Shown here piece by piece: positions 1-64,000 of a stretch of 64,000 nucleotides of DNA. Within the stretch, counting starts at the first letter, position 1. Each line of letters opens with the position of its first letter. The stretch comes from Halarcobacter sp. (GTDB taxonomy: Bacteria > Campylobacterota > Campylobacteria > Campylobacterales > Arcobacteraceae). A model generated the notes under the pieces. That model did no database searches. It had not been told where the DNA came from and worked only from the letters and a program-made list of their open reading frames with translations. A program made the position numbers and the translations under genes. The stretch covers positions 1,860,001 through 1,924,000 of the forward strand of contig NZ_OY780939.1 in NCBI RefSeq assembly GCF_963675975.1, read 5' to 3'.

Positions 1-115
1 CTATATTTTTAGCATTTTTATCAAAGCATTGAAAATAACAAGATGGTAAAATTATTTCATTAGATAAAAGTTCATTTATCGTAGAATCTGTTATCTCTTT
101 TAATTTAGCTTTCAT
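1..115 (-). CDS. N-terminal fragment of an unidentified protein, possibly a signalling protein
   Basis: Only the first 38 codons are inside the window; the gene continues past base 1. The ATG overlaps the last 11 bases of the upstream EAL gene in a different frame, so the two are probably translationally coupled. The visible part contains the stretch NELLSNEIILPSCYF, a short helical start of a kind I associate, loosely, with the N-terminus of some Campylobacterota GGDEF proteins. That would fit a cyclase next to a phosphodiesterase, but no catalytic motif is visible and the function is a guess. Confidence 0.5.
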   Translation of the reverse strand, partial: MKAKLKEITDSTINELLSNEIILPSCYFQCFDKNAKNI

Positions 116-1334
116 TAATACCTTTCATTAATATATCAATTTTTTCTGGTTTACCAATATAATAACCTTGTGAATAATCTATATCTAAAGATTTAACATA
201 TCTATAAATTTTTAAATCACTCACAAACTCAGCAACAACTTTAATATTTTGTTCTTTACAAAATTGAACAATACTTTTTACTAGGTTATAATATACGTCA
301 ACATCAATCTTTTTTATTAAACTTCCATCAAGTTTGATATAGTCTGTATTGATATTTAAAATATGCTCATAATTTGAAAAACCACTTCCAAAATCATCTA
401 TGGCAATCTTTACATCAAATGCTTTTAAATCGTTAATAAAATCATTAACCAAATAGTAATTACTGATTTTTTTACTCTCTAATATCTCAATTGTTAAGTA
501 TTTGCCTACATTACTGCTTTTTATATTGTCTATAATGATATTTTTCATAGTTGGATTTAAAATATCACTATAATCAAGATTTATACTAACTTCAATCTCA
601 TATTTTTTAATATATTTAATTACTTTTAATATAAGAATTTCCATCATTTTATTAAAGAGTCGATATTTTCTTGCTTTTTCAATAAAAGCTTGAGGCATGA
701 TGATATTTCCCTCTTTATCATATATTCTCATTAAAGCTTCATATTTAACTATTTTAGATGTTTTATTATCTTGTATTGCTTGAAAATAAGGTTCAACAGT
801 TTTATTCTTTATATTTCTATGTAAAGTTGTTAATAGCTCTTCGTTTATAAAATGGTTTTTATACAGTTTTGAATCATAATACATAAAGTGTATGTAATTC
901 ATTTTTGCATTTTGTAAAGCTCTTTCTGCATAAATTAATAAATCTTTATCTTTACCTTTAGCACAACCAATTGTAACATCAATATCAATAGCGTTTTTTG
1001 TATTTATAAGAAAAAATTGTGAACTCATGATATTGTTAAAAATAATATTTTTAACTTCCATAATATCCATCTCAACTAACTCATCATAAATGGTAATAGT
1101 AAAGACATCAACATGTTCATTTTTTATCTCAATACAGATATTTTTTTTTAGAAAAAAAGATATCTCTTTTTTTACTTTATTTTTAAGCAATTTATACAAT
1201 TGAGATAAGATAAAGTCACCATTTTTAAATCCATAAAATGCATTTAAATCTTTCATATAAAGTACATCAACTATAAATATAGTTTTAGTGTTGTTCTTGT
1301 AAAAATGTTTGCAAAACCTCTGAAATAAGGACAT
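105..1334 (-). CDS. c-di-GMP phosphodiesterase, degenerate GGDEF plus intact EAL domain
   Basis: 409 aa, no signal peptide or membrane segment, so cytoplasmic. Residues about 15-150 have a GGDEF fold, but the signature position reads HVDVF (74-78), so this half cannot be a cyclase and may only bind nucleotide. Residues about 165-405 form an EAL domain with the expected catalytic and metal residues: E199 in YEALMR, N252, E283, D313-D314 in DDFGSG, K334, E369 and Q389. It should hydrolyse c-di-GMP to pGpG. The next gene starts inside its 3' end. No sensory domain is attached, so input may come through the degenerate GGDEF half. Confidence 0.85.
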   Translation of the reverse strand: MSLFQRFCKHFYKNNTKTIFIVDVLYMKDLNAFYGFKNGDFILSQLYKLLKNKVKKEISFFLKKNICIEIKNEHVDVFTITIYDELVEMDIMEVKNIIFNNIMSSQFFLINTKNAIDIDVTIGCAKGKDKDLLIYAERALQNAKMNYIHFMYYDSKLYKNHFINEELLTTLHRNIKNKTVEPYFQAIQDNKTSKIVKYEALMRIYDKEGNIIMPQAFIEKARKYRLFNKMMEILILKVIKYIKKYEIEVSINLDYSDILNPTMKNIIIDNIKSSNVGKYLTIEILESKKISNYYLVNDFINDLKAFDVKIAIDDFGSGFSNYEHILNINTDYIKLDGSLIKKIDVDVYYNLVKSIVQFCKEQNIKVVAEFVSDLKIYRYVKSLDIDYSQGYYIGKPEKIDILMKGINES

Positions 1335-1824
1335 TTTATACCTTCTTTATATTCAATAAACTCAGTATAAGTAATTTAATCTTAAGAAATGTATATATTA
1401 ATGAAAGGAAGATTTAAATTTTTAAAAAAATTGTATAAAAAATATTATAGGGTATACAGATTGTATAAAAAAACAAAATTTAAAAATATTTTGATAAAAT
1501 TTCGTAAAATAATTTTGTTAAATTTTAATAAAATAGTATCATACAAATAAAATATTTTGATAATACTATTTGTTTCTTAAATATTTAATATTTTAATTTT
1601 TTTATAAATAAATATTGATAAAAGATGCTAAAATGGAATTTTATTATTTTAAAATATGATAAAGTGTTAAAATAGATATTTTATAAGCTTAGATATTATC
1701 ATTATAATTAATTATAATAATAGTTATGTTTTTTAATATTTGTATATAAAAGTATATATTTTATTTAGATATTTTGTTATAGAAAATAATTTTTTGAAAT
1801 TTATTAATACAATTAAGGTTAGGT
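1335..1824. other. Gene-free, extremely AT-rich spacer
   Basis: 490 bases between divergently transcribed genes, with no supportable reading frame or stable RNA gene. It holds the two opposite promoters. I see a direct repeat TTGTATAAAAAA at about 1431 and 1461 (30 bases apart), and a weak dyad AATAGTAT (1532-1539) / ATACTATT (1563-1570) with an AT-only loop. No function can be assigned. Confidence 0.5.
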
Positions 1825-2355
1825 TTGGAAGATATTATTAGAGATTGGGGTTATATTGCTCTGTTTTTATACTCATTTGGTGGTGGTTTTGTTGGTTTAG
1901 TTGTAGCTGGTGTTTTATCTTTTACAGGAGATTTAAACTTGTATATAGCTATGTTGGTTGCAGGTATATCAAATTTTATTGGGGACCAATTTTTGTTTTA
2001 TATGGCAAGAACAAATAAAAAATATGCAAGAGAGACTATGAGTAAATATGGTAGAAAAGTTGCCCTTGCTCATTTGTGGATGAGACGATATGGCTCACCA
2101 GTTGTTTTTATACAAAAATATATTTATGGAATTAAAACTTTAATCCCTTTAGCAATGGGATTAACAAAATACTCTTTTAAAAAGTTCACAATATATAATG
2201 CAGTTGCGGCTGCTGTTTGGGCTATAGTTGTAGGATATGCAAGTTATATTATGGGAGAAGTGATTTTGACATATGCAGATGAATATAAATATTATGGTGT
2301 AGGGATTATATTACTTATAGTTTTTACAGTTTCTTATTATTTTAAAAAGATCTGA
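1825..2355 (+). CDS. DedA-family (SNARE-associated) membrane protein
   Basis: 176 aa starting at TTG, with a GGTTAGG-type ribosome site a few bases upstream. The sequence is a small integral inner-membrane protein: hydrophobic stretches at about 10-32, 35-58, 125-146 and 152-172, with an amphipathic Arg/Lys-rich middle containing the GDQFLFYMAR and KYIYGIKTLIPLAMG segments typical of the DedA/VTT fold. DedA proteins are linked to lipid-carrier flipping and membrane homeostasis; the substrate here is unknown. The gene lies 2 bases before a sensor kinase gene and is probably co-transcribed with it. Confidence 0.85.
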   Translation: MEDIIRDWGYIALFLYSFGGGFVGLVVAGVLSFTGDLNLYIAMLVAGISNFIGDQFLFYMARTNKKYARETMSKYGRKVALAHLWMRRYGSPVVFIQKYIYGIKTLIPLAMGLTKYSFKKFTIYNAVAAAVWAIVVGYASYIMGEVILTYADEYKYYGVGIILLIVFTVSYYFKKI

Positions 2356-2357
2356 CC

Positions 2358-4676
2358 TTGAAAACTATACCTATAAATGAAAACAATATAGGTAAAATTA
2401 ATTTAATAGTTAGTTTACTGCTTGTACTACTATTTGTTATGGCAATAATTTATTCAGCTATCTATTTTAAAAAAGAAAGTTACAGTAGATTAAAAACTGA
2501 ACTTCAAGAAAAGTATATAGATAATAAAATAAAAGATATAAGAGTACATGTTCAGATAGTAAATGAACTTCTTATGTCTAAAATTGAAGGGATTAATTTA
2601 ACAAAAGAAGAAAAACAAAAATATGTTATTAAATATTATGAACAACTTAATAAAAAAAATCCAAAAGAGTATTTTTTTGTTTTTGAATTAGTTAAGCAAG
2701 AAGATAATAATTATTTAGAAAAAGTAATAGTTCATCCTAATGTTCCCAAAGGTAAGATTTTAGATTCAGATAGAATAGATTTACATGGAAATAAGTTTGT
2801 TAAAAATTATCAAGAATTAGCTATCAAAAATGGATATGTGTTTTTTGATTATTCATTTATACATCCTGAAGAAAAAAAAGAGATGTTAAAAAAAGGTTTT
2901 GCCATCTTAAACAAATGGAATTGGATAGTTGGAAGTGGCTTTTTTATTTCAGATGTAGAAGATGAATTAAGTCTTATTGATGAAAAAATAAAAGAAAATA
3001 TATATATAGAATTAAAAGGTTATATTGAAATAACTATTTTCTTTTTAATTTTTTTAATATTTTTTATTCTAAAAATGAATAAATTCACAACTAAAACAGT
3101 TAATAAATTTAAAGAACAAGTTGAAAAAGAAAAACTTAAACTAATCGAATCAAAAGAGTATTTGAAACAATATACAACTATCCTTGAAAATTGTACAATA
3201 GTATCTAAATATAATAAAAATGAAGAGTTTATCTATGTAAGTGAAGGTTTTTGTGAAACTTTAGGGTATCAAAAAAATGAACTACTAGGAAAGCCTTATA
3301 ACACTATAAAATATATTGATGAAATAGATGAGAGTGAAAGTGTAAAAGAAAAATTTATAGAACTTTTAGAAAATAAAAAAAGTATTAAGCGTATTATTAA
3401 AAATAGATCAAAAGAGGGCAAAATATTATCTTTCATTGTTATTGCAACACCTATTCTAGATAAAAATGATGAAATTGTTGAATTTGTTTCTTATCGAATT
3501 GATATAACAAAGGAAGAGGAATTAAAATTAATACTAAAAAAACAAAATAAAGAGTTATTAAAATCACAAAAAATATTGAATGAAGCTCAAAGAATAGCAC
3601 ATATTGGAAATTGGGAACACAACTATATTTCAGATAAAATATCATTTTCCCAAGAAGCAAAAAGAATAATTGGCTATGATGAAAATATAGAAGAAGTAGA
3701 TTTTAGTGAGTTTAGTAAAATTATACATGAAGATGATAGAGTTAAATTAAAAGAGAATAAAAATTTAGCTTTAAATAAAGATAGTCAATTTAACTTTGAA
3801 TATAGAATTCTTAGAGAAGATGGTAAAATTGTTTATGTAGAAGTAAAAGGTGAATATGTTTATGATGAAAAAAATAATTTGATTAAATCCCTTGGAACAA
3901 TAAATGATATTACAGAAAGAATTGAAGCAGAAAAAGAATTAAAACAAAAAGATTTAATGTTATTACAGCAATCTAAAATGGCAGCAATGGGAGAGATGTT
4001 ATCTAATATTGCCCATCAGTGGAGACAACCTTTAAGTTTAATAAGTACAGCTGCAACTGGAGCTAAAATTCAAAGAGAAATTGGTTCTTTAACTGATGAA
4101 AAACTTGATGAAACCTTCACAACTATAAATAATACTACCCAGTATTTGTCAAAAACAATTGATGATTTTAGAAATTTTTTTAAGCCAAATTCAGAAAAAA
4201 ACTATTTTAATATTTCTGATGTAATGTATAAAGCTATATCTTTAGTAAAACCTCAATTTAAAAATAGAAATATTGATATTATAAAAAATATTGAAGATTA
4301 TAAGTTATATGGTTTAGAAAATGAATTTTTACAAGTTATTATTAATATCTTAAATAATTCAAGAGATCAATTAATGAAAATAGAAAATGAGAAATTAATC
4401 TTAATCTCTTCATATAAAAAAGCTGATAAGTACATTTTAGAGATAAAAGATAATGGTAAAGGAATAGAAGAAAAGATTATTGCTAAGGTTTTTGAACCAT
4501 ATTTTACAACTAAATATAATAGTGAAGGTACAGGTATCGGTTTATATATGTGTGAGGAGATTGTTGTAAAACATATGAATGGACAAATAAGTGCAGAAAA
4601 TACAACTTTTACATATAATAATAAGAAATATTTTGGGGCAAAGTTTACAATCACTTTGCCCCTTACAAAAGAATAA
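2358..4676 (+). CDS. Sensor histidine kinase: Cache, two PAS domains, kinase core
   Basis: 772 aa, TTG start, 2 bases after the DedA gene. Order: membrane segment (about 13-36), periplasmic single-Cache domain (about 40-205, with the typical WIVGSGFFISDVE end), second membrane segment (about 222-242), PAS at about 270-390 and 405-525, then a dimerisation helix with phosphoacceptor H553 in AHQWRQPL, and an ATPase domain with N box (N666-N667), DNGKGI (about 698) and GTGIGLYM. The HQWRQPL type is common in Campylobacterota. No response regulator gene is nearby, so its partner is unknown. The Cache domain suggests a small-molecule ligand. Confidence 0.9.
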   Translation: MKTIPINENNIGKINLIVSLLLVLLFVMAIIYSAIYFKKESYSRLKTELQEKYIDNKIKDIRVHVQIVNELLMSKIEGINLTKEEKQKYVIKYYEQLNKKNPKEYFFVFELVKQEDNNYLEKVIVHPNVPKGKILDSDRIDLHGNKFVKNYQELAIKNGYVFFDYSFIHPEEKKEMLKKGFAILNKWNWIVGSGFFISDVEDELSLIDEKIKENIYIELKGYIEITIFFLIFLIFFILKMNKFTTKTVNKFKEQVEKEKLKLIESKEYLKQYTTILENCTIVSKYNKNEEFIYVSEGFCETLGYQKNELLGKPYNTIKYIDEIDESESVKEKFIELLENKKSIKRIIKNRSKEGKILSFIVIATPILDKNDEIVEFVSYRIDITKEEELKLILKKQNKELLKSQKILNEAQRIAHIGNWEHNYISDKISFSQEAKRIIGYDENIEEVDFSEFSKIIHEDDRVKLKENKNLALNKDSQFNFEYRILREDGKIVYVEVKGEYVYDEKNNLIKSLGTINDITERIEAEKELKQKDLMLLQQSKMAAMGEMLSNIAHQWRQPLSLISTAATGAKIQREIGSLTDEKLDETFTTINNTTQYLSKTIDDFRNFFKPNSEKNYFNISDVMYKAISLVKPQFKNRNIDIIKNIEDYKLYGLENEFLQVIINILNNSRDQLMKIENEKLILISSYKKADKYILEIKDNGKGIEEKIIAKVFEPYFTTKYNSEGTGIGLYMCEEIVVKHMNGQISAENTTFTYNNKKYFGAKFTITLPLTKE

Positions 4677-4689
4677 ATAGGAATAAAAA

Positions 4690-6057
4690 ATAAAAAAATT
4701 TAATGAATTAAAAATAAAAAATGAGATTTTACAGGCTTTAGAGTTTGAAAAGTTTAAAGAGATGACTACAATACAATCTTTGTGTTTAAAAGATATTTTA
4801 GAAAAAAAAGATGTAATTGTAAAATCTAAAACAGGTTCAGGAAAAACACTTTGTTTTGCTTTACCTTTGGCAAATGAAGTTAAAAGTAAACCAATGCATA
4901 TTCAAAGTCTAATCTTAGCTCCAACAAGAGAGTTGGCAAATCAAATTAATCTTGAGATAAAAAAAGTATTAAGGTTTATACCAAATATAAAAGTTTTGAG
5001 TTTATGTGGTGGAACACCTTTTAAACCACAAGTTGCATCTTTAGAAGTAGGCGCTCATATAGTTGTTGGTACTGTTGGAAGAGTTTTACAACATATCCAT
5101 GAAACAAAAATAGATTTTTCAAATGTAAATAGTTTTGTTTTAGATGAAGCAGATAAGATGTTAGATATGGGATTTTATGAAGATATATTAAAAATAGCAG
5201 ACTATATTCCTAAAAAAAGACAAACTTTATTGTTTTCTGCAACATATGAAAAAGAGATTGAGGAGTTGTCTTCGAAACTTTTAGATAAACCTCTTTTTAT
5301 AGAAAATGTTGAAACCCATAAAAAAGAATCAATAACACAAAAATTTTATGAAACTACAGAAGATAGAAAAATTGATGATTTATTAAGAATTATCTCTCAC
5401 TATAAGATGAAAACTATTCTTATCTTTTGTAACACTAAAGCAATGTGCGAGGATTTATCTAATCAATTATGGAATAAAGATGTTGAATCTCTAACTTTAC
5501 ATTCTGATTTAGATCAAAGAGACAGAGATGAAACTGTAATACTTTTTTCAAATGGTTCTTTACCTATTTTAATTGCTACAGATATTGTTTCAAGAGGGAT
5601 TGATATTGATAATATTGATTTTGTAATAAACTTTAATATTGCAAGAGATGAAACAATTCATACCCATAGAATAGGAAGAACAGCCAGAGGTGAAAAAAAA
5701 GGTATAGCTATAACTTTATATGATAATGATGAGTTTTATAAAGTTAAACCAATAAATGAAAAATTTCCAGATATTGAGTTTTGTGATGTTTTAGAATATG
5801 AAGATTCAAACTATAAACCACAAGCTGAATATAAAACTTTATTGATAACTGGTGGTAAAAAACATAAACTAAGAAAGGGTGATATTTTAGGTGCTCTTAC
5901 AGCTGGTGAAGGCTTAGATAAAGATTTAATTGGAAATATTACAATTTTAGATTTTGTTTCATTTGTTGCAGTTAAAAATGAAGTACTAGATGATAGATTA
6001 TTAAAATTAGGAAAGATTAAAATAAAGAAAAAACTATTTAAACTTATTGAAAAATAG
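4690..6057 (+). CDS. dbpA: DEAD-box RNA helicase DbpA (apparent AUA start)
   Basis: The helicase motifs SKTGSGKT, PTRELA, DEAD, SAT, ATDIVSRG and HRIGRTARG are all present, and the last 75 residues match the DbpA RNA-binding domain (ITGGKKHKLRKGDILGAL, FVSFVAV). In E. coli DbpA binds 23S rRNA hairpin 92 during 50S assembly. The first in-frame ATG (4762) would cut away most of the Q-motif region. Clear homology (KKFNELKIKNEILQALEF) continues upstream to an ATA at 4690, which has AGGA at 4679-4682, seven bases before it; an in-frame stop lies at 4684. I therefore choose ATA, giving 455 aa. A G-to-A error or mutation of an ATG is the alternative. Confidence 0.85.
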   Translation: MKKFNELKIKNEILQALEFEKFKEMTTIQSLCLKDILEKKDVIVKSKTGSGKTLCFALPLANEVKSKPMHIQSLILAPTRELANQINLEIKKVLRFIPNIKVLSLCGGTPFKPQVASLEVGAHIVVGTVGRVLQHIHETKIDFSNVNSFVLDEADKMLDMGFYEDILKIADYIPKKRQTLLFSATYEKEIEELSSKLLDKPLFIENVETHKKESITQKFYETTEDRKIDDLLRIISHYKMKTILIFCNTKAMCEDLSNQLWNKDVESLTLHSDLDQRDRDETVILFSNGSLPILIATDIVSRGIDIDNIDFVINFNIARDETIHTHRIGRTARGEKKGIAITLYDNDEFYKVKPINEKFPDIEFCDVLEYEDSNYKPQAEYKTLLITGGKKHKLRKGDILGALTAGEGLDKDLIGNITILDFVSFVAVKNEVLDDRLLKLGKIKIKKKLFKLIEK

Positions 6058-6100
6058 TTATGATAGAATTTTTCTTCTAAAAAATACAAAAGGAAATAAT

Positions 6101-6382
6101 ATGGCAAGAGCTAGTGCAAGACATCTTTTAGTTGAGAGTGAAGAGCTTTGTAATGAATTAAAAACAAGAATTGATAATGGTGAAAAATTTGAAGATTTAG
6201 CAAAAGAATATTCTCAATGCCCATCAGGTGCAAGAGGTGGAGACTTAGGAACTTTTAATCAAGGTGATATGGTTCCAGAATTTGATAAAGTAGTTTTCAA
6301 TGAAGCTGTAAATGTAGTACATGGTCCTGTGCAAACACAATTTGGATTTCATCTTTTAGAAACAACTTCAAGAGAAGATTAA
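6101..6382 (+). CDS. Small stand-alone parvulin peptidyl-prolyl isomerase
   Basis: 93 aa, consisting of little more than one PpiC/parvulin domain: ASARHLLV at the start, the ARGGDLGTF loop and FGFHLLE at the end, with the two conserved parvulin His residues (HLLV and FHLL). It should catalyse prolyl cis-trans isomerisation. There is no signal peptide, so it is cytoplasmic, like E. coli PpiC. I chose the ATG at 6101 because AGGAAA lies just upstream; the frame is open 18 codons further but without homology. It follows dbpA by 43 bases and ends before a convergent terminator hairpin. Confidence 0.9.
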   Translation: MARASARHLLVESEELCNELKTRIDNGEKFEDLAKEYSQCPSGARGGDLGTFNQGDMVPEFDKVVFNEAVNVVHGPVQTQFGFHLLETTSRED

Positions 6383-6390
6383 TTATATTT

Positions 6391-6417
6391 AGAGGTTAAG
6401 CAGTTTGCTCAACCTCT
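6391..6417. terminator. Bidirectional terminator hairpin between convergent genes
   Basis: AGAGGTTAAGCA (6391-6402) and TGCTCAACCTCT (6406-6417) pair with one mismatch around a 3-base loop. The hairpin overlaps the 3' end of the leftward gene at 6396, so it can serve both converging transcripts. Confidence 0.55.
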
Positions 6418-6758
6418 TCATCCCAAAGAACGCTAATCCCATACTCTTCATGTGGAATAACATATTTAAAATATTCTCCGGTACCTTTTCTTCCATGAAG
6501 TCTTACTATTGTTTGTCCTTCTCTTAAAAGTTTTTTCATCTCATTTTCTGAAAAACTTTTTTTATTCCATCTTAAAAAGGCATTTGAATAAACTCTAAAT
6601 TTACAAGTTGAATCGGCTGTAAATACATATTGTTCACTCTCATCATACTCTTTTTTTGCATTTTCACAAGTATATAGTTTGATTTGTTTTCCATTTGTAG
6701 TAAATTTTTTTGAGATAACATTGCCTTTGCAGTATGGGCATTGGCCTAGAATAGACAT
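6396..6758 (-). CDS. Topoisomerase C-terminal-repeat-like zinc-ribbon protein
   Basis: 120 aa. It has CPYC (8-11), a later Cys pair (about C30 and C52, in TCEN and STCKF), and a run of the form FRVYSNAFLRWNKKSFSENEMKKLLREGQT followed by a short beta-strand end. This layout resembles the zinc-containing repeat at the C-terminus of type IA topoisomerases (cryptic Toprim C-repeat), here as a free-standing protein without any topoisomerase core. A nucleic-acid-binding role is a family inference. It is convergent with the parvulin gene and divergent from nothing obvious; its promoter lies in the 74 bases before phoH-PIN. Confidence 0.55.
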   Translation of the reverse strand: MSILGQCPYCKGNVISKKFTTNGKQIKLYTCENAKKEYDESEQYVFTADSTCKFRVYSNAFLRWNKKSFSENEMKKLLREGQTIVRLHGRKGTGEYFKYVIPHEEYGISVLWDEEVEQTA

Positions 6759-6832
6759 GGTAAAACTCCTTTTTTATTGGAATTTTACCCTGTTTTTTTA
6801 TTTAGTGTTTAAAATATTTCAATTTGCAATAA

Positions 6833-8209
6833 TTATTGTTTTTTCTTTTCAAAAATTCTTTCTGTAAATTCAGCAAATTTACCTCTTACAGCTTTTTCTA
6901 ACTCAATTGCAAACATATTTATCTCAGGATGTTTTTCCCTTGTTTGTTTTAGAAGTGTAGTAAGACCATTATTATACTTGTTTAGGTACAAGTTATCTAT
7001 TTGTCTATTTGAACCTATAACTATTGCCATACACGATTCATCAAGTCTACTTAAAATAAGTTGAGTGGTTTTTTCACTTGAGTTTTGCCACTCATCCATT
7101 ATAACTATTGCTTCTGATAAGGTTCTTCCTCTAGCTTCACCTGGCCAAAGTGTTTCAACACAATACCTAGAAGTTAGTTCGGAAATTTTTGATTCAATAG
7201 ATTCTTTGTTTTCTCTATTTTCACTTTTTTTAAGATGTTTTTTTGCTATAAATTCTAAAGTATCTTGTAAAGCCATATTATAGATTCTAAATTTTTCATC
7301 ATTTCCTGCAAGATATCCAATATCTGCACCTTTATCAAGAGATTCTATGGAGTTTCTAACATATACAATCTTATCATAATGCCCTAAATCAATAAGTCTC
7401 ATAGCACTTACAATTGACATTAGGGTTTTACCTGAACCAGCCTTAGCATCAATTACAAGCAGATCAAACATATCAGTTAAAATAGCTTTCATAAAAAGTT
7501 TTTGTTTTAAGTTTACAGGTCTTACTTGTAAAGCTTTAAAATCAGAATCATCTAAAACACTAATTCTTTCATTTACAACTATTGCATAAGCTGTATTTCC
7601 ATCTTCACTTTCAAAAATATATCCAAAGTTTTCAAAAGTATATTCCTCATCATACTTTCTAATATCTGCTCCATCAAGTGAGTTGAAAATTGATGAATCA
7701 AGTTTAATATTTTTTACAAATTCAAAATTTGGAACTGTTGATTTATCATCATGCAGAGTCTCAGTTTTAATCCCTTTAAATAAAGCAAATGTTCTTGCAT
7801 ATACATCTAAAGATAAGAAGTGTGTTTGTGCACCTTTATAATAATCTTGAGCAATAGCAGCAACTTCAATTATCCTTTTGTCATTGCTTTCACTTAAGTG
7901 AACTTGTTCAATCTCTGATTCATATTTCTCTTTTGAAATAATATGAAGATTTAATTCATCATTAAAAAGTTTTACAACTTTAAAGCCTATTTTATAATCA
8001 ACCTCTTTTATCTTCATCTTTGCCAAAAGTCTTGCAAACTCTCTTGAATAGTAACCTAACTCATTTGCCAGTTTCTTTTTGTCCTCTAATTCAATTAAAA
8101 CTGTTTCAGGAATTACAATAGTATTTGTTTTATTGTCAGATATTCTACTTAAGTTTTGTATGTTTTGTAAGATGATGTTTGTATCTATTACGTAAACTTT
8201 TTCTTTCAT
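6833..8209 (-). CDS. PhoH-family ATPase with N-terminal PIN ribonuclease domain
   Basis: 458 aa. Residues about 1-145 form a PIN domain beginning VIDTNIIL with further acidic residues typical of the metal site. Residues about 215-455 form a PhoH P-loop NTPase with DAKAGSGKT (Walker A), VYVRNSIESLDKGADIGYL and IVIMDEWQN (Walker B). The PIN-PhoH fusion (PhoH2/YlaK type) is a predicted RNA helicase-ribonuclease. A small alpha/beta linker separates the halves. Monocistronic. Cytoplasmic; targets unknown. Confidence 0.9.
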   Translation of the reverse strand: MKEKVYVIDTNIILQNIQNLSRISDNKTNTIVIPETVLIELEDKKKLANELGYYSREFARLLAKMKIKEVDYKIGFKVVKLFNDELNLHIISKEKYESEIEQVHLSESNDKRIIEVAAIAQDYYKGAQTHFLSLDVYARTFALFKGIKTETLHDDKSTVPNFEFVKNIKLDSSIFNSLDGADIRKYDEEYTFENFGYIFESEDGNTAYAIVVNERISVLDDSDFKALQVRPVNLKQKLFMKAILTDMFDLLVIDAKAGSGKTLMSIVSAMRLIDLGHYDKIVYVRNSIESLDKGADIGYLAGNDEKFRIYNMALQDTLEFIAKKHLKKSENRENKESIESKISELTSRYCVETLWPGEARGRTLSEAIVIMDEWQNSSEKTTQLILSRLDESCMAIVIGSNRQIDNLYLNKYNNGLTTLLKQTREKHPEINMFAIELEKAVRGKFAEFTERIFEKKKQ

Positions 8210-8315
8210 AAAACAATTATATCATTTAAAATTTATATTATTGTTATTGATATGTATATATTTTGTAATCAAATTATGTTAGAACTTTTTATAAAAATAG
8301 TTTGAATAATTTAGT

Positions 8316-8321
8316 TATAAT
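8316..8321 (+). promoter_or_regulatory. -10 element of the methyltransferase gene
   Basis: A perfect TATAAT lies 18 bases before the ATG at 8340 in a T-rich upstream stretch, fitting the Campylobacterota pattern of a strong -10 without a clear -35. Confidence 0.5.
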
Positions 8322-8339
8322 AAAAATAAAAAGAAGAAT

Positions 8340-9266
8340 ATGAAAAAATTTACAAATGAAAATTTATATGAGATTATTGATTATTTAACATCATCTTTAA
8401 AGTTAGAAGAGAAGGTGTCTATAGAGGTTTTAAACCCTGATTGTTCTCTTGATTCTTATTGTGGGCAATTAATTGAACTAGAAGATACAATATATAAATA
8501 TAGAGGATATAAAGACTGGACAGACTTAGCTCAAAAGCTGTTTTGTAAAATGCTAACACCTAAAATCAAATCTTTAAATACAATTGAATTAATATTTAAA
8601 AAACTTGATACACAAGATTCATTTCATAATTCAAAAGTAAATGATAAAGAGAAATATGGAGTTGATTCAAAATTCTATTCAATAAATAAAAATGAACAAC
8701 CAGAGATTTTATTAACATATTTGAATTGTTTAAAAAATGTAAAAATAGAAGAGAAAAAAAGAGTACTTAACCTTGGAATAAACAATGGTGATGAGTTTAT
8801 GTTGATAAAACAGTATTTTGATTCTTTTAAAGATACAGAATTTGTAGGTCTTGATTATTGTTCCTCTGCCATTGAAGAAGGAAAAAATATTTTTAAAGAT
8901 GATAAGAATGTTGAATTAATTAATTTTGATATTAAAGAGATTGATAAATTACATTTGGGTAAGTTTGATTTGATAATATCAATTGGAACTTTTCAAAGTT
9001 CAAATTTAGAATTTAATAAAACATTTATGAATATTGTTCAAAACTATTTGAAAAAAGATGGAAGTATGATTTTGGGTTTTCCAAATTCTAGATGGATAGA
9101 TGGTGAGATTATATACGGAGCAAAGGCTGCTAATTATTCTTTCCCAGAGCTGTCAGTACTTTTTAAAGATGCAAATTTTTGTAAAAAGTATTTACAACAG
9201 AAAAAATTTAGAGTTACTTTAACCGGACAGTATTATATATTTTTAACTGCTACATCTATAAGGTAG
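8340..9266 (+). CDS. Class I SAM-dependent methyltransferase
   Basis: 308 aa. The C-terminal two thirds is a Rossmann methyltransferase: VLNLGINNGDE near residue 140 (a slightly degenerate motif I), EFVGLDYCSSAIEEG (acidic residue closing strand 2), FDLIISIGTF and a long FLTATSI end. The N-terminal 100 residues carry no recognisable domain (EKVSIEVLNPDCSLDSYCG). The substrate cannot be told from sequence. The downstream mltB starts 23 bases later and may share the transcript. Confidence 0.75.
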   Translation: MKKFTNENLYEIIDYLTSSLKLEEKVSIEVLNPDCSLDSYCGQLIELEDTIYKYRGYKDWTDLAQKLFCKMLTPKIKSLNTIELIFKKLDTQDSFHNSKVNDKEKYGVDSKFYSINKNEQPEILLTYLNCLKNVKIEEKKRVLNLGINNGDEFMLIKQYFDSFKDTEFVGLDYCSSAIEEGKNIFKDDKNVELINFDIKEIDKLHLGKFDLIISIGTFQSSNLEFNKTFMNIVQNYLKKDGSMILGFPNSRWIDGEIIYGAKAANYSFPELSVLFKDANFCKKYLQQKKFRVTLTGQYYIFLTATSIR

Positions 9267-9289
9267 AAGTTGATTAATAAGGAAATTTT

Positions 9290-10312
9290 ATGAATAATAT
9301 ATTTTTTAAAATATTAATACTTTTTATTCTCCCTTATAGTCTATTTGCAAAAATAGAAAATTATAGTAAAAATGAAGAAGTTAAAGCTTTCATAAATGAT
9401 TTGTCAAAAAACTATAAGTATGATAAAAAAGAGTTAGAAAAACTTTTTTCAGAAGTTAAGATTCAAAAAACAGCTTTAAATTTTTACAAAAAACCAAAAA
9501 TATCTAAAAAACCAAAAAAGAAAAAAATAGCTAAAAGTAAAAAAATAAAAGGTACTTGGGATAAATATGAAAAAATGTTTATAACAGAAAAAAGGGTTTC
9601 TTTAGGTGCCTCTTTTATGAAAAAATATAAAAAAGAGTTAAGAAGAGCCTATAAAACTTTTGGAGTTCAGCCTGAGTATATAACGGCAATTTTAGGTGTA
9701 GAGAGTTTTTATGGTAAACAAACTGGAAACTATCCTGTTTTTGATACTTTGGCAACATTAAGTTTTGAAAAAAATAGAAGAAATAAGTTTTTTAAAAGTG
9801 AGTTAAAACAATTTCTTATTTTGTCTAAAAAAAATAAAAAGAATCCCAAAACTATTTATGGCTCTTACGCAGGAGCTATTGGTTTAGCCCAATTTATGCC
9901 TAGCAATTTTGAAAAACTTGCAGTAGATTTTAATAATGACGGAATAGTAGATTTAAACAATGAAATAGATGCAATAGGAAGTGTTGCAAACTATCTTAGT
10001 AAAGCTGGTTGGAATAAAACAGTACCAGTTGCAACAAGGGTTAGTTATCAAGGAAAAAGATTTAATAGATTTAAAACAGGTTATAAATATAAATACAAAC
10101 GTTCAAAACTTACAGGAATAAAACCAAGATCAAATAGATTTTATTATCCTAAAAAAGTACATTTAATAAAACTTGATAGAAAAAAGTATGATGAATTATG
10201 GTATGGTACTGAAAACTTTTATGTTATCACTAGGTATAATAGAAGTTCTTACTACGCTATGGCAGTTTACAAACTAGCAAAAGAGATTGAATCTTTGTAT
10301 CAAAAAATATAG
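9290..10312 (+). CDS. mltB: Lytic murein transglycosylase, MltB type (GH103)
   Basis: 340 aa with a signal peptide (FFKILILFILPYSLFA, cleavage near residue 20) and no lipobox, so probably a soluble periplasmic enzyme. Residues 69-87 are very Lys-rich. The catalytic domain has AILGVESFYGKQTG with the acid Glu at 138, then YAGAIGLAQFMPSNF and a Ca-like DFNNDGIVDLNNEID loop as in MltB. It cleaves peptidoglycan glycan strands to 1,6-anhydro ends. GGAAA upstream supports the ATG. The following dsbB begins about 60 bases later. Confidence 0.9.
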   Translation: MNNIFFKILILFILPYSLFAKIENYSKNEEVKAFINDLSKNYKYDKKELEKLFSEVKIQKTALNFYKKPKISKKPKKKKIAKSKKIKGTWDKYEKMFITEKRVSLGASFMKKYKKELRRAYKTFGVQPEYITAILGVESFYGKQTGNYPVFDTLATLSFEKNRRNKFFKSELKQFLILSKKNKKNPKTIYGSYAGAIGLAQFMPSNFEKLAVDFNNDGIVDLNNEIDAIGSVANYLSKAGWNKTVPVATRVSYQGKRFNRFKTGYKYKYKRSKLTGIKPRSNRFYYPKKVHLIKLDRKKYDELWYGTENFYVITRYNRSSYYAMAVYKLAKEIESLYQKI

Positions 10313-10370
10313 TGAATCCACACTCACTACACATATAAAAGATAAAATATATTTTATTTATAGGATAGTT

Positions 10371-10799
10371 ATGCATAATAAGAAAGTTATATCAACAACA
10401 ATTTTTTATTGTTTTTTAATCGCTAGTGTTGCTTCACTGGGCTCTTTGTTTTTTAGTGAATTTATGGATTTTATTCCATGTACAATGTGTTGGTACCAAA
10501 GAATTTTTATGTACCCTTTAGTTTTTTTATTTTTAATTAATCTTTTAGAGAGTGATTCTAATATTTTTAAATATGCAATACCTTTGACATTTATTGGTTT
10601 TTGTTTCTCTTTTTATCATAACCTTTTAATGTGGGGAATAATTAGTGAGGATGTAGTTCCTTGTAAACATGGAGTTCCTTGTTCAACGGAATATTTTCAG
10701 TATTTTGGTTTTGTTAATATACCTTTTCTTTCATTAACTGCCTTTAGTTTAATTCTAATTTTATTACTAATTGGACAAAATAAAGCAAAAAAATATTAA
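10371..10799 (+). CDS. dsbB: Disulfide bond formation protein, DsbB family
   Basis: 142 aa from the ATG at 10371, which has TAGGAT just upstream; the open frame extends 28 codons further into mltB but without membrane-protein character. There are four membrane segments and two periplasmic Cys pairs, C37-C40 in IPCTMCWYQR and C98/C104 in VPCKHGVPC. DsbB passes electrons from DsbA to quinone. No dsbA is adjacent, but a TlpA-like thioredoxin follows after 8 bases, so the two likely form a periplasmic thiol-redox unit. Confidence 0.88.
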   Translation: MHNKKVISTTIFYCFLIASVASLGSLFFSEFMDFIPCTMCWYQRIFMYPLVFLFLINLLESDSNIFKYAIPLTFIGFCFSFYHNLLMWGIISEDVVPCKHGVPCSTEYFQYFGFVNIPFLSLTAFSLILILLLIGQNKAKKY

Positions 10800-10807
10800 G
10801 GATACAG

Positions 10808-11365
10808 ATGAAAAAATTTTTATATTTATTTTCAATTTTAGCAGTAGTTTTTTTTACAGGATGTAACAAAGAAGAGGAAGCAAAACCAGTAGTTGACAAC
10901 AGTGGAAGCTTTGAAGAGTTAAAAGCAATGAGTAATAAGACTTATACTTTAAAAACAACAGAGGGTAAAACTATCTCTTTAACTGTTGAAAACAATACAT
11001 TAAAATCAAAAACAATAAAAGATAAGATTGTTTTAGTAAACTTCTGGGCTACTTGGTGTCCACCATGTATTAAGGAGATTCCTGTATTTAATGAGTTATA
11101 TGAAAAATATTCTGATAAGTTTGAAATAGTTGGTGTTTTATATGAAAAAGATAAAGACCCAAAAGAGCTTGAAGAGTTTATAAAAAAATATAATATCAAA
11201 TTTCCAATTACTGTTGGAGATGAAAACTTTAGAATGGCAAAAGCCTTTAATGATGTAAAAAAAGTTCCAGAATCATATCTTTATTCAAAAGAGGGTAATT
11301 TTGCAAAAGATTATATTGGGGAAGTGGATAAAGAACATTTAGAAAACTATATAAAAAGTAACTAA
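10808..11365 (+). CDS. TlpA/ResA-like thiol-disulfide lipoprotein
   Basis: 185 aa. A lipoprotein signal ends in FFTGC (C19), so the protein is membrane-anchored on the periplasmic side. A thioredoxin fold occupies about 45-185 with the redox motif WCPPC (C84, C87) in LVNFWATWC and the cis-Pro in KKVPESYLY. TlpA/ResA proteins reduce specific exported Cys pairs, often apo-cytochrome c. It sits directly behind dsbB, its possible electron or oxidant context. Confidence 0.88.
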   Translation: MKKFLYLFSILAVVFFTGCNKEEEAKPVVDNSGSFEELKAMSNKTYTLKTTEGKTISLTVENNTLKSKTIKDKIVLVNFWATWCPPCIKEIPVFNELYEKYSDKFEIVGVLYEKDKDPKELEEFIKKYNIKFPITVGDENFRMAKAFNDVKKVPESYLYSKEGNFAKDYIGEVDKEHLENYIKSN

Positions 11366-11386
11366 ACTATTTTAAAACTATAATTG

Positions 11387-11459
11387 TTTTGCTCCTAACT
11401 ACAAATATCAGCTATATTTTTGTATACTCTAATTACAAAAATATAGAGGGAGCAAAATG
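11387..11459 (+). promoter_or_regulatory. Nested inverted repeat covering the ribosome site of the next gene
   Basis: TTTTGCTCC (11387-11395) is the exact complement of GGAGCAAAA (11449-11457), which holds the Shine-Dalgarno bases and the A of the ATG. Between them CTATATTTTTGTA (11412-11424) pairs perfectly with TACAAAAATATAG (11434-11446). If transcribed from upstream, the RNA would hide the ribosome site. A TATACT (11423-11428) inside the inner arm could instead be a -10, in which case the dyad would not be in the RNA. Confidence 0.5.
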
Positions 11460-12659
11460 TCACTATCTGATTTTATAACTATTGTAAAAGACTCTTCTTT
11501 TAACATCTCTGAAATTTACCAAAAAGCACCTAATGAAACTTTGATTGCATTGGGTACTATAGTTGTTTTAATTTTTATAGGATATTTCTTTATTGATCGT
11601 TCAATAAAAAGAAAAAATGCATTAAAATTAGTTGAAACACTTCAAGATTCAAAAACTTTTGATGAGTTTGATAAAAAAATAAAAGAACTTGCTGAAGAAC
11701 TTCCTAAAAGGGGAGAAGAAGTAGCTACAAGCTTAAACTCTTTAAAAGAACATATTTTATTTAGAGGTGCAAAATTAATTGCTAATTTAGATATTGATAA
11801 AAAGATTGATAGTTACATAAGTTTAAGTAAAAGCTTTGAAAATTTGGCAATTGGTTCTAAAAAATATAATAATACTGAACTTACAAATTTTTTTGAGACA
11901 AAATCAAAAGAAGTTTTAGAAGATAATCTATTTTTAGATATAAAATATTATTGTGAAAATATAAATTACAATACAGCTGAACTTGAAAATATAAATGCAA
12001 TTGTATCTTATGCTAATACTCTTTCAAATCCTAATTTAATCTTAGATATTATGAAAAAAGAATTAAATAGATTTAGTTTTGGTTATAACAGTGACATTTA
12101 TAAATTAGTTGAATCTATGAGTGAAGAAAAAACTAAACAGATCTATAAATATTGTCAAGATAAAATAGATTCAATATTTGAAAATGCAGATTGTGAACTT
12201 TCAATTAATATATTAGATTATTTAATTGAATCAAAACAAAATGAAAAAGTTTATAATTATATTTCTGCTTTAAAATTGTCAAACTATTTACAACAATTAT
12301 ATAATCTATTTTTTGATAAAAAAGATGATATTCACTTAGATTTAGCCTTTATCGCAAATCCTCTTTCTATTGAAAATGAGTATAAAAAATATATTGATGA
12401 ATCCTTAACAAATAACTGGAGAGACAAAGAGCATATAGAGTTTGTTTCAAAATCAAAAGGTGTGATTGAAGTATTGGGTCATATGGAGTTTAGAACTCTA
12501 ATTGAAAGAGTTGATAATATAGCTTTAAATGAAGAGAATACTAAAAAAATTGAAGAAGCTCTAAGTATTGCAAAGAGAGCTGAGTCTATAGCTTTAGAAG
12601 CTAAGTCTTTAAATAAAAGACCAATTTCAACTAATATACAAAATAGTGTAAATAATTAA
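11457..12659 (+). CDS. Unidentified membrane-anchored helical protein
   Basis: 400 aa, not recognised. One membrane segment lies at about 28-46 (TLIALGTIVVLIFIGYFFI), followed by basic residues (RSIKRKN), so most of the protein should be cytoplasmic. The rest is Lys/Glu/Asn-rich and predicted helical, with no Cys motif or catalytic signature. The C-terminal 60 residues (EENTKKIEEALSIAKRAES) look like coiled coil. It forms a two-gene unit with the following 98-aa membrane/helical protein (15-base gap), which suggests a shared function. Confidence 0.7.
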   Translation: MSLSDFITIVKDSSFNISEIYQKAPNETLIALGTIVVLIFIGYFFIDRSIKRKNALKLVETLQDSKTFDEFDKKIKELAEELPKRGEEVATSLNSLKEHILFRGAKLIANLDIDKKIDSYISLSKSFENLAIGSKKYNNTELTNFFETKSKEVLEDNLFLDIKYYCENINYNTAELENINAIVSYANTLSNPNLILDIMKKELNRFSFGYNSDIYKLVESMSEEKTKQIYKYCQDKIDSIFENADCELSINILDYLIESKQNEKVYNYISALKLSNYLQQLYNLFFDKKDDIHLDLAFIANPLSIENEYKKYIDESLTNNWRDKEHIEFVSKSKGVIEVLGHMEFRTLIERVDNIALNEENTKKIEEALSIAKRAESIALEAKSLNKRPISTNIQNSVNN

Positions 12660-12674
12660 TTTTGGAGAAAAACT

Positions 12675-12971
12675 GTGGGTGATAATACTTTTGTTTATTT
12701 GGTTATGATTATTCTTCTTGTAGGTTTAGTTGTACTACTTTTTAGACGTTCAACTATAAATGCAAAACCATCACATTTAAAAAAAGAAGAGATTACAAAA
12801 CAATATGAATATGAGATGATGAAATTGATTTCAAAATATGAAAAAGATAAAGATGTTTTATCTCAAAAAAAGATAGAGTTTTTAAAACAAGCAAGTAAAG
12901 AATTGCATAATAATATCTTTTTTGATGATGCAGAAGTTAAAGCTTTAATCTCTAAGCTTGCTTCATTTTAA
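12675..12971 (+). CDS. Unidentified small membrane-anchored helical protein
   Basis: 98 aa, GTG start with TTGGAG seven bases upstream. The N-terminus is a single membrane segment (FVYLVMIILLVGLVVLLF) followed by positive residues, and then a charged helical domain (KSHLKKEE-like start, about 35-98). The layout copies that of the 400-aa gene upstream: one anchor plus a cytoplasmic helical body. No family recognised. It ends in a perfect terminator hairpin shared with the convergent gene. Confidence 0.65.
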   Translation: MGDNTFVYLVMIILLVGLVVLLFRRSTINAKPSHLKKEEITKQYEYEMMKLISKYEKDKDVLSQKKIEFLKQASKELHNNIFFDDAEVKALISKLASF

Positions 12972-12994
12972 AGGTGATTATTCACCTTTAAAAT
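12965..12994. terminator. Perfect bidirectional terminator overlapping both stop codons
   Basis: ATTTTAAAGGTGA (12965-12977), loop TTAT, TCACCTTTAAAAT (12982-12994). The A/T ends give U-tracts in both directions, and the hairpin spans the stop codons of both converging genes. Confidence 0.75.
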
Positions 12995-13455
12995 TCTGCA
13001 CTAGCTACCCAGTCAGCTGGTTCTTGTAAATAAATTACAATCTCTTCTAGTACTCTTTTATGTTTTATCTCTTCATCTGCAATTTGTAAGAAAACTTTTT
13101 TCTCTTTTTCATCTTCTAATTCTTGGGCTTTAGTAGCATAAAAATCGTGAGAGTTATCTTCTCTTGCAATTGCATCTTTATAGTATTGAATATGTTCAGC
13201 ATCTAAACTAACATTATCTTTTTCTTCAGTTAATGTTTGAAATATAGTTTTTGTATCTGTAATAAGATCTAATTTATCTAAATCCATATTCTCTTTTTTC
13301 ATCATACTTTTAAAGATATTGTAATGTTTCACTTCTTCATCAGCAAGCATAGTAAAAATTCTTTTTAAGCCAGAATTTTGTGCTCTTGATGCCATCTCTC
13401 TATAGTAAGCTTCACCCTCTTTTTCAACTTTCATTGCGTATTCATAAACGTTCAT
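12988..13455 (-). CDS. Ferritin-like diiron protein (rubrerythrin N-terminal type)
   Basis: 155 aa of four-helix ferritin-like protein with repeated iron-ligand motifs: KEGEAYY in helix 1, ADEEVKH in helix 2, the equivalent REDNSHDFY in helix 3 and ADEEIKH in helix 4. The C-terminal rubredoxin domain of true rubrerythrins is missing. Such proteins act in peroxide removal or iron handling in microaerophiles. An AGGGA site precedes the ATG. The partner reductase is not nearby. Confidence 0.82.
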   Translation of the reverse strand: MNVYEYAMKVEKEGEAYYREMASRAQNSGLKRIFTMLADEEVKHYNIFKSMMKKENMDLDKLDLITDTKTIFQTLTEEKDNVSLDAEHIQYYKDAIAREDNSHDFYATKAQELEDEKEKKVFLQIADEEIKHKRVLEEIVIYLQEPADWVASAEF

Positions 13456-13527
13456 ACTAGTCCCTTTAAAATAAGTTTATATAATATAATATCACACAAT
13501 ATAAATTAAGTCAATGAAATAATTAAT

Positions 13528-14277
13528 TTATTCATATGCAACTGTTTCAGGTGGAATTTGCTCAAATGATTTTTTTATCGAATGAGTGATAGCATGCTTA
13601 TATTTGTTATTATTTTTTGTTAATGCTGCAAATTGAAGATGCTCTTCACACCAAGGTTGAGTTTTCTCTTTTTTATAAACAAAAGCTATCTTTTTACCCA
13701 TTTGTTTTACTCTGTCATAAATTGTTCTTGCATAACTATCTATATAAGGAAACTCTTTAGAATTGATTTTTTCACCCCAAGCAAAAAATACAAATTTACC
13801 ACTAGGAATAAATGTTTGTGCATCAAAATACATAATATCTCTATCAAACTCTGTATTCTGTGTAGAGTTATATGTTTCTAAATCAGAATTAAATTTCATT
13901 AGAAGTTGTGATGCATCAATATTTTCTTCATTTAGATTAAAAAGATTTTTAATCTCTACAAGCTTTCCTTCATAATTTGATGATAAAGCTTGTTTAAAGG
14001 CTGTGATGTAGTTTTCTTGCTTTAATTCAATATATTCACCAAAATTATCAAAGCCTTGTTCTAAAAGGAAAGAGTTAGAATCATAACCTACAGGTGTTAC
14101 TACAGGATTATATAAAAATATTGTTCCTGCAATATTCTTTTTTTTATCTTTGTTTGTTTTTATTAATTGTTTTAACTCTTTAGCACTTATCTCTTCATCT
14201 TCTTTATTAAAGTATAAAAAACTTGAAGTTAGAAAAATCTCTTCATATTTAGTTTCAATAACACCAAAATATTGCAT
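13528..14277 (-). CDS. Unidentified cytoplasmic protein
   Basis: 249 aa, no signal peptide or membrane segment, not confidently recognised. The middle (FIPSGKFVFFAWGEK) and the hydrophobic strand-like runs weakly recall DUF1643-type proteins, which often contain an AWG-type strand, but the typical start of that family is not seen. The N-terminus (YFGVIETKYEEIFLTSSF) and the ending have no motif. Codon use matches the neighbours, so it looks native. Function unknown. Confidence 0.6.
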   Translation of the reverse strand: MQYFGVIETKYEEIFLTSSFLYFNKEDEEISAKELKQLIKTNKDKKKNIAGTIFLYNPVVTPVGYDSNSFLLEQGFDNFGEYIELKQENYITAFKQALSSNYEGKLVEIKNLFNLNEENIDASQLLMKFNSDLETYNSTQNTEFDRDIMYFDAQTFIPSGKFVFFAWGEKINSKEFPYIDSYARTIYDRVKQMGKKIAFVYKKEKTQPWCEEHLQFAALTKNNNKYKHAITHSIKKSFEQIPPETVAYE

Positions 14278-14430
14278 ATTTGTCCTTAAAATTCTTTTTT
14301 ATAATAATAGCTAAAAAGAACAAATTATTACGTAAAAATATATTTAACGATAAAAATTATCATTTAAACTTAAATAAGACTAAAATTATCCTATTTGTTT
14401 TTTTTATATGAAAACGTTTAAGTCTATTCT

Positions 14431-14555
14431 GTTAAGATTTCAATACATTAAAAAATTTGATGTAAAAATAACACAGCCAAAACGCAATGAAAATTAGCAA
14501 AGTATTTATTCTTCTCCTTCGCTTTTGTTAATTTCATTGCATATTTTTAAATCCC
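14431..14555 (+). ncRNA. Candidate small RNA with pyrimidine-rich loop
   Basis: An extended -10-like TGTTAAGAT (14430-14438) would start RNA near 14446. A stem follows: GCAATGAAA (14484-14492) pairs with TTTCATTGC (14532-14540), continued imperfectly inward, and then comes ATATTTTTAA. The loop region carries TTCTTCTCCTTC, complementary to a Shine-Dalgarno sequence. The aminotransferase gene downstream has its own TATAAT (14572-14577), so this unit seems separate. The terminator is weak, so the call is tentative. Confidence 0.35.
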
Positions 14556-14571
14556 ACTTATAAATTTTAGA

Positions 14572-14577
14572 TATAAT
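14572..14577 (+). promoter_or_regulatory. -10 element of the aminotransferase gene
   Basis: A perfect TATAAT lies 26 bases before the ATG at 14604; TTAGGAAT just before the start is the ribosome site. Confidence 0.5.
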
Positions 14578-14603
14578 CTTTTCTTTTAATTTAGGAATAT
14601 TAT

Positions 14604-15719
14604 ATGAGATATGAAAAGATGAGCTCTTTTATAGTTATGGATATTGTAAGAGATGCACAAAAATATGAAGACTCTATACATTTTGAAATAGGGCAACCTG
14701 ACTTAAATCCTACACCAAAAGTAAAAGAGAGTTTAAAAAAAGCCTTAGAAAATGATAAGTTCTCTTACACTGAAAGTTTAGGATTATTAGAACTTAGAGA
14801 AAAAATTGTAAGTCATTATAAAAAAGTTTATAATGTAGATATAGAACCCTCACAAGTATTACTTACTCCTGGAACTTCAGGGGCTTTTTTAGTTGCATAC
14901 ACTTTAACTTTAAAACATAAAGGGAAATTGGGATTAAGTGATCCTTCTTATCCATGTTACAAAAATTTTGCACATATGCTTGATATAGATCCAGTTTTTA
15001 TGAATATTGATAAAACTTGTGGTTATCAATTAAATGTTGAACATCTAAAAAGAAATAAAATAGATGCTTTACAAATATCTTCACCTTCTAATCCCACAGG
15101 AAATATATACAGTGACAAAAACTTAAAAGAGTTAATAGAGTATTGTAATACAAATGATATTGCTTTTATTTCAGATGAACTTTATCATGGGTTGGTTTAT
15201 GAAAAAGATGCAAGTACTGCACTTAATTTTAGTGATGATGTAATAGTTATTAATGGCTTTTCAAAATATTATTGTATGCCGGGACTTCGTTTAGGATGGA
15301 TGATTGTTCCAAAATATTTAAGTAGAGAAGCTGAGATTATTGCTCAAAATATTTTTATATCAGCACCAACTTTATCTCAATATGGTGCATTAGAAGCTTT
15401 TGATTATGAATATTTAGATTCAATCAAAGAGATATTTAAAGAAAGAAGAGATTTCTTATTTAATGAATTAAATGAGATATTTACAGTTGATGCCAAACCT
15501 GATGGAGCATTTTATCTTTGGGCTGATGTATCAAAATATACAAACGATAGTTTCTCTTTTGCTAAAGAGTTACTTGAAAATATTCATATAGCTACAACTC
15601 CTGGAGTTGATTTTGGTTCAAATAATACAAACAAATATCTAAGATTTGCCTATACAAGAGATATTGAGCATATGAAAGAGGGAATAAAAAGATTAAAAGA
15701 GTATTTAAAAAGAAGGTAA
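14604..15719 (+). CDS. PLP-dependent class I/II aminotransferase
   Basis: 371 aa, fold type I. It shows IGQPDLNPTP at the start, TPGTSGAFL (cofactor phosphate region), SPSNPTGNIY, ISDELYHGLVY (Asp that holds the pyridine nitrogen), and the Schiff-base lysine K221 in GFSKYYCMPGLRLGW. The C-terminus has the conserved FLRFAYTR-like Arg region (KYLRFAYTR). Substrate not determinable; aspartate- or aromatic-type relatives are common. The 3' end overlaps the convergent HAD gene by 15 bases. Confidence 0.88.
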   Translation: MRYEKMSSFIVMDIVRDAQKYEDSIHFEIGQPDLNPTPKVKESLKKALENDKFSYTESLGLLELREKIVSHYKKVYNVDIEPSQVLLTPGTSGAFLVAYTLTLKHKGKLGLSDPSYPCYKNFAHMLDIDPVFMNIDKTCGYQLNVEHLKRNKIDALQISSPSNPTGNIYSDKNLKELIEYCNTNDIAFISDELYHGLVYEKDASTALNFSDDVIVINGFSKYYCMPGLRLGWMIVPKYLSREAEIIAQNIFISAPTLSQYGALEAFDYEYLDSIKEIFKERRDFLFNELNEIFTVDAKPDGAFYLWADVSKYTNDSFSFAKELLENIHIATTPGVDFGSNNTNKYLRFAYTRDIEHMKEGIKRLKEYLKRR

Positions 15720-16340
15720 AACTTCTAATAACTCTTTTAAATCTTTTATTTTACGTTTAGCTGTTGAAAAATCTTGTGTTTGGGTAAATTGATTATGAAC
15801 TATAACACAATCTATATCTGCCTTATTTGCAGAGATTAAACCTCTTTGTGAGTCTTCTACTACAATTGTTTCTTCTTTTTTTGCATTAAAAAGTTCTAAA
15901 CCTTTTAAATAAGGATCAGGGTAGGGTTTAGCTCTTGGATAATCTTCTACACATAATACAAAATCCATAAAATCACTAATACCTCTATTGTTGTGGATCA
16001 ATTCAAAATCAACTCTTCTTGAAGTTGTAACTATTCCCATTTTATAGTTTTTACTAAGTTCATTTAAAACTTCATGAACATCTTTAATAGCAATATCTTC
16101 TTTTTTTAAATATTCTTGATAATAAACATCTCTTTGTTCTCTTGCAATTCTTATCTCTTCTTGACTAGCATTTGGTGCAGCTACCCAAACTCCATTACCA
16201 TCTGTCATTATTTTCATATAGTCATCAAATTGAAGATTTACATTAAAAAACTCTTTTAAAGCCCTTTTACTTGCTTCATAGTAAAGTGGTTCAGTTTCAA
16301 CCAAAACCCCATCATTGTCAAATAAAATATATTTTTTCAA
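15705..16340 (-). CDS. HAD-superfamily phosphatase (subfamily IA)
   Basis: 211 aa, TTG start with AAGGAATTC upstream. All HAD motifs are present: FDNDGVLVETEP (nucleophile D8 and D10), VTTSRR (motif II Thr/Ser), KPYPDPYL (motif III Lys) and VVEDSQRG (motif IV acids). An alpha-helical cap follows motif I. It should hydrolyse a small phosphorylated metabolite such as a sugar phosphate or phosphoglycolate; the substrate is unknown. It converges on the aminotransferase gene with a 15-base overlap. Confidence 0.85.
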   Translation of the reverse strand: MKKYILFDNDGVLVETEPLYYEASKRALKEFFNVNLQFDDYMKIMTDGNGVWVAAPNASQEEIRIAREQRDVYYQEYLKKEDIAIKDVHEVLNELSKNYKMGIVTTSRRVDFELIHNNRGISDFMDFVLCVEDYPRAKPYPDPYLKGLELFNAKKEETIVVEDSQRGLISANKADIDCVIVHNQFTQTQDFSTAKRKIKDLKELLEVLPSF

Positions 16341-16402
16341 AGAAGAATTCCTTTAGTTTTTTTGGGAAGTATACTAAAGTTAACTAAAAGAAGTTTTAAA
16401 AA

Positions 16403-16810
16403 TTATGCGTCATCATATTTTTCAAACTCTTCATCATAAAAGCAGCCTAATTGGCAGTGTGTTACTTTTATATCTGAATTGTTTATGGTAGAACCTACTT
16501 TTTTTAAGCTAGCGCCTTTATCTCTTGCAGTATACCAAGCTACTTGACATTCAACTTTTGAGCCTTGATTAAAGTTTTCTGATAATTTATTATATATATT
16601 GTCATCCATATCTACAAATTTTAATTTTCCAAATACTCCAAGTTCACAGTTTGTAATTTTAATATTTAATGATTTTGTAATAGCATCCATCTCTTTGGGT
16701 TTAACCCCAATTAACCTTGCAACCTTAAATGCTTTAAGACATGAAAGCTTTCCATCCTCATCTAAATTTGTCATTAATAAATCTAATTGAGTGTTATCAA
16801 GCTTTTTCAT
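16403..16810 (-). CDS. Unidentified protein made of two Cys-containing repeats
   Basis: 135 aa, family not recognised. Two copies of one unit can be aligned: residues 21-60 (GKLSCLKAFKVARLIG then IKITNCELGVF) and residues 85-124 (SKVECQVAWYTARDKG then IKVTHCQLGCF). The shared frame is K-x2-C-x2-A-x3-AR-x2-G and IK-x-T-x-C-x-LG-x-F. Conserved C24/C55 and C88/C119, with an extra C123, could bind a metal. Each repeat looks like a small helical/strand unit. It has its own -10 (TATAAT, 16855-16860). Confidence 0.65.
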   Translation of the reverse strand: MKKLDNTQLDLLMTNLDEDGKLSCLKAFKVARLIGVKPKEMDAITKSLNIKITNCELGVFGKLKFVDMDDNIYNKLSENFNQGSKVECQVAWYTARDKGASLKKVGSTINNSDIKVTHCQLGCFYDEEFEKYDDA

Positions 16811-16854
16811 AAGAAATTATAACCTTTTTAAATATTTTTTACCTAATAGTATTA

Positions 16855-16860
16855 ATTATA
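16855..16860 (-). promoter_or_regulatory. -10 element of the tandem-repeat Cys protein gene
   Basis: A perfect TATAAT on the minus strand, about 45 bases before the start at 16810. It shows that the gene does not need read-through from the terminator-ended unit further upstream. Confidence 0.5.
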
Positions 16861-16919
16861 CGATTTTAAAGTTAAATTTGTGTGACAATTAAGAATATTT
16901 TATAAACAAAATAAAAAAA

Positions 16920-17012
16920 TGTAAAAAAAAAAGACAAAATGAAAACATTTTGTCTTTTTCTAAGGAGAATTGTTCGCAAAAATTAATAAGTAGTTCGCTT
17001 TACTTATTTCAT
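16920..17012 (-). ncRNA. Candidate small RNA gene with intrinsic terminator
   Basis: On the minus strand a perfect TATAAT (17019-17024) would start RNA near 17012. The RNA would hold hairpin 1 (AATAAGTA/TACTTATT, arms 16985-16992 and 17001-17008), a single-stranded stretch with AATTCTCCTTAG (anti-Shine-Dalgarno), then a perfect hairpin GACAAAATG-TTTT-CATTTTGTC and a run of ten U. The motif GCGAAC occurs twice, once in loop 1 and once in the linker. It has no reading frame of note. The next gene downstream has its own promoter, so this is a free-standing unit of about 90 nt. Confidence 0.55.
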
Positions 17013-17170
17013 AAGAAAATTATAATAGTTTTCAATTAATACTAAAGTAATGAATAGTTAATGAAAAGTTAACTTTTATATTTTTATCAAAAAAAATTTC
17101 AAAAATTTCAATAATCTGTTACAATATATTAAATATTTATTATTTTTTAATAAATAAGGGGGAAATTATT

Positions 17171-17557
17171 ATGAGTTCTGAAGAATTAAAACTTGACTTA
17201 AGTTCTTTTTTACTATCTGAAACAGATGAAAAAGGATTAATTAGATATGCAAATGATGAGTTTTGCAGATACTCAGAGTTTACATTAGAGGAGTTGGTTG
17301 GTAAGCCACATAATGTAGTTAGACATCCAGATATGCCTAAAGCTGCATTTGAAGATTTGTGGAAGACCGTACAAAGTGGAAAACCTTGGAAAGGTTTTGT
17401 TAAAAATCGTTCAAAAACTGGTAAATATTATTGGGTTTTTGCTACAGTTTTTCCTTTTTCATCCTGCGATGGTAGTAAAGGTTATATTTCATGTAGAAGA
17501 ATGGCATCTCAAGAAGAGATTGAAAAATATGAAAAACTTTATAAAACAATGAATTAG
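17171..17557 (+). CDS. Single PAS-domain redox/energy-taxis sensor protein (Aer/CetB-like)
   Basis: 128 aa consisting of one PAS domain close to the FAD-binding PAS of Aer: [36 protein letters not shown]-like helix and [13 protein letters not shown]. It has no membrane segment or signalling domain. In Campylobacter CetB, a PAS protein, works with the receptor CetA as a split energy-taxis sensor. Here the following gene, 8 bases away, is a chemoreceptor, so the pair may be a similar split system. FAD binding is inferred. Confidence 0.82.
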
Positions 17558-17565
17558 GATTTATC

Positions 17566-19788
17566 ATGTATCTAAATAATGTATCAGTAAAAAATAAAAT
17601 TAGAATTCTAAGTTTTGTTCCACTTTTTTGCATTGTTGTATTAGCATGTATAATTATTTACTTTACAAACGCTAAAAAAAATGATTTGGAAAAAGTTGAA
17701 TATCTATTAGAATATAGTCAAAAAATCTCTTTACTTGTTCATGAAACTCAAAAAGAAAGAGGTGCCAGTGCAGGATATCTTGGAAGTTCAGGTAAAAAAT
17801 TTAAAGATATTTTAGCTAAACAAAGAGAATTAACAAATGCAAAGTTAAAAGATTTTAAAGAGTTTTCTTTAAGTATGAATATAGATGATTTTCCTCCTTC
17901 TGGAAAAGAAAATATTGATTTTATATTAAAAGAGTTTTTAAAACTTGATTCAATAAGAAGTTCTGTAGATTCTTTATCTATCCCTGCACCAAAAGCAATA
18001 GGGTATTATACAAATATAAATGCTAAGTTATTAAATTTTATTGCTAGTTTATCTACAATTGGAGTTGATGAACATATTATTGCTGATATCAATGCTTATT
18101 ATAACTTTTTGATGTCAAAAGAGAGAGCTGGTATTGAAAGGGCAGTTGGCTCAAATACTTTTGCACTTAAAACTTTTGCAGATGGTATGTTTATTAAGTT
18201 TGTTACACTTGTAGACCAACAAAAAACATATTTAAACTCTTTTTATATTTTTGGAGAGCAGTATAAATCTTATGTGATGAAAAAATTAGATGATCCAATT
18301 GTTGGTGAAGTTCAAAAAATGAGAGATATTCTTTTAGGCTTTGGTAAAAATCCAAATATAGAATTTAATGTCGACTCTACACACTGGTTCGCTACAATTA
18401 CTAAAAAAATCAATTTGCTAAAAGAGATAGATGATTATTTGATTTCAAATATTGAAGAGGAAGCAAACGTTTTAATTGAATATTATCGTGATCTTGTATA
18501 TATCTCTTCAACTTTATTAACTATTCTAATATTTTTAGCAGTACTTTTAGCCTATATTTTTAATAAAGGTATTATTGATTCTACAAATAAAATTCATAAT
18601 GGTATTAGACAATTCATGTCTTATCTTAATAGAGAAATCAATGAATTAAACTATATTGATTTAAAAGAAAAAGGCGAGCTTGGTGAGTTGGCTAGAATGG
18701 TTAATAAAAATATTGATAGAATCAATGGAGACTTAGAAAAAGACCTTTTATGTGTTGGTGAAGCAATTATTACTTTAGATAAAGTTGAACAGGGTATTTA
18801 CTCTTGTAGAGTTAAATCAAATGCAGCAAATCCTCAAGTTAGTACTTTAGCTAAAACAATCAATAAAATGTTAGATAACCAACAATTAGTAATTGACAGT
18901 ATTTTAAAAACTTTAGGGGAATATACAGATTATAACTATTTAAATAGTATAAATCTTGAAGGTATTAGTGGTGAATCAAAAGAGATGATTGATGGTATTA
19001 ATTCTTTAGGTGATGCTATAACAACTATGTTAAGGGAAAATAAAAACAATGGTGAGACTTTACTTGTAGGGGCAAAAAGTTTACTTGACAATGTTGATAA
19101 ATTAAATAGTGCATCAAATGATGCAGCTGCAAGACTTGAAGAAACTGCTGCTGCAATTGAAGAGATTACAGCAAATATTTCATCTAGTACAGAAAATGTA
19201 GCTCAGATGGCATTAAATACTGAGCAATTAAATAAAGCAGCTCATGATGGGCAAAACCTAGCAAAAGAAACAGTCTCTTCAATGGATGATATAAATAGCC
19301 AAGTATCAGCAATAAATGAAGCTATTACAGTAATTGATCAAATTGCATTTCAAACAAATATTCTTTCACTAAATGCAGCTGTTGAAGCAGCAACAGCAGG
19401 TGAAGCAGGAAAAGGTTTTTCAGTAGTTGCTCAAGAGGTTAGAAATCTTGCAAGTAGATCTGCTGAAGCTGCAAATGAGATTAAAACATTAGTAGAAAAT
19501 GCTACAGTTAAATCTAGTCAGGGTAAAAGTATAGCTGATAAAATGATTCAAGGTTATAATCAATTAAATGAGAATGTAAATACAACTATTAGTTTGATTA
19601 AAGAGGTTGACCACTCTTCAAAAGAGCAAAGAGATGGTATTAAACAAATAAGTGATGCAATAAATAGTTTAGATAAACAAACTCAAATTAATGCAAATAT
19701 TGCTTCACAAACAAATGAAATAGCATCAAATACAATTGAGTTAGCTAACAATGTTGTTAGTGTAACTGATGGTAAAAAGTTTAAATAG
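17566..19788 (+). CDS. Methyl-accepting chemotaxis protein with NIT sensor domain
   Basis: 740 aa. Membrane segment about 12-32, a large periplasmic region about 35-310 with the NIT hallmark [15 protein letters not shown], second membrane segment about 315-337, linker/HAMP-like region, then a signalling domain (about 500-740) with the highly conserved tip [19 protein letters not shown] and [18 protein letters not shown] domains bind nitrate or nitrite in NasR-like proteins; the ligand here is inferred. No C-terminal CheR/CheB pentapeptide. It follows the PAS gene and ends in a perfect terminator. Confidence 0.9.
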
Positions 19789-19806
19789 GAAACTATTTAA
19801 ACTTTT
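19775..19806. terminator. Perfect bidirectional terminator overlapping two stop codons
   Basis: AAAAGTTTAAATAG, loop GAAA (a GNRA tetraloop), CTATTTAAACTTTT. It covers the stop codons of both the chemoreceptor and the convergent LOG gene. Confidence 0.75.
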
Positions 19807-20369
19807 AATATATCCCATTTATTTTTAGGTGGGGTATAGTTTTCAAAACATTTATAAATATATTCAATATCATCACTAACAATAATTGAATCAAGGTGCT
19901 CTTTTAATAAAAATCCCTCATTCTCACAAAAATTTAAATACTCAATAAATTTATCATAATATCCATTTACATTATAAAGTGCACAAGGTTTTTTTGAATT
20001 ACCAATTTGAATCGTAGTAAATATTTCTGTAATCTCTTCTAGGGTTCCAAAACCTCCAGGCATAGCTATAAAACTATCTGCTAAATCTTCCATCATAGCT
20101 TTTCTTTCTCTAATAGTTTCAACTTTATATAGTTTTGTAATATTTTCATTTTCTAACTCTTTATTAGCTAATCCATGAGTTATTACTCCATATACATCCA
20201 TACCTAAAGACATGGCATGGTTTGAAACTACACCCATAAGTCCAACTTTACTACCACCATAAACAATTTTAGAATCTTTTTCATTTAAATAGTTAATTAA
20301 TTCAATAGTTTTTTCTTTATAAATTGGAGATTCTCCAAAGGCTGTACCACAATATATTGCAACATTCAT
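19797..20369 (-). CDS. LOG-family nucleotide 5'-monophosphate phosphoribohydrolase
   Basis: 190 aa, Rossmann-like LOG fold. It has YGGSKVGLMG, the RERKAMMED Arg/Asp region and the family hallmark PGGFGTLEE, with the catalytic Arg and Glu in place. LOG enzymes hydrolyse nucleoside monophosphates (adenylate or cytokinin ribotides) to base and ribose phosphate. It is the last gene of the mla-type operon; its ATG overlaps the stop of the preceding small zinc-ribbon gene by one base. Confidence 0.88.
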   Translation of the reverse strand: MNVAIYCGTAFGESPIYKEKTIELINYLNEKDSKIVYGGSKVGLMGVVSNHAMSLGMDVYGVITHGLANKELENENITKLYKVETIRERKAMMEDLADSFIAMPGGFGTLEEITEIFTTIQIGNSKKPCALYNVNGYYDKFIEYLNFCENEGFLLKEHLDSIIVSDDIEYIYKCFENYTPPKNKWDILKV

Positions 20370-20563
20370 TAAAATTCATTTCCTTCTATTTTTTTATAAT
20401 TAAAATATATTAGTTCCTCTTCATCAAAACTATATTTTATTTCAATAGGTCTACAACAAACTTCACAATCATCAATTATCTCTGAGTCATAATTTGAGCC
20501 CATATCAAGTAATACTGTAATAGATTCTAAACAATATGGACAAGTAAGCTCTTTTTCAAACAT
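20369..20563 (-). CDS. Small CPXCG-type zinc-ribbon protein
   Basis: 64 aa with CPYC near the N-terminus (C9, C12) and CEVC in the middle, a four-Cys zinc site, followed by an acidic tail (FDEEELIYFN). This fits the short CPXCG Cys-rich family of unknown function. It lies 2 bases after the RND gene and overlaps the LOG gene by one base, so it belongs to the operon, though no role in lipid transport is known. Confidence 0.75.
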   Translation of the reverse strand: MFEKELTCPYCLESITVLLDMGSNYDSEIIDDCEVCCRPIEIKYSFDEEELIYFNYKKIEGNEF

Positions 20564-20565
20564 TA

Positions 20566-23037
20566 TTATCTCTTAGAATAAGGTTTTAAAAGAATAATTA
20601 GCTTTGGAAGTAATAATAGCGCTGAAGCTAACATTGTAGCCATAACAATAACAGTTAATAAACCAAAATATATTGTTGGAATTAGATTTGATAACACTAA
20701 TATTGAAAATCCAACAATTACTACAAGAGAAGTATAAGTCATAGCATAACCAATACTTTCATGGGATCTTTTCATAGAGTTTATATAGTTGTGATCTTTT
20801 TTAAACTCTTCATGAAATCTATGGATATAGTGAATTGTATCATCAACCCCAATACCAATTGATATAGCAGCAATTGTAATAGTCATAATATCAAGTGGAA
20901 TATTTAACCATCCCATTATCCCAAATACAATAGAGATAGGTACAAGATTTGCTAATATTGCTATTAGTGCAATTAGAGCTGATCTAAATAGGATTAAAAA
21001 CATAATAAATAAAATCCCAACTACAAAACCTAAAGTTTTTATTTGTGAATCAAAAAGAGACTGTAGCATATTGTTATAAAGAATCATTAAATTTGATAAT
21101 CTAAACTCTACAGTAGAATCATTTATAATAGTTGGTAGTTCTCTATTTAATTTCTCAATTAATTCATTTCTTCTTAATTCAGGATTTGAATCTATAATTC
21201 TTGTATTAATTCTAGCCTGATTATCTTCAATACTAATATATGGAGAAAGGATTAAATCTTTATACTCTTTAGGAAGTTTTTCATAAAGTAAAGCCAAGGT
21301 AAAACCATCTAAGTCTTTTCCCTCGTTTAAAGTTTTTCCTGTTTTTAAAAGTGTAGCTAAAGATGAAACTTTTCCAACTTCACCTAGAGAATCTAAATAA
21401 TCATGAACTCTTGTAATTGTTTTCATTTTATCAACAGTAAACCAATATTTTTCATCATTCTCTGTTTGTGCAAACTCATCTTCAAAATCAGAAAATTCAT
21501 CATTTTTAGCTGTTGTTTTTTCTTCTTCTTTTTTTATATTAAAAGTTAAAATAACATCTAAAGGAGTTGTTCCTCCTAATTGGTTATCAATCACTTCCAT
21601 ACCTTTATAAATTTCAGTTGACTTTTTAAAGTAGTTAATAAAGCTATTTTCTACAATAATTTTTGAAGCACCAATAAGTGATATTATTACAATAAAAATA
21701 GATATTAATATAATAAATAAACCTTTTGTTTCTACAAGTTTTGCACTTTTTTCTATAAGTTTTAATTTAAAATTAGAACTTTTTGTTATATCAATTCGCT
21801 TCATAGTTATTAAGATAGAAGGAAAAACTATAAAAGAGATAATAAGTGAAATAGCAATACCTGTACTCATCATCCAGCCTAAGTTTTTAACTGGCTCAAT
21901 TCCAGATAAAACCAAAGAACCAAAGCCAGCAATAGTTGTAATAATTGCAAAAAATGAGGGATTTAGCTTTGATAATAAAGTATTTATTATAAGTTTATAT
22001 TGACTAGCATTTTTATATGTTTGTGTTAATTCTCTATATCTTACAATCAAGTGTAAAACTATTGAAATTGTAATAATTAATTGCAAAGAGATAAAATTAG
22101 ATGAGATAACAGTTACTTCCCAGCCAAATAATCCTAACATTCCAGATGTAGATATAACTGATAAAACACATATTATTATAGGAAGTAAAATCCAAATCAT
22201 TTGTCTGAAAATAACCCATAAGATGAAAATTAATAGAAATATCAGTGTTGAACCATATATTACCAAGTCACTTTTAACAAAGCTGATTATATCATCAGCA
22301 ATCATTGAAACACCACCAAGGAAAAGCTCACCACTATCTTGGTATTTTTCTATAATATTTCTAACTGCTACAATATTCTTATGGTCACTTTCTCTAATAT
22401 TTTCTCTATAATCTTTAAACTCTTTTTCAATCTCTTTTAGTTTTGTAAGTTCTTCTTCTGAAGCAGAATTTTCCCTCTTCTTTTTTAATAATTCATTTCG
22501 TTTGTTCAAGATTTCAAAATATTTTTTATCCTCTTTTAAATTAATCAATATTGAGGTAGTTCTAAAGTCTTCACTTACTAAACTTTTATTATATAGTTCA
22601 GATTCCAAAAACTCTTTTTTTACAAGTTTTTTGTCAACTTCACTATTCTCTAATGTTCGAACACCATCCAATAGTTTTGTTAATTCTTGTACGGGTGATT
22701 GTAGTAAAGGAACATTTAAAATCGATGTTATTGATACAACTTTTTCAAGTTTTATAAACTCTTCACTTAATTGTTTAATTGTTTCTAAACTCTCTTCAGA
22801 TAGCAAATCTTTTTTAGGTTTAAAGGTTACAAGTAAAAAATCAGGAGAATGATATCTTTCATTTACTTCTCTATAAAATTTTAAATCTTTATCATCATCT
22901 AAAAGCAGAGTTTCAGAAGAAGCATCTATTTCAAGTTTTGTGGCATAATAGCCTAAAAAAGATACACCCAGTAAAAGTATAAAAAGAATTTTAACTGGGT
23001 GTTTGATAATTGATTTATCAAAAAGTGATTTTATCAT
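20566..23037 (-). CDS. RND/MMPL-family exporter of the Mla-type operon
   Basis: 823 aa. Membrane segment about 14-32, large periplasmic loop about 35-240 with coiled-coil-like Glu/Lys stretches, a first block of five to six membrane segments about 245-410, a second periplasmic domain about 450-655, and a last block about 665-815. The layout matches MMPL/HpnN-like RND proteins with a sterol-sensing-like core. Its ATG overlaps the mlaC stop by 4 bases. In Campylobacter the equivalent trio is Cj1371-1373. A lipid-carrying role across the envelope is inferred from mlaA and mlaC. Confidence 0.88.
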   Translation of the reverse strand: MIKSLFDKSIIKHPVKILFILLLGVSFLGYYATKLEIDASSETLLLDDDKDLKFYREVNERYHSPDFLLVTFKPKKDLLSEESLETIKQLSEEFIKLEKVVSITSILNVPLLQSPVQELTKLLDGVRTLENSEVDKKLVKKEFLESELYNKSLVSEDFRTTSILINLKEDKKYFEILNKRNELLKKKRENSASEEELTKLKEIEKEFKDYRENIRESDHKNIVAVRNIIEKYQDSGELFLGGVSMIADDIISFVKSDLVIYGSTLIFLLIFILWVIFRQMIWILLPIIICVLSVISTSGMLGLFGWEVTVISSNFISLQLIITISIVLHLIVRYRELTQTYKNASQYKLIINTLLSKLNPSFFAIITTIAGFGSLVLSGIEPVKNLGWMMSTGIAISLIISFIVFPSILITMKRIDITKSSNFKLKLIEKSAKLVETKGLFIILISIFIVIISLIGASKIIVENSFINYFKKSTEIYKGMEVIDNQLGGTTPLDVILTFNIKKEEEKTTAKNDEFSDFEDEFAQTENDEKYWFTVDKMKTITRVHDYLDSLGEVGKVSSLATLLKTGKTLNEGKDLDGFTLALLYEKLPKEYKDLILSPYISIEDNQARINTRIIDSNPELRRNELIEKLNRELPTIINDSTVEFRLSNLMILYNNMLQSLFDSQIKTLGFVVGILFIMFLILFRSALIALIAILANLVPISIVFGIMGWLNIPLDIMTITIAAISIGIGVDDTIHYIHRFHEEFKKDHNYINSMKRSHESIGYAMTYTSLVVIVGFSILVLSNLIPTIYFGLLTVIVMATMLASALLLLPKLIILLKPYSKR

Positions 23038-23618
23038 TTAGTGTTATTTGGAAGTGTAGCTAAGTTTGCCATTAAATCTTTAAAAGTTTTGTCTTTTAAA
23101 AATCCTGCAAATTGTTGTCTAAATGTTTGAATAATACTAACTCCTAATAGATTTACATCATAAATCAACCAGTTATTAGTCTCTTTTTCATAAAATTTAT
23201 AATCAATATTATATTTATCCTCTTTCCCAATTAATTGAGTTTTTAGAATAATTCTATTTGATTTTGGTTGTTCTGTACCTAATATCTCTACAAGTTCATC
23301 TGTATATAAATTAAGTTTATCAACATAAGAATCTTTTAGTTTTTTTGTGAAAAGTTTAACAAAATCATTTTTTTGTTTGTCATTTATTTCACTCCAAGTT
23401 CTACCTAAAGATAATCTTGACATTAGTTTATAATCAAAAAGAGAATCCATTATGTCAACAATCTCTTCTGTTTTTTTATCATTACTAAGTTTAGAATCTT
23501 TTAAGATGATTAATACTTTATCTATTTTATTGCTCATTTCTGATTTTATTTCATCTTTTGACATAGCAAAAGATAAGTTTATAATTAAAAAGCATGATAG
23601 TATTATTCTTATAAACAT
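23034..23618 (-). CDS. mlaC: MlaC/Ttg2D-family periplasmic phospholipid-binding protein
   Basis: 194 aa with a signal peptide (FIRIILSCFLIINLSFA). The mature part has the MlaC pattern: helical N-terminus, MDSLFDYKLMSRLSLGRTW, QKNDFVKLFTKKLKDSY, and C-terminal VNLLGVSIIQTFRQQFAGFL. MlaC shuttles phospholipid between the outer-membrane lipoprotein MlaA and an inner-membrane machine. AAGGA precedes the ATG. It sits between mlaA (3-base gap) and an RND gene (4-base overlap). Confidence 0.9.
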   Translation of the reverse strand: MFIRIILSCFLIINLSFAMSKDEIKSEMSNKIDKVLIILKDSKLSNDKKTEEIVDIMDSLFDYKLMSRLSLGRTWSEINDKQKNDFVKLFTKKLKDSYVDKLNLYTDELVEILGTEQPKSNRIILKTQLIGKEDKYNIDYKFYEKETNNWLIYDVNLLGVSIIQTFRQQFAGFLKDKTFKDLMANLATLPNNTK

Positions 23619-23621
23619 CTT

Positions 23622-24476
23622 TTATTCCTTAATCATTTTATTTCTATTTTGTGTATATATATCTTTAAGGAAAGGGTATAAATCTATTGCATCTTTTTTT
23701 AGATTTTCATATTTTCCTAGATTTAATGAAGTGCTATTTATAACTTCGATTGATTTTAAACCAAGAGTTTTTTCAAATCTATCTGGAATTTTATATTCAA
23801 GTTCATCATATCCAGCATCACTAAGTGGTGAGATATATGAATCAACACTTAAACCTACAACATCTCTTACATTTGATGGTCCATAAACTGGTAAAACAAT
23901 GTGAAAACCGCCATCAAATCCATAATAGCCTAAAGTTTGACCAAAATCTTCATCATGTTCATTAAGATTATATTCTTTTGATGCAGGATCCATAAAACCT
24001 AATATACCAACTGTTGAATTAATTAAAAATCTACCACTTTCTTCACCTGCATTAGTGAATTTAAATTGTAAAAGATTATTTACAAGTCTAACTGGATAAG
24101 TTAAATTTTGAAAGAAATTAGAAATTGCTACTCTTCCTTCTTGTGGAACTATTTTTTTATATCCACTTGCAACAGGATTAAGTACATTAATATATAAAAA
24201 GTCATTAAATGACGTCATAACTCTATTATAACCTTCTAAAGGATCAATTTCTTCATTTTTTATTTCAAATTCATCATCAAAGGAACCGACAGAAGACTCT
24301 TCTTTTATCTCTTTTGCAAATTGATCTTTTGCAAAAAGTTCATATGTCTTTCTTTCGTTCTTAGGTACATATTCAAATTCTAAATTTGAATTCAATTTAT
24401 AATGGTTTGTAACAGTACAACCATTAAACCCAATAACAAATGAAAGCATAAAAGTAAATACAATTAAACTTTTCAT
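23622..24476 (-). CDS. mlaA: MlaA/VacJ-family outer-membrane lipoprotein
   Basis: 284 aa. Lipobox at VIGFNGC. The mature protein has DPLEGYNRVMTSFND, YPVRLVNNLLQFKF, GFMDPAS, EDFGQTLGYYG and HIVLPVYGPSNVRD, the conserved MlaA core that forms a ring-shaped channel removing phospholipid from the outer leaflet. A roughly 45-residue acidic linker follows the anchor. It heads the five-gene leftward operon; a promoter lies in the 66 bases upstream, which also contain a CACACA-rich stretch. Confidence 0.9.
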   Translation of the reverse strand: MKSLIVFTFMLSFVIGFNGCTVTNHYKLNSNLEFEYVPKNERKTYELFAKDQFAKEIKEESSVGSFDDEFEIKNEEIDPLEGYNRVMTSFNDFLYINVLNPVASGYKKIVPQEGRVAISNFFQNLTYPVRLVNNLLQFKFTNAGEESGRFLINSTVGILGFMDPASKEYNLNEHDEDFGQTLGYYGFDGGFHIVLPVYGPSNVRDVVGLSVDSYISPLSDAGYDELEYKIPDRFEKTLGLKSIEVINSTSLNLGKYENLKKDAIDLYPFLKDIYTQNRNKMIKE

Positions 24477-24542
24477 AAAATATTACCTTGTGTGTTTTGT
24501 GTGTGCGAACAAATATAATATCTAATTTTTTATAAAAATTAC

Positions 24543-25394
24543 TTAATAAATATTATTTTTATTTACTAAAGTGATTAACTGTAGAGGATCTACTTGTATT
24601 CCATGTATTCTAAATGCAAAATGTAAGTGTGGACCTGTAACTCTCCCTGTATCTCCACTAAGCCCAATAATATCACCTTTTTTTACCTTTTGACCCTTTT
24701 TAAATTTTAATTTGCTTAAGTGATAATAACAAGAATATATACCTTGACCATGATCTATAACTATAGAATTTCCTGCATAAAATCTATGTTTAGATAATAC
24801 AACTATTCCATCATTTACAGCTTTTATTTTAGTACCTATTTTTGCTTTAAAATCTGTTCCTGAATGGTACGATTTTAAGCTTCCATTATATACTCTTTTT
24901 GTACCAAAATTACTTGTAATTTTACTATCAATAGGATATATAAATTTGCCATTTAAGTATAGGTTTGGACTTACTGAGTTATAAATATTCATAGCTTCTT
25001 TATACTCTTTATCAACTCTTGCTTTATTTTTTTTTGATAAAGTTACTTTTCCTTTAGATACATTTATAATTTCACTTTTATAATTTCCATCAATTACACT
25101 TAAAGTTACACCCTTAAAAATCTTTTTTTTATCTCTTAAGTAAGAGATAATGATTCTATAATCTTTTTTATCTTTGTAGTATGATACAGGCACAAGAGCA
25201 TAATATTTATTTTTCTTATTTGGAAAAGAAAAAAAGTCTATATTTTGTTTATCAAAAGTAAGTTTTGGGTTTTTTATGTTTTTTTCTTCTAAAATTAATA
25301 TTGCAGTATTTGCATTTTCAACATTTTTAGGTTTTATTTCAAGTGCATTTAAAACAATAAAAAAATTTATCAGTATTATTAGTATTTTTTTCAT
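24543..25394 (-). CDS. M23-family (LytM) peptidoglycan endopeptidase
   Basis: 283 aa with signal peptide ([18 protein letters not shown]). The N-terminal half is a beta-rich domain; the M23 core at about 165-275 keeps all zinc ligands: H and D in HSGTDF and the HLH of GPHLHFAF, plus YYHL. It should cut peptide cross-links in the wall, as in the cell-shape peptidases of Campylobacterota. Monocistronic, directed away from yebC. Confidence 0.9.
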
Positions 25395-25441
25395 ATTTGT
25401 ATATTAACAAAAAAACTCTTTTTGTATCTTAATTACAATCT

Positions 25442-25450
25442 TGGTATAAT
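25442..25450 (+). promoter_or_regulatory. Extended -10 promoter of yebC
   Basis: TTGGTATAAT (TGnTATAAT form, TATAAT at 25445-25450) lies 37 bases before the chosen ATG. Because this promoter is inside the longer open frame, it supports the start at 25488. Confidence 0.65.
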
Positions 25451-25487
25451 CCCGACAAATAATGAGAAATTAACTGGAGTAATATAT

Positions 25488-26198
25488 ATGGGTAGAGCCT
25501 TTGAATATAGAAAAGCAGCAAAAATGAAAAGATGGGGAAATATGTCAAGAGTTTTCCCAAAACTAGCTAAAGCGATTGAAATAGCAGCAAAATCTGGTGG
25601 TGGTGATCCTGAAATGAATTCAGCATTAAGAACTGCAATATTAAATGCAAAAGCTGAAAATATGCCTAAATCAAATATCGATGCAGCTATTAAAAGAGCT
25701 ACAGGAAAAGATGCAGCAAATTATTCAGATGTAAACTTTGAAGGAAAAGGTCCACATGGTGTATTAATATTTGTTGAAACTGCAACAGATAATAATACAA
25801 GAACAGTTGCAAATGTTAAAATGCATTTCAATAAAAATGGTGGACAAGTTGTACCAACTGGTTCTTTAGAGTTTTTCTTTGATAGAAAAGCAATTTTCGA
25901 ATTTAATAAAACTGAAGATATGGATTTAGAAGAATTAGAATTAGAATTGATTGATGCTGGATTAGAAGAGATTGAAGAAGAAGATGGTGTAGTTTTAGTT
26001 ACAGCTGAATATACAGATTTTGGTACTTTAAATAAAGCATTTGAAGATATGGGAATTGAGTTAACAAAAGCAGAATTAAAAAGAATTCCAAACAATCCTC
26101 AAGAGTTTACAGAAGAGCAACAAGAAGAGATTGGTAAACTTTTAGAAAAGCTTGAAGATGATGATGATGTTCAAGCGGTTTATACAAATATTGGATAA
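25488..26198 (+). CDS. yebC: YebC/PmpR-family DNA-binding or translation factor
   Basis: 236 aa from the ATG at 25488 (CTGGAG upstream), the universal family start [19 protein letters not shown]. It carries [32 protein letters not shown] and the [10 protein letters not shown] domain, followed by an acidic C-terminus. YebC proteins are reported as transcriptional regulators and, more recently, as ribosome-associated factors for difficult sequences. The last codons form half of a long terminator stem shared with the next, convergent gene. Confidence 0.93.
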
Positions 26199-26225
26199 GA
26201 CCTTTAGGTCTTAATTCCAATATTT
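26186..26225. terminator. Long bidirectional terminator hairpin
   Basis: AAATATTGGA-TAAGACCT (26186-26203) pairs with AGGTCTTA-AT-TCCAATATTT (26206-26225) apart from a 2-base bulge; a T-run follows. It overlaps the coding ends of both converging genes. Confidence 0.75.
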
Positions 26226-27269
26226 TTGTTTATATCTAGTTTCAAGTTTAATAAAAGAATTAACTTCAGGTACACCATTTACAAGATTAAATCTAATTAA
26301 GTCATCTTTATAAAAAATCTTTTTTCTTGAACTGAAATTCCATTTTTGAGTTCTTTCTTTATTGATAATTTCATAATCATATTCTTTTTTAGCTGAATTA
26401 TAAACTCTTTTTGTAAGAACACCTTCAAGTCCATATTGTGTATTTCCACCTTGTACTCCAAGATGTCCACCTGCACCTAAACCTCCAGAAACTTCTTGAG
26501 CTTTATAAGCTTTAACAGATTTAATTAATCCATTCATACTGTCCATAAATGCAGATACTATCGTTTTACCTTCAGGTGTTTTTGTGTAGGCACCAAGTCC
26601 TCCCCCAGCACTACCACCAAGTAAACCACCCATGATATTCCAGTCTGTAGTTCTTGCACTTCCTTCTGCTGCTGCTAATTGAACAGAAGATCTATTATCT
26701 ATAAGAGTTAACATTGTACTTGCATCAGAAGTTTTAAAACCTCCAGCAACAGCACCAGCAACACTACCAAATAAACCTCCAGCAATAGCTCCTAAACCAC
26801 TTGTTCCTTGCTCACTGAATGTGATTGATGGAATAATTGTATAATCAGCTGCAACCATTTGTCCTTTGTGAAATTTAGAGTTTCCTCTTAATTCACCACT
26901 TTGCATAAGTTGTCTTTCTCTCATTAAGTCATTCATCCCTTTTCCTCTTTCAACAATAACAAAACAATTAGATTGTTGTGTTAAAAGTCTAAGAACTGGA
27001 ATAGTTGATGGCAGTCTTAAATCTCTAGTTAAATACTGGTACCAAGTGTCATTTCTATCTTCATGAAATGATACAGTCCCTATAGGTGCTGTACATCTTT
27101 CAAGACCACTATTTGCCCCTTGTGAATTAGCTCCTCCAGCTGATCCCGTACCAGCAGTTTTTGCATCTGCAGCACCTGATTGTGTCATACCTGATAAACA
27201 ACCAGTAAATGCACCTGTAGTTAAAATTGCAAGTGACAAACTTGCAGTTAAATTACTAAGTCTTTTCAT
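26211..27269 (-). CDS. CsgG/HfaB-like outer-membrane lipoprotein
   Basis: 352 aa from the ATG at 27269 (AAGGAAG upstream); the frame is open to a TTG at 27302 without a ribosome site. Lipobox GAFTGC follows a hydrophobic stretch. The mature part has the CsgG-type fold: CFVIVERGKGMNDLMRER, SGELRG, ADYTIIPSITF and a Gly-rich segment, then repeated VQLAAAEGSARTTDW-like strands. CsgG makes a secretion pore for curli; HfaB helps anchor the holdfast. No curli or holdfast genes are nearby, so the cargo is unknown. Confidence 0.8.
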   Translation of the reverse strand: MKRLSNLTASLSLAILTTGAFTGCLSGMTQSGAADAKTAGTGSAGGANSQGANSGLERCTAPIGTVSFHEDRNDTWYQYLTRDLRLPSTIPVLRLLTQQSNCFVIVERGKGMNDLMRERQLMQSGELRGNSKFHKGQMVAADYTIIPSITFSEQGTSGLGAIAGGLFGSVAGAVAGGFKTSDASTMLTLIDNRSSVQLAAAEGSARTTDWNIMGGLLGGSAGGGLGAYTKTPEGKTIVSAFMDSMNGLIKSVKAYKAQEVSGGLGAGGHLGVQGGNTQYGLEGVLTKRVYNSAKKEYDYEIINKERTQKWNFSSRKKIFYKDDLIRFNLVNGVPEVNSFIKLETRYKQKYWN

Positions 27270-27479
27270 ACCCTTCGCTTCCTTGTGTTGATTTAAATTC
27301 AAAAAGTGTATATATATTACTACAAATTATTTTTAGTTCTCTTAAAAATTGGTATTTTTTTAAGAAAATTTATTAATTAGTAACTTTAAGTATTATATTT
27401 TTCTTATATTTAACAAGTAAAATAAAGATTAGTTTTTAAGAAAAATCGCTGTAAAATCGATTTTTTTTTAAGGATTAAT

Positions 27480-28376
27480 TTGGAAAATGCAAATACAAAA
27501 GGTAATTTATTAGGCTTATTAACGGTACTTTTATGGTCATCTTTAGCTTTATTTACAGTTTTATCAGGAAATATACCACCATTTCAATTATTAAGTATCT
27601 CATTTTTTATAGCATCATTTATTGGTTTTATTATGTTAAAAAAGCAAAATAAATCATTAAAAGATTTATTAAATATTCCATTTAAAGTTTATTTAATAGG
27701 TATATATGGTTTATTTGGTTATCACTTTTTCTATTTTGTTGCAGTAAAAAATGCTCCTGCAGTTGAGGCAAATTTGCTAAACTATTTGTGGCCTTTACTT
27801 ATTGTAGTTTTTTCAGCTTTTCTTCCAAATGAAAAACTAAAATGGTATCACATTGTTGGAACTTTATTAGCTTTACTTGGAGCTTTTTTACTTGTTTTAA
27901 AAGGTGGTGAATTAGATTTTAAAGAGGAGTATTCAAAAGGGTATCTTTCTGCTTTAGTTGCTGCTTTATTATGGTCATCTTATTCTGTAATTTCAAAAAC
28001 ATTAAAACATATACCAACTTTTGCAGTCACAGGATTTTGTTTTCTAACAGCAATATTATCATTAATTGCGCATCTATTTTTAGAAGTTACAGTAATGCCA
28101 ACTTTCACACAATTATTTGCAGCTATTATGCTTGGTTTAGGTCCAGTTGGTGGAGCATTTTATCTTTGGGATTTTGCAGTTAAAAATGGAGATATAAAAA
28201 TATTAGGTTCTTTAGCTTATTTAGCACCACTTTTATCTACATTAATTTTAGTATTTGTAGGGATTTCAGATTTAACATCTTCTATTGTTATTGCTTGTGT
28301 ACTTATTATTCTAGGTTCAATAATTAGTTCAAAAGAGTATATGAAGGTTATAAAAAAACTTTTTATTAAACCTTGA
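27480..28376 (+). CDS. DMT-superfamily (EamA) transporter
   Basis: 298 aa, TTG start with AAGGATT upstream. Ten membrane segments form two EamA repeats (about 8-140 and 150-290), with the typical LWSSLALFT start, AVEANLLNYLWPLLIV and the second-repeat copy ALLWSSYSVISK. DMT proteins export amino acids or other small metabolites; the substrate is open. The 3' end overlaps the convergent thioesterase gene by 11 bases. Confidence 0.85.
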   Translation: MENANTKGNLLGLLTVLLWSSLALFTVLSGNIPPFQLLSISFFIASFIGFIMLKKQNKSLKDLLNIPFKVYLIGIYGLFGYHFFYFVAVKNAPAVEANLLNYLWPLLIVVFSAFLPNEKLKWYHIVGTLLALLGAFLLVLKGGELDFKEEYSKGYLSALVAALLWSSYSVISKTLKHIPTFAVTGFCFLTAILSLIAHLFLEVTVMPTFTQLFAAIMLGLGPVGGAFYLWDFAVKNGDIKILGSLAYLAPLLSTLILVFVGISDLTSSIVIACVLIILGSIISSKEYMKVIKKLFIKP

Positions 28377-28806
28377 TTACATACACACCTTTAAACTCAA
28401 CACATAAAGTGTCATCTTGAAATATTTTAGAATTTATTTTTATTGAGGCACTTTTTTTATTTATTAATTTGTTTTTTAATATATTTATCTCATCTTCTGT
28501 AGGTAGAGTAGTTTCACAATAAAGTGTATTTGTAACAGGCGCTCTATATGCAGTGTCACTTTTAATTACCGCAATCATGGCATTTTCATAAGCCAATTCT
28601 TTTACTGTTAAATAACATGCACTCCATGCTGAAATAGTAACTAAAGTACTTAAACTTCCAGCAAATGCTGTACCTTTGTCATTTATATTTGGTGTTAAAG
28701 GTGCAGTTGAAATTAATTTTTTTTCATCTACTGATGTAAATTTTAATTGCATGTATTTAGTTAAGGGTATTTCAGAATATAATTTTTTTTCTAAATCTTC
28801 TAACAT
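28366..28806 (-). CDS. Hotdog-fold thioesterase (YiiD C-terminal type)
   Basis: 146 aa from the ATG at 28806; the frame is open to 28863 but the extra 19 residues are unlike the family. It shows IPLTKYMQLKF at the start, TPNINDKGTAFAGSLSTLVTISAW (hotdog helix region) and TAYRAPVT, as in the YiiD C-terminal thioesterase domain. It probably hydrolyses an acyl-CoA. The ribosome site is weak at both candidate starts. It diverges from acnB across a region with TGTACA palindromes. Confidence 0.75.
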   Translation of the reverse strand: MLEDLEKKLYSEIPLTKYMQLKFTSVDEKKLISTAPLTPNINDKGTAFAGSLSTLVTISAWSACYLTVKELAYENAMIAVIKSDTAYRAPVTNTLYCETTLPTEDEINILKNKLINKKSASIKINSKIFQDDTLCVEFKGVYVIKV

Positions 28807-28881
28807 TAAACAACTTTCTATATATTGATATATGTTAGTTTTACATAATATATATAAAAACAAAATAATAAAATCAAACTA

Positions 28882-28917
28882 TGTACATTTTAAACATTGA
28901 TGTACAATTATTGTACA
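28882..28917. promoter_or_regulatory. Cluster of TGTACA palindromes (candidate operator)
   Basis: TGTACA occurs at 28882-28887, 28901-28906 and 28912-28917. The last two form TGTACAAT-T-ATTGTACA, an 8-base-arm dyad. A fourth copy lies at 29075-29080. The cluster lies between the divergent thioesterase and acnB genes, so a dimeric regulator could act on either; the regulator is unknown. Confidence 0.4.
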
Positions 28918-29099
28918 TTGATTGATTAACTAATCAAAAAAAAACCTAATATATTTCATTCTGCTTAAATTATAGAACTACATTATAATTTGGCAGTTCA
29001 CACATACTATTTTTTTTATTACTTTTAGTAACTTTTATATTAATTATAAAAAATTGTAACACTAAAACAAAAATTGTACATAGCATGAGACAAACATTA

Positions 29100-29108
29100 T
29101 GTTATACT
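29100..29108 (+). promoter_or_regulatory. Extended -10 promoter of acnB
   Basis: TGTTATACT (TGnTATACT form) lies 28 bases before the ATG at 29137, followed by TAGGAG as ribosome site. Confidence 0.6.
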
Positions 29109-29136
29109 TGGGGTACAAATTTTATAGGAGATGTAT

Positions 29137-31710
29137 ATGAGTTTATTAGCTACTTATAAAGCACATACAGAAGAAAGATTAAATGAAGGTGGATTACCTC
29201 CATTAGCTTTAACAGCTGAGCAAACTGCTGAGTTAGTTGAGTTATTAAAAGCAAATCCAGTTCAAGAAGCTGAATACTGTTTAGAATTATTTAAAAATAG
29301 AATTAATCCAGGTGTTGATGATGCTGCTTATGTTAAAGCTGCATTTTTAAATGATATTGTTCAAGGAAATGTAACATGTTCTGTAATTTCAAAAGCGGAT
29401 GCTGTAGAAATTTTAGGAACAATGATGGGTGGATTCAATGTTACTCCACTTATTGAAGCATTAAAAGTTGATGAAGTTGCTGATTTAGCTGCTACACAAT
29501 TAAAAAATACTATTTTAGTATATGATGCATTTAATGATGTTAAAGATTTAATGGATGCTGGAAATGCAAAAGCTAAAGAGATTATTGAATCTTGGGCAGC
29601 TGCAGAGTGGTTTACTAATAAGCCAGCATTAGAAGAAGAAATCAAATTAACTGTTTACAAAATCCCTGGTGAAACAAATACAGATGATTTATCTCCTGCA
29701 ACAGTAGCATTTACTAGACCAGATATTCCATTACATGCAACTGCAATGTTACAATCAAGAATGGAAAAACCTCTTGAAACTATGGCTTCATTAAAAGAAA
29801 AAGGTAACCCATTAGCATACGTTGGTGATGTTGTTGGTACTGGTTCTTCAAGAAAGTCAGGTATCAACTCTGTTCAATGGCACATGGGTAGAGATATTCC
29901 AGGTGTTCCAAATAAAAGAACTGGTGGTGTTGTAATTGGTTCTATTATTGCTCCAATTTTCTTCAATACTGCTGAAGATTCAGGATGTTTACCAATTGAA
30001 GCTCCAGTTGATGAATTAGAAACTGGTGATGAAATTGTTGTAAAACCATACGCTGGTGTTATTGAAAAAGATGGAAAAGTTGTATCTGAGTTTAAATTAG
30101 CTCCAAATACAATGACTGATGAGATGAGAGCAGGGGGAAGAATTCCTTTAATTATTGGTAAAGGTCTTACTGCAAAAGCAAGAGAAGTTTTAGGATTAGA
30201 AGCTTCTGATATGTTTATTGCTCCTGAGCAACCAGCTGATAATGGTAAAGGTTATACTCAAGCACAAAAAATGGTTGGTAGAGCTTGTGGTGTTGAAGGT
30301 GTTAAACCTGGTATGTATGTTGAGCCAATCGCAACTACTGTTGGATCACAAGATACAACTGGACCAATGACTAGAGATGAGATTAAAGAGCTTGCAGCAT
30401 TATCTTTTGGTGCTGATATGGTTATGCAATCATTCTGTCACACTGCTGCTTATCCAAAACCAGCAGATATCAAATTAAGACACACTTTACCAGATTTCAT
30501 CAACTCAAGAGGTGGTGTTACACTTAAGCCAGGTGATGGTGTTATCCACTCATGGTTAAACAGATTATGTTTACCAGATACAGTTGGTACGGGTGGAGAT
30601 TCACACACAAGATTCCCAATTGGTATCTCATTCCCAGCAGGTTCAGGTCTTATTGCATTCGCAGGTGTTACAGGTATGATGCCTTTAACTATGCCAGAAT
30701 CAGTATTAGTTAAATTTAAAGGTGAAATGCAACCAGGTATTACACTAAGAGATTTAGTAAATGCTATTCCATACCAAGCAATTCAAGATGGTTTATTAAC
30801 TGTTCCTAAGAAAAACAAAAAGAATGTTTTCGCTGGTACAATTATTGAAATCGCTGGTTTACCAGATCTTAAAGTTGAGCAAGCATTCGAATTATCAGAT
30901 GCAGCAGCAGAAAGATCAGCAGCAGCTTGTTCTGTTCAATTAGATAAAGAACCAATTATTGAATACTTATCTTCAAATATCGCTTTAATTGAAAAAATGA
31001 TTGAAGAGGGTTACGAAGATGCTAGAACTCTTCAAAGAAGAGCTGATAAAATGAAAGAGTGGTTAGCAAATCCAGAATTAATTACTCCAGATGCAGATGC
31101 TGAATATAAAGCAGTAATCGAAATCGACTTAAATACAATTACTGAGCCAATCTTAGCTTGTCCTAACGATCCAGATGATGTTGATACACTTTCTAACATC
31201 TTAGCTGATCCAAACAGACCAACTGAGAAAATTGACGAAGTATTCGTTGGTTCTTGTATGACAAATATTGGATTATTTAGAGCACTTGGTGAAGTTCTTA
31301 AAGGTGAGGGTGAAGTTCCTTCTAAATTATGGGTTGCACCACCAACAAAAATGGATGAAGCTCAATTAACTGAAGAGGGATACTATGCTACATTTGCAGC
31401 AGCAGGTGCTAGAATAGAGATTCCAGGTTGTTCATTATGTATGGGTAACCAAGCACAAGTTTCTGAAGGTTCAGTTGTATTCTCAACATCTACAAGAAAC
31501 TTCGATAATAGACTTGGTAAAAACTCAAAAGTTTACTTAGGTTCAGCAGAAATGGCAGCAGTATCTGCACTTCTTGGAAGACTTCCAACTAAAGAAGAGT
31601 ATATGAAAATTGTACCTCAGAAAATTACAGAGAAAAACAAAGATGGTGTTTATAAATACTTAAACTTCCACCAAGTTTCTCCAGAGCAACTAACTAATTT
31701 AGTTCACTAA
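29137..31710 (+). CDS. acnB: Aconitate hydratase B
   Basis: 857 aa. The ATG at 29137 is six bases from AGGAG; the ATG at 29131 is too close. The N-terminal HEAT-like and swivel domains (about 1-380) precede the catalytic part, the AcnB order. The [4Fe-4S] ligands are C707 (GSCMTN) and C765/C768 (GCSLCMGN), matching C710, C769 and C772 of E. coli. It interconverts citrate and isocitrate and can act on 2-methylisocitrate. Codons are favourable, suggesting high expression. A terminator follows. Confidence 0.97.
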
Positions 31711-31721
31711 TAATAAGAAAA

Positions 31722-31749
31722 CAAAGAGGTTAATTCCTCTTTGCTTTTT
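31722..31749. terminator. Terminator of acnB and of the ugp-type operon
   Basis: CAAAGAGG (31722-31729), loop TTAATT, CCTCTTTG (31736-31743), then CTTTTT on the plus strand and T-rich sequence on the minus strand. It overlaps the end of the leftward HAD gene. Confidence 0.7.
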
Positions 31750-32515
31750 CTAACTTTTCTTTTAAATCTATTAACGAATCAAAAATCATAAAATCTTTTT
31801 TTACAACATATTTTGGTAAATCATTACCTGTTTTTATCCAAGCAGGATTTATTTTAGAATTTTTTGCTCCTAAAATATCTGTATCATAAGTATCACCAAT
31901 CATCATAGTTTTTTCTTTCTTTTTATTAAACTTATTTAAAATAGTTTCATACCCATAAGAGTTTGGTTTTCCTATAATTTTTATCTCTTTGTTTGTAAAT
32001 TCAGAAATAATACTATTTATAACCCCACATTCTAATTCAAATCTATCTTTTAGTGGTATCAACTTATCTGGATTTGCAGCAATTATTTGTGTATTTTCTC
32101 CTATTAGATTTATTGTATTTGATATAGCTTTTAATGTAATATTATTATCCATACCAATTATAATAAATTCTGGTGAAGTTGTGTTTTTTTGATATTTAGT
32201 ATATAAACTCTCTTGAAGTTGAGTACTACCTAATACATATATATCATTTGCACAATTTTCAAATAGATAATGCTCAATTAGTTTTGTTGTAGTATAGATT
32301 TTATTTTCATTAACATCTACAGCACCTTTTAAAAGTTTCTCTTTGTATCTTTTTGTTTTATAGTTTGAATTATTTGTAAAAAAGCAGTATTCAATACCAT
32401 TTGAATTTAGATAATCTATAATCTCTTTTGTACCTAATATATTTTCATCTTCCCTATAAAATACCCCATCTAAATCAAAAATTATAAAATCAATATCTTT
32501 AAGTATTTTATACAT
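31730..32515 (-). CDS. HAD-IIA phosphatase (NagD/phosphoglycolate type)
   Basis: 261 aa with FDLDGVFYRED (motif I), FFTNNSN (motif II), IGKPNSYGYE (motif III) and MIGDTYDTDILGAKNS (motif IV), and a C2-type cap between motifs II and III. HAD-IIA enzymes dephosphorylate small metabolites, including glycerol 3-phosphate and phosphoglycolate in some members. Its ATG overlaps the last base of the transporter operon, so it probably processes the imported compound or a product of it. Confidence 0.85.
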   Translation of the reverse strand: MYKILKDIDFIIFDLDGVFYREDENILGTKEIIDYLNSNGIEYCFFTNNSNYKTKRYKEKLLKGAVDVNENKIYTTTKLIEHYLFENCANDIYVLGSTQLQESLYTKYQKNTTSPEFIIIGMDNNITLKAISNTINLIGENTQIIAANPDKLIPLKDRFELECGVINSIISEFTNKEIKIIGKPNSYGYETILNKFNKKKEKTMMIGDTYDTDILGAKNSKINPAWIKTGNDLPKYVVKKDFMIFDSLIDLKEKLEKAKRN

Positions 32516-33312
32516 TATTTAATCCCTGTATGCATAAATGAGTTAACAAACTCTTTTTGAAAAATTAAAAATGCCAATAATAAAGGTGCAACAGAGATTA
32601 ACGTAGCAGCAGAGATAGTGGACCATTGCACTCCTGATTCAGGAGCTGCAAAGATTGCAAGTCCAACTGTTAGTGGTTTAACCTCATTTGAATTAGCAAT
32701 AACCAAAGGCCATAAAAAATTATTCCAGTGATATGAAACAGAAACTAAAGCATAGGCTAAATATGTTGGTTTTGCCAAAGGAATATAAACCTTAAATAAA
32801 ACACCAAGGGGTGAACACCCTTCAACTTTAGCTGCTTCATCTAGTTCGTTTGGGATTGTTTTAAATGTTTGTCTTAATAAAAATATACCAAAGGCTGAAG
32901 CAATATAAGGTATTGCCATACCCCATGTTGTATCAACTAAATTAAAGTCTGCAACTGTTTTATAGTTTTCTATGATTAAGTTTTCAGGCATTATCATTAA
33001 TTGCATTAATACTAAAAAAAAGGCAATATTTTTACCATAAAAATCAAACTTAGCAAAAGCATAAGCTGCAAGTGTACAAAGTATCATCTGACCTATTAAT
33101 ATTACTGTAACCAATAAAAAAGTATTTGTAAGATATTGTAAAAATGGAGCTTGAATCCATGCATCAAAAAATGCCTGTGTACTTAAAGGTGCAAGAAGTG
33201 TAAAATTTGATGAGTATTTCTCTTCATGAAACGCAGCCCAAAAAGTATATATTAAAGGCAATATCCAAATTATTGCAAGGGTATAGGTTGCTATTTTTTG
33301 TAAAAGCTTCAT
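32515..33312 (-). CDS. ugpE: Carbohydrate/G3P ABC transporter permease, UgpE-like
   Basis: 265 aa from the ATG at 33312 (AGGAATATT upstream); an in-frame ATG 11 codons earlier lies inside the preceding gene and lacks a ribosome site. Six membrane segments with the EAA signature ELDEAAKVEGCSPLGVLFKVYIPLAKP that contacts the ATPase. It belongs to the CUT1-type second permease family (MalG/UgpE). It follows the UgpA-like gene by 7 bases. Substrate inferred from context as sn-glycerol 3-phosphate or a related sugar phosphate. Confidence 0.85.
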   Translation of the reverse strand: MKLLQKIATYTLAIIWILPLIYTFWAAFHEEKYSSNFTLLAPLSTQAFFDAWIQAPFLQYLTNTFLLVTVILIGQMILCTLAAYAFAKFDFYGKNIAFFLVLMQLMIMPENLIIENYKTVADFNLVDTTWGMAIPYIASAFGIFLLRQTFKTIPNELDEAAKVEGCSPLGVLFKVYIPLAKPTYLAYALVSVSYHWNNFLWPLVIANSNEVKPLTVGLAIFAAPESGVQWSTISAATLISVAPLLLAFLIFQKEFVNSFMHTGIK

Positions 33313-33319
33313 AATATTC

Positions 33320-34183
33320 CTATTTATAGTGTATTTTTCTTTCAACTAAGCCAAATTGAATTAGTGAAACAATAATTAAAAGTGATAATAATACAATCGT
33401 TAATGTTGCAGCATAAGCATAATCAAAAAATGAAAATGCAACATCATAAATATAATATAATAAAAGGTTTGATGCATTATCAGGTCCACCTTTTGTAAGT
33501 ATAAAAAGATGGTCAACCATTTTAAATGAATTTATAAGTGCATTTATCATCACAAAAAAAGTTGTTGGCATCAGTAAAGGAAAAGTGATTTTCCAGAATG
33601 CAGTCCATGAAGTTGCTCCTTCAATTTTAGCTGCTTCAAGTAACTCTTTTGGAATTGATTGAAGAGCTGCAAGGTAAAAAATCATAAAGAATCCTGCTTC
33701 TTTCCATACAGTCATAACTATAGTTGCTCCTAATACTAAATCAGTATCTCCAAGAAAGTTTTGCTGCTCAATATCAAAGTATTGAAATATCTGATTTATT
33801 AATCCAATCTCAGGTGCATAAAAAAATAGCCAAATATTAGCAACGGCAACCATAGGTAAAATTGTTGGTGTAAAATATGCTAATCTAACAATTGAGCGTC
33901 CTCTTATTTTATTTTGTACAAAAACAGCCATAGATAGTGATATAGCAATTGATAAAGGAACAGTTGTAAGGGCAAAAATCAAAGTATTTTTAAATGTTTG
34001 TAAAAATACTGGATCGTTTAACATATATTCATAATTATCAAGCCCGATAAATTTTTTGGGCTTGATAACAGTTTGATTAGAAAAAAATGAGTTAATAAAA
34101 GTAGTTACAGTTGGATAATGTGTAAACGCAACTATAAGTATAAATCCAGGAAGTAACAATAACCAACCGTAAACATGTCTCAT
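33320..34183 (-). CDS. ugpA: Carbohydrate/G3P ABC transporter permease, UgpA-like
   Basis: 287 aa, six membrane segments, N-terminus starting WLLLLPGFILIVAF as in MalF/UgpA-type permeases, FTPTILPMVAVANIW in the core and the EAA loop ELLEAAKIEGATSWTAFWKITFPLL. It forms the membrane channel with the UgpE-like subunit. It lies 9 bases after the binding-protein gene. Confidence 0.87.
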   Translation of the reverse strand: MRHVYGWLLLLPGFILIVAFTHYPTVTTFINSFFSNQTVIKPKKFIGLDNYEYMLNDPVFLQTFKNTLIFALTTVPLSIAISLSMAVFVQNKIRGRSIVRLAYFTPTILPMVAVANIWLFFYAPEIGLINQIFQYFDIEQQNFLGDTDLVLGATIVMTVWKEAGFFMIFYLAALQSIPKELLEAAKIEGATSWTAFWKITFPLLMPTTFFVMINALINSFKMVDHLFILTKGGPDNASNLLLYYIYDVAFSFFDYAYAATLTIVLLSLLIIVSLIQFGLVERKIHYK

Positions 34184-34192
34184 ATAAACCCT

Positions 34193-35461
34193 TTATTGGT
34201 AATTTCTTAATAATCTAGTTGCTTGATTTTGAGCTTCATTTAAAGCTTCTTTCGCATCTTTTTTATCTGTTAATACTGCTTGAATTGTATCATCAAGAAT
34301 TTTTCTAATTCTTCCTGTTTGATAAGTTGATAATTCAGCTGTTGCATATTTTAACTGATCCCTTGCAACTTTTGCTGGTGGGAACTCTTCAACATATTTT
34401 TTAAGTGTAGGTGTATCGTATGAAGCTTGTGAAATACCAATATATCCTGTACCTTTTGACCATTTTGCTGAGTTTTCAGGGCTTGTCATAAATTTAATTA
34501 ATTTTATTGAAGCAGCTCTTTGCTCAGGAGTTGTTTTTTTGAAGATATAAAAGTTTCCTCCACCTGTTGGTGTTCCTCTCATCTCATTAGCTGGAAGCAT
34601 AGCTACACCAAAATCAAAAGTAGCATTCTTTTTAACAGCAGTTAAGTTTCCTGTTGAGTGCCACATCATAGCAGTTTTCCCACTTAAGAAATTTTTTCTA
34701 AGTGTTCCCCACTCAATTGTTCCTTGAGGCATTACATTATATTTATGTGATAAATCTTTCCAGTATTGTAAAGCATCTACAACTTTTGGATTGTCAAAAT
34801 ATGTTTTTGTACCATCTCCATTCATAAGAACTTCACCATTTTGTTTTGCTAGTGCACCAAACATCCAGTAAGGATAACCAGTTGATGGAATCATAACTCC
34901 CCATTGATCATCATTTGTAAGTTTTTTACCCATAGATGCTAATTCATCCCAATTTTTTGGTGGTTGTTCTGGATCAAGACCAGCTTTTTTGAAAGCATCT
35001 TTATTATAATACATCACAATAGTTGATCTTTGAAATGGTACAGCCCAAACCTTACCTAATGTTGTTCCATTTTCCATTAATGCTGGATAAAAAGAGTTTA
35101 ACCATTTTTTATCTTCTTCAGATTTTAAAATATCAGAAAAAGGCACTATTGCATTTTGTTCTATTAAATCATAAGTATCAATTGAAAACATTACAGCTAA
35201 TTGTGCAGGTTTTCCAGCTTTTAAAGCTGCAAGTGATTTAATTCTAGCATCATTATAATTACCTGCATAGATTGCATTTACATCAATATCTGGATTTTTT
35301 TTCTCAAACTCTTCAACCATTGAATCTACTATTTTTGTAAGTGGACCACCAACTGAAACTGGATAATACATTGTAAGTTCAGTTTTTTGTGCATTTGCAC
35401 TTGATAAAAAACTCGCAGCTAAAACACTTACTAATGCTGCTTTTTTAACAAAATTTAACAT
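34193..35461 (-). CDS. ugpB: Periplasmic solute-binding protein, UgpB-like
   Basis: 422 aa with a Sec signal peptide (AALVSVLAASFLSSANA). It is a family 1 extracellular binding protein: TELTMYYPVSVGGPLTKIVD at the mature start, ARIKSLAALKAGKPAQLAV, VMYYNKDAFKKAGLDPEQPP, MMWHSTGNL and a helical C-terminus. It captures the substrate and delivers it to the UgpAE-like permease. G3P is the best guess because of the GlpR-like regulator and the HAD phosphatase, but sugars or polyols are possible. Confidence 0.82.
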   Translation of the reverse strand: MLNFVKKAALVSVLAASFLSSANAQKTELTMYYPVSVGGPLTKIVDSMVEEFEKKNPDIDVNAIYAGNYNDARIKSLAALKAGKPAQLAVMFSIDTYDLIEQNAIVPFSDILKSEEDKKWLNSFYPALMENGTTLGKVWAVPFQRSTIVMYYNKDAFKKAGLDPEQPPKNWDELASMGKKLTNDDQWGVMIPSTGYPYWMFGALAKQNGEVLMNGDGTKTYFDNPKVVDALQYWKDLSHKYNVMPQGTIEWGTLRKNFLSGKTAMMWHSTGNLTAVKKNATFDFGVAMLPANEMRGTPTGGGNFYIFKKTTPEQRAASIKLIKFMTSPENSAKWSKGTGYIGISQASYDTPTLKKYVEEFPPAKVARDQLKYATAELSTYQTGRIRKILDDTIQAVLTDKKDAKEALNEAQNQATRLLRNYQ

Positions 35462-35488
35462 ACTTATTTACTCCTACTAATATGTAAT

Positions 35489-36562
35489 TTAAGATAAGAT
35501 ATCTCTTCTCTCACCATGTGAATTAAAGAAATTAACTTTAGCTTCACTCCAATTTATCCAAACCCTATCACCATTTTTATAGTTATCAGCTTTTTGTATT
35601 CTCATTAATATTGGATTTGTTAAGTTGTCATTTAAAGTTTGAATACCTAAAATAGTATCTGAACCATGATAGTCTTTATAAACTATCTGACCACAAAAAC
35701 CAATATTATTTTCTTCAAAATATATATCTTCAGGACGAACTCCAAGAAAATCTATATCTTCAGTAATACGGCTTGAATAAGTTGATTTTAACTCTTGATT
35801 CTCTATTAATACTTTTTCTTTTTCCTTTTTTATATTTATTATGTTCATTGGAGGTGTTCCAATAAATCTACCTACAAAAGTACTAGCGACATTTTCATAT
35901 AACTCTTCTGGTTTTCCCTCTTGTTCAATCTCTCCTTTATTTAATAATATAATATGGTCAGCCATACTCATAGCTTCAGTTTGGTCATGGGTTACATATA
36001 AAACTGTCATTTCCAATTGTTGTTGTAGTTTTTTTATCTCAATTCTCATCTCATGTCTAAGTTTCGCATCAAGATTTGATAAGGGTTCATCCATAAGGCA
36101 GATTTTGTTTTTGGCCACAAAAGCCCTTGCTAAAGCAACCCTTTGTTTTTGACCACCAGAGAGTTGTGAGGGTTTATTTTCAAGTAAGCCTTCAAGTCCT
36201 ACAAGTTTTACAACTTTTTTAAGTCTTTTTTCCCTTTCTTTTTTTTCAACTTTTCTCACCTTTAGTCCAAATAATATATTCTCCTCAACACTTAAATGGG
36301 GAAATAGGGCATAAGATTGAAACACCATTGATATTCCTCTTTTTGAAGGATTTAACTTTGATACATCTTTTTTATTTATTAAAATTTGACCAGAGCTTAT
36401 CTTTTCTAATCCAGCAATCATTCTTAAAGTTGTTGATTTACCACAACCAGAAGGTCCTAATAAAACAGTAAAACTTCCTTTTTTTATTTTAAAATTTAGA
36501 TTTTCAATTACAGTTTTATTGCCGTATCTCTTACATATATTTTTTAGTTCTATATATGGCAT
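35489..36562 (-). CDS. ugpC: ABC transporter ATPase, UgpC/MalK type
   Basis: 357 aa. Walker A GPSGCGKST, Q-loop VFQSYALF, signature LSGGQKQR, Walker B ICLMDEP, D-loop NLDAKLR and H-loop YVTHDQTEAM are all intact. Residues about 240-357 form the TOBE/regulatory domain (IDFLGVRPEDI). It powers the importer. Its ATG overlaps the stop of the DeoR gene by one base. Confidence 0.93.
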   Translation of the reverse strand: MPYIELKNICKRYGNKTVIENLNFKIKKGSFTVLLGPSGCGKSTTLRMIAGLEKISSGQILINKKDVSKLNPSKRGISMVFQSYALFPHLSVEENILFGLKVRKVEKKEREKRLKKVVKLVGLEGLLENKPSQLSGGQKQRVALARAFVAKNKICLMDEPLSNLDAKLRHEMRIEIKKLQQQLEMTVLYVTHDQTEAMSMADHIILLNKGEIEQEGKPEELYENVASTFVGRFIGTPPMNIINIKKEKEKVLIENQELKSTYSSRITEDIDFLGVRPEDIYFEENNIGFCGQIVYKDYHGSDTILGIQTLNDNLTNPILMRIQKADNYKNGDRVWINWSEAKVNFFNSHGERRDILS

Positions 36563-37338
36563 TATCTAACTCCTTTTGTGTCTGGATAAGTTAGTTTGAC
36601 TCCATTACTTTCAAGTATTTTGCAAATATTTTCTGAAGGCTTTTTATCACAAAAGAAGTTATCTACCATAGATATATTTCCACCTCTTATATATGCTTTT
36701 CTTTCAAATTTTGAAGAATCAGCTGCTAAAAATACTTTCTTACTAAACTTATATATTGTTTCTCTAGCTTTTATCTCTTCATGGGTAAAATCAAGTAAAG
36801 AACCATCATCTTCTATAGCTCCAACTCCAAATATTCCAAAATCAACACTATATGAACTAAAAAAATTCTCTACATCATTTCCAACAATATCTCTATGTTT
36901 ATTTCTAATCAAACCACCATGCAATACTATTTCGAAACTTGGATTTTCACAACATACAAGAGCAACATTTATATTATTTGTAAATATTTTTAGATTTTTA
37001 TGATTTATTAACTCTTTTGCAATTATTTCTGGCGTTGTACCTATAGAGAAAAAAAGTGAACTATTATTAGGTATTTGTTTTGCAATCATGTTTGCAATTA
37101 TTCTTTTTTCATCATAGTGGATTATTTTTCTGCTTGTATATGAGATATTATCAGTTTTTGCAGGTATCTCAACCCCACCATAGATTCTTCTAAGTAAACC
37201 TTTTTTACATAAATCATTAATATCTTTTCTTATTGATTGAACTGTTACTTCAAAAATATTACTTAAGTCTTCAACTGATGCAAATTTTTCTTGTCTAACT
37301 TTTTCTAAGATATATGCTTGTCTCTCTTTTGGTTTCAT
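36562..37338 (-). CDS. DeoR/GlpR-family transcriptional repressor
   Basis: 258 aa. DeoR-type winged helix at the N-terminus (ERQAYILEKVRQEKF, VEDLSNIFEVTVQSIRKDI, RRIYGGVE) and a sugar-phosphate-binding sensor domain with SIGTTPEIIA and FGIFGVGAIEDDGSL. GlpR relatives release DNA on binding a phosphorylated ligand. It heads the transporter operon, and TTTCG repeats in the upstream region (37346-37381) are a plausible autoregulatory operator. Confidence 0.9.
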   Translation of the reverse strand: MKPKERQAYILEKVRQEKFASVEDLSNIFEVTVQSIRKDINDLCKKGLLRRIYGGVEIPAKTDNISYTSRKIIHYDEKRIIANMIAKQIPNNSSLFFSIGTTPEIIAKELINHKNLKIFTNNINVALVCCENPSFEIVLHGGLIRNKHRDIVGNDVENFFSSYSVDFGIFGVGAIEDDGSLLDFTHEEIKARETIYKFSKKVFLAADSSKFERKAYIRGGNISMVDNFFCDKKPSENICKILESNGVKLTYPDTKGVR

Positions 37339-37345
37339 TTTTGCC

Positions 37346-37381
37346 TTTCGTTGTTAATTGTAAAAAATCTTTCGTTCGAAA
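37346..37381. promoter_or_regulatory. Candidate GlpR/DeoR-type operator (TTTCG repeats)
   Basis: TTTCGTT (37346-37352) recurs as TTTCG-TT-CGAAA (37370-37381), an almost perfect dyad. The TTCG/CGAA pattern resembles known GlpR-type sites. It lies just upstream of the regulator and its transport operon. Confidence 0.5.
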
Positions 37382-37457
37382 AAAAACTAAGGAATTATAA
37401 ATGTTGAATGTTACATATTAGTTACATGTTACAAAAAGAGGAATTATTAGCATTAAT

Positions 37458-37471
37458 TATGAATTTTCATT
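37458..37471. promoter_or_regulatory. Candidate TetR operator upstream of its own gene
   Basis: TATGAA-TT-TTCATT differs by one base from the AATGAA-NN-TTCATT palindrome found before both hydrogenase operons. It lies about 25 bases upstream of the TATAAT at 37493-37498, i.e. over the -35 region of the tetR promoter. Confidence 0.5.
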
Positions 37472-37492
37472 CACAATTAATTATTTTAATAT

Positions 37493-37498
37493 TATAAT
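37493..37498 (+). promoter_or_regulatory. -10 element of the tetR-H2 sensor operon
   Basis: A perfect TATAAT 30 bases before the TTG start of tetR, with AAGGA in between. Confidence 0.5.
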
Positions 37499-37527
37499 TA
37501 AAAATAAAATCAAGATAAGGATAGATT

Positions 37528-38118
37528 TTGCCATCTAAAGAAGAGAAAAAGAATACTATTATTGAAAACTCTTTGAAACTATTTTCTAAAAATGGTTTTT
37601 ATAATACAACAATCCCTGATATTGCTAAGTCAATGAAGATGAGTGTTGGTAATATGTACAACTACTTCAAATCTAAAGAGGAGTTGGCAAAATATGCTAT
37701 AAAATACTCTACAAATGTATTGGCTAAAGAACTAAAAGCAATTAACCAAATGGATATAACTTCAAAAGAGAAGATATTTATTTTTACTAAAAAATATTTA
37801 CAAAGTGTAAAAAAGTCACCTGAAGTGATAGAATATTTTTTAAGGGTATACCTTTCAAACAGAGAAGTATTTGCTGAAGGTTGTGAAGGGTTTTTATGCG
37901 TAAGTGAATTTGTAACTGAAGTTATGATATTACTAGATGAAGGTGCAGCCAAAAAAGAGTTTAGACAACAAGAATTTTTTCCAGCTTTTGCCATGATTAT
38001 GGGAGCTTTAGGAGGATTTGCATTTCTTTCAGGAGAAAAAGTTTTAGACAAGGATATTTTAACGTACTCTGATGAGGTAGCAGAAAACATCTACAGAGCA
38101 CTTAAATATGAAGACTAA
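37528..38118 (+). CDS. TetR-family regulator of the hydrogenase island
   Basis: 196 aa, TTG start with AAGGA six bases upstream. TetR helix-turn-helix at about 8-55: KNTIIENSLKLFSKNGF, IPDIAKSMKMSVGNMYNYFKSKEEL. The rest is the helical ligand/dimer domain, unlike any sub-family I can name. Its stop overlaps the start of the H2-sensor-like small subunit by 11 bases, and the same palindrome stands before its own promoter and both hyd operons. I infer control of hydrogenase expression; the ligand is unknown. Confidence 0.88.
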   Translation: MPSKEEKKNTIIENSLKLFSKNGFYNTTIPDIAKSMKMSVGNMYNYFKSKEELAKYAIKYSTNVLAKELKAINQMDITSKEKIFIFTKKYLQSVKKSPEVIEYFLRVYLSNREVFAEGCEGFLCVSEFVTEVMILLDEGAAKKEFRQQEFFPAFAMIMGALGGFAFLSGEKVLDKDILTYSDEVAENIYRALKYED

Positions 38119-38995
38119 AAAGCCAAAAGTTTTATGGCTTCAAGCCATAACTTGTAATGGTAATACTCACTCTTTTTTGAGTGCCAATGATAATAGAATG
38201 AAACTATTTTTAGATAGTTTTGATTTGATTTATCATCCTTCATTAACTACAGATTTAACAATTACTGATATTGTAAAAAAAAGTATTGAGATAGATTTTT
38301 TATTAGTTGAAGGAGCTATCACATCTGATACACACTTTTTTTCAACATCTGGATTCTCATCACACGATTTATTTAACAAGTTAGTAAAACAAACAAAATA
38401 TTTAGTTGCAGTTGGTTCTTGTGCTTCATATGGTGGAATACATGCTAAGTTTGAACAAAATAGTGATATTAGAGGGATTAAAGATTCTTTAGATTCTGAA
38501 AATATGTATATATTAAATCATCCAATTGTAAATTTAACAGGTTGTCCTGTAAATCCAGAATGGATTTTCCAAACTCTTTTTTCACTAAAAGATTTTGGAA
38601 AAATCATGCTTGATGATGAGGGTCGTCCAAAAGAGTTATATTATAGCTTAGCCCACCATGGATGTACTAGAAATGAATATTTTGAATGGAAAATAGAGGG
38701 ACATTTTGGTCAAAAAGAGGGTTGTCTTTTTTATGACCAAGGCTGCCGTGGTCCTATGACTCATTCAAACTGTAATAAAATATTATGGAATGATGTGAAC
38801 AGTAAAACTAGGGCTGGTATGCCATGTATTGGATGTACAGAATTTGATTTTCCAAGAGAAAATATGCTTGAAACTAAAAAGAACATAGGTATTCCAGATG
38901 AAGTGCCTTTAGGTGTTACTAAAAGAGCATATCTTTCAGCAGCTGGTGTTGCTAAAACATTTAAAATAGATAGACTTCACAAAAAACTTATATAG
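38108..38995 (+). CDS. Cytosolic group 2-type [NiFe]-hydrogenase small subunit (HupU/HoxB-like)
   Basis: 295 aa without a Tat signal or C-terminal anchor, so cytoplasmic. Iron-sulfur ligands: proximal C16, C105 and C146, but the fourth position is N19 (motif TCNGNTHS instead of CxGC); distal H183/C186/C206/C213 (HHGC, EGCLF, QGCRG); medial C222, C240, C243 (PCIGC). It pairs with the large subunit 18 bases downstream. The lack of a signal peptide and the company of a regulator suggest an H2 sensor; a cytosolic uptake enzyme is the alternative. Confidence 0.85.
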   Translation: MKTKKPKVLWLQAITCNGNTHSFLSANDNRMKLFLDSFDLIYHPSLTTDLTITDIVKKSIEIDFLLVEGAITSDTHFFSTSGFSSHDLFNKLVKQTKYLVAVGSCASYGGIHAKFEQNSDIRGIKDSLDSENMYILNHPIVNLTGCPVNPEWIFQTLFSLKDFGKIMLDDEGRPKELYYSLAHHGCTRNEYFEWKIEGHFGQKEGCLFYDQGCRGPMTHSNCNKILWNDVNSKTRAGMPCIGCTEFDFPRENMLETKKNIGIPDEVPLGVTKRAYLSAAGVAKTFKIDRLHKKLI

Positions 38996-39013
38996 ATTAT
39001 TCAAGAGGCATAT

Positions 39014-40369
39014 ATGAAAACAGTTGATATTATTGAAAGAATTGAAGGTGAAGCAAAGTTAGTTTGCTCTTGGAAAGATAATCTAATAGAAGATGCAAGA
39101 ATTGAGTTTTTAAACTTTAGAGGATTTGAATATATACTTGAAAACAAAGCTCCACTTGATGCTTTAGTTTATACCCCAAGAATCTGTGGAATTTGTGGAC
39201 AAGCTCATCTTAAAGCCACTGTTGAAGCCTTAGAATCTATTTACGAGGCAGTTGATTATAAAGTGGAACTTACAAAAAAAGCAGAAATTCTAAGAGAGAT
39301 TGGTTTAAATATAGAAATAATAGATTCACATATAAAATGGTTTTATATGTTCATTATGCCTGATATGATTAAACTATCAAATAAAGATTTTTCTTCATAT
39401 GAACCTTTAAAAGGTGAAAAATGGTTAAAGGCTTCATCTATTGCTAGTGAAACAATAAAGGCTTTAGCTATTATAGGAGGTCAATGGCCCCACACTTCAT
39501 ATATGATTCCAGGTGGAGTTGTAAGTGACCCCACACTTTTAGATTTATCAACAATGGGTAATTATTTAGATAATGCAATTAGATTTTTTGAAAAAGATTT
39601 TGCAGGTGTAGATTTAGAAAACTATTTAAGTTTTTCAAAAGTAACAGATTTAGACAAAATTACTTGTGATTTAAAAGATTTTATCACTTTATGCTTTGAA
39701 AACAATCTAGAAAATGAAGGGAAAAGCCATAATAGACATATTGTTTTAACAAATAGTCAATTGTTTAAAGCTGGAAAAAGTAATAAACGTTTAATAAATA
39801 AAATAGATTTTGAAAGAATTAAAGAGAATAACGATTACACATTTAATCTGGATAAAACAAAGCAATCTTCTCAAGCTTATGGATGGTCAAAAAGTGTTAA
39901 ATATGGTGAGAACTATTATGAAACAGGACCTTTATCAAGAGCAATAATCTCAAAAAGAAAATTTATCTCAAAAGTTCATGAAAAATATGCTGATTCTGTT
40001 TTAACAAGAGTATTAGGAAGAATGGATGAATTAGCTTATTTGCTTTATGAAACTAGAATGATGATAAAAAAAATTGATGTTAATGAAAACTCATTTATAA
40101 AACCAAATCTATCTTTAAATGATATAGCCCAAGGGAAAGGTATCGCAACTGTTGAGGCAAGTAGAGGTTCACTCTTACATGAAATAGATATAAAAGATGG
40201 AAAAATCAATAAATATAACGTAATTACCCCAACTGTTTGGAACTTAGGACCTGGGAGTTTAACTGAACCTTCTATAGCTCAAAAGGCAATGATTGGAAAT
40301 AATTCTATAAAAAAAGCTCAAATTATTTTAAGAAGTTTTGATGTTTGTTCTGTTTGTACTACTCATTAA
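39014..40369 (+). CDS. Cytosolic group 2-type [NiFe]-hydrogenase large subunit (HupV/HoxC-like)
   Basis: 451 aa. The L1 motif RICGICGQAH and the L2 motif DVCSVCTTH carry the four Cys that hold the NiFe site; L2 has DVC where DPC is usual. The protein stops directly after the L2 His, so there is no C-terminal peptide for a maturation protease to remove. That is the known state of regulatory (H2-sensing) hydrogenases such as HoxC/HupV. It is shorter than the HydB subunits (576-578 aa). No HoxJ-type kinase is encoded here. Confidence 0.88.
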   Translation: MKTVDIIERIEGEAKLVCSWKDNLIEDARIEFLNFRGFEYILENKAPLDALVYTPRICGICGQAHLKATVEALESIYEAVDYKVELTKKAEILREIGLNIEIIDSHIKWFYMFIMPDMIKLSNKDFSSYEPLKGEKWLKASSIASETIKALAIIGGQWPHTSYMIPGGVVSDPTLLDLSTMGNYLDNAIRFFEKDFAGVDLENYLSFSKVTDLDKITCDLKDFITLCFENNLENEGKSHNRHIVLTNSQLFKAGKSNKRLINKIDFERIKENNDYTFNLDKTKQSSQAYGWSKSVKYGENYYETGPLSRAIISKRKFISKVHEKYADSVLTRVLGRMDELAYLLYETRMMIKKIDVNENSFIKPNLSLNDIAQGKGIATVEASRGSLLHEIDIKDGKINKYNVITPTVWNLGPGSLTEPSIAQKAMIGNNSIKKAQIILRSFDVCSVCTTH

Positions 40370-40598
40370 CTGTATCTTTTAGTAACAATAGAAAAATAAA
40401 TTTAAGCTTAAAAAATAATATTTAAAAATTATATTTATACAAGATAAAAACACTCATATTTAAATAATCAACGAAAACATAGTATTTAGTTATATTTTTA
40501 TAAAAATAAAAAATATTTTTTTATTTTTTATGCAAAATATTAGTTAAAAATAATAAGTTTAGCTTAAGTATCTAAAGGATAATTTTACAATGATGCTA

Positions 40599-40612
40599 AA
40601 TGAACATTCATT
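40599..40612. promoter_or_regulatory. Palindromic operator before hydrogenase operon 1
   Basis: AATGAA-CA-TTCATT, perfect 6-base arms. A possible -10 GATAAT (40578-40583) lies just upstream, so the site falls near +9 to +22, a repressor-type position. The 266-base spacer 40370-40635 holds nothing else I can support apart from a TTTAAGCTTAAA palindrome at 40401-40412. Confidence 0.55.
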
Positions 40613-40635
40613 TAAATAAGACAAAGGAGAGGTTA

Positions 40636-41877
40636 ATGGTTGATTCTCATGACATGGTAAAAAAAGTTTTTACCCAGAATTCTGCTAGAGTCGATACAAA
40701 TAAAGGTGATGCATATTATAGTAAGCTTTTTGAAAAAGCAAAAACTAGATTAGAGGCATTAAAAAAGCAACCAGCACTTAAAGATATAGATATGATGGAT
40801 ATCGTTGAGAGTGAAGGTGTAAATAGAAGAGATTTCATGAAGTGGGCAAGTGCAACAACTGCAACTTTAATGTTACCTCCTATGTTTACACCATTAGTTG
40901 CTGAGGCTACTGAACTTATGAATAGAGTTCCAGTAATTTGGATTGAGTTACAAGATTGTGCAGGTAACTCAGAAGCTTTATTAAGATCTTCTGCTCCAAC
41001 AGTAGATGATTTATTATTTGATGTTTTAAGTTTAGAGTTCCATGAAACAATTATGGCTGCTTCTGGTCATCAAGCTGATGCTCAATTAGAGGATGCTATT
41101 CACCATTTCAAAGGTAAATATTTATTATTTGTAGAAGGAGCAATTCCTACAGCTATGAATGGTCAATATGGGACAATTGGTGCAAGTGGTGAAACTTTCC
41201 AAGAACACTTAGAAAGATTATCTAAAGATGCTGCTGCTGTTGTAGCTGTTGGTACATGTGCTACATTTGGTGGTATCCCTGCTGCTGCTCCAAATCCAAC
41301 TGGTGCTGTTGGTGTAATGGATTTAGTTAAAGGTAAGCCAGTTATTAATATTCCTGCCTGTCCTGCGAATCCTGCAAATATGGTTGGTGTTGTTTTACAT
41401 TATGTATTAACTGGACAAGTTCCTGAATTAGATTCTTTATTAAGACCTAAGTTTGCATTTGGTTATAGAATTCACGACAACTGTGAGAGAAGAGCTCACT
41501 TTGATGCTGGTGAATTTGTTGAAGAATGGGGAGATGAAGGTGCTAAAAACAATTTCTGTTTATATAAAGTTGGATGTAAAGGTCCAATGACATTTAATAA
41601 CTGTTCAATTATTAGATATAACGAGGGTGCAAACTGGCCTGTTGGTGTTGGTCGTGGATGTATTGGTTGTTCTGAGCCTGATTTCTGGGATAAATATGCT
41701 TATGAAAGACCAATGGCAGATGCAAATATCAAAGCACCAACTGGTGGGGTTGAAAAAACAGTTGATGAGTTTGGTCTTGGATTATTAACAGCAACAACAA
41801 TTGGTATAGGTGTACATGCAGTAGCAAGTGCTGCTATTGGAAAAAGAACAGTTCATAGTGAAGATGGAGAAGAGTAA
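40636..41877 (+). CDS. hydA: [NiFe]-hydrogenase 1 small subunit, periplasmic
   Basis: 413 aa from the ATG at 40636 (AAAGGAGAGG upstream); the ATG at 40600 lies in the operator and has no ribosome site. A Tat motif NRRDFMKW (R64-R65) precedes the export signal, and a C-terminal hydrophobic helix (LLTATTIGIGVHAVASAA) anchors it. The proximal motif is DCAGNSE: C108 is present but N111 replaces the second Cys. The other Fe-S motifs (TCATFGG, PACPANP, HDNCERR, VGCKGP, NNC, GCIGCSEPDF) are intact. It carries electrons from the NiFe site to HydC. Confidence 0.93.
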   Translation: MVDSHDMVKKVFTQNSARVDTNKGDAYYSKLFEKAKTRLEALKKQPALKDIDMMDIVESEGVNRRDFMKWASATTATLMLPPMFTPLVAEATELMNRVPVIWIELQDCAGNSEALLRSSAPTVDDLLFDVLSLEFHETIMAASGHQADAQLEDAIHHFKGKYLLFVEGAIPTAMNGQYGTIGASGETFQEHLERLSKDAAAVVAVGTCATFGGIPAAAPNPTGAVGVMDLVKGKPVINIPACPANPANMVGVVLHYVLTGQVPELDSLLRPKFAFGYRIHDNCERRAHFDAGEFVEEWGDEGAKNNFCLYKVGCKGPMTFNNCSIIRYNEGANWPVGVGRGCIGCSEPDFWDKYAYERPMADANIKAPTGGVEKTVDEFGLGLLTATTIGIGVHAVASAAIGKRTVHSEDGEE

Positions 41878-43613
41878 TGGGTAAACACGTAGTAATAGAT
41901 CCAATAACAAGGATTGAAGGACACTTAAGAATAGAAGCAGTAATTGATGATAATAATGTGATTACTGATGCGTTCAGTTCATCTACAATGTTTAGAGGAA
42001 TTGAAGAGATTTTAAAAGGTAGAGATCCAAGAGACTGTGGTCTTTTAGCTATGAGAATCTGTGGAGTTTGTACAGGTACTCATTATCAAAGATCAATTGA
42101 AGCAGTTGAGCATGCATTTGGTGTAACAATTCCAAAAAATGCAAGACTTGTTAGAAATTTAATGCAAGGTGCATTATATCTACATGACCATATTGTACAC
42201 TTCTATCATCTACACGCTTTAGACTGGGTAGATATTACTGAAGCTTTAAAAGCAGATCCAAAAGCAGCTGTAGCAGAAGCTCAAAAGTGGGCAAAAGTTG
42301 CTGGAACTAGACCATGGAATGCAAGTGAAGATGTATTTGCTGAAGTTCAAGAAAGAGTTACTAAATATGTAAAACAAGGAAGACTTGGAGTATTTGGAAA
42401 CGCTTACTGGGGAAGTAAAGCATATAAATTAACTCCTGAGCAAAACCTTATTGGTCTTTCTCACTATTTAGATGCATTGGAATTACAAAGAAAAATTGCA
42501 AAAGCACAAGCTATATTTGGTGGTAAAAACCCACATCCACAATCAATTGTTGTTGGTGGGGTAACTTGTGTTCAAGATATTAAAAATCCTGCAAGAATTG
42601 CTGAGTTTAAAGATATTATCCAATTAGCTCAAAAATTTACTAAACAAGCATATCTTCCAGATGTTTATATGGCTGGTACTATGTATGCTGATGAAGCACT
42701 AGCTGGTGTTGGTGGTGGTTTAGGTAACTTTATGTCTTATGGAGATTTTAATCTTGATGATACTCCATTTTATGAAGCTAAAAAACTATTCCCAAGTGGT
42801 GTTGTTTTAAATAAAGATTTATCAAAAGTATTTGAGTTAGACCAATCTAAAATTACAGAAGATGTAACTCACTCATGGTATGAAGGTAATGATAATCTTC
42901 ACCCATTTAGTGGTAAAACAAATCCTAACTATACTGGATTTAAAGAGAAAAAAGATGGTATTGCTTATTTAGATACTGATAACAAATATTCTTGGATTAA
43001 ATCACCATTATATGATGATCAAAGAATGGAAGTGGGTCCATTAGCAAGGATGATTATTGGAGTTGCAAGTGGTGATGAAAGAATTACTAAATATGTAACT
43101 ACATTCTTAAAAAATGGAAACTTACCAACAAAAGTATTATTCTCAACTGTAGGAAGAACAGCTGGTCGTGCTATTGAAACTGAATTAATGGCTGATGTTA
43201 TTATTGAATGGTGTGATGAATTAGCTGCAAATGCTGCATCAGGTGATTTATCAACTTGGACTGAATTTGATTTTGATAAAGTTTCAAAAGATGCACAAGG
43301 TTATGGTATGGCAGAAGCTCCAAGAGGTGGTTTAGGTCACTGGGTTAAAATCAAAGATGGAAAAGTTGCAAACTATCAAGCAGTTGTTCCTTCAACTTGG
43401 AATGCAGCACCAAAAGATTATAAAGGTAGAATGGGAGCTTATGAAGCTTCTTTAGTTGGTACAAAAGTTGTAGACCCTGATCAACCACTAGAGATTATTA
43501 GAACAGTGCACAGTTTTGACCCTTGTATCGCTTGTGCAGTTCACATTGTAGATACAAAAGGTAAAGAATTGGCAGTATACAAAGTAGATCCAGTAGGAGG
43601 ATGCCGTGCCTAA
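41877..43613 (+). CDS. hydB: [NiFe]-hydrogenase 1 large subunit
   Basis: 578 aa. L1 motif RICGVCTGTH and L2 motif DPCIACAVH hold the NiFe(CN)2CO centre. A 22-residue tail after the L2 His must be removed by the HydD protease before it joins HydA and is exported with it. The ATG overlaps the hydA stop by one base. It oxidises H2 in the periplasm. It clearly resembles HydB2 at 48097, including IDPITRIEGHLRIE at the start. Confidence 0.96.
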   Translation: MGKHVVIDPITRIEGHLRIEAVIDDNNVITDAFSSSTMFRGIEEILKGRDPRDCGLLAMRICGVCTGTHYQRSIEAVEHAFGVTIPKNARLVRNLMQGALYLHDHIVHFYHLHALDWVDITEALKADPKAAVAEAQKWAKVAGTRPWNASEDVFAEVQERVTKYVKQGRLGVFGNAYWGSKAYKLTPEQNLIGLSHYLDALELQRKIAKAQAIFGGKNPHPQSIVVGGVTCVQDIKNPARIAEFKDIIQLAQKFTKQAYLPDVYMAGTMYADEALAGVGGGLGNFMSYGDFNLDDTPFYEAKKLFPSGVVLNKDLSKVFELDQSKITEDVTHSWYEGNDNLHPFSGKTNPNYTGFKEKKDGIAYLDTDNKYSWIKSPLYDDQRMEVGPLARMIIGVASGDERITKYVTTFLKNGNLPTKVLFSTVGRTAGRAIETELMADVIIEWCDELAANAASGDLSTWTEFDFDKVSKDAQGYGMAEAPRGGLGHWVKIKDGKVANYQAVVPSTWNAAPKDYKGRMGAYEASLVGTKVVDPDQPLEIIRTVHSFDPCIACAVHIVDTKGKELAVYKVDPVGGCRA

Positions 43614-44340
43614 AATGAAGCGGGTTGAGAGAATGACTCCAATCATGCGAACCATTCACTGGATGAATGCAATTTGTATGGTTGTTGCAGTCATAACCGG
43701 GCTATATATAGGTCATCCATATTATCAATCTTTTATTGCAGATCCTGCAGTTGATAAATATGTGATGGCATGGAATAGATGGGGACATTTTATTGTTGCC
43801 ATTATATTTGATGTAACAGCAATTTTAATTGGTTACTTATATCTTTTTTCAAGATTTGAAAAACCTTATAAGAAGATATTACCAACTAAAAAGAATTTTA
43901 TTGAGTTTTGTGAAGTATTTTTTAACTTAATTACTTTTAATAGAAGAAAGAAATTTGATTCAGAACATAGTGATAGTTATAATATTATGTTCTTTACACT
44001 ATTTCATATTTTATTAGTATTTATGTTATTAACAGGTCTTCAAATGTATGTTCATGGTTTAGCATCTGGAACTAGTTCTATTGGAGCATGGTGGCCTTGG
44101 ATTTTACATTTATCAACAGATTGGACACTTTGGGTATTTGGTGGAAATATGGGAGTTAGAATTGCTCATCATACTGCTATGTATATTTTAATTATGTGGG
44201 TTATGTCACATATTTATTATCAAATCTGGAGAACTGTTTTCTGGAGAGAAGGGGACATTAATATTGTATTTGGTGGAACTAAATTTGTTAACAAAAATAT
44301 TGTTAACTCAAAAGGGGAAGTAGAATCACAAGGAAAATAG
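43606..44340 (+). CDS. hydC: Hydrogenase 1 cytochrome b subunit
   Basis: 244 aa, GTG start five bases after AGGAGG, overlapping hydB by 8 bases. Four membrane segments; candidate haem His residues in RTIHWMNAI, VHG, RIAHHTAMY and SHIYYQIW fit the Ni/Fe-hydrogenase b-type cytochrome family with two haems. It passes electrons from HydA to the menaquinone pool. It is about 20 residues longer than HydC2, mainly in a basic cytoplasmic loop. A strong terminator follows directly. Confidence 0.92.
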   Translation: MPKMKRVERMTPIMRTIHWMNAICMVVAVITGLYIGHPYYQSFIADPAVDKYVMAWNRWGHFIVAIIFDVTAILIGYLYLFSRFEKPYKKILPTKKNFIEFCEVFFNLITFNRRKKFDSEHSDSYNIMFFTLFHILLVFMLLTGLQMYVHGLASGTSSIGAWWPWILHLSTDWTLWVFGGNMGVRIAHHTAMYILIMWVMSHIYYQIWRTVFWREGDINIVFGGTKFVNKNIVNSKGEVESQGK

Positions 44341-44358
44341 TTAAGTGTTTCTATTTGT

Positions 44359-44395
44359 AATAGGCTGCGATTTTTTATCGCAGCCTATTTTTTTA
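44359..44395 (+). terminator. Strong terminator between hydC1 and hydD1
   Basis: AATAGGCTGCGAT (44359-44371), loop TTTTT, ATCGCAGCCTATT (44377-44389) with a run of seven T. It is one of the most GC-rich stems in the window and lies inside the hyd1 gene set. Confidence 0.85.
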
Positions 44396-44468
44396 TAAAA
44401 GTTTATTTAAGTTAAAATATTAGATTATAAATTTTAATTTTAATAAAACTTTATACACAGGGATTTTA

Positions 44469-45044
44469 ATGAAAAATATTGTTATTGGTGTAGGTAATGT
44501 ACTATTTAAAGATGAGGGTGTAGGTATTTATGCCTCAAAATATTTAGAAGAGAATTTTGAATTTGATGATAGTTTAGAGATTATTGAGGGTGGTACATTA
44601 GGGTTTAAATTAATGACATTTTTTCAAGAGTATGATAATGTAATTATTTTAGATACTGTTTCAATTGAAGATAAAGCAGGGGAGATTTTTAGATTGCCTT
44701 CTGATGTATTATTAGGACTTGGACAATATAGAAAAACTGCCCATGAAGTTGAAATAGTAGAGATGCTAGAGATTTGCTCAGTTTTAGATAAACATGCAGA
44801 AGTAACTATTTTAGGAATAATACCAGAAGATATCGAAAGTGTTGATATTGGACTTACTAAAACAATTGAAGATAGATTTGATGAGTATATTGCACAAGCA
44901 TTAAAAGAGTTAGAATCAGTTGGTATTAAGATGAAAAGAAAAGATAACAAATCAATCAAGCAAATTGCACAAGAGTTAATCGGAAGCTATAATGGTGAAC
45001 ACCTAAATAGAATTCCAAATGAGGAAGACACCACATGGAATTAA
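44469..45044 (+). CDS. hydD: Hydrogenase 1 maturation endopeptidase
   Basis: 191 aa, HycI/HyaD-type protease fold: GVGNVLFKDEGVG at the start (Glu that binds Ni), VIILDTVSIED (Asp) and AHEVEIVEML (His). It checks Ni insertion and removes the C-terminal peptide of HydB. A GGGATTT site precedes the ATG. It lies beyond the terminator that ends hydABC1, so a promoter in the 70 AT-rich bases upstream is likely (TTATAC at about 44450). Confidence 0.9.
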   Translation: MKNIVIGVGNVLFKDEGVGIYASKYLEENFEFDDSLEIIEGGTLGFKLMTFFQEYDNVIILDTVSIEDKAGEIFRLPSDVLLGLGQYRKTAHEVEIVEMLEICSVLDKHAEVTILGIIPEDIESVDIGLTKTIEDRFDEYIAQALKELESVGIKMKRKDNKSIKQIAQELIGSYNGEHLNRIPNEEDTTWN

Positions 45045-46570
45045 TATATAAAATCAATTTTTCAAGTACAAATTTTTATTTTAAAAATATTATAGATGAT
45101 ATTGCTAAACAATCTGATGTTAATGTTACTACAAAGATGTATAAAGGGTTTATTCTATTAATTTGTGATGATACACAAGAAAAAATAGAGAATTTTTTTA
45201 AAAATCTAGAGCAACAATTACCTTTATCTATATATTTATCAAGTGCAGAAGTTTTAGAAAGTTTTGATTTTGATAAATATGAAGAATTAGAAGATAAGGG
45301 AATAAAGCTAAATATTTCGTTACTTACAAATAATCAAATCAAAAAAATATTAGATGAAAATCATATTGATTTTTCAAATGATGTAAATAAAATAAAAGAT
45401 GGTGGTGTATCTAGATATGAAACACATAATGGGTTAAAAGATCTATTTTTACCTTCATATGAATTAAGAGAAGATTTTGAAGCAAAAGGTTATGAGGTTA
45501 AACTTTTGATTACTAATATCAATGCAATATCAAATCTATTAGAAGTGTCACAAAAAGATTTACAACTATTATGTTCAATAGAAAGACCTTTAGTTAAACT
45601 TAGATTTAAACTTTTACAAAACTCAAAAAAAGAGTATTCAAATACTAGATTTATTTATGCAAAAATTCCTGATGATAGAGAGACTGTATTATTTGCAAAT
45701 GCTTTAAAAGAAGAGGGGATTGATTATCTATTATATGTAAATGATGAGATTTATCAAGATGGTTTAAAAGTTACATATAATGACAAACAAAATATTGTAA
45801 TCCATGGAGAGAAAACACTTTTCCCTAAATATGATTACAATCTAAATAGACAAGTTAACTCTTGTAAAGATTATTTTGATGAATATGGTTCAGTGTTTAA
45901 AGCAAAAATAGATCAGTTTAATCTAAAAGATGTTCCCTCTGTAGGAGTTTATTTTTCATATGATAGTGATGAGTCTGCAATAAAAATAAATCTTCCTGAA
46001 GTTGGAACAAAAGATGTGATTTATGTTCCAAATGTATTAAATAGTGTAGATAATTGTCTAGAAGATATAAAATCAATTGATGAAAACTGTGAAAGATTAG
46101 TTGAAAACTATAGAAATAAATATTCAAAATATTTTGAAAAAGAGTTTATAGATAAAGATAGTGATAGTTTTGCCTCAATTATGAATATTCTTGCTTATGT
46201 TTTAGGTATGAGGGATTATAAAGAGTTTGAGGATTGTGCCTTATTATACAATGCAAAAAGTGGAATTCAAATAGATATGAATGTAATCAAAATAGATGGC
46301 AAAAATTATTTAGATTATAGAAGAATAATTCAAAGTTCAATGAGTTATAAAATGGCAGGTGTTGAAGATACTATGATTGCATACTCTTTCTTTGAAAGTT
46401 TATCTGATTTTATTACAGATAATGTAAACACAATTAACAAAGAGATAAAAGCAAATGACTTAATTATTTGTGGTAATGTTTTTGCGAACTCTATACTACT
46501 TTCTAAAATAAGTAAAAATCTTAAAAATATTAATATTCATGTACCAAAAGAGTACCCTTTGGATTTTTAG
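45035..46570 (+). CDS. hydE: Hydrogenase 1 accessory protein HydE, HypF-related
   Basis: 511 aa, starting inside the hydD1 stop region (10-base overlap). The C-terminal third resembles the Kae1/HypF carbamoyltransferase end: AYSFFESLSDFI, LIICGNVFANSILLSKI and PKEYPLDF parallel HypF GGVFQNKTLLEAV and IPLNDGG. The N-terminal part looks like a small alpha/beta domain. Unlike the paralogue at 51052 it has no Cys4 zinc motif. HydE homologues (H. pylori HP0635) are needed for hydrogenase activity but their function is unknown. Confidence 0.8.
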   Translation: MELIYKINFSSTNFYFKNIIDDIAKQSDVNVTTKMYKGFILLICDDTQEKIENFFKNLEQQLPLSIYLSSAEVLESFDFDKYEELEDKGIKLNISLLTNNQIKKILDENHIDFSNDVNKIKDGGVSRYETHNGLKDLFLPSYELREDFEAKGYEVKLLITNINAISNLLEVSQKDLQLLCSIERPLVKLRFKLLQNSKKEYSNTRFIYAKIPDDRETVLFANALKEEGIDYLLYVNDEIYQDGLKVTYNDKQNIVIHGEKTLFPKYDYNLNRQVNSCKDYFDEYGSVFKAKIDQFNLKDVPSVGVYFSYDSDESAIKINLPEVGTKDVIYVPNVLNSVDNCLEDIKSIDENCERLVENYRNKYSKYFEKEFIDKDSDSFASIMNILAYVLGMRDYKEFEDCALLYNAKSGIQIDMNVIKIDGKNYLDYRRIIQSSMSYKMAGVEDTMIAYSFFESLSDFITDNVNTINKEIKANDLIICGNVFANSILLSKISKNLKNINIHVPKEYPLDF

Positions 46571-46625
46571 TAAAAAAAAATTTACAATTTAACTTTCAAT
46601 TAAAAAAACTTTATAAATCAATTAT

Positions 46626-46664
46626 AAGATATTAGTTTATCTAATATCTTCTTTTTGATTTTTT
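46626..46664 (+). terminator. Terminator of the hydDE1 unit
   Basis: AAGATATTAG (46626-46635), loop TTTAT, CTAATATCTT (46641-46650), followed by CTTTTTGATTTTTT. The rest of the 46571-46935 spacer holds the hyd2 operators and promoter. Confidence 0.75.
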
Positions 46665-46833
46665 CTATCCAATTACAAATGTAAAAAATATGTCTTAAAC
46701 TTTAAAGAATCGGTTATCTGTCACACTTGAGTCACTTTAGAAAGATTATAATTATTTATAATATAAAAATTTTGAAAATTAATTAGTATTTTAGTTAAAG
46801 TTAAGTTTAAGTCATGTAATATACTTTATAAAT

Positions 46834-46847
46834 AATGAATATTCATT
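46834..46847. promoter_or_regulatory. Perfect 14-base operator palindrome before hydrogenase operon 2
   Basis: AATGAATATTCATT is fully self-complementary and fits AATGAA-NN-TTCATT. It lies about 43-56 bases upstream of the TATAAT at 46890. Confidence 0.6.
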
Positions 46848-46889
46848 CAAATATTGATTTAAGTCAAATTAATTTGCCTTGTGTTTTTT

Positions 46890-46895
46890 TATAAT
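46890..46895 (+). promoter_or_regulatory. -10 element of hydrogenase operon 2
   Basis: TATAAT after a T-tract, 41 bases before the GTG start of hydA2. A looser dyad TGAA-TAATTG-TTCA (46907-46920) overlaps the expected start of transcription and may be a second operator half. Confidence 0.55.
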
Positions 46896-46935
46896 GTCAA
46901 TATGAATGAATAATTGTTCAATAAAAGGAAAAATT

Positions 46936-48093
46936 GTGAAAGAGAATAGTTTATTTAACAGACTTTCTAAAAGGTTAGAGACTCTTGAAAAACTTCCAAA
47001 ATTAGATGAAAAAAAATCTATTCCACAAGTTTTAGAAGAGAAAGGTATCTCAAGAAGAGACTTTATGAAATGGGCTACAGCAGTTACAGCAATGTTAGCA
47101 TTACCAGCTAATTTTACTCCATTAGTTGCAAAAGCTGCTGAAATAAGTGATAGACTGCCAATTATTTGGCTTCATATGGCAGAGTGTACAGGATGTTCTG
47201 AATCTTTATTAAGAACTGATGCACCTACTATTGATTCATTGATTTTTGACTATATCTCTTTAGAATATCATGAAACATTAATGGCAAGTGCAGGTTGGCA
47301 AGCGGAACATAATCTAGAACATGCAATAGAGAAACATAAAGGAAACTATATCCTTATGGTTGAAGGTGGTATTCCAAGTGGTGATACAAACTTTTATTTA
47401 ACTATTGGTGGTCATGGAAATACTGGGGAACACAGTGCAAAAGTTGCATGTGAAAGCGCAAAAGCAATTTTTGCTATTGGTACATGTTCATCATTTGGTG
47501 GGGTTCAAGCTGCAATTCCTAATCCAACTGGCGCAGTTGCTTTAAGTAAAATCACGAATAAACCAGTTATTAATGTTCCAGGATGTCCTCCAAGTGAGAA
47601 AAATATTGTTGGAACTTTATTACACTTTATTTTATATGGTACATTACCAGCACTTGATGCCTATAATAGACCAAAATGGGCTTATGGACAAAGAATTCAC
47701 GATTTATGTGAAAGAAGAGGTCACTTTGATGCTGGTGAGTTTGTTGAAGAGTTTGGTGATGAGGGTGCAAAAAAAGGTTATTGTTTATATAAAGTTGGTT
47801 GTAAAGGTCCTTATACCTTTAATAACTGTTCTAAAAATAAATTTAACCAACATACATCTTGGCCAATTCAAGCAGGTCATGGTTGTATAGGTTGTTCAGA
47901 ACCAGATTTCTGGGATACTATGGGACCATTTGAAGAGCCTGTTGCAGATAGACTATATGATACTGTATTTGGTGGCTTAGGTGCAGATGCAACAGCAGAT
48001 AAAATTGGTGTTGGATTATTAGCAGTTACAGGTATTGGTATAGCTGCACACGCTGCAATTTCAAAATTTAAAAACCCAAAAGATGAGGAGTAG
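46936..48093 (+). CDS. hydA: [NiFe]-hydrogenase 2 small subunit, periplasmic
   Basis: 385 aa from the GTG at 46936, six bases after AAAGGA; an ATG at 46906 has no ribosome site. Tat motif SRRDFMKW (R40-R41), a C-terminal hydrophobic anchor (GVGLLAVTGIGIAAHAAI). It has the normal proximal motif ECTGCSES (C84, C87), unlike HydA1, and the complete later Fe-S motifs (VPGCPP, HDLCERR, VGCKGP, GCIGCSEPDF). Close to the group 1b HydA of Campylobacter and Helicobacter. First gene of a six-gene operon. Confidence 0.95.
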   Translation: MKENSLFNRLSKRLETLEKLPKLDEKKSIPQVLEEKGISRRDFMKWATAVTAMLALPANFTPLVAKAAEISDRLPIIWLHMAECTGCSESLLRTDAPTIDSLIFDYISLEYHETLMASAGWQAEHNLEHAIEKHKGNYILMVEGGIPSGDTNFYLTIGGHGNTGEHSAKVACESAKAIFAIGTCSSFGGVQAAIPNPTGAVALSKITNKPVINVPGCPPSEKNIVGTLLHFILYGTLPALDAYNRPKWAYGQRIHDLCERRGHFDAGEFVEEFGDEGAKKGYCLYKVGCKGPYTFNNCSKNKFNQHTSWPIQAGHGCIGCSEPDFWDTMGPFEEPVADRLYDTVFGGLGADATADKIGVGLLAVTGIGIAAHAAISKFKNPKDEE

Positions 48094-48096
48094 AAA

Positions 48097-49827
48097 ATGG
48101 CAAATAAAAGAGTTATTGTCGACCCTATAACAAGAATTGAAGGACACTTAAGAATTGAAGTAGAGGTTGATGAAAATAATGTAATTCAAGATGCTTTCTC
48201 ATCGGCTACTTTATGGAGAGGTTTAGAAACTATTGTTAAAAATAGAGACCCGAGAGATGCAGGTTTTCTTATGCAAAGAATTTGTGGTGTATGTACATTC
48301 TCTCACTATAGAGCAGGGATTGAAGCAGTTGAAAATGCTTTAGGAATTGTTCCACCATTAAATGCAAAACTAACTAGAAGTTTGATGAATCAAGCTTTAT
48401 TTATGCATGATCATGTTGTACATTTCTATCACTTACATGGATTAGATTGGGTTGATGTTGTATCAGCTCTTGATGCAGATCCTGCAAAAGCAGCAAAAGA
48501 AGCATTTAAATATACTAAATACCCAATTGCAACTGGGGAAAATGATTTAGTAAAAGTAAAAGATAGAGTTAAAGCTTTTGTTGAAAAAGGTGAACTAGGA
48601 CCATTTGCAAATGCATATTGGGGACATAGTACATTTAAATTCTCTCCTGAACAAAACCTTATTGCTTTATCTCACTATTTAAAAGCTTTAGAGGTACAAA
48701 GAACTGCTGCACAATTAATGGCAATGTTTGGTGGTAAACAACCACATCCACAAAGTTTAACTGTTGGTGGAGTAACTTGTGTAATGGATCTATTAGATCC
48801 ATCTAGACTTGGTGAATATATGGTTAAATACAAAGAGGTTGCTGAGTTTATTGAACATGCATATTATGCAGATATTAAAATGGCATCAAGTGTTTATGCA
48901 AGTGAAGAGAGTGTTGTTCAAAAAGCTGGAACTATGAATTTTATGTCTCATCAAGAGATGCAATTAAATAGAACAGAATTTTTATTTGATACAGGTATTA
49001 TTATGAATGGTGACCTTTCAAAGGTTTATCCAATCAATGAAGATTTAATTACTGAAGAAGCAACTCACGCTTGGTATGCAGATGATGAACCTTTACATCC
49101 ATATAATGGAAAAACAAATCCTAAATATACAGGATTAAATGAAAGAATGACTGTGGGACCAGATGGGGAAGATATTCATTCTAAAGCTGTTGATGGAAGT
49201 GGAAAATATTCTTGGATTAAATCACCAAGATATGATGGAAAACCAATGGAAGTTGGACCATTATCAGGATTATTAGTATCTTATGCAAGTGGAAATAAAA
49301 GAATCAAAAAAGTTGTTGATGAATTTTTAGCTGAAACTGGATTACCAACAGAAGCACTATTTACTACATTAGGTAGAACTGCTGCTAGATGTTTACAAGC
49401 AATGGCTATTATTAAAAATGGTGGTGAAACATTTAGTACTTTAATTGAAAACTTAAAAGTTGACCAAGATACTTGTGCTTCTTATCATATAGACAAAGAT
49501 AAAGAGTATAAAGGAAGATTTATTGGTGATGTACCAAGAGGTATGTTATCACACTGGATTAGAATAAAAAATGGTGTTGTAGAAAACTATCAAGCTGTTG
49601 TTCCTTCAACTTGGAATGCAGGACCTGAAGACTCTAAAGGGCAAAAAGGTCCTTATGAAACAAATCTTATTGGTTTAAAAGTACAAGATATATCTAAACC
49701 ACTAGAGATTATTAGAGTTATTCATAGTTTTGACCCATGTATCGCGTGTGCTGTTCATGTTATGGATAAAAAAGGTAATAACTTGGGTGTATATAAAGTT
49801 GACCCAGTTTATGGAACTAGCTGTTAG
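48097..49827 (+). CDS. hydB: [NiFe]-hydrogenase 2 large subunit
   Basis: 576 aa. L1 motif RICGVCTFSH, L2 motif DPCIACAVH, and a 22-residue tail removed during maturation. GAGGAG lies before the ATG, 3 bases after hydA2. Same overall design as HydB1 but with its own insertions (around the SKAVDGSGKYSW region), so the two are old paralogues rather than a fresh copy. Confidence 0.96.
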   Translation: MANKRVIVDPITRIEGHLRIEVEVDENNVIQDAFSSATLWRGLETIVKNRDPRDAGFLMQRICGVCTFSHYRAGIEAVENALGIVPPLNAKLTRSLMNQALFMHDHVVHFYHLHGLDWVDVVSALDADPAKAAKEAFKYTKYPIATGENDLVKVKDRVKAFVEKGELGPFANAYWGHSTFKFSPEQNLIALSHYLKALEVQRTAAQLMAMFGGKQPHPQSLTVGGVTCVMDLLDPSRLGEYMVKYKEVAEFIEHAYYADIKMASSVYASEESVVQKAGTMNFMSHQEMQLNRTEFLFDTGIIMNGDLSKVYPINEDLITEEATHAWYADDEPLHPYNGKTNPKYTGLNERMTVGPDGEDIHSKAVDGSGKYSWIKSPRYDGKPMEVGPLSGLLVSYASGNKRIKKVVDEFLAETGLPTEALFTTLGRTAARCLQAMAIIKNGGETFSTLIENLKVDQDTCASYHIDKDKEYKGRFIGDVPRGMLSHWIRIKNGVVENYQAVVPSTWNAGPEDSKGQKGPYETNLIGLKVQDISKPLEIIRVIHSFDPCIACAVHVMDKKGNNLGVYKVDPVYGTSC

Positions 49828-49836
49828 GAGCAAATT

Positions 49837-50505
49837 ATGATAAAAAAACATTATGAATTTTCATTTTGGCTTAGAATAACTCACTGGGTTAGGGCAATTG
49901 CAATTATAATATTAACTGCATCAGGTTTTTATATTGCATACCCATTTATTGCTCCTGCAACAAATGGAGGGGAACCAACAAATTTTTTAAATGCTTTGTT
50001 TAGATCATGGCATATTATTTTTGGTTTTCTTTTAATTGCAGTTACAATAGGAAAATTTTATCTATTTATATTTGATAAACAAAGTAGATTAGAAAGGGAT
50101 TCATTCTGGGATTTTATTAATCCAAAAGTTTGGTTACAACAAATAGGTTATTATCTATTGATAACTAAACACCCTCATGGGAAAGGTGTTTATAATCCCT
50201 TACAATTCTTGGCATATGTAGGTATATATCTATCAATTGTGATGATATCTTTAACAGGACTTATTTTATATGTTCATGTTTATCATGAAGGAATGGGTGG
50301 AGTGCTTTTTGATGTTATGAGAAGCTTTGAAGTACTTTTAGGTGGATTAGCATGGGTTAGAGAACTACACCATATATTTATGTGGGTATTTATAATCTTC
50401 TTACCAATACATGTTTATCTAGCGGTATTTAACTCTGTATATGGTAAAAGTGGAGCTATGGATTCAATTATCAGTGGTTACAGATGGATAAAAAGTAAAA
50501 AATAA
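49837..50505 (+). CDS. hydC: Hydrogenase 2 cytochrome b subunit
   Basis: 222 aa, four membrane segments, with candidate haem His in RITHWVRAI, FRSWHIIFG, LHHIFMWVF and PIHVYLAVF. It anchors HydAB2 to the membrane and reduces menaquinone, as shown for Wolinella HydC. GGAG lies before the ATG; the stop overlaps the start of hydD2 by one base. Confidence 0.93.
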   Translation: MIKKHYEFSFWLRITHWVRAIAIIILTASGFYIAYPFIAPATNGGEPTNFLNALFRSWHIIFGFLLIAVTIGKFYLFIFDKQSRLERDSFWDFINPKVWLQQIGYYLLITKHPHGKGVYNPLQFLAYVGIYLSIVMISLTGLILYVHVYHEGMGGVLFDVMRSFEVLLGGLAWVRELHHIFMWVFIIFLPIHVYLAVFNSVYGKSGAMDSIISGYRWIKSKK

Positions 50506-51068
50506 TGAATATATTAATACTAGGAATTGGGAATATATTGTTTCAAGATGAGGGGATAGGCGCTCATTTTATACATTATATTGATGAGAAATATGAATTT
50601 TCAACTGACAAACATAGTGTAAATATAGTTGATGGAGGAACATTAGCTCAAAGGCTAATTCCTCTAATCATCAAGTTTGATAAAGTATATGTTGTTGATT
50701 GTATTGATGCACTAGATTCAAAAGCTGGGGATGTTTATTTTTTTGATTATTTAAAAGCACCTTCTGAGATTGATTGGCAAGGTAGTGCCCATGAAGTTGA
50801 GATGTTACAAACTTTAAATATGATAAAAATGAATGGAGACTTACCTGAAACTCACGTTATTGGAGTGATTCCAAAAAGAGTTGCTGATGATACAACTTTT
50901 GATTTAAGTGATGAGATTGTAAAAGCAACTGCTACTATGGAGCATACACTTATTAAATCTTTAGAAGAGATGGGTGTAGAAGTATCTGTAAGAGATAAAG
51001 ATGTAACTATTGAAGATATTTCAAAAATATCTTTTAAAAGAGAGATTATAAATGATTCTAGAATATAA
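50505..51068 (+). CDS. hydD: Hydrogenase 2 maturation endopeptidase
   Basis: 187 aa. GIGNILFQDEGIG, VYVVDCIDALD and AHEVEMLQTL supply the Ni-binding Glu, Asp and His of the HyaD/HycI family. It should cleave the HydB2 tail. Unlike hydD1 it is fused tightly into its operon, with a 1-base overlap with hydC2 and a 17-base overlap with hydE2. Confidence 0.92.
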   Translation: MNILILGIGNILFQDEGIGAHFIHYIDEKYEFSTDKHSVNIVDGGTLAQRLIPLIIKFDKVYVVDCIDALDSKAGDVYFFDYLKAPSEIDWQGSAHEVEMLQTLNMIKMNGDLPETHVIGVIPKRVADDTTFDLSDEIVKATATMEHTLIKSLEEMGVEVSVRDKDVTIEDISKISFKREIINDSRI

Positions 51069-52677
51069 ATTTGTTTATCAATCAAATAACAACTACTTTG
51101 TTGATTATATTGATAACATATTAAAACAAAAGGAGACAAAATATTATATAAATAGAGATGAAGAAAATATATTTTTATATGTAGAAGATGAAGAAGAAAG
51201 ATTAATAAAAATTTCAGATGAGTTGTCAAATGAGCTTCCAATATCAATATTTTTAAAAGATTTTGCATTGGAAGTTGTATCACAAATACCTCTTATAAAC
51301 TATCAACATACCCTAGATAGTTGCCAAAAGTCTTATTGTTCAAATTGTTTAGCAGAAATCGAAAATAAAGAAACGACAAATTATTATAATCCCTTCATAA
51401 ATTGTCAACTTTGTGGTACAACTTCCAATGTTAAATCTCTTGATATCTTTGAAAATAAAGAAAAAGTTGAGTTTACTAGTTTTAAAAACAGTTTTGAGTT
51501 TTTAGCTTCTAATATTGCCCAAGGCAAAACAATAGAGATAAAAAATACAAATAAAAGTATATATTTAAAAAAACTAGAAAAGATTGAATATGAAAATCAA
51601 ACTATATTATGTACAGATATTAATAATCTATCAAAAATTACAGTTGGTTCAAAACAAAAAAATATAATGCTTTTAAGTCTTGAAAAACCAATTATAGAAT
51701 TTAATCTAAATGCTATTTATAAAAAAAATATGCAAATAGAGTTTGATAAAATAAATGTGATTGCTTCTTGGGATTTAGTTATATATTTACTTTCAAAAGA
51801 GTTGCAAAAGTTAGGTATAGATTTTTTGAGTGTTGAAGAAACAAATCAAGAAACAAATCTAACACTGGCTTATGAAAGAGAATTAAATCTATTAAAAATA
51901 TCTCTTACAGAAAATAATACATATATATTAGAAAATAGCTGTTATGATAAAAGATTAGATAAGGTTTATAATAGTTTTGATGAAAAATCTAAATCTCAAT
52001 TTATGGTACTTTTGGATGAAAATAAACTTTATGAGAAAACAATTTTAAACTTTTTTATATCTTCAAAATATGATGATGGTATAAATCTATATTCATCAAA
52101 AATAGATGGCCTTGTTGATATTGTAAAATATAATATTCCAAATAGTATAAGTGAACTTTTTGAAAATATTGAAAAAACTGAAAATGGTGATAAATTACTA
52201 AATAGTTATAAAGAAAAATTTCCAGAAATTTATAAAAATGCAATAGAATCAAATATAGATAATAAGCTAAAATCGATTACAAACTTATGGAAAATAGCTT
52301 CTATTATTTTAGATTTGGATGATATTTTTAATACTGCAAAATCTTGTCTTTTACAAAAGGGTCCTAGAATAGATTATAAACTAAAAAAAAGCGATAAACT
52401 ATTTAATAAAGAGTTTGATATTGTAAGTTTTATTAAAAGTGGTATTAGCTTTAAACTTGCAGGTGTTGAAGAAAAAACTTTATCATTGGGATATGTGGAG
52501 AGTTTTATATATTTTATAAGTGATCTTTATGATGAGGTTAATGAACAGTTTGAAGTTGATGGAATCTCATTTTGTGGAGATTATATAGGTTTTGAAAATA
52601 TAAATAAATTGATAACTAAAGCTTTTAATAAAACTTCAAAATTATATTATAATAAGGATTTTCCAATACAATTATAA
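51052..52677 (+). CDS. hydE: Hydrogenase 2 accessory protein HydE with HypF-like zinc motif
   Basis: 541 aa. Residues 96-121 hold C96, C99, C118 and C121 (YCSNC and CQLCG), spaced like one zinc finger of HypF (CDDC ... CTNCG). The C-terminus (AGVEEKTLSLGYVESFIYF, ISFCGDYIGFENI, KDFPIQL) follows the HypF Kae1-like end, without its metal-binding HxxxH motif. It lies directly before hypF. It looks like a reduced HypF that may hold or hand over an assembly intermediate; this is inference. Confidence 0.82.
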   Translation: MILEYKFVYQSNNNYFVDYIDNILKQKETKYYINRDEENIFLYVEDEEERLIKISDELSNELPISIFLKDFALEVVSQIPLINYQHTLDSCQKSYCSNCLAEIENKETTNYYNPFINCQLCGTTSNVKSLDIFENKEKVEFTSFKNSFEFLASNIAQGKTIEIKNTNKSIYLKKLEKIEYENQTILCTDINNLSKITVGSKQKNIMLLSLEKPIIEFNLNAIYKKNMQIEFDKINVIASWDLVIYLLSKELQKLGIDFLSVEETNQETNLTLAYERELNLLKISLTENNTYILENSCYDKRLDKVYNSFDEKSKSQFMVLLDENKLYEKTILNFFISSKYDDGINLYSSKIDGLVDIVKYNIPNSISELFENIEKTENGDKLLNSYKEKFPEIYKNAIESNIDNKLKSITNLWKIASIILDLDDIFNTAKSCLLQKGPRIDYKLKKSDKLFNKEFDIVSFIKSGISFKLAGVEEKTLSLGYVESFIYFISDLYDEVNEQFEVDGISFCGDYIGFENINKLITKAFNKTSKLYYNKDFPIQL

Positions 52678-52695
52678 AAAATAAATGGAAAATAG

Positions 52696-54915
52696 ATGAG
52701 TGCAGTATTTATTGAAGTAAAAGGGATTGTTCAAGGGGTAGGTTTTAGACCCTTTGTTTATAACTTAGCTATTTCAAACAATCTTAATGGATGGGTAAAC
52801 AATGATGACCAAGGTGTAAATATACATCTTGAGGGTAATACAGCTTCTATAAATAGCTTTTTAAACACACTTGAAAACTCAGCACCACCTTTATCAAAAA
52901 TAGATTCTATACTAAAAACTAAGACTAAAGAAAAAAACTATAAAAGTTTTGAAATAGTAAAAAGTGAAAATACCTCAAATAAAACAACAATTATCTCACC
53001 TGATATGGCAATATGTGATGATTGTATAAATGACATAAATGATAAAAACAATTTTAGATATAACTATGCACTTACAAACTGCACAAACTGTGGACCTAGA
53101 TACTCTATTATCAAAACTGTGCCTTATGATAGATGTAATACTTCTATGGCATATTTTGAGATGTGTGAAGATTGTAAAAAAGAGTATATAAATCCTACAA
53201 ATAGAAGATATCATGCCCAACCAGTTGCTTGTCAAAAGTGTGGGCCTAAAATAGCTTTATATGATTCACAAAATCAAGAGATAGAATCTAATGAAAATGC
53301 TATTAAAAAAATTGCTTCAAAAATAAATGAAGGGAAAATTGTAGCAATAAAAGGGATGGGTGGTTTTCACTTAATTTGTGATGCTACAAATGATAATGTA
53401 ATAAAAAAACTAAGAGAAAGAAAAAACAGACCTTCAAAACCTTTTGCTGTTATGTTTAAAGATTTAGCTCAAATAAAAGAATTTGCAAAAGTAACAAAAA
53501 AAGAGGAAGAGATACTTAACTCAAAAGAGAAGCCAATTACTTTAGTTAAAACTATTAGCTCAAAATTAAGTTCTCAAGTTGCACCAAGTATTGACAGATT
53601 AGGGTGTTTTATAGCTTATACCCCTTTACATATAATACTTTTTAAATATCTAAATAATCCAATTATTGCAACAAGTGCCAATCTTTCTGATGAACCAATA
53701 ATTAGAGATAAAGAGGAACTTTTTCAAAAACTTGGAGATGTTATTGATTATGTTTTAGATTTTAATAGAGAGATTATAAATGCCTGTGATGATTCTGTGG
53801 TACAAGTTGTAAATGAAGACATCTCTATTTTAAGAAATGCCAGAGGTTATGCTCCAACTGCATTAAGACTTGATAAAAAAACAGATAAAAAGATATTAGC
53901 TTTAGGGGCAAACCAAAAAGCAACTATCGCTTTAGCTTTTGAAAATAACCTGATATTATCTCCCCATATTGGAGATTTAAACTCTATAACTTCAATGGAA
54001 TATTTTGAAAGAACAATAAATACTTTTAAAAGTTTCTATGATTTTAAACCAGATATTATAGTTTGTGATAAACATCCAAATTATGAAAGTGTAAAATGGG
54101 CAAAAACTCAAGATATTGAAATAGTTCAAATACAACACCATTATGCCCATGTTTTATCCGCTATGGCAGAGTATAAGTTAAATGAAGAGGTTTTAGCTTT
54201 CTCTTTTGATGGTACTGGATATGGCGATGATAAAAATATTTGGGGTGGAGAGGTTTTTATTACAAATAAAAAAGAGTATAAAAGAGTTAATTATTTCAAA
54301 TATTTTAAACTCCTTGGTGGAGAAAAATCAGTAAAAGAGCCTAAAAGAGTTGCTCTTTCTTTACTTTTTGATAGTTTTACTTTAGATGAAATATTACTTT
54401 TAGATATACCTACTGTAAAAGCATTTTTGCCAAATGAGATTAAACTAATGCATACAATTTGGCAAAAGGGTTTAAATGCACCACTTACAAGCTCTGTTGG
54501 AAGATTATTTGATGCTATCGCTTCATTTAGTGGCATTTTACAAGTGCAAAGTTATGAGGGTGAAACAGGACTTCAAATAGAGATGGCATATGATAAAAAT
54601 ATCAAAGAAGCCTATACATATAAGATTGAAAATGAAAATATAGATTTATCTATAGCTATAAAAGAGATTATAAAAGATAACAATAAAAAGCTTATTTGTA
54701 CTAAGTTTATAAATATGCTTATTAATTTAATTCTAGAAATATCAAAGCAATATGAACTTCCTATAATCCTAACAGGTGGAGTATTTCAAAATAAAACACT
54801 TCTTGAGGCAGTTTGCAAAAAGTTAGAAGAGAATAAAAAGAGATATTACTATTCTAAGAATATCCCTTTAAATGATGGTGGTATAGCTATGGGTCAGGTC
54901 TATTCTCAAATCTAG
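52696..54915 (+). CDS. hypF: Carbamoyltransferase HypF
   Basis: 739 aa, all domains present in order: acylphosphatase (1-90, VQGVGFRPFVYNLA), two Cys4 zinc fingers (CDDC/CTNCG and CEDC/CQKCG), a YrdC-like domain (VAIKGMGGFHLICDA, RKNRPSKPFAVM) and a Kae1-like domain (QHHYAHVLSAMAEY metal site, FDGTGYGDD, ILTGGVFQN). It activates carbamoyl phosphate and transfers the carbamoyl group to the terminal Cys of HypE, the source of the CN ligands. It is the last gene of the hyd2 operon, away from the other hyp genes. Confidence 0.95.
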   Translation: MSAVFIEVKGIVQGVGFRPFVYNLAISNNLNGWVNNDDQGVNIHLEGNTASINSFLNTLENSAPPLSKIDSILKTKTKEKNYKSFEIVKSENTSNKTTIISPDMAICDDCINDINDKNNFRYNYALTNCTNCGPRYSIIKTVPYDRCNTSMAYFEMCEDCKKEYINPTNRRYHAQPVACQKCGPKIALYDSQNQEIESNENAIKKIASKINEGKIVAIKGMGGFHLICDATNDNVIKKLRERKNRPSKPFAVMFKDLAQIKEFAKVTKKEEEILNSKEKPITLVKTISSKLSSQVAPSIDRLGCFIAYTPLHIILFKYLNNPIIATSANLSDEPIIRDKEELFQKLGDVIDYVLDFNREIINACDDSVVQVVNEDISILRNARGYAPTALRLDKKTDKKILALGANQKATIALAFENNLILSPHIGDLNSITSMEYFERTINTFKSFYDFKPDIIVCDKHPNYESVKWAKTQDIEIVQIQHHYAHVLSAMAEYKLNEEVLAFSFDGTGYGDDKNIWGGEVFITNKKEYKRVNYFKYFKLLGGEKSVKEPKRVALSLLFDSFTLDEILLLDIPTVKAFLPNEIKLMHTIWQKGLNAPLTSSVGRLFDAIASFSGILQVQSYEGETGLQIEMAYDKNIKEAYTYKIENENIDLSIAIKEIIKDNNKKLICTKFINMLINLILEISKQYELPIILTGGVFQNKTLLEAVCKKLEENKKRYYYSKNIPLNDGGIAMGQVYSQI

Positions 54916-55388
54916 AAAAATAGAAGAATATAAATACCCACACCCATATAAGAAGTTAGAGTTAAACATAGAAAAATATATTTTCCAATTTTTTTATGTT
55001 TGCTACTTTTAAGTTTTTCAAGCTCTTTGTTTTTATATAGTTTATAAGAATATATATACAAATAAAGCCAACCAGCAACTGAAAATATAGCGATTATTAT
55101 ATGTATTATTAGAAAACTTAGTAAGAAAGAATAGGGCACTAAAGTTGAATCTTTTGAAAACTCTATAAACCCACCAGTAATTCTAACTCCTGTTTCAAAA
55201 ATAACTATCATAAAAAGAGTAAAAAACAGTATGATTGATTGTGAAGTTAGATGTTTTTGATACTCTTTTTTTACAGCATATCTAATACTTATAGCTAATA
55301 ATACAGGTAAAAAAGCAAAATAGATTGTGATTAAATCTAAGAAAAAAGGGGCTTTTGTATTTAAAAAGCCTTGATCTAGTAAAAACAT
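54912..55388 (-). CDS. DUF420-family membrane protein
   Basis: 158 aa with five hydrophobic segments. It has conserved His residues in KHLTSQSIILF, LIIHIIIAIF and SSKHKKIGKY, the DUF420 (YozB-like) pattern, sometimes linked to haem-copper oxidase biogenesis. It lies 1 base after the DUF3817 gene and its stop codon is the same CTAG that ends hypF on the other strand. Confidence 0.75.
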   Translation of the reverse strand: MFLLDQGFLNTKAPFFLDLITIYFAFLPVLLAISIRYAVKKEYQKHLTSQSIILFFTLFMIVIFETGVRITGGFIEFSKDSTLVPYSFLLSFLIIHIIIAIFSVAGWLYLYIYSYKLYKNKELEKLKSSKHKKIGKYIFLCLTLTSYMGVGIYILLFF

Positions 55389-55389
55389 A

Positions 55390-55683
55390 TTATATTGCTT
55401 TAGGTTTTACTCTTTTTTCAATAAGAAATGCTCCAAATGGTATTAAAGATAATACAAAAAGTTGAAACATTAAACCTGTGTTCCATTTTTCTTTTATTTT
55501 TGCTTCAAATAATGAAATCATAAAAATTATAAATAAAACACCGTGAATCATTCCAAAAACTTTTACAGGATAAGGATTTTCACCTATGTATTTAATAGGC
55601 ATTGCAACAAAAACTAAAATTAAATAAGATAAACCCTCAATTGCAGATATAAGTCTAAATCTACTTAAAGCATTACTAAACAT
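55390..55683 (-). CDS. DUF3817-family small membrane protein
   Basis: 97 aa with three hydrophobic segments and the family landmarks FRLISAIEGLSYLILVFVAMPIK and GMIHGVLFI. AAGGA lies before the ATG. Members are often found beside DUF420 or transport genes; no function known. Forms a two-gene unit with the DUF420 gene. Confidence 0.75.
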   Translation of the reverse strand: MFSNALSRFRLISAIEGLSYLILVFVAMPIKYIGENPYPVKVFGMIHGVLFIIFMISLFEAKIKEKWNTGLMFQLFVLSLIPFGAFLIEKRVKPKAI

Positions 55684-55798
55684 AAACGTCCTTAAATTTT
55701 CTGATATTATATTGACTTAATATTATAATATCTTTAGTTAAATGATAAATTTTTTCTTTTTATAAAGAATTTATACAATTAAAAGTAGATTATTAATT

Positions 55799-56443
55799 TT
55801 AGTTATAATATAACTCTTTTAATATCTCAATTTGCTTGTTTTGTAGATAATTAAATTTAAATTCACACTCTTTTAAATAGTAAAAAAAGTTTTCTTCTTC
55901 TACTCCTTTGTATTTTTTTAGGTTTTCTTCTAAATACTTCCAAAAAATATGTAAAGGGGTAGTATAAGCATATTGGGAGTAGATTTTGTGCCATTTTAAA
56001 TAGTTTTCAAAGTTTTTGTTATCTTCCCCTCTATCATATCGACTAAGCTTTGGCATAAGAAGTGTAAAGACTTTTTTATTTGAGTAGAAACCTATTATGT
56101 TTATTGCTTCATATAAAGAACGGCTTTTATCTTTTTTTTGTCTATTTGTAAAATAATAATACTCTTCATAGGAGCTATTATCTTGTATGGTACTATAATG
56201 TTGCTCTTCAAGGAAATATGCGATCAGTTTTCTAAAAAGTGTATATCTATTTTGTATAGTTCTGTAATTTACATCTAAAAGTTTTGCACATTTATTTGCA
56301 TTTATATTGTTGCAAAATAGTTCAATAGTTCTTAAATCTGTTTCAATTTTTCTAGGAGAAAACTTTTTTTTACAAACACTACATTTTTTAAAATCATCTT
56401 TTAGATGGTAAATTCTTTTACTATTACAAAAAGGGCAGTTCAT
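55799..56443 (-). CDS. IS1595-like transposase-derived protein, probably domesticated
   Basis: 214 aa. An N-terminal zinc ribbon (CPFC, CSVC), then a helix-turn-helix (ANKCAKLLDVNYRTIQNRY), then a degenerate remnant of the IS1595 catalytic half ending NYLKWHKIYSQYAY and YLKECEFKFNY, which corresponds to the family's N-terminal-to-C-terminal landmark ExxFRxN. The full DDE triad is not evident. No inverted repeats or target duplication are seen. It starts 1 base after the DUF808 gene, which argues for a stable cellular gene. Confidence 0.65.
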   Translation of the reverse strand: MNCPFCNSKRIYHLKDDFKKCSVCKKKFSPRKIETDLRTIELFCNNINANKCAKLLDVNYRTIQNRYTLFRKLIAYFLEEQHYSTIQDNSSYEEYYYFTNRQKKDKSRSLYEAINIIGFYSNKKVFTLLMPKLSRYDRGEDNKNFENYLKWHKIYSQYAYTTPLHIFWKYLEENLKKYKGVEEENFFYYLKECEFKFNYLQNKQIEILKELYYN

Positions 56444-56444
56444 G

Positions 56445-57551
56445 TTAGTTTTGCTTTTTTAAAACTTTTGTAATTTCTACAATTTTAACTGCTATAAAAC
56501 CAATAATAAGTCCAAAAACAATCTCTACAAAAAAGTTTATAATTCCTGAAAAATCTTTAAAACTATTTATTATTGGCTCCATAAAATGAAGTAGATGGGT
56601 TTGATGTGCAACAATTCCACCACCAACTGCAAGCATTGCAATAGTTCCAATTATTGAGATAATTTTTATAATAATAGGCATTGAAGAAACAAGTAAGTCT
56701 CCTACTTTTTTTATTAAACTACTTTTCTTCTCTTGAAAATAAAACCCCACATCATCAAGTTTTATGATTAAAGCAACAATTCCATATACAGCAATGGTTG
56801 CGATTAGTCCAACTAAAAAAAGAACACTTAGTTTAACAATAAATTCTGATTCTTCCAATAAACTTAAAGCAATAACAATAATCTCAAAAGAGAGAATAAA
56901 GTCTGTTTTTATAGCACTTTTAACTTTTATATTTTCTAACTCTTCACTACTTATTTCAAGATTTTCTTTGTTTTCTTCTTTTTTATCATGATGAAAGAAT
57001 TTTTCTAATATTGCTTCAACTCCCTCAAAAGCTAAATATATCCCACCTAATACTAAAGCCGGTGAAATTAACCATGGGGCAAAAAAACTAAAAAGCAATA
57101 CTATAGGAATAATGATAAACTTGTTTTTCAAACTCCCTTTTGCAATTTTATAAACAATAGGTAATTCCCTTTTTGCTGCATTTTTTTGTGCTTGTTTTAT
57201 AGCTTTGTTTCTTATATCTAATAATTCTTTTTGTATATTCTCTTTTGAGTTTTTATCAAGTTTATCTATATTTGTTTTTAGTTCATTAATATTTTTTGCT
57301 TTTTCTAACTCTTTTTTTAATAAATCAGAAGTTGTTTCGTTTGTAAAGCTTGAGATAGCGGCTAAGTCATCAACTAATATAGCAGAAGATTTACTACTTG
57401 CCATTTTAGTATAAGTTACTATATCATCAAAAAGTACTCCAATATCATCAAAGGTTGTTGCCAATGATTTTGTTGCACTATATATAGTTTTTCCTGCAAG
57501 GGTACTTATATCATCTGATAAAACTGATAAATATCCTAATATACCTGCCAT
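56445..57551 (-). CDS. DUF808/YedI-family membrane protein
   Basis: 368 aa from the ATG at 57551 (AGGAG five bases upstream). The start MAGILGYLSVLSDDISTLA, DDIGVLFDDIVTYTKMASSKSSAILVDDLAA and KGSLKNKFIIIPIVLLFSFFAPW are the DUF808 hallmarks; eight or so membrane segments follow, with a His/Lys-rich cytoplasmic stretch (KFFHHDKKEENKEN). Function unknown. Its promoter region faces that of hypB. Confidence 0.85.
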   Translation of the reverse strand: MAGILGYLSVLSDDISTLAGKTIYSATKSLATTFDDIGVLFDDIVTYTKMASSKSSAILVDDLAAISSFTNETTSDLLKKELEKAKNINELKTNIDKLDKNSKENIQKELLDIRNKAIKQAQKNAAKRELPIVYKIAKGSLKNKFIIIPIVLLFSFFAPWLISPALVLGGIYLAFEGVEAILEKFFHHDKKEENKENLEISSEELENIKVKSAIKTDFILSFEIIVIALSLLEESEFIVKLSVLFLVGLIATIAVYGIVALIIKLDDVGFYFQEKKSSLIKKVGDLLVSSMPIIIKIISIIGTIAMLAVGGGIVAHQTHLLHFMEPIINSFKDFSGIINFFVEIVFGLIIGFIAVKIVEITKVLKKQN

Positions 57552-57659
57552 AACATCTCCTAAAATAAAATGTAACATAAAAAATTTACTAGTTCAAATA
57601 GTACATAAGTGTACCATAATATTAGTTTAATTTTAGTTTAGATTTACTAGACTGTCTAA

Positions 57660-57677
57660 AATGAACCAATATTCATA
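57660..57677. promoter_or_regulatory. Relaxed TetR-type site before hypB
   Basis: AATGAA-CCAATA-TTCATA has the same half-sites as the hyd operators but a 6-base spacer. It lies 16 bases before the hypB ATG. Weak on its own. Confidence 0.25.
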
Positions 57678-57692
57678 TTAAAAGGATAAAAA

Positions 57693-58484
57693 ATGTGTCA
57701 AGATTGCGGATGTAGTATAACAGATCACCATCACCATGACCATAGTCATGGACACTCTCATGAACATCAACATGGAGATTCAGCTTCTCATCAAGCTGCA
57801 CATGAAACTTTACATCATAACCCACAATTAAATGATAGTAAAACAGTTTCTGTAATAAAAAAGATTTTAGATAAAAATGATCATGAAGCAGCTCATAATA
57901 GAGTCCACTTTAATAATCATAAGGTTTTAGGTATAAACCTAATGAGTAGTCCAGGAAGTGGAAAAACTACACTTTTAGAACATTTAGCAGATATTGCTGA
58001 TTTTAAATATGGTGTTGTTGAAGGTGATTTAGAAACAAATAAAGATGCTGATAGATTAAAAGCAAAAGATATAAAAGCAGTACAAATACAAACAGGTAGT
58101 GCCTGTCATTTGGATGCATTTATGGTTCACAAAGGTTTACACGATATGCCTTTAGATGATTTAGATGTATGTTTTGTAGAAAATGTAGGAAATCTAGTAT
58201 GTCCTGCTTCATATGATGTGGGAACACACTTAAATATTGTATTAGTTTCAGTTCCTGAAGGTGAAGATAAAATTGCAAAATATCCAGTTATGTTCAGAGC
58301 AGCAGATTTAATTTTATTTACAAAAACTGACCTTCTTCCATATTTTGAATATGATTTAGAAAAAGAGAAAGAAGTAGCTAGAAAACTAAAACCCAATGTG
58401 GATATTTTAGAAGTTTCTACTAAAGATAAAGACTCTTTAAAAGCAGTCGTTGATTGGATTAATTTTAAAAGAAAATTTAGATAG
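57693..58484 (+). CDS. hypB: Hydrogenase nickel-incorporation GTPase HypB
   Basis: 263 aa. The N-terminus has CQDCGC, the high-affinity metal site, and a His-rich run (residues 12-27, about ten His), which may store Ni. The G domain has SSPGSGKTTLLE (P-loop), VEGDLETNKDADR, ENVGNLVCPA and FTKTDLLPY. It loads Ni with HypA into the large-subunit precursor. A-rich AAAGGATAAA precedes the ATG. It has its own terminator, unlike the rest of the hyp genes downstream. Confidence 0.96.
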   Translation: MCQDCGCSITDHHHHDHSHGHSHEHQHGDSASHQAAHETLHHNPQLNDSKTVSVIKKILDKNDHEAAHNRVHFNNHKVLGINLMSSPGSGKTTLLEHLADIADFKYGVVEGDLETNKDADRLKAKDIKAVQIQTGSACHLDAFMVHKGLHDMPLDDLDVCFVENVGNLVCPASYDVGTHLNIVLVSVPEGEDKIAKYPVMFRAADLILFTKTDLLPYFEYDLEKEKEVARKLKPNVDILEVSTKDKDSLKAVVDWINFKRKFR

Positions 58485-58488
58485 TTAG

Positions 58489-58510
58489 GTGTAACTCGTT
58501 ACACCCTTTA
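58489..58510 (+). terminator. Hairpin after hypB
   Basis: GGTGTAA (58489-58495), loop CTCG, TTACACC (58500-58506), then CTTT. The T-tract is short, so termination may be partial. Confidence 0.5.
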
Positions 58511-58516
58511 GGGTTT

Positions 58517-58594
58517 GTTACTTTAGAAACTTTTTACAAGTTTCTCTAAAAGTAATTAATATGATATAGGTCCCCTGGAAATGGGACATTTTTT
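58517..58594 (+). promoter_or_regulatory. Structured leader ending in a terminator-like hairpin before hypC
   Basis: A long bulged stem (TTACTTT-AG-AAACTT with AAGTTTCTCTAAAAGTAA, about 58518-58556) is followed by GTCCC-CTGGAAAT-GGGAC (58570-58587) and ATTTTTT. AGGA, the hypC ribosome site, begins right after the T-run. The arrangement looks like an attenuator. Confidence 0.45.
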
Positions 58595-58605
58595 AGGAAA
58601 ATTAT

Positions 58606-58890
58606 ATGTGTTTATCAATACCATCAAAAGTTACAAAAATAGATGAAGAAAACAACATAGCAACTGTAGATACTATGGGAGTTGAAAGACAAGCTAGTTT
58701 AGATTTAATAGACCAGCCTGTTGTAGTTGGAGATTATGTACTTATCCATATTGGATTTGCAATGAATAAAATAGATGAAGAGGATGCCTTAGCCTCTTTG
58801 GAAGTTTATCGAGAAATAATAGAAAAGATGGAAGAGGATGATAGGCGTCAGGCAATACTTGAAGATGATGCCTGTGCCAATAGAGGTTAA
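58606..58890 (+). CDS. hypC: Hydrogenase assembly chaperone HypC
   Basis: 94 aa. MCLSIPSKV at the start gives the essential Cys2, followed by VDTMGVERQASLDLI and GDYVLIHIGFAMNKID. It holds the Fe(CN)2CO unit with HypD and guides it to the large subunit. The acidic C-terminal tail is typical. AGGA is eight bases before the ATG. It lies 1 base before hypD. Confidence 0.95.
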   Translation: MCLSIPSKVTKIDEENNIATVDTMGVERQASLDLIDQPVVVGDYVLIHIGFAMNKIDEEDALASLEVYREIIEKMEEDDRRQAILEDDACANRG

Positions 58891-58891
58891 G

Positions 58892-60016
58892 ATGAGCGAA
58901 TTAAAACTAAAAGATCTTTATGATGGTTTTAGAGATCCAAAAGCTATAAAAGCCTTAAAAAAGTTAATAGATGAAGAGGCTTCAAAACTTCCAAGAAAAA
59001 TAAATGTAATGGAGGTTTGTGGAGGACATACACATACTATTATGAAATATGGACTTAACCAACTTATGCCAGAAAATATTGAATTTATTCATGGTCCAGG
59101 ATGTCCAGTTTGTGTTATGCCAAAAGAGAGAATCGACCATGCATATATCTTAAGCTTACAAGAAGATGTTATCTTAGTAACTTTAGGGGATATGATTAAA
59201 GTTCCAGGAAGTCGTGGAAGTTTACAAGATGCAAGAAGTAAGGGTGCAGATGTAAGGTTTGTTTATTCTCCACTTGATACTATTAAAATAGCACAAGAAA
59301 ATCCAAATAAAAAGATTATCTTTTTTGCAATAGGTTTTGAAACTACAACACCTATGACAGCTGCACTTTTAGAGCATGTAACAAAAAATAAATTGGAAAA
59401 TGTATTTTTTCATATAAACCATATTACTGTGCCAGAACCAATGAGAGTTTTACTTGATAGTGAAGATTGTAAAATTGATGCTTTTATAGGTCCTTCACAT
59501 GTTAGTGTAATTACAGGTTCTAAGATTTATGAAGAGTTTGTATCTATATACAAAAAGCCTGTTGTAGTCGCAGGTTTTGAGCCTGTTGATGTGATGCAGT
59601 CTATACTTGCAATTGTAAGACAATTTAATGAAAACAGATGTGAATTAGAGATTGAATACTCAAGGGCAGTTTCTTATGATGGAAATCTTGCAGCACAAAA
59701 ACTAAATGATAAGTATTTTACTAGAGCAGGGCATTTTAGATGGAGAGGTTTAGGTGATATCCCTCATTCTGCTCTTAGATTAAAAGATGAATATCAAAGT
59801 TTAGATGCTGAGATTATATATAAAGATATCTTGCCAAATGAAAAGATTGATGATCATAAACTTTGTATTTGTGGAGATATTATGAAAGGTGTAGCTAAAC
59901 CAAACGACTGTAAAGTGTTTGGAACTGCCTGTAAACCAAGTTCCCCTTTAGGATCTTGTATGGTTAGTAGCGAGGGTGCATGTAGTGCTTATTATAAATA
60001 TGGAAATTTGTTATAG
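58892..60016 (+). CDS. hypD: Hydrogenase maturation Fe-S protein HypD
   Basis: 374 aa from the ATG at 58892, 1 base after hypC; the frame is open further upstream within hypC. Landmarks: MEVCGGHTHTIMKYGL, GPGCPVCVMP, FFAIGFETTTP, and the C-terminal Cys motifs that hold a [4Fe-4S] cluster (CICGDIMKGV, FGTACKPSSPLGSCMVSSEGAC). It is the scaffold on which Fe receives CN and CO ligands. Confidence 0.96.
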   Translation: MSELKLKDLYDGFRDPKAIKALKKLIDEEASKLPRKINVMEVCGGHTHTIMKYGLNQLMPENIEFIHGPGCPVCVMPKERIDHAYILSLQEDVILVTLGDMIKVPGSRGSLQDARSKGADVRFVYSPLDTIKIAQENPNKKIIFFAIGFETTTPMTAALLEHVTKNKLENVFFHINHITVPEPMRVLLDSEDCKIDAFIGPSHVSVITGSKIYEEFVSIYKKPVVVAGFEPVDVMQSILAIVRQFNENRCELEIEYSRAVSYDGNLAAQKLNDKYFTRAGHFRWRGLGDIPHSALRLKDEYQSLDAEIIYKDILPNEKIDDHKLCICGDIMKGVAKPNDCKVFGTACKPSSPLGSCMVSSEGACSAYYKYGNLL

Positions 60017-60736
60017 ATGAAAAAACTTTTTATTATAAAAGCTGGTATTACATTTGATAATACAAAAAAAGAGAATGGTGATTTTGATAAGTGGGTAACT
60101 GATAGATTGGATAATCCTAATTTGGATATTCAAACTATACATATTCAAGAGATGATTTTTTTACCTGAGCTTGATGAGTGTGCAGGGGTTATTATAACTG
60201 GTTCACACTCAATGGTTACAGATGAAGAGCCTTGGAGTGTAGCAATTGAAAAATGGATTCCAAAGTTAATTGAAAATGAAATTCCCCTATTAGGAATTTG
60301 TTATGGTCATCAACTTTTAGGTAAGAGTATGAATGGAATTAGCGGTTATCATAAAGATGGAATTGAAATAGGCACAGTAGAAGTAAAGCTATCTAAAGAT
60401 GTAAAAGATGATGAATTGTTTTGTGATATTCCTAATTCATTTTTAGCTCATACAATTCATTCACAGTCTGTATTAGAACTTCCTAAAAATAGTGTGAATC
60501 TTGCATTTAATAATCATGATAGAAACCATGCTTTTAGAATAGGAAAAAATGCTTGGGGTGTACAGTTTCATCCTGAATACAATGAAGAGATTATGAAATC
60601 ATATATCAAAGAGGTTGGAGAGCTTAAAGATATACCTATAAATGATTTACTTAAAAAAGTAGAAAAGACTCCAGATGCAAATCTTGTATTAAAAAGATTT
60701 GGAGAGATTGTAGAAAAAAGGCTTAGAGATGGCTAA
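60017..60736 (+). CDS. Class I glutamine amidotransferase inside the hyp operon
   Basis: 239 aa, GATase-1 fold with the full catalytic triad: nucleophile Cys in LLGICYGHQLLG and His-Glu in GVQFHPEY; a further HTIHSQSV strand as in GMP-synthase-like amidotransferases. The synthetase domain is missing. The ATG follows the hypD stop with no gap, and the 3' end overlaps hypE by 8 bases, so its expression is tied to HypD/HypE. It could supply ammonia or deamidate a substrate; the acceptor is unknown. Confidence 0.88.
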   Translation: MKKLFIIKAGITFDNTKKENGDFDKWVTDRLDNPNLDIQTIHIQEMIFLPELDECAGVIITGSHSMVTDEEPWSVAIEKWIPKLIENEIPLLGICYGHQLLGKSMNGISGYHKDGIEIGTVEVKLSKDVKDDELFCDIPNSFLAHTIHSQSVLELPKNSVNLAFNNHDRNHAFRIGKNAWGVQFHPEYNEEIMKSYIKEVGELKDIPINDLLKKVEKTPDANLVLKRFGEIVEKRLRDG

Positions 60737-61724
60737 TATAACTTTGGCTCACGGAAATGGTGGACAAGAGAACAACGAATTAATTACAAAGATTTTTTAT
60801 AAAGCTTTTAAAAATGATATTTTGGCAAAAAGTGAAGATGCAGCTGTTATTCAAGATGGTACTTTAGCTTTTTCAACTGATTCTTTTACCGTAAGTCCAA
60901 TAGAGTTTCCAGGAGCAGATATTGGAAAACTAGCTGTATGTGGTACTTGTAATGACTTAGCTATGATGGGAGCAAAACCAAAATATCTTACTTGTTCTGT
61001 GATTATCGAAGAGGGTTTTGAAGTAGATACTTTAAAAAGAATAGTATCTAGTATGGAAAAAGAGTTAGAGTTAAATGGTGCTATTGTTGTAAGTGGTGAC
61101 ACAAAAGTGGTTCCAAGAGGAAGTGTTGATAAAATATTTATAAATACAACTGGAATTGGTGAAATAAAACAAAAAGGTATCTCATCAAATCTAATCAAAG
61201 AAGATGATGTAATTATAGTTTCAAACTCTGTTGGTAAACATGGAGCAACTATTTTTGCAGCAAGAGAAGGAATAGATTTCTCTACAGATTTAAAATCAGA
61301 TTGTGCTTCTTTATGGCCAGTTGTTGAGAAACTAATAGAATCAGGTATTGAAATTAGAGCTTTAAGGGATGCAACTAGAGGTGGAGTTAGTGCTGTTTTA
61401 AATGAATGGTCAAAACAATCAGATATTTGTGTTGAGATTGAAGAGGAAAAAATTCCAGTATGTGATGAGGTAAATGGAGTTTGTGAACTTTTAGGTTTTG
61501 AAGCTTTAAGTCTAGCAAATGAAGGAACATTTGTTATGGCTATTTCAAAAGATCAAGCTTTAAAAGCTTTAGATGTTTTAAAGTCAATTGAGACTTCACA
61601 AGAAGCAAGTATCATTGGAAAAGTGACATCTAAACACAAAGGAAAAGTTGTTTTAAATACAGCTTGGGGAACTCAAAGATTTATTGATTTACCAACTGGT
61701 GAATTATTGCCAAGGATTTGTTAA
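60729..61724 (+). CDS. hypE: Hydrogenase maturation protein HypE
   Basis: 331 aa, AIR-synthase-like ATP-binding fold: LAHGNGGQENN, FSTDSFTVSPIEFPGADIGKLAV, GTCNDLAMMGAKP and LRDATRGGVSAVLNEW. The C-terminus is PRIC: the last Cys is carbamoylated by HypF and dehydrated to thiocyanate, the CN source. Overlaps the amidotransferase gene by 8 bases; hypA follows after 1 base. Confidence 0.96.
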   Translation: MANITLAHGNGGQENNELITKIFYKAFKNDILAKSEDAAVIQDGTLAFSTDSFTVSPIEFPGADIGKLAVCGTCNDLAMMGAKPKYLTCSVIIEEGFEVDTLKRIVSSMEKELELNGAIVVSGDTKVVPRGSVDKIFINTTGIGEIKQKGISSNLIKEDDVIIVSNSVGKHGATIFAAREGIDFSTDLKSDCASLWPVVEKLIESGIEIRALRDATRGGVSAVLNEWSKQSDICVEIEEEKIPVCDEVNGVCELLGFEALSLANEGTFVMAISKDQALKALDVLKSIETSQEASIIGKVTSKHKGKVVLNTAWGTQRFIDLPTGELLPRIC

Positions 61725-61725
61725 G

Positions 61726-62067
61726 ATGCATGAATATAGTATAGTTCAATCACTTTTAGATAGTTGTGAAGAGCACGCAAGACAAAATGATTCTACTAAA
61801 GTTACAAAAGTTGTTGTTAAAATTGGGGTATTAAGTGGAGTTGAACCAGATTTACTTCAAACTGCTTTTGATACTTTCAAAGAAAAAACAGTATGTGATG
61901 GTGCAGAATTTTTAATAAACCATCAAAAAGTAGTAATAGAATGCCTATCCTGTCAAGAACAATCAACTTTAGAAAAAAATGAATTTTTATGTCCAAAATG
62001 TGAATCAAATCAAGTAAAGGTTATTGATGGGGAAGATATGTTTTTAATGTCCCTTGAAATGGAATAA
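61726..62067 (+). CDS. hypA: Hydrogenase nickel-binding protein HypA
   Basis: 113 aa from the ATG at 61726; MHEYSIVQ provides the Ni-binding N-terminal Met-His-Glu. A zinc site uses CLSC and CPKC (about residues 73-92). It delivers Ni to the large subunit together with HypB. Last gene of the hypC-D-GATase-E-A run. A dyad TTTTGGTTAT/ATAACTAAAA in the following 95-base gap may end transcription. Confidence 0.95.
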   Translation: MHEYSIVQSLLDSCEEHARQNDSTKVTKVVVKIGVLSGVEPDLLQTAFDTFKEKTVCDGAEFLINHQKVVIECLSCQEQSTLEKNEFLCPKCESNQVKVIDGEDMFLMSLEME

Positions 62068-62162
62068 TATTCTAACTTAAAAATTTATTTTAGTTAATAT
62101 ATTTATTTACAAAAATTATCTTTTGGTTATATAATAACTAAAACTTTATATAGAGATGAGTG

Positions 62163-64000
62163 ATGAATAAGATTAGACTTGAAAAACTTATATATAAAAA
62201 TTATTTAAAAACATCTGTATTCTCTATACTTTTTATTGAATTAGCACTTTTAATCATATATTTTACAGTTAATAATAAAATTGTAGATATTAGTATCCAA
62301 AGTTTATTAAGTGATATTGAAAAAAGTGTTTATTCTACAATTAAAAATTCAATAAAAGACACTGAACAAAAATTTAATCATGTCGAAGATTTATCATATA
62401 TTTTACAAAATGAACATCAAAATTATTTTAAATATAGTATGAAGTTAGATGATTTTGATAATAGATATTTTAGATACGCAAATAATGGAGTTTTCTATAA
62501 ATACAAAGATACTGGTGGAGCTTCACTTTTTGTATCAAATAAGGAAAATGTAAATAAAAATTTAAAAGATGAAATAGCAAGAACAGAAGTATTTGATACA
62601 ACATTAAAAACATTAGTTAATAGAAATAATTTAATAGTTGCAGCGTATTACAATTCACACAGAAACTACACAAGATACTACCCTTTTTTGAAAGATATAT
62701 ATAAAGTTTTTCCTGCTGATTTAAAAGTTTCAAACTATAACTTTTATTATGAAGCCAATAAAAAGAATAACCCTGAAAAGAAAGCTGTTTGGACAGATGT
62801 ATATCTAGACCCAGCAGGTCAAGGTTGGATGTTAAGTGTAGTTGTACCAATTTATAAAAATGATTTTCTAGAAGGGGTATCAGGAATAGATATTACCGTA
62901 AAAAGTATCATAAAAAATATTCTTGAATCAGAGATTCCTTATAATGCTTCATCAATACTTTTAGATAAACATGGAAATATAATAGGTATTACAAAAAATA
63001 GTGAAGATATTTTAAATTTAAAAGATAGTAGTGACTATAAGTATATAAAAGATGAAAAAATTGGTAAGACCATATATAAAAGAGATAGTTTTAATATTTT
63101 AAATCATCAAGATGAAAAAATAAAAGAGCTATTTAACAAAGTTATCAATGAAGATAATTATTCAAAAGAGGTTTATTTAAATGGAAAGAAATATCTTCTT
63201 TTTAGTGAAAAAATTAAAAAAACATCTTGGTTTGTAATCTCTTTAATAGATGAAGATAATATTACCTCAGAAGTTAGAAGTTTAGAAAGTTATTATAAAA
63301 AACTTGGTTATACAATAATTGCAACAATAATAATATTTTATTTAGCTTTTTTTGTGTTTTTACATTTTAGGGCAAAAAAATTTGTTAGAAAAATAAACTT
63401 TCCATTATTAAAAATTATTGAGATGACAAAAAATATTGGTGATAAAAAATCAGCTGAGAAACTCCAAGAGTGTGGTGTATATGAAATTGATTTATTGAGT
63501 GACAATTTTAATAAGATGGTAGATAAGTTAGAAGAAAAAAATAAAGAATTAATACAGTCAGAATATAAAGTTGCTTTTAATGAGAAACTTGCTTTAACTG
63601 ATTCTTTGACAAAAGTTTATAATAGAAGATTTTTAGATGAGTTTTCAAATAAATATTCAAGTGAAATTTCATTAAGTAAAGAGGGACTAGCACTATTTGT
63701 TGTAGATATTGATAATTTTAAAAATATAAATGATACTTACGGACATGATAGGGGAGATGAAGTTATTACAACTTTAGTTTCTATTATAAAAACTGTAATC
63801 AGAAAAAATGATTTCATAGTAAGATTAGGTGGAGATGAGTTTTTAATACTTCTACCTAGTAGTAATCTTAAAAACTGTAAAAAAGTTGCAACTAAACTTA
63901 TAGAAAGCATTAATGAACGAAATGAAATTTTAGAACCCTTTGAAATAAGTTTTACTATTAGTATAGGAACAGCAAATTATGAAAAAGATGATGTAGGTAT
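62163..64000 (+). CDS. Membrane-bound diguanylate cyclase with Cache sensor (3' end beyond the window)
   Basis: At least 612 codons; the frame is still open at base 64000. Membrane segment about 18-40, a double-Cache-like periplasmic domain about 45-375 (YYEANKKNNPEKKAVWTDVY, MLSVVVPIYKNDFLEGVSGIDI), second membrane segment about 380-403, coiled-coil linker, then a GGDEF domain starting DSLTKVYNRRF with VDIDNFKNINDTYGHDRGD and the active RLGGDEF. The inhibitory site RKND stands five residues before GGDEF. It should make c-di-GMP under control of an external ligand. Confidence 0.92.
   Translation, partial: MNKIRLEKLIYKNYLKTSVFSILFIELALLIIYFTVNNKIVDISIQSLLSDIEKSVYSTIKNSIKDTEQKFNHVEDLSYILQNEHQNYFKYSMKLDDFDNRYFRYANNGVFYKYKDTGGASLFVSNKENVNKNLKDEIARTEVFDTTLKTLVNRNNLIVAAYYNSHRNYTRYYPFLKDIYKVFPADLKVSNYNFYYEANKKNNPEKKAVWTDVYLDPAGQGWMLSVVVPIYKNDFLEGVSGIDITVKSIIKNILESEIPYNASSILLDKHGNIIGITKNSEDILNLKDSSDYKYIKDEKIGKTIYKRDSFNILNHQDEKIKELFNKVINEDNYSKEVYLNGKKYLLFSEKIKKTSWFVISLIDEDNITSEVRSLESYYKKLGYTIIATIIIFYLAFFVFLHFRAKKFVRKINFPLLKIIEMTKNIGDKKSAEKLQECGVYEIDLLSDNFNKMVDKLEEKNKELIQSEYKVAFNEKLALTDSLTKVYNRRFLDEFSNKYSSEISLSKEGLALFVVDIDNFKNINDTYGHDRGDEVITTLVSIIKTVIRKNDFIVRLGGDEFLILLPSSNLKNCKKVATKLIESINERNEILEPFEISFTISIGTANYEKDDVG

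Follow-up and report, generated by a model that had tools for sequence, protein, structure and literature searches.

The locus lies in a window of 64,000 nucleotides from Halarcobacter sp. (the whole stretch analysed) and contains tetR, which encodes a TetR/FadR-like repressor, followed by the genes for the small and large subunits of a cytosolic [NiFe]-hydrogenase and by two uptake-hydrogenase operons (Table 1). The initial annotation had described tetR as overlapping the start of the small-subunit gene by 11 bases, and the ORF coordinates agree (38108-38118). The TetR_N domain was matched by Pfam in the tetR product (E = 1.8e-13), and both this helix-turn-helix domain and the all-helical TetR fold were recovered by Pfam, the AlphaFold model and the fold search. 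The longest ORF of hydA1 begins at 40600; judging from the AAGGAG ahead of it, the downstream ATG is most likely the start codon.

Table 1. Features of the hydrogenase cluster (coordinates are positions in the window).
Feature	Position	Strand	Basis or remark
Putative TetR operator upstream of tetR, TATGAATTTTCATTCA	37458..37473	.	1 mismatch to AATGAATNNTCATTCA
tetR, TetR/FadR-like repressor, TTG start, 196 aa	37528..38118	+	ORF, TetR_N match, fold, orthologs
Codons of invariant C119 (37882-37884) and C124 (37897-37899), C-x4-C	37882..37899	+	103/103 conserved
Small subunit, cytosolic [NiFe]-hydrogenase group 2d (HuaS-type), ATG, 295 aa	38108..38995	+	ORF, Pfam, tree
Large subunit, cytosolic [NiFe]-hydrogenase group 2d (HuaL-type), 451 aa	39014..40369	+	ORF, Pfam, tree
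Putative operator of uptake operon 1, TAAATGAACATTCATT	40597..40612	.	After TACAAT, before AAGGAG-ATG(40636)
hydA1, group 1b uptake hydrogenase small subunit	40636..41877	+	ORF; longest ORF from 40600
hydB1, uptake hydrogenase large subunit	41877..43613	+	ORF
hydC1, cytochrome b subunit	43606..44340	+	ORF; identity from operon position and sequence
hydD1, hydrogenase maturation protease (HycI family)	44469..45044	+	Pfam
Putative operator of uptake operon 2, AATGAATATTCATTCA (perfect)	46834..46849	.	Just after TATAAAT
hydA2, second uptake hydrogenase small subunit	46906..48093	+	ORF
hydB2, second uptake hydrogenase large subunit	48097..49827	+	ORF

Pfam assigned Oxidored_q6 and NiFe_hyd_SSU_C to the small subunit of the pair and NiFeSe_Hases to the large subunit. 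No Tat motif was found at the N-terminus of the small subunit, whereas HydA1 has RRDFMKWA, and the large subunit ends at the L2 His (...SFDVCSVCTTH-stop) without a C-terminal extension, so that the earlier descriptions of a cytosolic small subunit and of a large subunit ending at L2 both held. The NiFe-ligating residues C58, C61, C445 and C448 (L1 and L2) of the large subunit were conserved in 103/103 sequences, and E11, R384 and D443 were invariant in the Campylobacterota alignment. The family name 'HupUV-like', on the other hand, had to be given up. In the tree, the pair clusters with the cytosolic enzymes of Aquificota (100/100 support) and the HoxC/HupV branch lies elsewhere; identity to HoxB and HoxC is 32% and 25% for the small and large subunits, respectively. 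The proximal-cluster motif is CxGN (3-Cys), not the CGGC of HoxBC/HupUV, and HoxB/HupU extend past the C-terminal end of the Campylobacterota small subunits in the alignment. In HoxB, this extension makes contact with the kinase. These three features (tree, proximal-cluster motif, missing HoxB extension) rule out HupUV membership, and on sequence the pair is group 2d, the clade of Aquifex aeolicus hydrogenase III and of HuaSL ('HupSL') of Campylobacterota, which are likewise cytosolic, bear CxGN and have no large-subunit extension. Since ending at L2 is common to HoxBC/HupUV and group 2d, this feature is not diagnostic. The module nevertheless resembles HoxBC/HupUV (group 2b) in being a cytosolic heterodimer beside an uptake operon, with the small-subunit gene immediately preceded by a signalling gene, which encodes an ATP-binding, kinase-like protein in loci L312 and L313 and TetR here.

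The order TetR-small-large was observed in 103/103 Campylobacterota rows (102 distinct loci), with an orthologous TetR directly upstream and a spacing between tetR and the small-subunit gene that was commonly an overlap (−11, −4) or at most 8 nt; the arrangement is thus far beyond chance. A survey of Campylobacterota for co-occurrence of TetR with the pair, in the absence of HoxJ, had been suggested at the outset; the co-occurrence was borne out in these 103 rows, and no full-length HoxJ ortholog was found in the 20 genomes searched. In Aquificota, an orthologous TetR stands directly upstream of the pair in 8/17 loci; some members carry the pair with no TetR (L237), and others only the large subunit, again with no TetR (L218, L220, L224 and L264). 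Two genomes (G143 and G348) retain TetR, the operator and hydA in the absence of the group 2d pair, so TetR may function without this hydrogenase. Paralogs of this TetR in which the C-x4-C motif is shifted, with the same palindrome nearby, were located next to an anaerobic ribonucleotide reductase (NRDD) in G225 and, in G105 and G061, next to probable molybdate/tungstate uptake genes.

The initial annotation had also proposed that TetR controls the two adjacent uptake operons, and the sequences speak for such control: a rare palindrome is common to the upstream regions of tetR, hydA1 and hydA2, and its association with hydA is phylum-wide only where this TetR is present. In the window, TATGAATTTTCATTCA overlaps the probable −35 region of tetR, with TATAAT just 3′ of it, and the TAAATGAACATTCATT site recurs in hydA1 promoters of Arcobacteraceae. 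In 92/94 loci the uptake-hydrogenase operon has the palindrome AATGAATNNTCATTCA at its start (≤2 mismatches to the full site; null mean 3.5 of 110 regions), and a de novo palindrome count gave TGAAT-N4-ATTCA in 73/111 hydA upstream regions versus ≤2 in random regions. In the control set of 30 uptake operons from module-less genomes, 11 of them from Arcobacteraceae, the full site was absent both as an exact match (0/30) and within 2 mismatches (0/30), and the short form with one mismatch occurred in 1/30. The operator was still at hydA in G343, where 750 kb separate hydA from the module, and in G131 and G329, where hydA is on a different contig, and hydA is encoded in all 13 genomes where it was not seen adjoining the module or where the site was unclear. 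One 2.4-Mb genome has its sole palindrome site at hydA. The window's genome has about 8 sites, of which 3 are within the hydrogenase cluster; the others, near metQ-like, porin-like and other genes, have no hydrogen link and are probably due to chance. Upstream of tetR, the palindrome (≤2 mismatches) occurred in only 13/102 regions, and autoregulation by TetR as a general rule was therefore rejected.

C119 and C124 of TetR are kept in every one of the Campylobacterota rows of the alignment and are present in all Aquificota TetRs of sufficient length. In the AlphaFold model they are placed in a loop between helices 6 and 7, modelled with low pLDDT, and this loop is variable apart from the two cysteines. 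A redox link from the hydrogenase to TetR via these residues appears plausible. From the TetR-pair linkage, the palindrome at the uptake operons and the two invariant cysteines taken together, TetR very probably represses the hyd operons. As the repressor gene is joined to that of a cytoplasmic hydrogenase and its likely site precedes the uptake genes in many H2-consuming bacteria of oceans and vents, one-step sensing of H2 in place of the classical kinase relay is probable in them.

Building on the gene linkage, the operator distribution, the invariant cysteines and the intact active-site ligands, we infer DNA binding and repression by TetR, electron flow to it and chemistry at its cysteines, and arrange them in a one-component H2 switch, to which we give a probability of roughly 0.55. 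TetR would bind AATGAATNNTCATTCA where transcription of the uptake-hydrogenase operons begins and would repress them, a step well supported by sequence, and the group 2d hydrogenase, predicted to be made from the same transcript, would be its input. When H2 is present, it would be split at the NiFe site, with electrons passing along the small subunit's FeS relay, and TetR would be switched at the C119/C124 thiol pair, as thiol/disulfide or through a bound metal or FeS cluster, the coupling being by contact in a complex or by local redox state. The switched TetR would then quit the operator, allowing the hyd operon to be transcribed. That the group 2d hydrogenase supplies the H2 signal is no more than likely, given the two genomes with TetR and no pair and the Aquificota with a pair or lone large subunit and no TetR. 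The fuller version, in which H2 oxidised by this enzyme sends electrons into TetR through C-x4-C in Campylobacterota and part of Aquificota alike, is tentative and has somewhat less than even odds.

Published data on the H2 response of uptake hydrogenase are mixed. In A. butzleri, hynAB was up 2.3-6.2-fold with H2 and huaSL was down, in a comparison that alters the electron donor too (PMC12286921); in S. multivorans, hydB was constitutive and hupL barely transcribed (PMC5357620); in Sulfurospirillum hDNRA2, hynAB was unchanged, a result confounded by H2 from formate. Soluble H2-uptake activity was absent in S. denitrificans (PMC4149538), and the group 2d enzyme proved difficult to find in extracts of A. 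aeolicus (PMC10052474). The missing soluble activity, the scarcity of the enzyme and the A. butzleri expression pattern fit a low-abundance sensor.

In a competing reading, TetR by itself senses redox state or oxygen through C119/C124, and the group 2d enzyme is metabolic (ferredoxin reduction, reductive TCA cycle) and merely co-operonic. TetR would on that account let the hydrogenase operons be made in reducing conditions. Its retention in the pair-less genomes G143 and G348, the paralogs in G225, G105 and G061, which suggest a redox theme independent of H2, and the Aquificota with a pair and no TetR are in its favor, as is the role in the reductive TCA cycle put forward by Sievert 2008 and Brugna-Guiral 2003, as cited in PMC4584964 and PMC5401914. 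However, in all Campylobacterota loci read that contain this hydrogenase, TetR is strictly linked to it, and hynAB of A. butzleri follows H2 (PMC12286921); the lack of soluble uptake activity (PMC4149538) and the scarcity of enzyme or transcript (PMC10052474, PMC5357620) also count against this reading. We consider this reading unlikely, though deserving of serious weight. A distinctly lower probability is given to TetR answering a small ligand such as acyl-CoA, with the cysteines structural. The closest solved fold is B. subtilis FadR (TM ~0.8), including its stearoyl-CoA complex, and FadR is the top NCBIfam match, yet with a score far below the cut-off; identity to B. subtilis FadR is ~20%. 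FadR also has a palindromic operator, with a TGAATGA-like half-site, but it is linked to fatty-acid genes, whereas the TetR here is linked to hydrogenase genes and no fatty-acid genes were recognised near it at the locus. An invariant C-x4-C loop is not known to be part of FadR, and two invariant cysteines within an otherwise variable loop argue against a small-ligand sensor.

Members of the TetR family frequently regulate the operon to which they belong, and here TetR adjoins the pair and the palindrome precedes tetR in the window, as would suit a local repressor of the hydrogenase pair only. Kruse et al. 2017 noted in one sentence a TetR-like repressor upstream of hupSL of S. multivorans, as a repressor of hupSL only (PMC5357620); it is the same pair and regulator, described without the operator, hyd regulon, cysteines or sensing role. 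The site distribution (92/94 before hydA against 13/102 before tetR) makes this account very improbable. HoxBC/HupUV regulatory hydrogenases signal via a HoxJ/HupT histidine kinase to an NtrC-type regulator (HoxA/HupR), in contrast to the one-component TetR here. A kinase-less module had been claimed at the outset, and indeed the list of ORFs around the cluster has no gene recognisable as a kinase or an NtrC-type regulator. The window's genome does hold about 70 histidine-kinase-like matches, one of which might be a distant partner, but the best cover the kinase core only, the longest is 22% identical and none is inside the hyd cluster, on which ground a HoxJ ortholog elsewhere in the genome was rejected; as the small subunit also has no HoxB C-terminal extension, a classical circuit is scarcely credible.

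The one-component switch would bear on a long dispute, since the function of cytosolic group 2d hydrogenases has been argued for almost twenty years between H2 sensor, rTCA electron supplier and ferredoxin re-oxidiser (reviewed in PMC4584964). Known accounts have group 2d supplying electrons for CO2 fixation or leave its function unresolved, and in the literature on these hydrogenases we found no description of a TetR-to-hyd link, operator or thiol pair. New here, at the level of sequence, are the TetR-pair linkage across Campylobacterota and part of Aquificota, the palindrome at the uptake operons and the invariant C119/C124. With a defined regulator, an operator and two cysteines, the function of group 2d can be put to a direct test. 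Vents and redoxclines rich in H2 and sulfide host abundant free-living Campylobacterota, whose control of H2 use is poorly understood (PMC6682613). If true, a switch that responds to H2 without a kinase would also offer a compact component for building H2-responsive gene circuits.

The module and its neighbours in the window are listed in the table. Maturation genes accompany the two group 1 uptake operons, and the overlap of 11 bases between tetR and the small-subunit gene described in the initial annotation was confirmed. Of the two similar-looking proteins that follow the uptake operons, the first contains a HypF_C_2 (Kae1-like) remnant. The genome, a single 3.27-Mb contig of Arcobacteraceae type, encodes a second cytosolic [NiFe]-hydrogenase in a HoxEFUYH-like NAD-reducing cluster with its own protease (L007:1553-6799, genome 346.5-351.8 kb), an enzyme also reported for Arcobacter (Halarcobacter) anaerophilus (PMC4584990).

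Coordinates of the module and neighbouring features in the window
Feature	Position	Remark
Sugar ABC-transporter operon and DeoR-type regulator	31730-37338	divergent from tetR
TetR	37528-38118	overlaps small subunit by 11 nt
Hydrogenase small subunit	38108-38995	
Hydrogenase large subunit	39014-40369	C-terminus DVCSVCTTH
Group 1 uptake operon, first (structural genes)	40636-44340	downstream of module
Protein after first uptake operon	45035-46570	
Group 1 uptake operon, second (structural genes)	46906-50505	downstream of module
Protein after second uptake operon	51052-52677	

The best solved relatives of the small and large subunits were those of M. smegmatis Huc (Hydrogenase-2). Maximum-likelihood analysis of 42 large subunits grouped that of the window with Campylobacterota and Aquificota relatives (support 100/100), separate from both group 2a and HoxC/HupV. 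At its proximal cluster the small subunit resembles Huc in having CxGN, whereas HoxB/HupU have CGGC at this position and carry a C-terminal extension absent from the window's protein. Judged by sequence, the hydrogenase is a member of group 2d; because of the tree placement, the CxGN motif and the missing extension, the earlier designation "HupUV-like" is wrong as a statement of family. The active-site ligands are intact, as C58, C61, C445, C448, E11, R384 and D443 of the large subunit were invariant in 103 aligned Campylobacterota loci. Its last residue is usually His; Gln or Lys, found in about 30% of Campylobacterota group 2d relatives, is unusual for a catalytic [NiFe] enzyme in place of the terminal His of L2, the C-terminal NiFe-ligand motif.

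Homologues of the small subunit were detected in 130 of 397 Campylobacterota genomes at E 1e-30, where matches below about 1e-55 were of group 2d type and weaker ones mostly group 1 by appearance. The co-occurrence for which the initial annotation proposed a survey was seen in every one of the 103 loci read (102 distinct, one plasmid being included twice): an orthologous TetR lay directly upstream on the same strand, frequently with an 11- or 4-nt overlap, and the large subunit downstream. TetR was the most conserved module protein, at 62% mean pairwise identity; the other two reach 51% and 44%. Among 17 Aquificota loci, TetR with CxxxxC was present in 8 and a TetR truncated at a contig end in 2 more; L237 has the pair of hydrogenase genes without TetR, and in L218, L220, L224 and L264 a group 2d large subunit lacks an adjoining small subunit. 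The linkage is thus looser in Aquificota than in the Campylobacterota loci read, where it is strict. On a Runella plasmid (L309:1093-2777), two TetR genes precede a group 2a pair, an association possibly independent in origin.

A palindrome upstream of tetR, TGAATTTTCATTCA, recurs upstream of hydA2, an uptake small-subunit gene, as TGAATATTCATTCA; the form TGAAT-N4-ATTCA occurs at only 8 sites in the 3.27 Mb. When all palindromes with 5-base arms were counted without bias in 111 hydA upstream regions of the relatives and in random regions of the same loci, TGAAT-N4-ATTCA ranked top (73/111; overlapping register AATGA-N4-TCATT, 75/111), while in random regions it appeared at most 2 times and any palindrome at most 7 times. 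The full site, AATGAATNNTCATTCA (complement TGAATGANNATTCATT), was found within two mismatches in 92 of 94 loci with a linked hydA, compared with a mean of 3.5 of 110 random regions. Where a TATAAT-like box was recognisable, the site most often started 8-16 bases past the box start, fitting the expectation for a repressor site near +1. In the window, the order was TACAAT, site, AAGGAG and ATG (40636) for the first uptake operon, TATAAAT and site for hydA2, and site and TATAAT for tetR. Five Aquificota loci (L216, L220, L223, L225, L231) also have the palindrome at the hydA start.

Among 30 hydA loci of module-less Campylobacterota (11 Arcobacteraceae), neither an exact site nor one within two mismatches of the full site was found (Fisher's test on exact sites, p about 1e-14, a strength overstated owing to common descent among the genomes). 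Proximity to the module is not enough to account for the site, since it was retained at hydA genes distant from the module (perfect at -20 and 750 kb away in G343; on a different contig in G131 and G329); unlinked hydA genes without it occur in G125 (contigs 14 and 18), G004 and G356. Genome-wide scans showed the site to be rare: the only one in G319 (2.4 Mb) is that of hydA, and both in G310 and in G074 lie within the hyd cluster. Module-less G008 and G030 had none, and module-less G034 had two one-mismatch sites elsewhere. These sequence patterns argue that the uptake operons are very probably under TetR control (probability about 0.9).

The odds that TetR receives its H2 input from the group 2d hydrogenase are somewhat better than even. 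The strongest contrary evidence is provided by two genomes and one published strain. A TetR profile search matched 115 genomes, among which G143 and G348 have TetR without the pair and retain the operator before hydA (L290, L291); G204 has a truncated TetR, and G300 and G295 have contig breaks. Expression of hydB in S. multivorans is constitutive and that of hupL was hardly seen; a TetR-like protein upstream of hupSL was named as a possible repressor of these genes (PMC5357620). As natural knock-outs of the pair, G143 and G348 are suited to testing the sensor idea. With H2, A. butzleri hDNRA1 raised both hynAB sets 2.3 to 6.2-fold and lowered huaSL (PMC12286921); the operator is present in the Aliarcobacter-type loci read. 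In Sulfurospirillum hDNRA2, hynAB was equal on H2 and formate, which also yields H2 (PMC12286921). The S. denitrificans gene is transcribed, yet no soluble uptake activity was detected (PMC4149538), and the A. aeolicus group 2d enzyme was hardly detectable (PMC10052474). The cytosolic enzyme has variously been proposed to sense H2, to supply electrons to the rTCA or to re-oxidise ferredoxin (PMC4584964), and a 2023 paper called group 2d function unresolved, possibly regulatory (PMC10052474). Our literature search, with little coverage of subscription journals, found no paper tying TetR to hyd operons or dealing with the operator or the TetR cysteines.

The main rival is that TetR senses redox by itself. 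Its fold, predicted by AlphaFold (pLDDT 88.6), is nearest to B. subtilis FadR, and C119 and C124, both located in the low-confidence loop that connects helices 6 and 7 (residues 111-125), were invariant in 103/103 Campylobacterota loci and in 8/8 Aquificota TetRs long enough to span both. No His was invariant, making a classical nickel site less likely; this would leave a disulfide, a Cys-only metal site or a cluster. That these cysteines are the route of the H2 signal is a tentative proposal, with slightly less than an even chance. Paralogous TetRs with a shifted C-x4-C (REIFCENDRC-like) lie beside the NRDD anaerobic ribonucleotide reductase (L296:7541-8122, G225) and beside probable Mo/W uptake genes (L295:6146-6724, G105; L297:6696-7349, G061), and the TGAAT-N4-ATTCA palindrome occurs near all three. 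These neighbourhoods support a redox or metal theme and also favour self-contained sensing by TetR; this sister group may point to a broader family of anaerobic repressors that work through thiols.
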